Made by a program: the position numbers and the translations under genes. Source: Limnohabitans sp. (GTDB taxonomy: Bacteria > Pseudomonadota > Gammaproteobacteria > Burkholderiales > Burkholderiaceae_C). From it: a stretch of DNA of 36,063 nt. The notes beneath the pieces were generated by a model that was not told the origin of the DNA, did no database searches, and saw only the letters and a list, made by a program, of their open reading frames with translations. Numbering within the stretch: the first letter of the stretch is position 1; each line of letters starts with the position of its first letter. Below are positions 1 to 36,063 of the stretch, piece by piece. The stretch is taken from positions 1-36,063 of the forward strand of contig VEQC01000005.1 of the NCBI GenBank assembly GCA_018883455.1, written 5' to 3'.

Positions 1-1
1 C

Positions 2-193
2 GTGGGCCTGCGTTTCTTGATTGGCAGCGACGGCAGCGTGCTGCAATCGGAGGTGGTCAAATCCTCCGGCTTTGCGCGCCTGGACGAGGCGGCACGGCAG
101 GCCTTGTCCAAGTGCCAGTTCCGTGCCGGCACGGTCGATGGCAAGCCTGAGGCGAGTTGGGCCAGCATGGAGTACCACTGGCGCTTGGAGTAA
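2..193 (+). CDS. TonB family protein / energy transducer, C-terminal fragment (5' truncated by window)
   Basis: Translation GLRFLIGSDGSVLQSEVVKSSGFARLDEAARQALSKCQFRAG...WRLE resembles a TonB C-terminal domain; the frame is open to the window edge. Confidence 0.8.
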   Translation: MGLRFLIGSDGSVLQSEVVKSSGFARLDEAARQALSKCQFRAGTVDGKPEASWASMEYHWRLE

Positions 194-249
194 TCGGGGT
201 GCCCGCGCGCGAGGGCGCAGAAAATGGCCATGCCCGTTTGGTGCGTGGA

Positions 250-269
250 GGGGGTGGATGCCCGCCCCC
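250..269. terminator. Possible bidirectional terminator hairpin between convergent tonB-like and histidine kinase genes
   Basis: GGGGGTGG-ATGC-CCGCCCCC stem-loop between two convergent ORF ends; no clear U-tract. Confidence 0.3.
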
Positions 270-1676
270 TTAGGTTGCAGGCGGGGTGGGCGGGTCAAAG
301 CGCAGACTCACGCGCCAACCGTGCGGCGTTTCGTTGTGAAACGCCAAATGCGCGCGCAGCAGTCGGGCATAGGCGCTCACGATGGCCAAACCCAAGCCTG
401 AGCCTTCGCGGGCCAGATGCCGCTGCTCACCGCGCACCCAGCGCTGGGTCAAACGCTGCCACTGGACATCGCTCACGCCAGGCCCGTTGTCGATGACCGA
501 GAGCACACAGGACTCTCCCCGTGTGTCGATGGCCACAGTGACGCGGCGCGGCTCCTGCGCCGACAGGCCATAGCGCAAGGCGTTGTCGATGAGGTTGTTG
601 AGCACGCCTTCGATGAGCGCGCGTTGCCCCAGCACCGTCACCGATCGCTCAGCCCCTTGCGCGCCCAGGTCAACGCCCAGCGCGTCGGCTCGCCCCAAAT
701 GGCGCAGCACTGCCTCACGCACGAGTTCATCGAGCGGAAGGGGGACGAGCTCGGGCAGCTGACGCGCCTCGTCTGCTAAGGCCAGGGCCAAGAGTTGATC
801 GATGAGATGGCTGGCCCGCCCTTGACTCTCCAAAATGCCCGCCAATTGCTCGCGCCAGACCTGCGGATCACTTTGCTGCAAGCCGTATTCCGCTTGGGCC
901 CGGATACCCGCGAGCGGGTTGCGCAGCTCATGCGCCACATTGCCCGAGAACTCCCGCTGCGCGGCCACGCTCTCGGCAATGCGTTGCAAAAGACCGTTCA
1001 AGGTTTGCGCCAAGTCCTGCAATTCCCGCGTTGAGGGCGTGAGGGGGATACGGGAGAAGTCATCCGCGCGGCGACTCTCCAACGCGCTGCCAAGATTGGC
1101 CAAGGGTTGCAGGTCATGGTCAATGCGACGCAAGAGGGCATTGGCCAGCAACAGCAAGAGCAAGAGCTGCGGGGCCATGGAGTAGGCCAAGAGTTGCTGC
1201 AATGTCTGGTTGCGGCTGCGCGTGGTCTGCCCCATGACCACCCAGTGCTCCCCCGGCTGAGCCCGACGCAAAGCGACGATGCGCAACTCCAGCGCGCCCC
1301 ATTGCAGGGTTTCAAATACGGGTTGATCCAGGGCTTCGGGTAGCTTCTCCGGGCGCAGCCCCTGATGTCCCGCCACCAGACGACCATCGGGCTGCCAAAC
1401 CGAAAAATACAAGGATTCACTGGCGTCGAACAAAATGGCCCGCATCTCTTGCGCAGACAACTCCAGCTGTAACGAATCCTGGTGGGTGCTGACCTCGCGC
1501 CGCACATGGGAGGCCACCAACAAGGCGTCGTCCAACAAAGACCGGTCGTAGGCCTGCTGAATAAAGTGGTGCCCGATGGCGGCGGTGAGAATGGCGCCAA
1601 AGAGCCAGGTGAGTGAGAGCGGCCACAACACCTGATGCAACAAACGGTTGCGCAGTGACGGTAAACGCAGGTTCAC
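270..1676 (-). CDS. Sensor histidine kinase (two-component system)
   Basis: N-terminal TM segments, HAMP-like region, H-box EFSGNVAHELRNPLAGIRAQ, N-box NLIDNALRYG, G-box DNGPGVS / GSGLGLAIV. Confidence 0.95.
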   Translation of the reverse strand: MNLRLPSLRNRLLHQVLWPLSLTWLFGAILTAAIGHHFIQQAYDRSLLDDALLVASHVRREVSTHQDSLQLELSAQEMRAILFDASESLYFSVWQPDGRLVAGHQGLRPEKLPEALDQPVFETLQWGALELRIVALRRAQPGEHWVVMGQTTRSRNQTLQQLLAYSMAPQLLLLLLLANALLRRIDHDLQPLANLGSALESRRADDFSRIPLTPSTRELQDLAQTLNGLLQRIAESVAAQREFSGNVAHELRNPLAGIRAQAEYGLQQSDPQVWREQLAGILESQGRASHLIDQLLALALADEARQLPELVPLPLDELVREAVLRHLGRADALGVDLGAQGAERSVTVLGQRALIEGVLNNLIDNALRYGLSAQEPRRVTVAIDTRGESCVLSVIDNGPGVSDVQWQRLTQRWVRGEQRHLAREGSGLGLAIVSAYARLLRAHLAFHNETPHGWRVSLRFDPPTPPAT

Positions 1677-2365
1677 GTGGCTTCCTCTTCCAGCAGGTAA
1701 CCAATGCCACGCAAGGTGCGAATGCCGGCACCACTGCCCGCGAGCTTTTTGCGCAGGCGAGAAATAAAGGCTTCGAGCGCGTTGTCGGCCAAAGCGGCAT
1801 CGAAATCGGAGAGTTTTTCCGAAAGCACCCGCTTGCTCACGGCTCGCCCCGGGGGGGACATCAGCTCCCAGAGAACTTCGAACTCCCGCGCGGGCAAGAC
1901 CAATTCCGTCTCGCCCACAAACAAACGGCGCTGGGTGCGATCCAGACGAAGCTGTCCCACCACGACCGCTTCGTTGAGGCCAACCGTGCGACGGGTGAGC
2001 GCGCGCAGTCGCGCCTCAACCTCACCCAGATCAAAGGGCTTGCCCAGGTAGTCGTCCGCACCCGCGTTCAAGCCGGCAATGCGTTCTTCGGTGCGGTCAC
2101 GCGCGGTCAAGATCAGCACCGGGGTTTTGTCCCCCCGCGCCCTGGCGGCTCGCAGGAGTTGCAGACCATGGCCATCGAGTTGGTTGGAGCCCTCCTCACG
2201 GGGCAAGTTCAGGTCCAACAGAATGGCGTCGTAAGCCTGCACACGCCAGAGGTGCTCCCCCGCATGGGCGGTTTGGGCACCGTCGACCCGATAACCGGCA
2301 TCGGTAAGCGCTCGCGACATGACGCGTTGCAGCGTTGCATCGTCTTCAATCAACAGGATGCGCAT
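1673..2365 (-). CDS. OmpR-family response regulator
   Basis: MRILLIEDDATLQRVMSRAL...ILLDLNLP...DDYLGKPFDLGE receiver, then winged-helix DNA-binding domain ending ALEAFISRLRKKL..IRTLRGIGYLLEEEAT. Start set at the internal ATG (2365) of the longer ORF; 4-bp overlap with the HK. Confidence 0.95.
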   Translation of the reverse strand: MRILLIEDDATLQRVMSRALTDAGYRVDGAQTAHAGEHLWRVQAYDAILLDLNLPREEGSNQLDGHGLQLLRAARARGDKTPVLILTARDRTEERIAGLNAGADDYLGKPFDLGEVEARLRALTRRTVGLNEAVVVGQLRLDRTQRRLFVGETELVLPAREFEVLWELMSPPGRAVSKRVLSEKLSDFDAALADNALEAFISRLRKKLAGSGAGIRTLRGIGYLLEEEAT

Positions 2366-2383
2366 GGTCAGGCACTGGTCAGG
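2366..2383. promoter_or_regulatory. Tandem direct repeat GGTCAGG-N4-GGTCAGG (11-bp period) in divergent RR/RND promoter region
   Basis: GGTCAGG at 2366-2372 and 2377-2383, directly abutting the RR start codon; the spacing fits OmpR-family response-regulator direct-repeat sites. Confidence 0.4.
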
Positions 2384-2434
2384 GTAGAAGTGAGACAGTG
2401 CCAAGCATAAGCCATCGCACGCCCAGATTCCGCT

Positions 2435-3631
2435 ATGTCGACCCCCAAACGCCCCTGGTGGCAAAACCCACCCTATTTGCTGCTCGCTGCGGGCGCGCTT
2501 CCCCTGGTTTGGTTGCTGGTGGTGAGCTTCTCGGGCTCGCCCACAGCGGCGCGCCCCCAACAGCCCGAGCCGATCGTGCAAGGCAACCAATTGCGCTTCC
2601 CCGCCGGCCACCCCCAGCTGGCCCTGCTCAGCACCGTGGCCGCAGCCGCGGCCACAGAAGTGCGCATTGAATTGCCGGCGCACATCGTTTGGGATGAATC
2701 GGTCACGCAGCGCGTCTACCCCGCATTTGCCGGCCGCGTCCAGCAATTGAATGCCGATGTGGGCCAGCGGGTTCAGGCGGGCCAGGTTTTGGCCACGCTG
2801 CTCTCGCCTGAGTTCGGGACGGCGCAAGCCGACACCGCCAAAGCCAGGGCCGACGCCTTGGTGGCCAAGCGCGCGGCCGAGCGCATGCAAACCTTGTTCG
2901 AGGCCGATGTCGTCTCCCGCAAAGAGTATGAGCAAGCCCAAGCCGATGCCGAGCGTGCCCAGGCCGAGCTGGCCCGAGCGAGCGCGCGCACCCAGCTCTA
3001 CGGTCACGCCGCAGGGGTGAATCAGGCCCTGCCCCTGCTCGCCCTGGTCAATGGCGTGGTGGTGGAGCGCAACCTCAGCGCGGGCCTGGAGGTGCGACCC
3101 GATGCCAGCGGGGCGCCCCCGCTGTTTGTGATCAGCGACCCCACGCAGTTGTGGGTGCAAATTGATGTGCGCGAGGGTGATGCGGAAGCGGTTCGACCTG
3201 GCACGCGTTTGCAGCTCAACCTCGCCGCGCTGCCCAGCCAAACGTTCACGGCCGAGGTGGTGACCAGCGCGGATCGCATTGACCCGCAGTCGCGCACCTT
3301 CAAAATTCGCGCCCGTCTGCACAACCCGGAGCGGCGCGTGAAGGCGGAGATGCTGGGCACAGCCCAAGCCATCAAACCCATGCCGGCCGGTGTGGTGTTG
3401 CCCGCCACGGCTGTCCAGCTGCGCGGCACCGACCATTGGGTTTATGTGCAAGTGGCTGCGGGCGTGTTTGAGCCGCGCAAAGTCATCTTGGCCCATGAGA
3501 CGCGCAGTGAGGTGTTGGCGGTTGATGGGGTGCGCGTGGGCGAACTGGTGGTCAAGGACAACACCCTGCTGTTGGCGCGTGAGTTCCGCTTCGCCAAGGA
3601 TGCCGCGCCACCGAGTATTCCCGCACCATGA
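2435..3631 (+). CDS. RND efflux periplasmic adaptor subunit (HlyD/CusB/CzcB-like MFP)
   Basis: N-terminal TM, lipoyl/coiled-coil hairpin region, VYPAFAGRVQQLNADVGQRVQAGQVLATLLSPEFG; 4-bp ATGA overlap with the RND pump. Confidence 0.92.
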   Translation: MSTPKRPWWQNPPYLLLAAGALPLVWLLVVSFSGSPTAARPQQPEPIVQGNQLRFPAGHPQLALLSTVAAAAATEVRIELPAHIVWDESVTQRVYPAFAGRVQQLNADVGQRVQAGQVLATLLSPEFGTAQADTAKARADALVAKRAAERMQTLFEADVVSRKEYEQAQADAERAQAELARASARTQLYGHAAGVNQALPLLALVNGVVVERNLSAGLEVRPDASGAPPLFVISDPTQLWVQIDVREGDAEAVRPGTRLQLNLAALPSQTFTAEVVTSADRIDPQSRTFKIRARLHNPERRVKAEMLGTAQAIKPMPAGVVLPATAVQLRGTDHWVYVQVAAGVFEPRKVILAHETRSEVLAVDGVRVGELVVKDNTLLLAREFRFAKDAAPPSIPAP

Positions 3632-6600
3632 AGCGCCTGATTCAGTTTGGGCTCAACCAGCCCTTGTTCATCTTGCTCGGGACCGTGCTCTTTGTCCTCT
3701 CGGGCTTGATCGCTTTTCGCAGCCTCTCGGTCGAGGCTTTTCCCGACGTCACGGACACCCAGGTCACGGTCATCGCCCTCTACCCCGGACGCGCGGCCGA
3801 GGAAGTTGAAAAGCAAGTCACGCTGCCCATTGAGGTGGCGCTCTCGGGCTTGCCGCACGCCATCCGGGTGTTCTCACACACCCAGTTTGGGCTCTCCTTC
3901 ACCGTGGTGACTTACGACGACCAAAGCCAAGTCAATGAAGTGCGACAGCAGGTCAATGAACGGCTACGGGGCATCGAATTGCCCGAAGGGGTGGAGGCCC
4001 ACATGGCGCCCAACGCCACGCCGGTGGGCGAGATCATGCGCTACCGGGTGCGCGGCGATGGCCTCTCGACCACCGAGCTGCGCACGCTCGAGGATTGGGT
4101 GATCGAGCGGCAATTGCGCCAAGTACCCGGTGTGGCCGATGTGGTGGCCATGGGCGGCTTTATCAAGCAATACGAGGTGCAACCCGATTTGCACAAGCTC
4201 AGCCGCTATCAGCTGACCTTGCGCGACTTGGAGAACGCGCTGGGCAGGGGCAATGCCAATGCGGGGGGCAGTTATGTTGCGCAGGGGCATCAGCAGTTCG
4301 CCATTCGCGGGATTGGCTTGTTGCGCACCGTGGACGACATCGGTCAAGTCGTGGTGGCGGTGCGGGGCGTCACGCCCATCTTGGTGCGCGACGTGGCGCA
4401 AGTGCAAGTCGGGGCCGTGCCCCGCTTGGGCACCGTGGGGCAGGATGAAGATGACGACGTGGTCACCGGCATCGTGATCATGCGCAAGGGTGAGAATCCG
4501 AGCGAGGTTCTCAAGGGCGTGAAGGCACGGCTTGACGACCTCAACACCCGCATTCTGCCAGCGGGGGTGCAAGTCGTTCCCTTCTACGATCGCACTTGGC
4601 TGATGGGCAAGACCCTCTCCACGGTGTTTCGCAACTTGGTGGAAGGCGCTTTGCTCGTGGCCTTGGTGCTGTATTTGTTTTTGTCCAACCTGCGCGCCTC
4701 GTTGGCGGTGGTGCTCATCATTCCGCTCTCGCTGCTCGCCACCTTTCTGGGGCTGAAGATCGCCGGCGTGCCCGCCAATTTGTTGAGCCTGGGCGCCATG
4801 GATTTCGGCATCATTGTGGATGGTGCCGTGATCGTGGTGGAGAACATCATGCACCGCCTGGCCGAGCGGGGCGAGGGGATGAATGAGAAAGAGCGGCGCA
4901 CCCTGATCACGCAAGCCACGAATGAAGTGGGGCGTCCCACGCTTTTTTCCATGCTCATCATCATTGCGGCGCACATTCCGATCTTTGCCTTGCAACGGCA
5001 CGAAGGGCGGATTTTTCAGCCCATGGCCTTGTCGGTCACCACCGCCTTGGTGGGCTCGCTCATTTTTTCACTCACTCTGGTTCCCTTGCTGGCGTACTGG
5101 ATGCTGCGCAAAGGCATTCCCCATGGCGACAACCTGCTGGTTGAGCGCGCCAAACGGTTTTACACCCCAATTCTGGACTGGGCGTTGGATCGGCCACGCC
5201 AGGTGGGTGCGGCGGCTTTGGTGGCGTTCCTGCTGGCTTTGGGCTTAGGTTCCCGCTTAGGTTCGGAGTTTCTGCCCGAGCTCAACGAGGGCACCATTTG
5301 GGTGAACGTGCGCCTGCCGGCGAGCATTTCCAACGATGAAGCCGGTAGGGTCATGCACCAAGTGCGCATGGCCTTGCGCAGCGTGCCCGAAGTGCGCACG
5401 ACGGTCTCCAAAGCCGGGCAGCCCGAAGACGGCACCGACCCCAAGACCATCAGCATGGCGGAGGTGTTTGTGGATCTGAAACCTCCCGAGGAATGGCGCG
5501 AGGGCATGACGCGCGAGCAGCTCATTGAGGAGATGGAACGCGCGGTGACGAATCTGCCGGGCATGCAGCCGACTTTCTCCCAGCCCATTCGCGACAACGT
5601 GCTCGAGTCCATCTCCCAAATCGATGGTCAGATCGTGATCAAGGTCTCCGGGGACGACTTGCAGGTGTTGCGTGACACCACGGAGGCCATTGAGGCGCAA
5701 ATTCGTCAAGTGCGCGGGGTCTATCGGGCCGAAATTGACCGACAGGGGGAGCTGCCGCAGTTCCTCATCGAGATCGACCGCGCCCGCGCCGCGCGCCTTG
5801 GCCTCAACATTGGTGATGTGCAGGATGTTGTGGAGACGGCGCTTGCGGGGCGCGCCGCCACTGCCCTGTGGGAGGGGGAGCGCCGCTTCACGGTGGCGGT
5901 GCGCCTACGAGAGGGTGAGCGCGCGCTTGGTCAACTCGATGGCCTGCTGGTACCCACGCCGGCGGGGGGAACCGTGCCCTTGGCGAGCATCGCCACTCTG
6001 CGCGAGGGCAGTGGGGCCATGAACATTGCGCGGGAGGCGGGTCGGCGCACGATGGCGATTGGTATTTTCATCAAGGGGCGCGACATGGGCTCGGTGGTGG
6101 CGGACATGAAAAGTGCTGTGGCGCAGCGCGTGAGCATTCCGCAGAGCTACACCCTCACTTGGTCAGGGGAGTTTGAAAACCAGGAGCGCGCCATGCAACG
6201 CCTCTCCGTGGTGGTGCCCATCTCGCTGCTGCTCATTTTTGTGCTGCTCTTTGACGCCTTCTCCTCGTTCAAGTCGGCCGGGCTCATCCTCATCAATGTG
6301 CCCCTGGCGCTCATTGGGGGCATCGTGGCGCTGTGGCTGTTTCACATCCCCCTTTCGGTTTCGGCCGCAATTGGGTTTATTGCGCTCTCCGGTCAGGCGG
6401 TTCTCAACGGGGTGGTCATGCTCTCCGTGTTCCAACAACTGCGCAACGCGGGCCACCAAGTGCGCGAAGCGGTACGGGAGGGTGCCTTGCAACGGCTGCG
6501 CACCGTGCTGATGACGGCCTTGCTCGCCGCACTGGGCCTTTTGCCCATGGCCTTGAGCCGTGATATCGGCGCTGAAACCCAGCGCCCGCTGGCGATTGTG

Positions 6601-6714
6601 GTCATTGGCGGTCTCTTCACGGCCACCCTGCTCACGTTGGTGGTGCTACCCACCCTGTACGTGGCTTGGTTTGCGCCCAAGGGCGGGGAAGCGGGGCGCG
6701 CTCACAAGGCTTAA
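3628..6714 (+). CDS. Heavy-metal-type (CzcA/CusA family) RND efflux inner-membrane pump
   Basis: 1028 aa; VEAFPDVTDTQVTVIALYPGRAAEEVEKQVTLPIE, TM4 motif DFGIIVDGAVIVVEN (DFG-x3-DGA-x3-VEN, typical of divalent-cation HME-RND rather than Cu/Ag type). Confidence 0.93.
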   Translation: MKRLIQFGLNQPLFILLGTVLFVLSGLIAFRSLSVEAFPDVTDTQVTVIALYPGRAAEEVEKQVTLPIEVALSGLPHAIRVFSHTQFGLSFTVVTYDDQSQVNEVRQQVNERLRGIELPEGVEAHMAPNATPVGEIMRYRVRGDGLSTTELRTLEDWVIERQLRQVPGVADVVAMGGFIKQYEVQPDLHKLSRYQLTLRDLENALGRGNANAGGSYVAQGHQQFAIRGIGLLRTVDDIGQVVVAVRGVTPILVRDVAQVQVGAVPRLGTVGQDEDDDVVTGIVIMRKGENPSEVLKGVKARLDDLNTRILPAGVQVVPFYDRTWLMGKTLSTVFRNLVEGALLVALVLYLFLSNLRASLAVVLIIPLSLLATFLGLKIAGVPANLLSLGAMDFGIIVDGAVIVVENIMHRLAERGEGMNEKERRTLITQATNEVGRPTLFSMLIIIAAHIPIFALQRHEGRIFQPMALSVTTALVGSLIFSLTLVPLLAYWMLRKGIPHGDNLLVERAKRFYTPILDWALDRPRQVGAAALVAFLLALGLGSRLGSEFLPELNEGTIWVNVRLPASISNDEAGRVMHQVRMALRSVPEVRTTVSKAGQPEDGTDPKTISMAEVFVDLKPPEEWREGMTREQLIEEMERAVTNLPGMQPTFSQPIRDNVLESISQIDGQIVIKVSGDDLQVLRDTTEAIEAQIRQVRGVYRAEIDRQGELPQFLIEIDRARAARLGLNIGDVQDVVETALAGRAATALWEGERRFTVAVRLREGERALGQLDGLLVPTPAGGTVPLASIATLREGSGAMNIAREAGRRTMAIGIFIKGRDMGSVVADMKSAVAQRVSIPQSYTLTWSGEFENQERAMQRLSVVVPISLLLIFVLLFDAFSSFKSAGLILINVPLALIGGIVALWLFHIPLSVSAAIGFIALSGQAVLNGVVMLSVFQQLRNAGHQVREAVREGALQRLRTVLMTALLAALGLLPMALSRDIGAETQRPLAIVVIGGLFTATLLTLVVLPTLYVAWFAPKGGEAGRAHKA

Positions 6715-6742
6715 AATCGGGGGTTGACCCTGAGGAAAGCCC

Positions 6743-8164
6743 ATGGCACGCACGCTTTACGACAAAATTTGGGACGAACACGTCGTCCACACCGAGGAAG
6801 ACGGCACCGCCGTCCTCTACATCGATCGCCATTTGGTCCATGAGGTGACCAGCCCGCAGGCCTTTGAGGGCTTGCGTCAGGCTGGCCGCGGTCTGTGGCG
6901 CAAAAGCTCCGTGGTGGCCACGGCGGACCACAACACGCCCACCACGGGCTGGGAGCTGGGCTACGACGGCATCACCGACCCCATCAGCAAGGAGCAGGTG
7001 GTCACCCTCGACGCCAACATCGCCCACTTCGGCGCGGCTGCCTTCTTTCCCTTCCTCTCCAAACGCCAAGGCATCGTGCACGTCATTGGCCCGGAAAACG
7101 GCGCCACCCTGCCCGGCATGACCGTGGTGTGCGGTGACAGCCACACCTCCACGCACGGCGCGTTTGGTGCCCTGGCCCACGGCATTGGCACCTCCGAAGT
7201 CGAGCACGTCATGGCCACGCAAACGCTGCTGGCCAAAAAGGCCAAGAACATGCTGGTCCAAGTCGAGGGCAAAGTGGCCAAGGGCGTCACGGCCAAGGAC
7301 ATTGTGCTGGCCATCATTGGCAAGATCGGCACCGCCGGGGGCACGGGCTACACCATTGAGTTTGCGGGCAGCGCCATTCGAGACCTCTCCATGGAAGGTC
7401 GCATGACGGTGTGCAACATGGCCATTGAGGCCGGCGCGCGCGCGGGGCTGGTGGCCGTGGATGAGAAAACCATCGACTACGTCAAGGGACGTCCCCTCTC
7501 CCCCACGGGCGTGGCCTTGGAGCAAGCCATCACCTACTGGCGCACCCTGCACTCCGACCCCGGCGCGCACTTTGACGCGGTGGTCACCCTCGACGCCACC
7601 GCCATTGCGCCCCAAGTGACCTGGGGCACTTCACCCGAGATGGTCCTCTCCGTGCTCGACCGTGTGCCCGATCCGGACAAGGAAAAAGACGCCAATAAGC
7701 GCAACGCCATGGAGCGCGCGCTCAGCTACATGGGGCTTGAGCCGGGCAAACCCATCAGCGACATCACGGTGGACAAAATCTTCATCGGCTCATGTACCAA
7801 TAGCCGCATTGAGGACATGCGCGAAGCCGCCGCAGTGGTGAAAAAACTCGGCCAAAAGGTCTCGCGCAACGTCAAACTCGCCATGGTTGTGCCGGGCTCG
7901 GGCCTGGTCAAGGCCCAAGCCGAGCAAGAAGGCTTGCACGAGATTTTCCGCGCCGCCGGCTTTGAATGGCGTGAGCCTGGCTGCTCCATGTGCCTAGCCA
8001 TGAATGCCGACCGTCTAGAGCCCGGTGAGCGCTGCGCCTCCACGAGCAACCGCAATTTTGAAGGCCGCCAAGGCAATGGTGGGCGCACCCATTTGGTGAG
8101 CCCGGCCATGGCGGCGGCAGCTGCGATTCACGGCCACTTTGTGGACATCCGCCAATTCGCGTAA
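6743..8164 (+). CDS. leuC: 3-isopropylmalate dehydratase large subunit
   Basis: Aconitase-family; [72 protein letters not shown]. Confidence 0.98.
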
Positions 8165-8175
8165 GAAGGTAAGCC

Positions 8176-9904
<1,729 letters not shown>

Positions 9905-9926
9905 AGCCACTCCACCGCCTGAGGGC

Positions 9927-9944
9927 GGGGCCAACCCCGGCCCC
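9927..9944. terminator. Possible hairpin between convergent leuB and DMT transporter
   Basis: GGGGCC-AACCCC-GGCCCC inverted repeat between two convergent ORF ends; no U-tract. Confidence 0.3.
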
Positions 9945-9952
9945 CCTTCGGC

Positions 9953-10864
9953 TTAGGCTTCGTCCACCCCGGCGTGGCGAAATTCGCGCCAGAGCAAATA
10001 CAAGCCGCTGCCCACCACGATACAAGCGCCCAGCACCACGGCGGAGTCGGGCACTTGGCCAAACAGCAGCCAGCCCCAGGCGATCATGTAGAGAATTTGC
10101 TGGTACAAGTAGGGGCCCAAAACGGCGGCAGAGGCATAGCGGTGCGCCTTGGCCATGACCCAGTGGCCCATGCCGCCACACAAGCCCATCACGACAAACA
10201 GCCCCCACTCGAAACTGCTTTCGGGCGCCGTCCACACCGGAATGGCCAAGGGCGCGACCATCAGACAGGCGATCCAGGCGGAGATCAACTGGGTGACGCG
10301 GCTGTCCTCCGAGCCCGCCATGTGGCGCGTCATGATGTTAAAGCTCGCATACAAAATGGCATTGAGCACGGAGAAGAAAATGGCGGGATGAAAGGCCTGC
10401 GAGCCGGGCCGAATGATGCACAACACGCCCACAAAGCCCAGCGCCACTGCGGCCCAGCGACGCGCATCCAGGTGCTCTCCTAGCCACCAAGCCGAGAACA
10501 AGGCAATGAGGATGGGCACCGAAAATTGAATGGCGCCTGTCTCGGCCAATTGCAAGTACTGCAAGGCGGCGAAGTTAAAGAGCGTCATCGTCCCAAGCAT
10601 CAAGCCGCGCAAGAGCTGCAAGCGCGGGTTGCCCCAGCGGGCCTCGCGCATCTGGGGCAAGAGCACAAGGCTAAAGAGCACGGCGTGCACGCCAAAGCGC
10701 ATGAACACCACCTGAAACACGGGAAGGCTTTGCACCAGCCATTTGCCTGTCGCGTCGAGCACGGAAAACAGCAAAGTGGTGAGACAGATGAGCGCAATGC
10801 CGATACGGCGATTGGCGGCAGTGTTGGCGTGCAGCATCGTGGAGTACAACGGAATCGCTGCCAT
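9953..10864 (-). CDS. DMT-family (EamA) transporter
   Basis: ~10 hydrophobic segments; RIGIALICLTTLLFSVLDATGKWLVQSLPVFQVVFMRFGVHA...LGEHLDARRWAAVALGFVGVLCIIRPG. Start 10864 or 10837. Confidence 0.88.
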   Translation of the reverse strand: MAAIPLYSTMLHANTAANRRIGIALICLTTLLFSVLDATGKWLVQSLPVFQVVFMRFGVHAVLFSLVLLPQMREARWGNPRLQLLRGLMLGTMTLFNFAALQYLQLAETGAIQFSVPILIALFSAWWLGEHLDARRWAAVALGFVGVLCIIRPGSQAFHPAIFFSVLNAILYASFNIMTRHMAGSEDSRVTQLISAWIACLMVAPLAIPVWTAPESSFEWGLFVVMGLCGGMGHWVMAKAHRYASAAVLGPYLYQQILYMIAWGWLLFGQVPDSAVVLGACIVVGSGLYLLWREFRHAGVDEA

Positions 10865-10940
10865 TATTCCGCAATCCGTGCGATCGCGGGGTCTCGGGTG
10901 CGTCACCGCGCGCCTGCGGGAGCACTCGGGTAGGCTCGCG

Positions 10941-11879
10941 CTAGCGGGCGAGTCGTTGGCGCACGGCGGCCGCGTGTGGGATGGGCTCCACGGCGCCATA
11001 GCCCTCGGTGGACATGGCGGCGGCAACGGCTGCATAGGCACCCGCTGTGGGCCAGTCGTCGCCTTCGCACCAGCGGTGCACCAAGGCGCCCCCAAAGGTG
11101 TCTCCCGCGCCGGTGGCGTCCACGGGCTGGCAAGGCGCGGGGGCAATGCGCCAGCGCTGCTGACCATCGCTGATCAACGCCCCCTCTCGACCATTTTTGA
11201 GGGCGACGACGGGTGCGCCCCATGCATGGCATTGATCGATGATGGCCTCGGGGTCTGACAGCCCCGTGAGCACCGTCATGTCGTCATAGCTGGGCAAGCA
11301 CAGGTCACAGCTGGCAATGGCCGCCTGCGTGGCCGCACGCGCTTCTTGCACCGACCACAGCCGCAAGCGCAAATTCGTGTCGAAGGAAACCCGCACGCCA
11401 GACTCGCGCGCCAAAGCCACCGCAGCCTCGCACGTGGCCCGCGCGGAGGGTGAAATGGCCAAAGAGATGCCCGAGTAATGCAAGACCTTGGCCTGGGCCA
11501 GGAGCGAGCGATCCAAATCCTGCGGTTGCATGCGCGCCGCCGCCGAACCGCTGCGAAAGAAATGGAAGTGGTGTCCCTGCGCATCGTGCGTCACACAGTA
11601 AATGGCTGTGTAGGCGTCGGCAAAGGTGCGTACCCCCCGCGCGTCCACGCCCTCTTCTTGCCACAGACGGCGCAGCATCGCGCCGTACGGGTCGTCCCCC
11701 AACGCACTCAAATACCCCGCATGCGCACCTTGTCGGGCCGCCGCAATCGCGAAGTTCGAGGTATCTCCGCCAAAGCCTTGCAAGAACACCCGGCCATCGC
11801 GCTCGCCGGTTTGGTTGAACTCGACCATGGGCTCGCCCAGGGCCAACACGGTTGGGAAAGGGTGGGGGTGAGAGGACAT
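10941..11879 (-). CDS. PfkB/ribokinase-family sugar kinase
   Basis: VLALGEPMVEFNQTGERD...GGDTSNFAIAAARQGAHAGYLSALGDDPYG...VDATGAGDTFGGALVHRW signature. Confidence 0.93.
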   Translation of the reverse strand: MSSHPHPFPTVLALGEPMVEFNQTGERDGRVFLQGFGGDTSNFAIAAARQGAHAGYLSALGDDPYGAMLRRLWQEEGVDARGVRTFADAYTAIYCVTHDAQGHHFHFFRSGSAAARMQPQDLDRSLLAQAKVLHYSGISLAISPSARATCEAAVALARESGVRVSFDTNLRLRLWSVQEARAATQAAIASCDLCLPSYDDMTVLTGLSDPEAIIDQCHAWGAPVVALKNGREGALISDGQQRWRIAPAPCQPVDATGAGDTFGGALVHRWCEGDDWPTAGAYAAVAAAMSTEGYGAVEPIPHAAAVRQRLAR

Positions 11880-11973
11880 GCGCGGATTATGCGGGTAAAG
11901 GCTTCGGGCTTAGCGGCATTGACTACCGTTGGCGCGCCCGTCTCTCGGGGCGGGCGCCAGGTACCGCCACGCC

Positions 11974-13926
11974 TCAGAGGTCGAGTGCAGGGCGCAGCAG
12001 ACGGCTGCGTCGGTAATGCCAGCGCCCCACGCGTGTGGCCAAGGCCGCCGCGCAACACCCGAGCGAAACCGTGAGCGCCCATGGCAGCAACCAATGTCCT
12101 CCGTAGGCGTCAAAAATCACCGCCTTCAAGCCGCGCACCAACCAGGTCATGGGCAGCCACGGGCTGAGCGCAGCGTAGAAGTCGCCACTGAGCTCGACGG
12201 GCATGACGCCGCCCGAGGAGGAGATCTGCAGCGCCAGCAAGAGCATCGCCAAGGCTTTGCCAGCGTCGCCGCCCAACCGCACGAGCAAGAGCAAGACCAT
12301 GGCAAAGGACAGGGCGGCCGTGAGCATGAGCAAAGGCAAGCGCCACGAGCCCTGGGGGGCGAGGCCAAACCAAGCCCACAAGACCACGAGGAGCAAGAGC
12401 GTTTGCAATGTCACCACCACCGCGGGCACGGAGGCTTTGCCCAGGAGTTTGGCGGTGCGCGTATAGGGCCGCGCAAACAAGGAAAGATGGCGACTGCGAA
12501 TGAGGAAAATGGCGATCCCCGCCCCCAGCCAAAGGGCAATCGGAATGACATTGGGCACCATGGCCGCGCCCAAGTGGCGCACGGGCGAGATCACTCGCAG
12601 CTCACTCGCCACCGAATGGGCCAGCCCTTCGGGGCTGCCATCGAGCAGACGCACTTCGGTGGGCAATTTGTTGACCAACCATTCGGTCGAGGCGCTGAGA
12701 AAAACACTGCCCTCGTGCAACTGCCGCAACCCTTGGTCGAGTTGGGTTTGCCCCTTGGTGAGTTCGGCCATGCCGGTTTGGAGAGGGGTGATTTGGTTCG
12801 CCTCCGGCAGCTTCGCAATGGTTTGCTGCAAGCTGCCCCGTAAGTCGCGCACCCCGAAGGCCAAGCTGCGCACGCCCTCGCGCAGTTGCTCGGATGCCTG
12901 GCTGATTTGCTTGTGTCCCTGCTGGGTGCGTTGCAAACCGTCCCGCATCTCGACCAAGCCGGTTTGCAAGGGCTCAACGGGTTCCCCATAGCGCAAGGCG
13001 CCTAAGAACGAGCTGTCCTGCTGCTGGCGGAATTGCTCCACGCCCTGCACGAGCTTGACGCTGCCCGCGTGCAAACTGCCGAGCGCTTTGTCGACCTCTT
13101 GGTGCGCTGCGGCGAGTTCATCGGCGCCGATGCGAATGCGCCGCACGTCCTCCGAAGGGGGCAGTGAAGCCTCTAGGCCGCGCACATACTGGCCGAGCTG
13201 CTGTGCGCCCGTGGCGAGTTTGCCCACTTCTTCCTGCAGTCGCCCACCACCTTGTTGCAGCTTATGGCCCGCCCTGGACGCCTCTTGCAGGCCGGTGCTC
13301 AGGCTTTGGCTGCCCTGGTGAATTTTGCCGATCGCCAAGCGCAGCGCCGCCAAATCGTTCTGGCCGACTTTATCGGTCAGCACGAACTTCCAGCGTTGCT
13401 CGTTGAGCGTTTGGTTGAGGTCGGCGTCGAGATCCTCGGCAAACTTCTTGGCGATTTGAAAGGTTTGGTAGTTATTGCCCGCTGAGGCGAAAACCTCCAG
13501 ACGTCCCTCGTCGGCGGTGCGCCCCGGCAAGGCCAGGGCCGAGAAATCCGGTGGCACGATGATGGCAAAGGCCAAGTCACCCTGGCGCACACCCTCTCGG
13601 GCCTGCGCGATGTCGTCCATGGGGTAGTAGCCAAAGTTTTTTTTCTGCAGCAGCTTGGCGGCGAGTTCGTCCCCAATGTTGACGTGTTGTTCGCGGTAGG
13701 CGTAGCCTTTGTCGAGGTTCACCAGTCCCACGCGCAGAGACTGGGTGTGGGCGTTGGGATCCCACAAGCTGCTGAGGTAAATCAGCACGTACAGCGCGGG
13801 GATGCACACCACCACCGCCAAGGCCGCGACCCAACGCGGCTGTGCGAGCGCGAGCGCGAGTTCGACGCGGGCGATGCGTTGGGCCTGACGCCAGGTTCGG
13901 CCAAAGACGGGCGCGTTTACGTGCAT
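11974..13926 (-). CDS. YhgE/Pip-domain membrane protein
   Basis: N-terminal TM then GLVNLDKGYAYREQHVNIGDELAAKLLQ, long Q/L-rich coiled-coil with LxxG repeats, C-terminal multi-TM block (ABC-2-like). Start set at ATG 13926 (MHVNAPVFGRTWRQ). Confidence 0.85.
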   Translation of the reverse strand: MHVNAPVFGRTWRQAQRIARVELALALAQPRWVAALAVVVCIPALYVLIYLSSLWDPNAHTQSLRVGLVNLDKGYAYREQHVNIGDELAAKLLQKKNFGYYPMDDIAQAREGVRQGDLAFAIIVPPDFSALALPGRTADEGRLEVFASAGNNYQTFQIAKKFAEDLDADLNQTLNEQRWKFVLTDKVGQNDLAALRLAIGKIHQGSQSLSTGLQEASRAGHKLQQGGGRLQEEVGKLATGAQQLGQYVRGLEASLPPSEDVRRIRIGADELAAAHQEVDKALGSLHAGSVKLVQGVEQFRQQQDSSFLGALRYGEPVEPLQTGLVEMRDGLQRTQQGHKQISQASEQLREGVRSLAFGVRDLRGSLQQTIAKLPEANQITPLQTGMAELTKGQTQLDQGLRQLHEGSVFLSASTEWLVNKLPTEVRLLDGSPEGLAHSVASELRVISPVRHLGAAMVPNVIPIALWLGAGIAIFLIRSRHLSLFARPYTRTAKLLGKASVPAVVVTLQTLLLLVVLWAWFGLAPQGSWRLPLLMLTAALSFAMVLLLLVRLGGDAGKALAMLLLALQISSSGGVMPVELSGDFYAALSPWLPMTWLVRGLKAVIFDAYGGHWLLPWALTVSLGCCAAALATRVGRWHYRRSRLLRPALDL

Positions 13927-13970
13927 GCCCGTACTGTAGGGTAATTTCGGGGAGGGGCGCAGATATTTTG

Positions 13971-13986
13971 AAAATTGATCAATTTT
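13971..13986. promoter_or_regulatory. Perfect 16-bp palindrome, candidate operator upstream of YhgE/Pip gene
   Basis: AAAATTGATCAATTTT, its own reverse complement, 45 bp upstream of the start at 13926, overlapping the stop codon of the upstream EamA gene. Confidence 0.45.
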
Positions 13987-14836
13987 TGTGATCAGCTTGC
14001 AAGCCCCAGGCCGCGCCCATCGAAGCAACCATGATGCAAGCCATGGCCACGAACTGCAACACGCTCAGTGACTCGGCCAAGATCACCCAGCCGGCGAGCG
14101 CGCCAATGACGGGCTCGAGGCTCAGGAGAATGCTAAAGGTGTGGCGCGGCAAGTGATGGAGCGCGTACATCTCCAAGGCGTAGGGCACGGCACTCGAGAG
14201 CAAAGCCACCACCAGCCCTGCCGCCCACCATTGCGGCTCCAGCCATGTCGTGCCGGCCTGCCACGTGCCCAGGGGCACGACCAACATGGCCGCCGCCATC
14301 ATGCCCATGGGAGTGGCATAGCGGCCATGGCGTTGGGCCACTATTTGCCCGACGACGATGTAGGCCGCCCAATACACGGCCGCCGCCCCCGCAAAAGCCA
14401 CACCGGCCGGGTCCAGCGGTGCGTCTGTCTCCAAACCGGTTTGGGGCAACAGTAGGCCCATGCCCGTCGCCGCCAACGCCACCCACACCCCATCGCGCGC
14501 GTGCCGCGAACTCCACAGCGCCACGGCCAAGGGCCCAGTGAACTCAATCGCGATGGCCAGTCCAATTGGGATTCGACTCACCGATTCATAGAACAAAAAA
14601 TTCATCAGCCCCAAGATCAGCCCATAGGCGAGCAAGAGGGGCAGATCCGTCCTGCGCCAACGATGCCGCCAAGGCCGCAAGACCGCGACCAACATCACCG
14701 CGGCCAAGCCGATGCGCAAAGCCGAGACGCCGCCCACCCCCACCTCGTCAAACAAGGTTTTGGCGAACGACGAACCGATGCAAAGAGAGACCAAGGAGCC
14801 CAAAAGGGCCAGCAGGGGCCAGAGATGAACATTCAC
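13979..14836 (-). CDS. EamA/DMT-family transporter (RhtA-like)
   Basis: VNVHLWPLLALLGSLVSLCIGSSFAKTLFDEVGVGGVSALRIGLAAVML...SSAVPYALEMYALHHLPRHTFSILLSLEPVIGALAGWVILAE. GTG start inferred at 14836. Confidence 0.88.
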   Translation of the reverse strand: MNVHLWPLLALLGSLVSLCIGSSFAKTLFDEVGVGGVSALRIGLAAVMLVAVLRPWRHRWRRTDLPLLLAYGLILGLMNFLFYESVSRIPIGLAIAIEFTGPLAVALWSSRHARDGVWVALAATGMGLLLPQTGLETDAPLDPAGVAFAGAAAVYWAAYIVVGQIVAQRHGRYATPMGMMAAAMLVVPLGTWQAGTTWLEPQWWAAGLVVALLSSAVPYALEMYALHHLPRHTFSILLSLEPVIGALAGWVILAESLSVLQFVAMACIMVASMGAAWGLQADHKN

Positions 14837-14964
14837 ACGGGGATTGTGCCGTTTGCCGTTGGCTGCGGTGCCACAAGTTGCGCTTTCTGTGTCGCCCACC
14901 AAACCCGAGTGTTGCAGTGGGTTTTTCTTGACCCCACTCTCGCCAGGTTCGATGATCACACGAG

Positions 14965-15001
14965 CATTTCAGGCTGGAAACATTGTTTCACTATAGAAAC
15001 A
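14965..15001. promoter_or_regulatory. Site A: four-half-site operator candidate for IclR-type regulator
   Basis: CATTTC-N6-GAAACA-N1-TGTTTC-N6-GAAACA; contains perfect inverted repeats GAAACA-T-TGTTTC and TGTTTC-ACTATA-GAAACA. Same geometry as 30122-30158. Confidence 0.65.
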
Positions 15002-15107
15002 CGCAAACGGCATGTTGTCCTCCTGCGCACCGCCCCCGCACGCCGTGAGGGCGTTGCCCAGGCCCGGCGGCAAACCGTTAGGATTCCACCGACAACCGAG
15101 ATCAACC

Positions 15108-16073
15108 ATGCGCATTTTGGGTATCGACGAAATCACCTTTGCGGCGACGGATTTGTCCCGCTGCCAGCAATTCTTTGCCGACTGGGGCATGACGCTGGTG
15201 GAAGAAGCGCCCACGCGGCGTGTCTTTGAAACCCTCAATGGCTGCCGCGTGATCGTGGCCGACCCCAGCCACCCGGGCTTGCCCGCAGGCGTGGAGGCCG
15301 ATCCCACGGTGCGTGAGTTGGTGTGGGCCGTTGGCGAAGCGAGCGAATTGGAGGCCATCGCCCAAGCCATGCAGGGGCAACCTGGTTTTGTGCGAACGTC
15401 TGATCGTGTGGGCTGCACAGACCCCAATGGTCTGGCCATTCGGGTGCAGGTCACCCGCAAAAAACCCCTCACCCTGCCCTGCGCGCAAATGAACACGTGG
15501 AACGAGCGTCCGCGCTTGAACCAGCCGAGCCCGGCGTATGAACGGGCTCAACCGGTTGAGGTCGGGCATGTCGTGTTTTTTGTGACTGACTTGCAGGCCG
15601 TCACCGCGTTTTATGAAAGCGTGCTGGGCTTTGTGCTCTCTGACCGCTACCCAGGGCGTGGCCACTTCCTGCGCTGCGCCCCACGCGGGGGGCACCACGA
15701 CCTCTTCTTGTTGCAGACCCCGGAGGCGCGCAGGGGTCTCAACCATGTGGCCTTCACCGTGCGCGACGTGCACGAGGTGTTTGGAGGAGGCCTGCACATG
15801 TCACGCTGCGGTTGGGAGACCGAGCTGGGCCCCGGCCGTCACCCCGTTTCCTCGGCCATCTTCTGGTACTTCAACAGCCCCGCGGGTGCCCTCTGGGAGT
15901 ACTACACCGACGAAGACGAATTGACCGCCGAGTGGCAGCCCCGCGACTTCACGCCCGGGCCCACGGTGTTTGCCGAATGGGCGATCAAGGGCGGTATCGA
16001 TGGCCACACACGGCGGCAACACCTTGCAGCGGCCCCGAGTGGCCAATTCATGACCGACAAACCCAAGCCTTAA
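15108..16073 (+). CDS. VOC-superfamily protein, extradiol-dioxygenase-like
   Basis: Two VOC-like halves; C-terminal half keeps candidate metal ligands VGHVVFFVTD, LNHVAFTV and LWEYY (H/H/E). Start set at ATG 15108. Confidence 0.85.
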   Translation: MRILGIDEITFAATDLSRCQQFFADWGMTLVEEAPTRRVFETLNGCRVIVADPSHPGLPAGVEADPTVRELVWAVGEASELEAIAQAMQGQPGFVRTSDRVGCTDPNGLAIRVQVTRKKPLTLPCAQMNTWNERPRLNQPSPAYERAQPVEVGHVVFFVTDLQAVTAFYESVLGFVLSDRYPGRGHFLRCAPRGGHHDLFLLQTPEARRGLNHVAFTVRDVHEVFGGGLHMSRCGWETELGPGRHPVSSAIFWYFNSPAGALWEYYTDEDELTAEWQPRDFTPGPTVFAEWAIKGGIDGHTRRQHLAAAPSGQFMTDKPKP

Positions 16074-16110
16074 GGCCCCCTCGCCCCTGCGCTGATTGGA
16101 GGACAAGCCC

Positions 16111-16335
16111 ATGCCATCTCGCCCGCTCTACAACGAAACCCATCAACACCGCGACGGTGCCCCCACCGCCTATGAGAGCCTCTTAGGTGATGCCTTGGAG
16201 CGTGCGTTCGCCATGGGCATCCATGACCTCGAGGGGCTGGTGGCCTACCTCAACGCCTCCGGCCCCACGGGCCCCAATGGGCAGGCCTGGACGCCCGCGC
16301 TCTATCAACAAGAAATGGCGCGCTTGGGCGCCTGA
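16111..16335 (+). CDS. Small 74-aa protein resembling the 'recombinase-like helix-turn-helix' family, co-located with Rieske oxygenase
   Basis: MPSRPLYNETHQHRDGAPTAYESLLGDALERAFAMGIHDLEGLVAYLNASGPTGPNGQAWTPALYQQEMARLGA; preceded by GGAGGA ribosome-binding site. Confidence 0.7.
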   Translation: MPSRPLYNETHQHRDGAPTAYESLLGDALERAFAMGIHDLEGLVAYLNASGPTGPNGQAWTPALYQQEMARLGA

Positions 16336-16359
16336 CCCGCCTTGCCCTTGGAGTTCCGC

Positions 16360-17403
16360 ATGCACACCGCTGTTTTGACCCCACCAGTCGACCCCATCGA
16401 GCAGGTGCTCTCGGTCGGCTTGAAAGACCTTTGGTATCCCATTTGCCCCTCGGGCTTTGTGAAGGACAACCCCGTCTCGCTGCGCCGACTGGGCTACAAA
16501 ATCGTGCTTTGGCGTGATGCGAGTGGCCAAGTCCACGCCTTGGAAGACCACTGCCCGCACCGAGGCGCGCCGCTCTCCCTGGGCGTGATTCTGGGCGACC
16601 GCATGGCCTGCGCCTACCACGGCGTGGAGGTGCGCTGCGATGGCACGGTCATGCGCGTGCCGGGCAGCCCCGGCTGCAAACTCGAGGGCGCACGACCCAC
16701 GCGTCGCTTTTTGACCGAGGAGCGTCACGGGGCTATTTTTCTCTACAACGCCACCGACCCGCACCTCGACAGCGCGCCGCCCCTGGAACTGCCCGAACCG
16801 CTTGCCTCGCCCGAGTGGTCGTCTTTCCTCTGCTACGTCGAATGGGCCTGCGACTACCGCTACGTGATGGACAACGTGATGGACCCCATGCACGGCGTCT
16901 ACTTGCACAAGCAGTCGCACACCATGAGTGAGGGCGACGCGCACGCGGAATTTCAAATTCGCGACTTGCCCGAAATCGAGGGGTTTGTGTTCGAGAAAAA
17001 AGGCCAGCGCGATGTGAACTTCGACTGGACCGAATGGCGCGAAGCCGGCCACATTCACACCATGCGCCTAGAGATCCCCTACCCCAAGACGGGTGGCCCA
17101 GGGGGCAACTTCACGATTGTGGGGTCGTATGTGCCCGCCGAAAAAAATGTGACCGGGGTGTTCTTTTGGCGCTGCCGCAAAGTCAGCGGTTGGCAGCGCG
17201 ACACCTGGCGTTTCCTCTACAAAAACCGTCTGGAGCAACGGCACTGGAACGTGCTCGAGCAAGACCGCGTGGCCATTGAAGCCATGGAGCCCAACGCCAA
17301 CACCCGCGAGTTTCTCTACCAGCACGATTTGGGCATCGTGCGCTTGCGTCGTCGCTTAAAAGCCCTGGCGCAAGCCCAGATCGACCGCAGCACCACGGCC
17401 TGA
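16360..17403 (+). CDS. Rieske (2Fe-2S) aromatic ring-hydroxylating oxygenase, alpha subunit-type
   Basis: Rieske ligands CPHRGAPLS and CAYHGVEV; mononuclear iron motif DNVMDPMHGVYLHKQSH (D/E..H-x4-H type). Confidence 0.93.
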   Translation: MHTAVLTPPVDPIEQVLSVGLKDLWYPICPSGFVKDNPVSLRRLGYKIVLWRDASGQVHALEDHCPHRGAPLSLGVILGDRMACAYHGVEVRCDGTVMRVPGSPGCKLEGARPTRRFLTEERHGAIFLYNATDPHLDSAPPLELPEPLASPEWSSFLCYVEWACDYRYVMDNVMDPMHGVYLHKQSHTMSEGDAHAEFQIRDLPEIEGFVFEKKGQRDVNFDWTEWREAGHIHTMRLEIPYPKTGGPGGNFTIVGSYVPAEKNVTGVFFWRCRKVSGWQRDTWRFLYKNRLEQRHWNVLEQDRVAIEAMEPNANTREFLYQHDLGIVRLRRRLKALAQAQIDRSTTA

Positions 17404-17422
17404 GTGCCGGGCGCGCCTGGCC

Positions 17423-18562
17423 TCAAATGGGGGGCAAGGCCACGCCCCAGGCGTCGTAGCCATAGACCCAATCGGCATTGCCCTGGGTTTTGAGCCACTG
17501 ATTGCCGCGCGAGGCGATCTGAATTTTGGCGGTGCGCTCCTGTCTGGCTTGCGCGTAGACCTGCAAAGCTTGCAACGCGCCTGCGCGCGTACTCACCCCT
17601 GCGAGGCACCGGCCCAGTACCACCCCGTCCTCAATCGCCATGCCCGCGCCTTGCGCCATGAAGGGCAACATGGGGTGGCAGGCATCGCCCAGCAAAGTCA
17701 CCGCCTGCATCGACCACTGCGGCAGAGGATCGCGTTCGTACAAGGCGCTCTTGAGCGTGGTGTCACAGGCCTCGAGCAAGGCGCGCGCATCGGGGTGAAA
17801 GTCTTGGTAGAACGCGCGCAGTTCGGCCACATCGCCCGGGCTCGTCCAGGACTCCTCGGTCCAGCTCTCCTGACCGGTGGTGGCAAACACAAAGGTCTCA
17901 CGCCCTTGGCTGAGCGGAAAAGTAACGATCTGGCTCTGCGGATTGGGGCCCCACCATTTGGTAAAGGCCTCGATTTCGGGAACGTGGCGCACCCGCTGCG
18001 TGGGCACCACCGAGCGGAAAGAGACGACCCCGGTAAAGCGCGGGTACTCCTCGCCAAACAAGGCCGCACGCACGCGCGAGTGAATGCCGTCGGCGCCCAC
18101 CACCACATCGAAGTGCGCCTGCGCACCGCCCACGAACTGCAAGTGCACCCCTTGCGCGTCTTGGGTGAGGCGCTCCAAGCGGTGGTCAAAGCGCATTTGG
18201 CTCAAGGGAAACTGCTCGGCCAACGCGGTGATCACATCGGCCCGGTGAATGGTCACTTGGGGTGCGCCATAACGGCGCTCGGCCTCATCGCCCATGGGCA
18301 GGCGCGAGGTTTCGAGCCCGGTGTCCCAATCGCGGCTGATGCGAAACGTGGGCTTGGCCCCCATGCGCCGAACGGCCGGCCCCGCCCCGAGGCCATCGAT
18401 GGCGCGCACCACATTGGGAGTGAGGTTGATATCGGCGCCCACGCGCGCGAAATCTTTGGCCTGCTCGAAGACCGTGACCATATGGCCGCGTTGGTGCAAA
18501 GCGATGGCGGCAGACAAGCCCCCCACACCCCCGCCCACAATGCCGATGTTGAGTCCTGTCAT
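17423..18562 (-). CDS. FAD-dependent aromatic monooxygenase (NicC / salicylate hydroxylase-like)
   Basis: GxGxxG: IGIVGGGVGGLSAAIALHQRGH; VVGADGIHSRVR; LLGDACHPMLPFMAQGAGMAIED; C-terminal WVYGYD similar to 6-hydroxynicotinate 3-monooxygenase. Start set at ATG 18562. Confidence 0.9.
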   Translation of the reverse strand: MTGLNIGIVGGGVGGLSAAIALHQRGHMVTVFEQAKDFARVGADINLTPNVVRAIDGLGAGPAVRRMGAKPTFRISRDWDTGLETSRLPMGDEAERRYGAPQVTIHRADVITALAEQFPLSQMRFDHRLERLTQDAQGVHLQFVGGAQAHFDVVVGADGIHSRVRAALFGEEYPRFTGVVSFRSVVPTQRVRHVPEIEAFTKWWGPNPQSQIVTFPLSQGRETFVFATTGQESWTEESWTSPGDVAELRAFYQDFHPDARALLEACDTTLKSALYERDPLPQWSMQAVTLLGDACHPMLPFMAQGAGMAIEDGVVLGRCLAGVSTRAGALQALQVYAQARQERTAKIQIASRGNQWLKTQGNADWVYGYDAWGVALPPI

Positions 18563-18581
18563 GGCGTGCTTCCCCCTGCGA

Positions 18582-19358
18582 TCAAACACTGTTGAAGGAG
18601 CCGCCATCGAGCAGAAGGTTCTGCCCGTTGATGTACCCCGCGTGCACACTGCACAAAAAAGCACAGGTGTGCCCAAATTCAGAAGGCTGACCCAAGCGGC
18701 GCGCAGGGTGTTTGGCCAAACGGCGCTCGACCACTTGCGCCACGCTCAGGCCCTCGCGCTCGGCTTGGCGCGCAAAGTTGCTCGCCAGCCGGGCCGTGTC
18801 AAAAGTACCCGGCAGCAAATTGTTGATGGTCACCCCGCTCGAAGCCACGCTGCGCGCAAGCCCCGCCACAAAACCGGTGAGCCCACTGCGCGCTCCGGTG
18901 GAGAGCCCTAGGCCCTCGACCGGCGATTTCACGGCACTTGAGGTGATGTTGATGATGCGCCCAAAGCCACGCGCCATCATGCCATCGACCGTGGCCTTGA
19001 TGAGTTCGATGGGGGCGAGCATATTGGCGTCAATGGCCCGCAGCCACGCCTGACGATCCCATTGCCGAAAATCCCCCGGGGGGGGGCCGCCGGCATTGGT
19101 CACCACGATGTCGTAATCGCGCGTGACCGCAAAAATGCGCGCGCGTCCCTCTTCGGTCGTGACGTCGGCACAAATCGCTCGCGCGTGGCCGGGGCCGCTC
19201 GTGTTGAGGCGATCGACGGCCGCTTGTAGCGGCCCCTCGGTGCGCGCGACCATCGTCACGTGCACGCCTTCGGCCACCAAGGCCTGCGCGCAGGCCAGCC
19301 CCAAGCCCGCGCTGGCCCCGCAGACCAGCGCTTGTTTGCCCGAGATGCCAAGATCCAT
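18582..19358 (-). CDS. SDR-family oxidoreductase
   Basis: GASAGLGLACAQALV Rossmann motif, VTNAGGPPPG (NAG motif), C-terminal YINGQNLLLDGG. Classical YxxxK is degenerate (STGARSGLTGF). Confidence 0.9.
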   Translation of the reverse strand: MDLGISGKQALVCGASAGLGLACAQALVAEGVHVTMVARTEGPLQAAVDRLNTSGPGHARAICADVTTEEGRARIFAVTRDYDIVVTNAGGPPPGDFRQWDRQAWLRAIDANMLAPIELIKATVDGMMARGFGRIINITSSAVKSPVEGLGLSTGARSGLTGFVAGLARSVASSGVTINNLLPGTFDTARLASNFARQAEREGLSVAQVVERRLAKHPARRLGQPSEFGHTCAFLCSVHAGYINGQNLLLDGGSFNSV

Positions 19359-19383
19359 ACAGGGTGCTCCCGTTGCAGAGGGG

Positions 19384-20409
19384 TTAATCCGCCGTGATGC
19401 GGCGCGCGCGAATCACGCGCGCCCAATCGGCCGTTTCCTTGCGCATGTGCGCGGCGAATTCGCCCGGGCGCATGGGGGTGAGTTGCAAACCTTGGGCCTG
19501 GAGTTTCTCCAGCACTGCGGGTTGCGACAGAATCTCGTGCGCGTCTAGCGCCAATTGCTCGGCCAGCGCGGCGGGCGTGCCCGCCGGGGCGAGCAAGCCG
19601 TACCAAGAGGTGACGATCACCCCGGCCACGCCCTGCTCGGCCAAGGTGGGAATATCCGCCGCCACGGGACTGCGCGTGGTGTCGGTCACGCCCAAGGCCA
19701 CCAGCTTGCCGCTGCGGATAAAGGGCAGCGTAGCGGGCAAGTTGCTAAACATCATGGGCACCACGCCCGCGAGCATGTCGTTGAGCGCGGGGCCTGTGCC
19801 TTTGTAGGGCACGTGCAGGATCTCGGTCTGGGTTTGCGATTTGAACAACTCACCCGCCAGGTGTAAGCCACTGCCCACACCGGGTGACGCATAGGAGAGA
19901 CTATCGGGCTGGCGTTTGGCGCGTGCGAGCAACTCACTCAAGCTCGTGATCTTGGATTGCGGGCTGACCACCAGCACATTGGGCGCTTTGGCCAACATGG
20001 TCACAGGGGTGAAATCACGCTCGACGTTGAACGGGAAATTGGGCATCAAGGTGGGGTTGATGGTGAGGTTGCCCGCAGGCACCACCAGCAAAGTGTGGCC
20101 ATCGGGTTTACCACGGCGCACTTTGTCCATGCCCAGATTGCCCGCCGCACCTGGCAAGTTCTCCACCACGGCGGCTTGGTCATAGCGTTGCGCCAGACCA
20201 TCGGCCAGCAATCGTGAGAGCGTGTCTACAGGCCCGCCGGGCGGAAACGGCGAGATGATGGCAAAGCGCTCCTGGCGCAATTGCTTGACCACGGCCGGGT
20301 CGGGTTGGGCTTGTGCAAGCCCCACCGTGGCCCAGGCGAGCAACACCCCGCCAAGCCAAAGCCTTCTTCCCCAATGCCCTTGACCGACCCGCTTCTTCGC
20401 GTCACGCAT
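19384..20409 (-). CDS. Bug/TctC-family tripartite tricarboxylate transporter substrate-binding protein
   Basis: Signal peptide then FAIISPFPPGGPVDTLSRLLADGLAQRY..VVENLPGAAGNLGMDKVRRGKPDGHTLL typical of the Bug family; start at 20409. Confidence 0.93.
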   Translation of the reverse strand: MRDAKKRVGQGHWGRRLWLGGVLLAWATVGLAQAQPDPAVVKQLRQERFAIISPFPPGGPVDTLSRLLADGLAQRYDQAAVVENLPGAAGNLGMDKVRRGKPDGHTLLVVPAGNLTINPTLMPNFPFNVERDFTPVTMLAKAPNVLVVSPQSKITSLSELLARAKRQPDSLSYASPGVGSGLHLAGELFKSQTQTEILHVPYKGTGPALNDMLAGVVPMMFSNLPATLPFIRSGKLVALGVTDTTRSPVAADIPTLAEQGVAGVIVTSWYGLLAPAGTPAALAEQLALDAHEILSQPAVLEKLQAQGLQLTPMRPGEFAAHMRKETADWARVIRARRITAD

Positions 20410-20429
20410 GACAGACTCCTTGTTGTACT

Positions 20430-21902
20430 TTAGCCCGCGGCCCAAGGCAGCGGGTTGTCGTTGAGGCCCCAGTAAAAACTTTTTTGCGCGGTGTAGGCCA
20501 GAATCCCCTCGCGCCCCTTTTCTTGGCCGTAGCCACTCATCTTCACGCCCGAGAAGGGCGTGCTGATGGAAAAGAGTTTGTAGGTGTTGACCCAAACCGT
20601 GCCCACTTGCAAGGCCGAGCCGATGCGCCAAGCGGTTTTGTAATCGCGCGTCCAAATGCCCGAGGCCAAGCCATAGAGGTTGTCATTGCATTGCGCGATC
20701 AGGTCGGCCTCATCGCGCCAGGGCAAGAGGGCGAGCACCGGCCCAAAGATTTCTTCCTGACACAGGCGGGTGCGGTTGTCGAGCCCTTCAAAAACCGTGG
20801 GTAGGTAGTAGCTGCCGTGGTCGTAATACCCCCCCGTGGGGCGAGTTCCGCCAGCGAGCAAGCGTCCGCCCTCTTGCAAACCGAGCTCGACGTAACGCTC
20901 CACGCTCGTGCGGTGGGCCTGATTGACCAGCGGGCCCATTTGGGTGTCTTCGCGCGCGGGGTCGCCTACGCGCAGGGCTTGCACGCCTTGGAGCAGTCGC
21001 GCTTTGAATTCGTCGTACACCTGCGCGTGCACGAAGGCGCGCGAGCCCGCCACGCAAGACTCCCCAGAAGAGCTGAAGATGCCGTAGAGGACGCCCGCCA
21101 CCGCGTGGTCGAGGTCGGCGTCGGCACACACGATGGTGGGCGACTTCCCACCCAGTTCGAGCGACGTGGGCATGAGCTTTTCAGCGGCAAGGCGTTGAAT
21201 GCCCATTCCGACCGTGGTGCCACCGGTAAATGCGATGCGTTGAATCAGGGGGTGTCTGACCAAGGCGTCGCCCACCACACTGCCCTTGCCCGGCAATACG
21301 CTCACGATGCCATCGGGCACCCCGGCCTGCTGGCAGATCTTGGCCAATTCAATGGCCATGCGGGGGGTGACTTCAGCGGGCTTGATCACCACCGCGCAGC
21401 CTGCGGCCAGTGCGGGCGCGAGCTTTTGCGCCTCGCTGGCGATGGGGCTGTTCCACGGCGTGATGGCCCCCACGACACCCAGGGGCTCGTGCACACTCAG
21501 GGTGAGGAAGTCCCCCCGCGAGGGGGTGAGGGTTTCTTCCCAAGTCTCGGCCGCGGCAGCAAAGAACTGAAAAGTGCCCGCCGCGCTGGCGACCAAGGCG
21601 CGGCATTCCCGAATGGGCTTGCCGTTATCGAGGCGTTGCAATTGCGCGAGGCCTTCGGCGTTGGCCCGAATGCCCGCCGCGACTCGGTGCAAGAGCGCCG
21701 CGCGCTCATGGTGCTTGAGACGCGCCCAATTGGGTTTCCAGCGCGCGGCCTCGGCCGCTTGCACGGCCTCGTCCACGTCGGCGCTCGTCCCCGCGTGCAG
21801 AGTGGCCACGGTGGAGCCGTCATGCGGGTATTCGGTGGCGTAGCGCGGCCCTGAGGCATCGCGCCATCGTCCGGCGAAAAAGGTTTGCAGGTGTTCGCTC
21901 AT
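20430..21902 (-). CDS. NAD(P)-dependent aldehyde dehydrogenase
   Basis: GAITPWNSPI, FTGGTTVG, LELGGKSP, FSSSGESCVAGSR (catalytic Cys), QEEIFGPVLALLPW. Confidence 0.95.
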   Translation of the reverse strand: MSEHLQTFFAGRWRDASGPRYATEYPHDGSTVATLHAGTSADVDEAVQAAEAARWKPNWARLKHHERAALLHRVAAGIRANAEGLAQLQRLDNGKPIRECRALVASAAGTFQFFAAAAETWEETLTPSRGDFLTLSVHEPLGVVGAITPWNSPIASEAQKLAPALAAGCAVVIKPAEVTPRMAIELAKICQQAGVPDGIVSVLPGKGSVVGDALVRHPLIQRIAFTGGTTVGMGIQRLAAEKLMPTSLELGGKSPTIVCADADLDHAVAGVLYGIFSSSGESCVAGSRAFVHAQVYDEFKARLLQGVQALRVGDPAREDTQMGPLVNQAHRTSVERYVELGLQEGGRLLAGGTRPTGGYYDHGSYYLPTVFEGLDNRTRLCQEEIFGPVLALLPWRDEADLIAQCNDNLYGLASGIWTRDYKTAWRIGSALQVGTVWVNTYKLFSISTPFSGVKMSGYGQEKGREGILAYTAQKSFYWGLNDNPLPWAAG

Positions 21903-21909
21903 GCAGGTC

Positions 21910-22710
21910 TCACACGGCCACGGGGGCTACACGGTTGTGCAAAAAGCGCAAAGCAGAGAGCACGGTCAAGGCCGAGGTCTTGGGGTTTTCGGCCAGCGGT
22001 TTACCGCGCATGGTCACCCGCATCTCGCCAAAGGCCCCCCGCACCTCATACTCATGAATGTTCTCGCTCACGCTTGGGTCGGCCACCAAACGCACCTGGG
22101 TGCGGTCTAAGCCAATGCCCGCGAGCGAGAGCGTGGCCGCCACGTTGGCGTTCTTGGGATAGAGGCGTGCAGCTTCGCGCGCGCTGGCCTCGAGAATCAC
22201 CGCCGGCGCTGTCAACTGCGCCAAATCAACCACGTCTTCGGCCGGCGTGCCGCGCCAACCCAGCGGGGGCTTGCGTCCGGTGTAAATCAAGGCGTCGATG
22301 CCTTGGTGGCGGGCCGCCGAGATGGCGTCAATCCCGCCAATCGCCCCGGCGAGCAAATGCAACTGCGTACCACCCGCTTGGGCCGCGGCTTCGAGTTCCT
22401 CGGGCAAACCGGCTTGCGCCAACGCACCCACCGAGAGCACGGCGCATTCCACGCCCCGGCGCAAGGCCGGTAGCACATGCGCGACCAAGGCGCTATGGCT
22501 CGCGCACTCCAGCACCAACTGGGCCGAGGGCGGTACGGCGTCCACGGCTTGGGCGTGCGCCCCGAGCTGTGCCTGCACCCGCGCGACGGACGCGGGCGAG
22601 ACCACCACATGCGTGATGCGCAAGGCGCTCTGGCCTTGCAGACGCTGGAAGAGGGTCGAGCCAATGGCCCCAAACCCCACCAACACCACATCTTGTGTTT
22701 TGTTCGCCAT
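21910..22710 (-). CDS. Aspartate dehydrogenase-like (NadX/DUF108 family)
   Basis: VVLVGFGAIGSTLFQRL; LLAGAIGGIDAISAAR; KNANVAATLSLAGIGLDRTQVRLVADP characteristic of L-aspartate dehydrogenases. Confidence 0.85.
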   Translation of the reverse strand: MANKTQDVVLVGFGAIGSTLFQRLQGQSALRITHVVVSPASVARVQAQLGAHAQAVDAVPPSAQLVLECASHSALVAHVLPALRRGVECAVLSVGALAQAGLPEELEAAAQAGGTQLHLLAGAIGGIDAISAARHQGIDALIYTGRKPPLGWRGTPAEDVVDLAQLTAPAVILEASAREAARLYPKNANVAATLSLAGIGLDRTQVRLVADPSVSENIHEYEVRGAFGEMRVTMRGKPLAENPKTSALTVLSALRFLHNRVAPVAV

Positions 22711-22713
22711 CGC

Positions 22714-24378
22714 TTAATCTCCCGCACGTTTGGGGGGGCCTGCAAACTTCACGGCAAAGGGGCCCCAAGACGCCATGTCCACCTCCACCACGCTCGGGCC
22801 AGTGTGCGCCAAGGCCTCGGCCAAGACAGCGTGCGCCTGATCAGCTTGGCTCAAGCGCCAATGGGGCAAGGCCATGCTCGCGCACAAGCCCGCGAAATCG
22901 GGGGTATGCAAGTCGACATAGCAATGGCGGCTGCCGTAGAGATCGTCTTGAATGTTGCGAATCACGCCATAGCTTCGGTCGTTCATCACGATGAACGTCA
23001 CGTTGGCGTTTTCTTGCACCGCGCAGGCGAGCTCGCCCAAGTTGAGCATGAAGCCGCCGTCCCCACACAGGGCCACGGTTTTGCGGCCCAATTGGTGCGT
23101 GGCGTCGGCCACCGCCGTGCCCACGCCCATGGCGAGGCCTTGTCCAATGCCCCCGCCAAGCGCGTGTACGCCTGCACGCGGGTGATTGAGCACGGGCGCA
23201 CGGTTACCCCACATGGTGTTGGACAAGGTGATGTCGCGCACCCACCAAAGCGCTTGACCCGCCACCTCGGCCAGCGCGTCCTTGAGCGCCACATAGGGGC
23301 CTAGCGTGGCATCGACTGCTTGGGCCGCAGCGGCACGGGTTTGTTGCACATCGCGCGCGTATTGCGGGTCGATTTGCATGCGGCCCTCCAATCGATCGGC
23401 CAAGGCATCGAGCGTGAGCTGGGCGTCTCCACACACAAAGTAGGCGCTGTCGTAGGCGCGGTTTTGCGTGAGCGGATTGGCGTCGATGCGGTAACGCGTG
23501 GCGGGCAAGGCCAGCTTATAGGTCAAGGTCTCGTTGCTGCGCAAACGCGAGCCCACCACCAAGAGCGCGTCCACACTGGCATAAAAAGCCTCGGTGGGTT
23601 TTTGCAAGTTGTACGAGCCCAAAGAGGCAGGGTGGTCTTCGGGCAAAACGCCTCGCCCCTGCACGGAGCTCACGACCGCCCAGCCCATGGCCACCAAGCG
23701 GCGTACGGCAGCGCTTGCGCCCCGCGCGCCACCGCCAAGCCACAGCAGGGGCCGACGCGCGGTCATCAGGCGTTGCGCCAAGGCGTCCACGGCGGTGCTC
23801 TGCGGGGCGAGCGGTGCCACGGCCAAGGGCGCGCAATCGGGCGGCAGGGGCAAGGTCATCTTCTGCACATCGATGGGAATTTCAATGCTCACAGGGCCAC
23901 ATGGCGGCGTTTGGGCGATGCGCACCGCCTCGCGCAAAGTGGCCAGCGCGGTTTGCGGATCGCGAATGCGAAACGCCTCCTTGCCCACGGACTTGAGCAT
24001 GGCAAGTTGGGCGGGGTGCTCGTGAATGAAACCCAAATCGCGATCCAGAAACGGCGATTCAATCTGTCCGGTGAGGTGCAGCAAGGGGGTGCCCGCCGTG
24101 AGGGCTTCGACCATCGCGCCCGCGGCGTTGCCGCAGCCCGTGCCGGTGCTGGTCACGCATACCCCCAAGGTGGCGCTCACCCGGGCATAGGCATCGGCCA
24201 TGTTGCAAGCCCCCGCCTCGCCGCGTGCGGACACAAAACGAATCTGGCCACGCCGATGAAAGGCATCCAGGATGGGCATGTTGTGAATGGAGATCACGCC
24301 AAAGGCGGCCCTCACGCCGCACTGCTCCAAAAAGCGCGCGACTAACTCGCCAACGGTGATGGTGGGGGGGGTACTCAT
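22714..24378 (-). CDS. Thiamine-diphosphate-dependent enzyme (acetolactate synthase / 2-oxoacid decarboxylase superfamily)
   Basis: N-terminal FVSARGEAGACNMADAYARV, central domain, ThDP motif LCGDGGFMLNLGELACAVQENANVTFIVMNDRSYG. Confidence 0.92.
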   Translation of the reverse strand: MSTPPTITVGELVARFLEQCGVRAAFGVISIHNMPILDAFHRRGQIRFVSARGEAGACNMADAYARVSATLGVCVTSTGTGCGNAAGAMVEALTAGTPLLHLTGQIESPFLDRDLGFIHEHPAQLAMLKSVGKEAFRIRDPQTALATLREAVRIAQTPPCGPVSIEIPIDVQKMTLPLPPDCAPLAVAPLAPQSTAVDALAQRLMTARRPLLWLGGGARGASAAVRRLVAMGWAVVSSVQGRGVLPEDHPASLGSYNLQKPTEAFYASVDALLVVGSRLRSNETLTYKLALPATRYRIDANPLTQNRAYDSAYFVCGDAQLTLDALADRLEGRMQIDPQYARDVQQTRAAAAQAVDATLGPYVALKDALAEVAGQALWWVRDITLSNTMWGNRAPVLNHPRAGVHALGGGIGQGLAMGVGTAVADATHQLGRKTVALCGDGGFMLNLGELACAVQENANVTFIVMNDRSYGVIRNIQDDLYGSRHCYVDLHTPDFAGLCASMALPHWRLSQADQAHAVLAEALAHTGPSVVEVDMASWGPFAVKFAGPPKRAGD

Positions 24379-25199
24379 GAATTCATCCTGATTTTGGGAT
24401 GCTCGCTGCCGCTCGTCGGGGCGTGGCGGATGCGATCGGACAATTGCCCCGCGGCGGCACGGACTTGCTCGACCAAGCCGGGGAGAACTGCGTCGTCGAT
24501 GCGTTGGGCCGGCACGGCAATGCTGATGGCGGCGATCACCGCCCCGCGCGCGTTGATCACGGGCGCGGCCACGGTGGAGATGCCCGTCTCGAAACCGCCC
24601 ATGCTCACGCCGTAACCGCGCGCGCGGTCTTCTTCAATCAAGGCCTTGAGCTGCGCGCGGCTCGTGGGGGTGCGCGGAGTGAAGGCTTGCAGGGGTTCGT
24701 CGGGGTATAGGGCTTTGAGCGCCTGCGCGTCGAGATCGGCCATCAAGAGCCGCCCCAGCACGGTGGCGTGTGCGGGCAATCGCGCGCCCACTTGAATGGA
24801 TTGGAACAGCGCACTGCGGCCCGCGGCCTTGGCGACAAACACGACTTGGGTGGCGTCGCGCACCACGATATGGGCCGAGTAACCGCATTGGTCGCGCAGC
24901 GCTTCAATGACCGGTCGGCCATGCTCGGTCAAATCCATCGCCGCGAGCAATTCAAAACCCAAGCGCAACACCGCCAAGCCCAAGCGATAGCTCACGCCAT
25001 CGTCGGCGCGCTCGACAAAGCCGCCTTGCTCCAAGGTGTAGAGCATGCGAAAGACCGACGCGCGGGGCAAGCCCAAGCGGCGCGAGAGTTCGGCGCCGCT
25101 CAGCTCGCGCTCCTCACGACTGAACTGGGTGAGCAGTTGCAAGCCCCGGGCGAGCGCTGGCACGGTGTAGCGGTCGTCGCTTTTGTCGTCCGTGCTCAT
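24375..25199 (-). CDS. IclR-family transcriptional regulator
   Basis: YTVPALARGLQLLTQFSREERELSGAELSRRLGLPRASVFRMLYTLEQGGFV winged helix; C-terminal effector domain GGFETGISTVAAPVINARGAVIAAISIAVPAQ. Start set at ATG 25199. Confidence 0.95.
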   Translation of the reverse strand: MSTDDKSDDRYTVPALARGLQLLTQFSREERELSGAELSRRLGLPRASVFRMLYTLEQGGFVERADDGVSYRLGLAVLRLGFELLAAMDLTEHGRPVIEALRDQCGYSAHIVVRDATQVVFVAKAAGRSALFQSIQVGARLPAHATVLGRLLMADLDAQALKALYPDEPLQAFTPRTPTSRAQLKALIEEDRARGYGVSMGGFETGISTVAAPVINARGAVIAAISIAVPAQRIDDAVLPGLVEQVRAAAGQLSDRIRHAPTSGSEHPKIRMNS

Positions 25200-26047
25200 G
25201 CAACCCGCTCCGATCGTGCAGGCTGATCCCACCCCAAAAGGGTGTGCACCGCCGCGGCCGCCTCAATGGCGCAGGCATGCCCCACGGGCCCGAGGCTTTG
25301 CCAAGTCACCCCCGCGTCCTGCGCCACCGCTTGGCAAGCTGAGGCGGGGGTAATGCCATCGGCCTCACCGCTGGCCACCCAGCGGGGGCACTGCACCTGC
25401 GCGAGATCCCGCGCGAGCACGGCGTTGGCGAGCATGTGGGCGGCCTGGGTGTAACCCGCCACCTGAATTTGCGCCATCGTCGCACGCACGGCCTCGATTT
25501 GCTCGGGGCGCGCGTTTGGCGAGAGCATGGCGTGCGCGCGTTCGGCCGCCATGCCTTCGGGCCCCAAACGCGCGAGCGTCTCGAGGCGGGTGCGTAATTT
25601 TTCTTCGCGCACGGGCGCCGGCGCGTCGCCATAGCCACGCGCGGGCGCGAGCAAAACCAAGCCCTGCACCCGCTCGGGGGCCAAGGCCGCGGCGCTGGCG
25701 GCCATCAAGCAGCCCAAAGAGTGCCCCACCAAAACCACCGCAGACGTGGCGTGCAAGGCATCGAGCCAGGCCCAGAGGTGGCGCGCGTAGTCCAGCGCCT
25801 GGGGCGACGCATTGGCCACGGGGTCACTCTGCCCATAGCCCGGCGCGTCCCACGCCAGCACCCGCAAGTCCTCTCGATCTTGCACCCAGGTGAGTTGGGC
25901 GAGCCAACTGGCCGAACCCGAGCCGATGCCGTGCAAAAGCACGTGCGTGACCGCACTCGCTTGGCCCGATTCGCGCCACTGCACCGCCCCGAAGGGCGTG
26001 CGCACGCGTTGGGCGGGGAAAGCGTCGGTTGAGGCCGCAGCGGTCAT
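25196..26047 (-). CDS. Alpha/beta-fold hydrolase
   Basis: VLLHGIGSGSASW; VLVGHSLGCLMAASAAAL nucleophile elbow; VLAWDAPGYGQSD. Start set at ATG 26047; 4-bp overlap with the IclR gene. Confidence 0.92.
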   Translation of the reverse strand: MTAAASTDAFPAQRVRTPFGAVQWRESGQASAVTHVLLHGIGSGSASWLAQLTWVQDREDLRVLAWDAPGYGQSDPVANASPQALDYARHLWAWLDALHATSAVVLVGHSLGCLMAASAAALAPERVQGLVLLAPARGYGDAPAPVREEKLRTRLETLARLGPEGMAAERAHAMLSPNARPEQIEAVRATMAQIQVAGYTQAAHMLANAVLARDLAQVQCPRWVASGEADGITPASACQAVAQDAGVTWQSLGPVGHACAIEAAAAVHTLLGWDQPARSERVA

Positions 26048-26076
26048 GGTCGGGTCGGACACGAAGGGCTGGGGCT

Positions 26077-26679
26077 TTAGCGCTTGAGCTTGGCCAGAGG
26101 GGAGTCCGGCGGGTACACCGGGGTGATGGGCTTGGGCGAGCCCAGCATCACGCACATGAGGGCGTCTTCATCGCCAATGTTGTGCTCCTCGCGGTAGACG
26201 CCCGGAGGCACCGAAATCAAATCGCGCTCGCCCAGTACGGCCTCCCAGCGCTGGCCGTCTTTTTCGCAAATGACTTTCATCGCGCCGCGCATGACAAAGA
26301 AAATTTCCTCCACGTCGTAGTGGATGTGCGAGGGGCCGATGTGCCCCGCAGGAATCACCATGGTGGAGAAGGTGAAATGCGCCGCAGGCACGGTGTTGAC
26401 ATCTTTGGCCACGCCGGTTCCGCCGGTGCCCACATAGCGCATTTGCGCACGCCGGTAGCGTGGGTCGTAGTCGGCCTGAAATTTGAGGGCATCCCAGTCG
26501 TAGCGGCGCGTGGACTTGCGCGCCACGCGGCTCTCCATCCATTGCTCAAAACTTTGTCCGGGCTGCTGCATCATGGCCGCCTGAATGTCGGCTTCAGGCG
26601 GGATCTGGGCATCTTGCAAGCCGCGCGCGTTGAAGACGGGTTGGTTGGCGGCGGGGGCTGTTGGGAAAGGGGCATTCAT
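26077..26679 (-). CDS. Cupin-domain protein
   Basis: SHIHYDVEEIFFVMRGAMKV ... LISVPPGVYREEHNIG: both cupin motifs with metal ligands retained. Start set at ATG 26679. Confidence 0.9.
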   Translation of the reverse strand: MNAPFPTAPAANQPVFNARGLQDAQIPPEADIQAAMMQQPGQSFEQWMESRVARKSTRRYDWDALKFQADYDPRYRRAQMRYVGTGGTGVAKDVNTVPAAHFTFSTMVIPAGHIGPSHIHYDVEEIFFVMRGAMKVICEKDGQRWEAVLGERDLISVPPGVYREEHNIGDEDALMCVMLGSPKPITPVYPPDSPLAKLKR

Positions 26680-26690
26680 GCAGGAACTCC

Positions 26691-27440
26691 TCAATTGAAC
26701 ACAAAGCCGCCATTGACCGGCAGCAACTGGCCTGTGATGAAACCGCTCGCACGCGTGAGCAAAAAGAGCGCGGCGGCATTCACATCCTCGGGAACTTGGG
26801 GGCGACGAATGGCGCGCCCCTGCAAATAGTGCGCGTGCCGCTCTTGGGGCACGTATTCGGTGGCCTCGACCAGGGTCAGGCCTGGCGCGATGGCGTTGAC
26901 GGTGATGCCGTCCTCCCCCAGCTCGCGCGCGAGGGAACGTGTCATGGCAATCACCGCCCCTTTGCTCGCCACATAGGCGAGCAAGCGCGGTGGGCCCCAC
27001 AAGGCGGTGTCGGAGGCCAAATTGACCACCCGCCCCGAACCACTCGCCGCCAAATGAGGGCGCGCCTCGCGGGTCACGAGCCAGGTGCCGCGCACATTGA
27101 CGTTCATCACCTGATCAAACACCTGCGGCGAGAGCTCATCCAAGGTCTTGCCGCCGGAGTTGGTGATGGCGGCGTTGTTGATCAAGCCATCGAGCCCTCC
27201 GAGCTGAGACACCGCCGCTGCGACCCCTTCGCGAATGCTCGCCTCATCGGACAAGTCAAGCGGCACATAAGCCGCCGCCTCTCCCAGCGCTGCGGCCAGC
27301 GCGCGGCCGCGCTCATGCAAGACATCGCTGATCACCACTTTCGCCCCCGCGGCCACCAAAGCGCGCGCGAAGCTCTCGCCCAGACCGCGCGCTGCGCCGG
27401 TGACCAGCACCCGGCGGCCTTGGAGTTGGATTTCGGTCAT
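26691..27440 (-). CDS. SDR-family oxidoreductase
   Basis: VLVTGAARGLGESFARALV; INNAAITNS; YVASKGAVIAMTRSLARELG; TGQLLPVNGGFVFN. Confidence 0.94.
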   Translation of the reverse strand: MTEIQLQGRRVLVTGAARGLGESFARALVAAGAKVVISDVLHERGRALAAALGEAAAYVPLDLSDEASIREGVAAAVSQLGGLDGLINNAAITNSGGKTLDELSPQVFDQVMNVNVRGTWLVTREARPHLAASGSGRVVNLASDTALWGPPRLLAYVASKGAVIAMTRSLARELGEDGITVNAIAPGLTLVEATEYVPQERHAHYLQGRAIRRPQVPEDVNAAALFLLTRASGFITGQLLPVNGGFVFN

Positions 27441-27453
27441 GCGCTTGGGCCCT

Positions 27454-28233
27454 TCATGCACCCATGCGCTCAACGCTGGGCAAATAATGCAACACCCGGC
27501 GCTCGGCCAGGACCACGGCGTAATAGGCCACGATGCCAATCACCGTGAGCGCGCCAATGACGACGAACACCCCCGCGGTATTGCCCTGGCCTTCAAAGAA
27601 GACGAGCAAATAACCCAGGCCCATATTGCCGCCCACCAACTCCCCCACCACCACACCAATGACGGCCAAGGTGCTGGCAATGCGCAAGCCCGAGAACAGC
27701 GGGGGCAAGGTGGTCGGAAACTCGACCATGCGAAAGACCTGAAAGCGCGTGGCGGAGAACGAGCGGGCCAAGTTGATCAGGTCCGCGTCCATCGCCCGCA
27801 TGGCGCTGAGCACATTGATCAGCACCGGAAAGAAGACGATGAGTACCGCAACCAAAATCTTGGGGTAAATGGTGTAGCCAAGCCACATCACAAAAAGCGG
27901 GGCGAACGCGACCTTCGGCGCGATCTGCAACGCCAGCAGATAAGGGGAGAGCACGGCCTCCACCCGGGGCGAGACGCCCAGGGCGTAACCGATCATGGCG
28001 CCCAGCCAAGAGCCCAACACAAAGCCAATGACCACTTCGAGCGCCGTCACCCCCGCATGCCAGAGCAAACGCTCCCCGCCCCATATCCGGCCCAACTCCT
28101 GCACCACCACGCTCGGCGGGGGCAAGACAAATTCCGGCACGCCCAAGAGCGCGGGCACGTACTCCCAGGTCAGGAGGAAGACCAAGAGCACCGCCACACT
28201 CCAGGCGGCCGTGACAAGACGTTCGTTTTGCAT
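27454..28233 (-). CDS. ABC transporter permease (SsuC/TauC-type)
   Basis: ~6 TM; VVGELVGGNMGLGYLLVFFEGQGN and ATRFQVFRMVEFPTTLPPLFSGLRIAST (EAA-like loop). Confidence 0.92.
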   Translation of the reverse strand: MQNERLVTAAWSVAVLLVFLLTWEYVPALLGVPEFVLPPPSVVVQELGRIWGGERLLWHAGVTALEVVIGFVLGSWLGAMIGYALGVSPRVEAVLSPYLLALQIAPKVAFAPLFVMWLGYTIYPKILVAVLIVFFPVLINVLSAMRAMDADLINLARSFSATRFQVFRMVEFPTTLPPLFSGLRIASTLAVIGVVVGELVGGNMGLGYLLVFFEGQGNTAGVFVVIGALTVIGIVAYYAVVLAERRVLHYLPSVERMGA

Positions 28234-28257
28234 GGTGGGGGGCGCTGACGTCGGGCT

Positions 28258-29256
28258 TTACTTCGTCACAAACTGATTGGTGTAGAGCTCTTTGACGGGC
28301 ACTTCTTTGGGAACGATGCCATTGGTGACATAGAACTTCTGCAATTCCACCAAGCGCGGCTCGTCCATCATGCCCGGCACCTTTTGGGCCGCATAGACAT
28401 ATTTGTTGTAGAGCTCAAAGGCTTTCTCAATACTGGCCTCCTTGCCCTTGTGCACTGGCACATGGTTGACGTAGGTGGCCACCGCAGCCTTGGGGTTGGT
28501 CATGATGTCTTTCATGCCCTTGAGGGTGGCGCGCACGAGTTTTTGCAGAAGCTGCGGGTTTTTGGCAATGGTTTCATCGGACGCCAAAATGGCTTGGGCC
28601 ATGCTCTTGAAATACAAATCGGCAGGCATGACGTCCACCTGCGAGCCCGCATCCATGGCGCTCACCGTCCAATCGGGCACCCCGGCCATGGCGCTGGCCT
28701 TCTTCGCGGCGAACTGCTGCCACACGCCCGCAGGGCCTGCGGCCTGAATGTTGACGTCGTTTTTCGTCAAGCCCACCTTGCTGAGCATGCCGAGCAAGGC
28801 GTAGTAAGTGGTGTCGGTATAGGCGAGCACGGTCACCGTGCGGCCCTTGAGTTCGCGCGGGCTCTCGATGCGCTCGTCCTTGTGGCTCACGAGTTGGGTG
28901 AGCGAGCCCGCACCCAAGACGGCGACGGCTTTGACAGGAATGCCTTGCGCGCGCGCAATGATGGGGGTGTCTCCAATCGCGCCCCCGATCACGGCATTGC
29001 CCGCGCCAATTTGCTTGGCCACATCCACGCCGCCACGCGCCGTCACGAAATTGACCTTGAGGCCTTCTTGCTCATAGTAGCCCTTGGCTTGCGCCAGCAT
29101 CCAGGGACCAAACGCCGGCAAGGTGCCCGGCGCTGGCAACAAATAGGTGACTTCCTGCAATTGGGCCTGCGAAGCCATGGGCAACGCGAATGCGCCGGCG
29201 GCGAGCAGGGACAGGCACAGGCGGCGGGCAGAGAAAGGGGGCTTGTTTGTTTTCAT
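28258..29256 (-). CDS. ABC transporter substrate-binding protein (NMT1/SsuA/TauA-type)
   Basis: Signal peptide LCLSLLAAGAFALPMASQAQ; ARGGVDVAKQIGAGNAVIGGAIGDTPIIARAQGIPVKAVAVLG. Confidence 0.92.
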   Translation of the reverse strand: MKTNKPPFSARRLCLSLLAAGAFALPMASQAQLQEVTYLLPAPGTLPAFGPWMLAQAKGYYEQEGLKVNFVTARGGVDVAKQIGAGNAVIGGAIGDTPIIARAQGIPVKAVAVLGAGSLTQLVSHKDERIESPRELKGRTVTVLAYTDTTYYALLGMLSKVGLTKNDVNIQAAGPAGVWQQFAAKKASAMAGVPDWTVSAMDAGSQVDVMPADLYFKSMAQAILASDETIAKNPQLLQKLVRATLKGMKDIMTNPKAAVATYVNHVPVHKGKEASIEKAFELYNKYVYAAQKVPGMMDEPRLVELQKFYVTNGIVPKEVPVKELYTNQFVTK

Positions 29257-29298
29257 CGCGGACTCCATGGGTTGGGGTGGGACAGGAAAAAAACGGAT

Positions 29299-30105
29299 TT
29301 AGTGCACATCGGACTGGGCGTCGAGTTTGAGCAGATCCATCAAGTGCGCCACGTACTCGCCCACACGGGGGTGTTTGCGCCGCTGCATGGGGTTCTCACG
29401 CTCGGGGATGTCGATGGGAATTTCCGCCACGATCGTGCCTGGGCGCTCGCTCATGACCAAGATGCGGTCGGAGAGGGCCACGCCTTCGGCGAGGTCATGG
29501 GTGATGAAGAGAACGGTCTTGCCGTGGGCCTTCACGGTTTGCGCCAAGTCCTGTTGCAAGATCATTTTGGTTTGGGCATCGAGCGCCGAAAACGGCTCGT
29601 CCAACAGCAGCACCAGGGGATCCACCGCCAGCGTGCGCGCCATGGCCGCGCGCTGGCGCATGCCGCCCGAGAGTTGATTGGGGTAGTGCTCGCCAAAGCC
29701 CGCCAAATGGCATTGCACCAAGAGTCGGCTCGAAATGGCTTTGCGCTCCGACGCGGGCACGCCGCGCAACTCCAAGCCCAATTCCACGTTTTGCGCAATC
29801 GTGCGCCAAGGCATGAGCAAATCTTTTTGCAGCATGAAGGCGACGTGACGGTTCGGGCCCTTGACCCACTCCCCGCCCACCATGACCCGGCCTTGTGACG
29901 GCGCCGAGAGCCCAGCCCCCATATTGAGCAAAGTGCTCTTGCCACAACCCGAGGGGCCAATGATGGAGACCACCTCACCTGGCGCGATGGCAAAGTTCAC
30001 ATCGCGCGCGGCGAGCACTTCACCGGACTTGCCCCGCGCCGCAAAGCGCTTCTCGACCTCGATGAACTCGATGGCAGGGACGGCCTGATCGGCTTTCGTG
30101 GTCAT
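29299..30105 (-). CDS. ABC transporter ATP-binding protein (SsuB/TauB-type)
   Basis: Walker A GPSGCGKST, signature LSGGMRQRAAMARTL, Walker B LVLLLDEPFSALD. Confidence 0.95.
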   Translation of the reverse strand: MTTKADQAVPAIEFIEVEKRFAARGKSGEVLAARDVNFAIAPGEVVSIIGPSGCGKSTLLNMGAGLSAPSQGRVMVGGEWVKGPNRHVAFMLQKDLLMPWRTIAQNVELGLELRGVPASERKAISSRLLVQCHLAGFGEHYPNQLSGGMRQRAAMARTLAVDPLVLLLDEPFSALDAQTKMILQQDLAQTVKAHGKTVLFITHDLAEGVALSDRILVMSERPGTIVAEIPIDIPERENPMQRRKHPRVGEYVAHLMDLLKLDAQSDVH

Positions 30106-30121
30106 TCAATGCACTCGTGGT

Positions 30122-30158
30122 TGTTTTAAATACGAAACAGTGATTCACTTAAGAATCA
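30122..30158. promoter_or_regulatory. Site B: four-half-site operator candidate for IclR-type regulator
   Basis: TGTTTT-N6-GAAACA-N1-TGATTC-N6-GAATCA; contains the perfect inverted repeat TGATTC-ACTTAA-GAATCA; same geometry as 14965-15001; 17 bp upstream of the ABC ATPase start. Confidence 0.65.
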
Positions 30159-30350
30159 ATGATAGTGTGCCCCCTCACGGAGAAAACCAATACCCTAGCA
30201 AATTAATCGGGATTCAATGGGTCACCAGAAACACCCGTAAGGCATTCCCCGAGCTCCGAAAAAAATTGATACCGATTTAATTGACAATCATTTAGGGGCT
30301 GTGCAACCCGCCAGCCCTGACGCTCTCTTTGTTTCAGTCGGATACGCCCT

Positions 30351-32273
30351 ATGCCTTTGTCAATCGTCCCTTGGAAGAAGCTCCGCCCGATTTTGCGCAC
30401 GACCCACGCTCTGCGCGTGGTCTGCACCGGCCTGTTGTTGACCGGCATGGCCAGCGTGGCGCAGGCGCCCTTGGATGTGCGCGTGGCCTTGGTGATTGGC
30501 AACGCGGCCTACCAAAAGGTTCCGCCCCTCTCCAATTCGGTCAATGACGCCCGGGCCATGTCGCTCGTGCTGCGCAAACTCGGCTTCAAGGTTTTTGACG
30601 TGATCGATGGTGACCGCACCAGCATGGCCCAAGCCATCAGCCGACTGCAAAACGATTTGAAAGGTCAGCAGGCGGTGGCCATGCTCTATTACGCGGGGCA
30701 TGGCTTGCAACTGGACTGGCGCAATTACATGGTGCCGATTGACGCCAACATCGACAAAGCCGAAGACGTGCCCAAACAGACCGTAGACATCGAGCAGGTC
30801 ATCCAGACGTTCAAGGAATCCAAAACCCGCATGAACATCATCGTGCTCGACGCCTGCCGCGACAACCCCTTCGCGGGCAGCGCCAGCGGCAAAGGCTTGG
30901 CCCAACTCGACGCACCACCGGGCACCTACCTCGCCTTTGCCACGGCGCCAGGCAACGTGGCCGAAGATGGCGACGAAGCCACGGGCAACGGCCTCTTCAC
31001 CCACTTTTTGCTCAAAGAGCTGCAACGCCCCGCCAAAATTGAGGATGTCTTCAAGCGGGTGCGCTTGCAGGTTCGCCAAAAAAGCCAAGGGCGTCAAATT
31101 CCCTGGGACTCCAGCAGCTTGGAGGACGACTTCGCCTTCAACGATGGACGCAAGTTCAAATTCACCGCGGAAGACTATCAGCGCGAGATCCAGCAAGCCA
31201 AAGCCCGTGAAGAGCGGCTTCGCCGCGAGGCCGAAGCGGCTGCCGAGCGCGAGCGCCAACTCGCCCAGCTGCGCGAGCAGGAACGCCTGCGCTTGGCTGA
31301 AGCCCAGCGCATTGCGGAGCAAAAGGCGCGCGAGCGCGCCGAGGCCCAAGCCCGAGAGCGCGAGCGCGAGTTGGCGCTAGCCGCCGAAGCGGAGCGCAAA
31401 AAGGCTCAAGCCGCCCAAGAGGCCCTTGCGCGTGCGCAAGCCGAAGAGGCACAGCGCCTCAAGGACTTGGCCTTGGCGCGCGCACAGGCCGAAGAGGAGG
31501 AACAACGCCAACGCCTCTCCGCCGAGGCGGCACGCGAGCAGCAGTTCGCGCAAGAAAAGGCCGAGTGGGATCGGATCAAGGACAGCAAGAACGCGCAGGA
31601 CTTCTATGCGTTTTTGCTCAAATACCCCAACGGTTTGATTTCCGTTCAAGCCTCCGCCGCCATCGAGCGCCTGCAAGTGGCCCAAATCAAACCCCAGGCC
31701 GACCGAAGCGGCTTGGTGCAAGCCATCAACCCCGAGCGCTTCCGCGTGGGGGACAGCTATCACTACGTGCGCCGCGACAACCTCACGGGCCGCGAGATGA
31801 GTCGCTTCACGCGCACCATCACCAAAATTGAAAATGGTCTGGTGTATATCTCTAACGACGGCAATGAAGAAATCAATACCATCGACGGCGCGAAGATTTT
31901 GGTGGTGAGCGCCGTCACGTCCTTTCGTTACGACCCGCCCAAGATGGAAATTCCCACCGACGGACTGGTGGTCGGCAAAAAATGGACCGGGGCCTATGTG
32001 GAGACCGACCTCAAAACCCAGCGCAAGTATTTGCGTGAAGATAAATTCAAAATCCTGCAGCAAGAAATCGTGGAGGTGATCGCGGGCAAATTCAACACCT
32101 TCAAGATTGAGGACGTTTCCTTCAACCAAACGGGCACCCGCGCCTCCCTGGTCTATTGGGTCGACCCTGACTGGGGCTTGCCCGTGCGCACCGACCGAGA
32201 GGTGATCAATGCACGGGCCAATATCCGCATCAGTGAAACCGTGCAGCTGATCTCACGCGCGCGGGGGCGCTAG
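30351..32273 (+). CDS. Secreted caspase-fold (peptidase C14) protein with coiled-coil and C-terminal domain
   Basis: Signal-like N-terminus; ALVIGNAAYQKVPPLSNSVNDARAMSLVLRKLGF; catalytic His MLYYAGHG, catalytic Cys IIVLDACRDNPF; ~130-aa E/R/A-rich coiled coil; beta-rich C-terminal domain. Confidence 0.92.
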   Translation: MPLSIVPWKKLRPILRTTHALRVVCTGLLLTGMASVAQAPLDVRVALVIGNAAYQKVPPLSNSVNDARAMSLVLRKLGFKVFDVIDGDRTSMAQAISRLQNDLKGQQAVAMLYYAGHGLQLDWRNYMVPIDANIDKAEDVPKQTVDIEQVIQTFKESKTRMNIIVLDACRDNPFAGSASGKGLAQLDAPPGTYLAFATAPGNVAEDGDEATGNGLFTHFLLKELQRPAKIEDVFKRVRLQVRQKSQGRQIPWDSSSLEDDFAFNDGRKFKFTAEDYQREIQQAKAREERLRREAEAAAERERQLAQLREQERLRLAEAQRIAEQKARERAEAQARERERELALAAEAERKKAQAAQEALARAQAEEAQRLKDLALARAQAEEEEQRQRLSAEAAREQQFAQEKAEWDRIKDSKNAQDFYAFLLKYPNGLISVQASAAIERLQVAQIKPQADRSGLVQAINPERFRVGDSYHYVRRDNLTGREMSRFTRTITKIENGLVYISNDGNEEINTIDGAKILVVSAVTSFRYDPPKMEIPTDGLVVGKKWTGAYVETDLKTQRKYLREDKFKILQQEIVEVIAGKFNTFKIEDVSFNQTGTRASLVYWVDPDWGLPVRTDREVINARANIRISETVQLISRARGR

Positions 32274-32289
32274 AGCCCCTGCTGCGGCC

Positions 32290-32910
32290 TCACGCCGCCG
32301 CTTGGCGCAGGATTTCCGCCTCCACCTCGCCCAGACGGTCTTTGCCAAAGAAAATCTCGTCGCCCACGAAAAACGTGGGGGCGCCAAACGCGCCGCGCTC
32401 AAAGGCCTGTTGGGTGTTGGCCATGAGGGTGTTTTTCACTTCGGGGGTTTGCGTGGCTTCCATGAGGGCCTTGGCATCCAAGCCATGGCGGCTCAAAACC
32501 GTCGCGATCACTGCAGGTTCGGCCAGGTTCAGGCCCTCCTCCCACATACCGGCGAACATCGCCGCCGCATACGGCTCAAAACAACCCAAGTGCTGCGCCG
32601 CCACCGCGCCCCGCATGATGCCCAGCGTGTTGACGGGGAAATGCGGGTTGAACGTGTAGCGGTCGAGCTGGTGCTTTTGCACAAAACGGCGAATTTCCAA
32701 CATTTCATACGCGAGTTTGTTGGGGATACCGGCAAAAGCTTCGATGGGGGAGCGGTTGTTCGCGAGCTTGAAGAGGCCGCCGAGCAGAATGGGCACGTAG
32801 GTGATGCGCACCCCGGTGCGGGCCTCGATGTCAGGCAAAACCTTGTGGCAGAAATAGGCGTTCGGGCTGCCAAAGTCAAAAAGAAATTGCACGGCGGGCG
32901 ACTTGCGCAT
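32290..32910 (-). CDS. 2-hydroxychromene-2-carboxylate isomerase-like (DsbA/kappa-GST family)
   Basis: VQFLFDFGSPNAYFCHKVLPDIEARTGVRITYVPILLGGLFKLANNRSPIEAF...FGAPTFFVGDEIFFGKDRL. Confidence 0.92.
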   Translation of the reverse strand: MRKSPAVQFLFDFGSPNAYFCHKVLPDIEARTGVRITYVPILLGGLFKLANNRSPIEAFAGIPNKLAYEMLEIRRFVQKHQLDRYTFNPHFPVNTLGIMRGAVAAQHLGCFEPYAAAMFAGMWEEGLNLAEPAVIATVLSRHGLDAKALMEATQTPEVKNTLMANTQQAFERGAFGAPTFFVGDEIFFGKDRLGEVEAEILRQAAA

Positions 32911-32931
32911 GGGAGTCCTTTCTGAGTCTAT

Positions 32932-33660
32932 TCACCACGTTTCCATCCAGGGACGGAGTTCCGATTCATGCGTCCACGCATGGCGCGGCTGCTGGTGCAG
33001 TTGCCAATAATGTTCGGCGATGCTCGCAGGATCGACGATGCCGTCCTGCGCCTTGGTGGCGTAGCGTTCTGGAAATTGTTGACGGATAAATTCGGTATCG
33101 ATGGCGCCATCAATAATGGTGTGCGCGACGTGAATGCCCTTGGGCCAGAGCTCGCGCGCCATGCTCTGCGCCAAGGCCCGCAAAGCGTGCTTGGCACTGG
33201 CAAAAGCCGCGAACCCCTCGCGTCCGCGCAAGCTCGCGGTGGCGCCCGTGAAAATGATGGTGCCACGCTGACGGGGGAGCATGACCTTGGCCACTTCGCG
33301 ACCCATCAAAAAGCCGCCAAAGCAGGCCATCTCCCACACCTTTTGGTACACCCGCGCCGTGGTCTCGGTGATGCCAAAGCGCACATTGCCGCCCACATTG
33401 AACACGGCCACCTCGATGGGGGCGATCTCCCGCTCGATGCGCTCGACTAATGCGACCATCTCCGCCTCTTGGCGGGCATCGCTGCCAAAGCCATGCGCCT
33501 GCCCCCCGGCAGCGCGAATGTCGGCCACCAAGGGCGCGAGTTTGTCGGCCGAGCGCCGCGTGACGCAGGCGATATAGCCCTCACGGGCAAAGCGCTTGGC
33601 AATGGCGCCGCCGGTGGCGTCGCCCGCACCCACCACCAAAATGGCTTTGTTCGAACCCAT
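32932..33660 (-). CDS. SDR-family oxidoreductase
   Basis: AILVVGAGDATGGAIAKRFAREGY; VFNVGGNVRFG; FASAKHALRALAQSMARELWPKGIHVAHTIIDGAIDT. Start set at ATG 33660. Confidence 0.9.
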   Translation of the reverse strand: MGSNKAILVVGAGDATGGAIAKRFAREGYIACVTRRSADKLAPLVADIRAAGGQAHGFGSDARQEAEMVALVERIEREIAPIEVAVFNVGGNVRFGITETTARVYQKVWEMACFGGFLMGREVAKVMLPRQRGTIIFTGATASLRGREGFAAFASAKHALRALAQSMARELWPKGIHVAHTIIDGAIDTEFIRQQFPERYATKAQDGIVDPASIAEHYWQLHQQPRHAWTHESELRPWMETW

Positions 33661-33826
33661 GGTTTCTGCCTCCCGCACGGTTGCCAGGCTGAGCTTGGCT
33701 CAATTCCTCTTGGTATGGATTAAACCCGAATTTCCAAAAAGCCACAGCCGCCCACCGCAGCCGCCGGCCCAAGACCGCGCCAGGGTTCATTTCGGCTCGC
33801 CTACCCCGCATCCCCCACCTCGCCCA

Positions 33827-34450
33827 TTAATGCGAGTGGGAGGGCGCGGGCGTATGGTGGTGTGGGTGTGAGGCGGGCGCTTTCGCGGCCGGCACGGCCG
33901 GCTTGGCAGGCTCACTGGCGTGGGCCTCATGGCCAGCGGGTGGCGTGATCATGAGGAGTGCCGCCGGCGCTTTGAGGCCTCGGGTGGAGGTTCCCGTCGC
34001 GGGCACCTCCGACCAATCGGTTTGCCCGCCCTCGCACATCTGCAACACCCGCAGCCAGACCGCGCCGGCTTCTTGCGGCAGACGCACCAGAAACGCAAAC
34101 TCGTCAAAGGCGTCGTCAGCCAGTGCCGAAGTCTGGTTCTGGGCCATCCATTGCAGTTGCACCACATCTTCCGTGATGAGCTTGCCGTGGCTGGTGTAGG
34201 GCTGGGCGAGCTTTGCCTTTTGCGTCGTGAGCGTCCAACCCGTTTTGGGCTGGGGCTTCGCCCCCTGAAAACCCGGCGGTAGCGTGACCGCAAGACCCGT
34301 TGTGGCGGCGCCATTGCAACCATGACCCACCCGCAGCGTGGCCTTGTAATAGGTCCCCGCGGGTGCTTTGGGTTCGGCGAGCACGATGTGCGCCAGACTC
34401 GATTGGGCAAGGCCTCCGAGTGTGATGAGCACGATGAATAGTGGTCTCAT
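33827..34450 (-). CDS. YcnI-like (DUF1775) putative copper-binding exported protein with His-rich tail
   Basis: Signal peptide ending SLA, mature start HIVLAEPKAPAGTYYKATLRVGHGCNGAATTGLAVTLPPGF; C-terminal HPHHHTPAPSHSH. Confidence 0.85.
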   Translation of the reverse strand: MRPLFIVLITLGGLAQSSLAHIVLAEPKAPAGTYYKATLRVGHGCNGAATTGLAVTLPPGFQGAKPQPKTGWTLTTQKAKLAQPYTSHGKLITEDVVQLQWMAQNQTSALADDAFDEFAFLVRLPQEAGAVWLRVLQMCEGGQTDWSEVPATGTSTRGLKAPAALLMITPPAGHEAHASEPAKPAVPAAKAPASHPHHHTPAPSHSH

Positions 34451-34473
34451 GGGTACTCCGTGGAAAAGTTGAA

Positions 34474-36063
34474 TCAGTCCAATTTCGCTTCTACGCCTAG
34501 GTACAGCGCGCGGCCTTCACCGGGGTAGTAGTACGCACCGAGTGGTGCTGTGGCGTAACTGGCCGCGATATTTGTGGTGGCGGCGTATTTCTGACGGGTG
34601 AGGTTGCGCGCATCGGCAAACCACGACCACTTCTGGTTTATCGCCTGCCCTGCTTTCAAGCCCAACACCGCATAAGCCTCGTTGTAGAGGGTGTTGGCGT
34701 TGTCCATGGGGGCTTTGCGGGGAACCCACTCGAACTTGGGCCCCACATACGTGGAGGGCGCGCCATGAACCTCCTGACCAAAGCGATACAGCCATTCTCC
34801 GCGCAGGATCAGGGGCGGGAATCCCGGTAAAGCGTTATTCCCGTAGTAAGCGCTGTTGACGAAGCGGAAATCACTGTAGAGCAAAGCCACTCGGGTGTCG
34901 AAGTGCCGGTCGTAGCGGTGGTGCAAGCCCAACTCCAAACCTTGGTGCAGGGTCTTGGGCACATTCGTGGTCGTGGGCGTGGTGCATCCCGCCACCACAC
35001 ATGCGGATACAAAGGCATTGGCGAGTTGGGCTCGGTAGTAGGTGGCATCCCACGCCAGCACATGCTTGCCCCCTTTGCCCTCGCCACGGGTTCCAAACTC
35101 TAGTGTGGTGCCGGTCTGGGCAAGATTGGCTTGGGTGGCGGTTCCGGCCAAGCCGAAAACGGGCGCTTCAAACTGGCGACTCAGACTGGCAAACCATTGG
35201 CTTGTTTCGCTCGCCTCATGGGTCACGCCCAGGCGCGGGCTCCACTGCTCAAACCGGTGGTCGTAGTTGTTGGGCGAGGAAAGAACGTCGACCACTTTGC
35301 GGCGCGCGCGGTCGTACTGAAGGGCAGCCGTCCACACGGTGTGCGCAGAGGCTCGGTATTTGTGTTCCCCGAAAAAGCGCTCATTTGTCGATTGCTGGTC
35401 GTATTGAGAAAACGCCGGGCCAATTGCCGCACCTTGGTGATTGCTGGGCTTGCTCGACCCCAAGGTCGAGCCCGAGTTGGGCAGATAGGCCAGGCTGATT
35501 TGGTGCCGATCCCCGAAGTAAGTGGCTTTGAGGTGCCCACCCTGCGTGCGAGCGCTTTGCTCAACGATGTTGTCGATCGGATGCCACAGACGGGAATGCA
35601 TGGCATAGAGCGCCAATTCGTACACCATAGGACCTTGGCTAAACGTGGTTTTGTTGGCCAGGCGCTGCGTCTCGACATCGCGACGGCGGTTCGCGGGCTC
35701 ACGAAACGGATAGAGGTTGTTGTAAGCGCCCGGACCTCTCGCGCTGCTGGCCATGGCGGGGTTTTGTCTGAGCTCGGCCAGCGTCAAATAACCCGGCAGC
35801 TGACTCAAGCTGCGCACAGCTGCGCCATAAAAACGGGATTCCCAATCGCGACTGAGCTTGACCCCCACATTGGCGATGAGCTTTTGATTGGCCATGGCCG
35901 CATGGTCGCGAAAGCCGTCCTGCTCGGTGAGCGAAGTCGCCACATAGTGATCCCACACCGGACCTGACCCCGAAGGCGATACCCCCGCATGGCTGGCAAA
36001 GGCTTTGTGGTAGCCAAAACTGCCCACTTCAGCGCGGGCAACACCGCCCGTCTGGGTATACCC
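34474..36063 (-). CDS. TonB-dependent outer-membrane receptor, C-terminal beta-barrel (5' truncated by window)
   Basis: Frame is open to the window edge (GYTQTGGVARAEVGSFGYHKAF...); alternating barrel strands; C-terminal NLTRQKYAATTNIAASYATAPLGAYYYPGEGRALYLGVEAKLD. Confidence 0.9.
   Translation of the reverse strand, partial: GYTQTGGVARAEVGSFGYHKAFASHAGVSPSGSGPVWDHYVATSLTEQDGFRDHAAMANQKLIANVGVKLSRDWESRFYGAAVRSLSQLPGYLTLAELRQNPAMASSARGPGAYNNLYPFREPANRRRDVETQRLANKTTFSQGPMVYELALYAMHSRLWHPIDNIVEQSARTQGGHLKATYFGDRHQISLAYLPNSGSTLGSSKPSNHQGAAIGPAFSQYDQQSTNERFFGEHKYRASAHTVWTAALQYDRARRKVVDVLSSPNNYDHRFEQWSPRLGVTHEASETSQWFASLSRQFEAPVFGLAGTATQANLAQTGTTLEFGTRGEGKGGKHVLAWDATYYRAQLANAFVSACVVAGCTTPTTTNVPKTLHQGLELGLHHRYDRHFDTRVALLYSDFRFVNSAYYGNNALPGFPPLILRGEWLYRFGQEVHGAPSTYVGPKFEWVPRKAPMDNANTLYNEAYAVLGLKAGQAINQKWSWFADARNLTRQKYAATTNIAASYATAPLGAYYYPGEGRALYLGVEAKLD

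Follow-up and report, generated by a model that had tools for sequence, protein, structure and literature searches.

Two copies of a 37-bp four-box element, sites A and B, lie about 15 kb apart in the window (the whole stretch of 36,063 nucleotides of Limnohabitans sp. DNA analyzed here), each upstream of the first gene of one of two convergent transcription units. Judged from sequence comparison, they are very probably the operators of the IclR-family regulator encoded within the larger unit (24375-25232), which would repress both units until an inducer arrives. The preliminary description of this DNA had proposed that the two sites define one regulon, and we find that prediction supported by the presence of the element at both ends of orthologous loci.

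A shared element at the heads of two convergent units

The features concerned are the following:

14928-14956, plus strand: candidate promoter TTGACC-N17-GATGAT before site A (9 of 12 matches; mean of 0.1 in shuffles)
14965-15001, no strand assigned: site A, the same element as site B with a degenerate box 1 (weight matrix 26.4; equivalents at the VOC unit of genomes G357, G485, G673 and G706)
15108-17403, plus strand: convergent unit encoding a VOC-type dioxygenase-like protein, an HTH_62 protein and a Rieske oxygenase
17423-30105, minus strand: 13-gene unit, with co-transcription predicted from spacing and conserved order
24375-25232, minus strand: IclR-family regulator, gene 7 of the operon and presumed binder of A and B (Pfam HTH_IclR and IclR_C)
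29299-30105, minus strand: ABC ATPase, gene 1 of the 13-gene operon
30122-30158, no strand assigned: site B, predicted IclR-type four-box operator, TGTTTT-N6-GAAACA-N1-TGATTC-N6-GAATCA (direct reading, weight matrix 41.8, orthologue conservation at the operon head)
30159-30164, minus strand: candidate -10 element TATCAT abutting site B, in a register that agrees with the orthologue NATAAT

The 13-gene unit encodes, in order, an ABC ATPase, an NMT1-type binding protein, a permease, an SDR, a cupin, an alpha/beta hydrolase, the IclR regulator, a TPP enzyme of the PRK07064 type, an aspartate dehydrogenase, an aldehyde dehydrogenase, a TctC-type protein, a second SDR and an FAD monooxygenase, and is separated from the convergent unit by a gap of nineteen bases. 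Genes of this kind suggest a pathway that degrades an aromatic compound. The HTH_62 gene (16111-16335, plus strand), in orthologous clusters often a neighbor of the gene for the Rieske oxygenase, encodes a 74-residue "recombinase-like helix-turn-helix" protein. Elsewhere in the window, a frame of 607 residues (1673-3496, minus strand) overlaps RND efflux genes on the opposite strand; its response-regulator match (receiver and Trans_reg_C) is confined to residues 380-602, so that its true start is probably internal.

Read directly, site B is TGTTTT-AAATAC-GAAACA-G-TGATTC-ACTTAA-GAATCA, exactly the half-sites of the preliminary description, and site A is CATTTC-AGGCTG-GAAACA-T-TGTTTC-ACTATA-GAAACA. 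Both comprise four 6-bp half-sites at spacings of 6, 1 and 6 bp, and the earlier claim that order and spacing are identical in the two sites thus stands for the spacings but not for box 1 of site A, a degenerate CATTTC that agrees with TGTTTC at four of six positions. With boxes 2-4 perfect, site A is therefore best described as three strong boxes plus one weak. Similarly, the inverted repeat reported as perfect in site B is so in its 6-bp arms TGATTC/GAATCA but not in the spacer ACTTAA, which is non-palindromic; arms 1 and 2 of the same site match at 5/6 positions. Between site B and the ABC ATPase ATG (30105) we count 16 intervening bases rather than the 17 bp first given, with the center of the element 35 bp upstream. 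For the VOC gene behind site A the most likely start is ATG 15108, not the upstream ATG 15012, because the matches of its homologues begin at the former, which would place the element 106 bp upstream of that start.

Each site has a further gene on its other side. The divergent gene that has its upstream region in common with the 13-gene operon encodes a 640-residue Caspase-domain (Peptidase_C14) protein (30351-32273, plus strand); this metacaspase-like gene was considered as a target of site B and set aside, not being seen beside orthologous ABC genes in our maps. The EamA gene adjoining site A (13979-14959), considered likewise as a target, is absent from the orthologous maps.

The element fits a described IclR-family type

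Suvorova and Gelfand 2021 (PMC8222616) define in their main text a group 2 IclR motif, TGRAACA-N1-2-TGTTYCA, and report there that 32 orthologous groups have three-box sites whose boxes alternate in direction, and that 94 have tandem palindromes at a distance of 18-22 nt. The consensus of the orthologous elements mapped here, TGTTTCattAaTGAAaCA.TGtTTCAtTaatGAAACA (inner part ...TGAAaCA.TGtTTCA...), fits the group 2 palindrome as given in that text, from which the inner 15-mer of site A, GGAAACATTGTTTCA, departs at one position and that of site B, CGAAACAGTGATTCA, at two. Outside the inner palindrome, box 4 is strong in both sites, whereas box 1 on the opposite side is strong in B and weak in A; the three-box arrangement of the same text, with a further alternating box outside the palindrome, is thus present, and the outer boxes are conserved in orthologues. 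Both sites can equally be read as two 18-bp palindromes in tandem (TGNTTY-N6-RAANCA), 19 bp center to center, within the 18-22 nt range reported in that main text. An IclR gene is, moreover, both linked to the element and co-occurring with it. The likeness to the sites described there thus extends to the inner palindrome, the alternating boxes, the tandem spacing and the position just upstream of the first gene, the difference from the three-box sites being that four regular boxes are found here. By the classes set out in that text, the element is an already described type of control site, of which this is a new but ordinary example; the regulon of this cluster is not named in the main text.

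Individual family members offer partial parallels. The KdgR operator, listed as RWWGAAACGNCGTTTCAKKA in the main text of PMC8222616, has a similar core palindrome of the GAAAC-NNN-GTTTC type, but is listed there as a single palindrome, and KdgR regulates pectin/uronate genes; the window's IclR protein scores 113 bits as KdgR against a cut-off of 275. PcaU and PobR of Acinetobacter, according to the same text related IclR regulators of aromatic catabolism, similarly combine a palindrome with an additional direct-repeat half-site, but their half-sites follow the GTTCG type, arranged in 10-bp units, and the window's IclR falls below the cut-off of the corresponding family TIGR02431 (PcaR/PcaU/PobR; 183.1 against 284.75 bits). 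Among experimental parallels the closest found is PheR of Sphingobium (PMC13273656), an IclR-family repressor with a 44-bp footprint from -21 to +23 that covers the transcription start of a catabolic operon; the PheR core is a different one, GCAACG, and so is the operon.

The two sites stand out from chance and recur in orthologous clusters

The 25-bp core pattern, at up to three mismatches, matches the window twice, at A and B, and has no match in 100 shuffles; at the same threshold no third convincing site was found in the whole assembly. As this pattern was derived from the two sites themselves, we built an independent weight matrix from 20 elements at orthologous loci of other genomes, the window excluded. 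Site B scores 41.8 and site A 26.4, with nothing else in the window above 5, while the maximum over 200 shuffled windows is 11.8. That the similarity of the two sites reflects chance or low-complexity AT-rich sequence is a reading to which AT-rich stretches at other loci lend something, since orthologous loci read backwards score up to 19; set against the scores of A and B, and against the conservation of element positions across genera, which for site B already refutes chance, we give it practically no weight.

Counts from the orthologous clusters, which we mapped in Burkholderiales genomes, are not independent since the loci are related. About 20 orthologous loci with upstream sequence have the four-box element at the head of their ABC-first operon, at a distance of approximately 0 to 470 bp from its center to the estimated ABC start downstream. 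Where the operon begins with another gene, TctC-type (loci L109, L112 and L129) or IclR (L045 and L047), the element precedes that first gene instead, and in Ralstonia wenshanensis p56D2 a match is found just ahead of the cluster's first gene. Genomes with a split pathway (the window's own, G357, G485, G673 and G706) carry the element at both units in all five cases examined. The preliminary description had proposed looking for orthologous loci that lack the element at either end; the ABC-first heads and the five split genomes answer that check in its favor, with fewer comparisons behind site A than behind site B. Matches are weak or missing at four clusters whose IclR protein is about 50% identical (L039, L043, L127 and L044), where the motif has drifted or lies outside the fetched DNA.

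Association with the IclR-family regulator

A strict four-box match (at most one mismatch) occurs in 13 of 400 family genomes and an orthologue of the window's IclR (E <= 1e-50) in 36; 12 of the 13 have both (hypergeometric P = 5e-13, which overstates independence since the genomes are related). The one strict match in a genome without an IclR orthologue at this threshold (L141, in G426) precedes a TctC-type gene by about 170 bp. Nearly all relatives keep the IclR HTH recognition segment PR-[AS]-[ST]-VFR-x-L-x-TLE, and a contig scan with IclR yielded only one distant relative (28%).

Another regulator might bind the element while the operon's IclR acts elsewhere, given that the tie between element and IclR is drawn from sequence and that some clusters hold two IclR genes. 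We regard this as very improbable in view of the co-occurrence just described, of a sequence type that is that of IclR sites in the main text of PMC8222616, and of the window's cluster, which offers no other regulator gene to which the element could be mapped. The two-gene clusters, with proteins 44-51% identical to the window's, are L048/L049 (G133), L039/L040 (G284) and L041/L042 (G158), and possibly represent a duplicated regulator with diverged sites. Strict four-box elements also stand before TctC-type binding-protein genes remote from the catabolic cluster (L133 in G133 and L134 in G580); these are probable distant regulon members, as expected of a wider regulon.

Promoter register and probable mode of action

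When aligned on the element and oriented to the gene, most ABC-first orthologues feature a promoter of the form TTGAC[ACG]-N17-NATAAT, whose -10 ends on the T that opens box 1. At this fixed register the promoter match averages 8.84 of 12, whereas shuffled upstream flanks give 5.39 +/- 0.25 and reach no more than 6.37 in 2000 trials; the register was not seen in TctC-first and some VOC units. With the orthologue promoter extending into box 1, the transcription start should fall within the element, as befits a repressor site. At site B in the window a simple promoter scan returned no consensus promoter and no good -35 was found, so that the argument for repression draws on the orthologues. The candidate promoter before site A ends 8 bp upstream of the element, which would again place that site at the transcription start.

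The fixed promoter register of the orthologues thus favors repression as the predicted mode of regulation. The poor -35 in the window leaves room for activation or for the help of another factor, and the same IclR might mainly activate, or do both, as do PcaU and PobR, which are known as activators and whose sites likewise consist of a palindrome plus an extra box; its three- or four-box site would then be needed to recruit RNA polymerase. Such a role appears unlikely to us, as a near-consensus promoter enters box 1 in most ABC-first orthologues and a position over the start site is not one expected of an activator.

In the favored reading, each site, with the group 2 palindrome TGAAWCA-N-TGTTTCA at its center, would be bound by IclR, probably as two dimers (a tetramer) on one face of the helix. 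Beginning as it does at the final base of the -10 in orthologues, the element should span approximately -7 to +30. IclR bound there would keep transcription from starting both at the transporter and catabolic operon, its own gene included, which implies autoregulation, and at the VOC/Rieske unit; release would come from an inducer, presumably the substrate or an intermediate. With four equally spaced boxes, IclR dimers would have two ways of pairing, over the inner palindrome or over the outer two, and we offer as speculation, with a small chance of being right, that the effector switches IclR between two registers on these 37 bp, one repressing and the other not, in parallel with the alternative dimerization suggested for three-box sites.

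Significance

A literature search by gene content of the cluster returned nothing specific and no description of it, and a paper on betaproteobacterial aromatic regulation left some IclR regulators adjoining transporters unstudied. With the present analysis a gene cluster found repeatedly in Burkholderiales gains a predicted regulator, predicted operators and a likely mode of action. The operator provides a handle for distant members of the regulon, such as the remote TctC-type transport genes of G133 and G580. Regulator and promoter together could serve in a search for the inducer, and hence for the substrate of the pathway.
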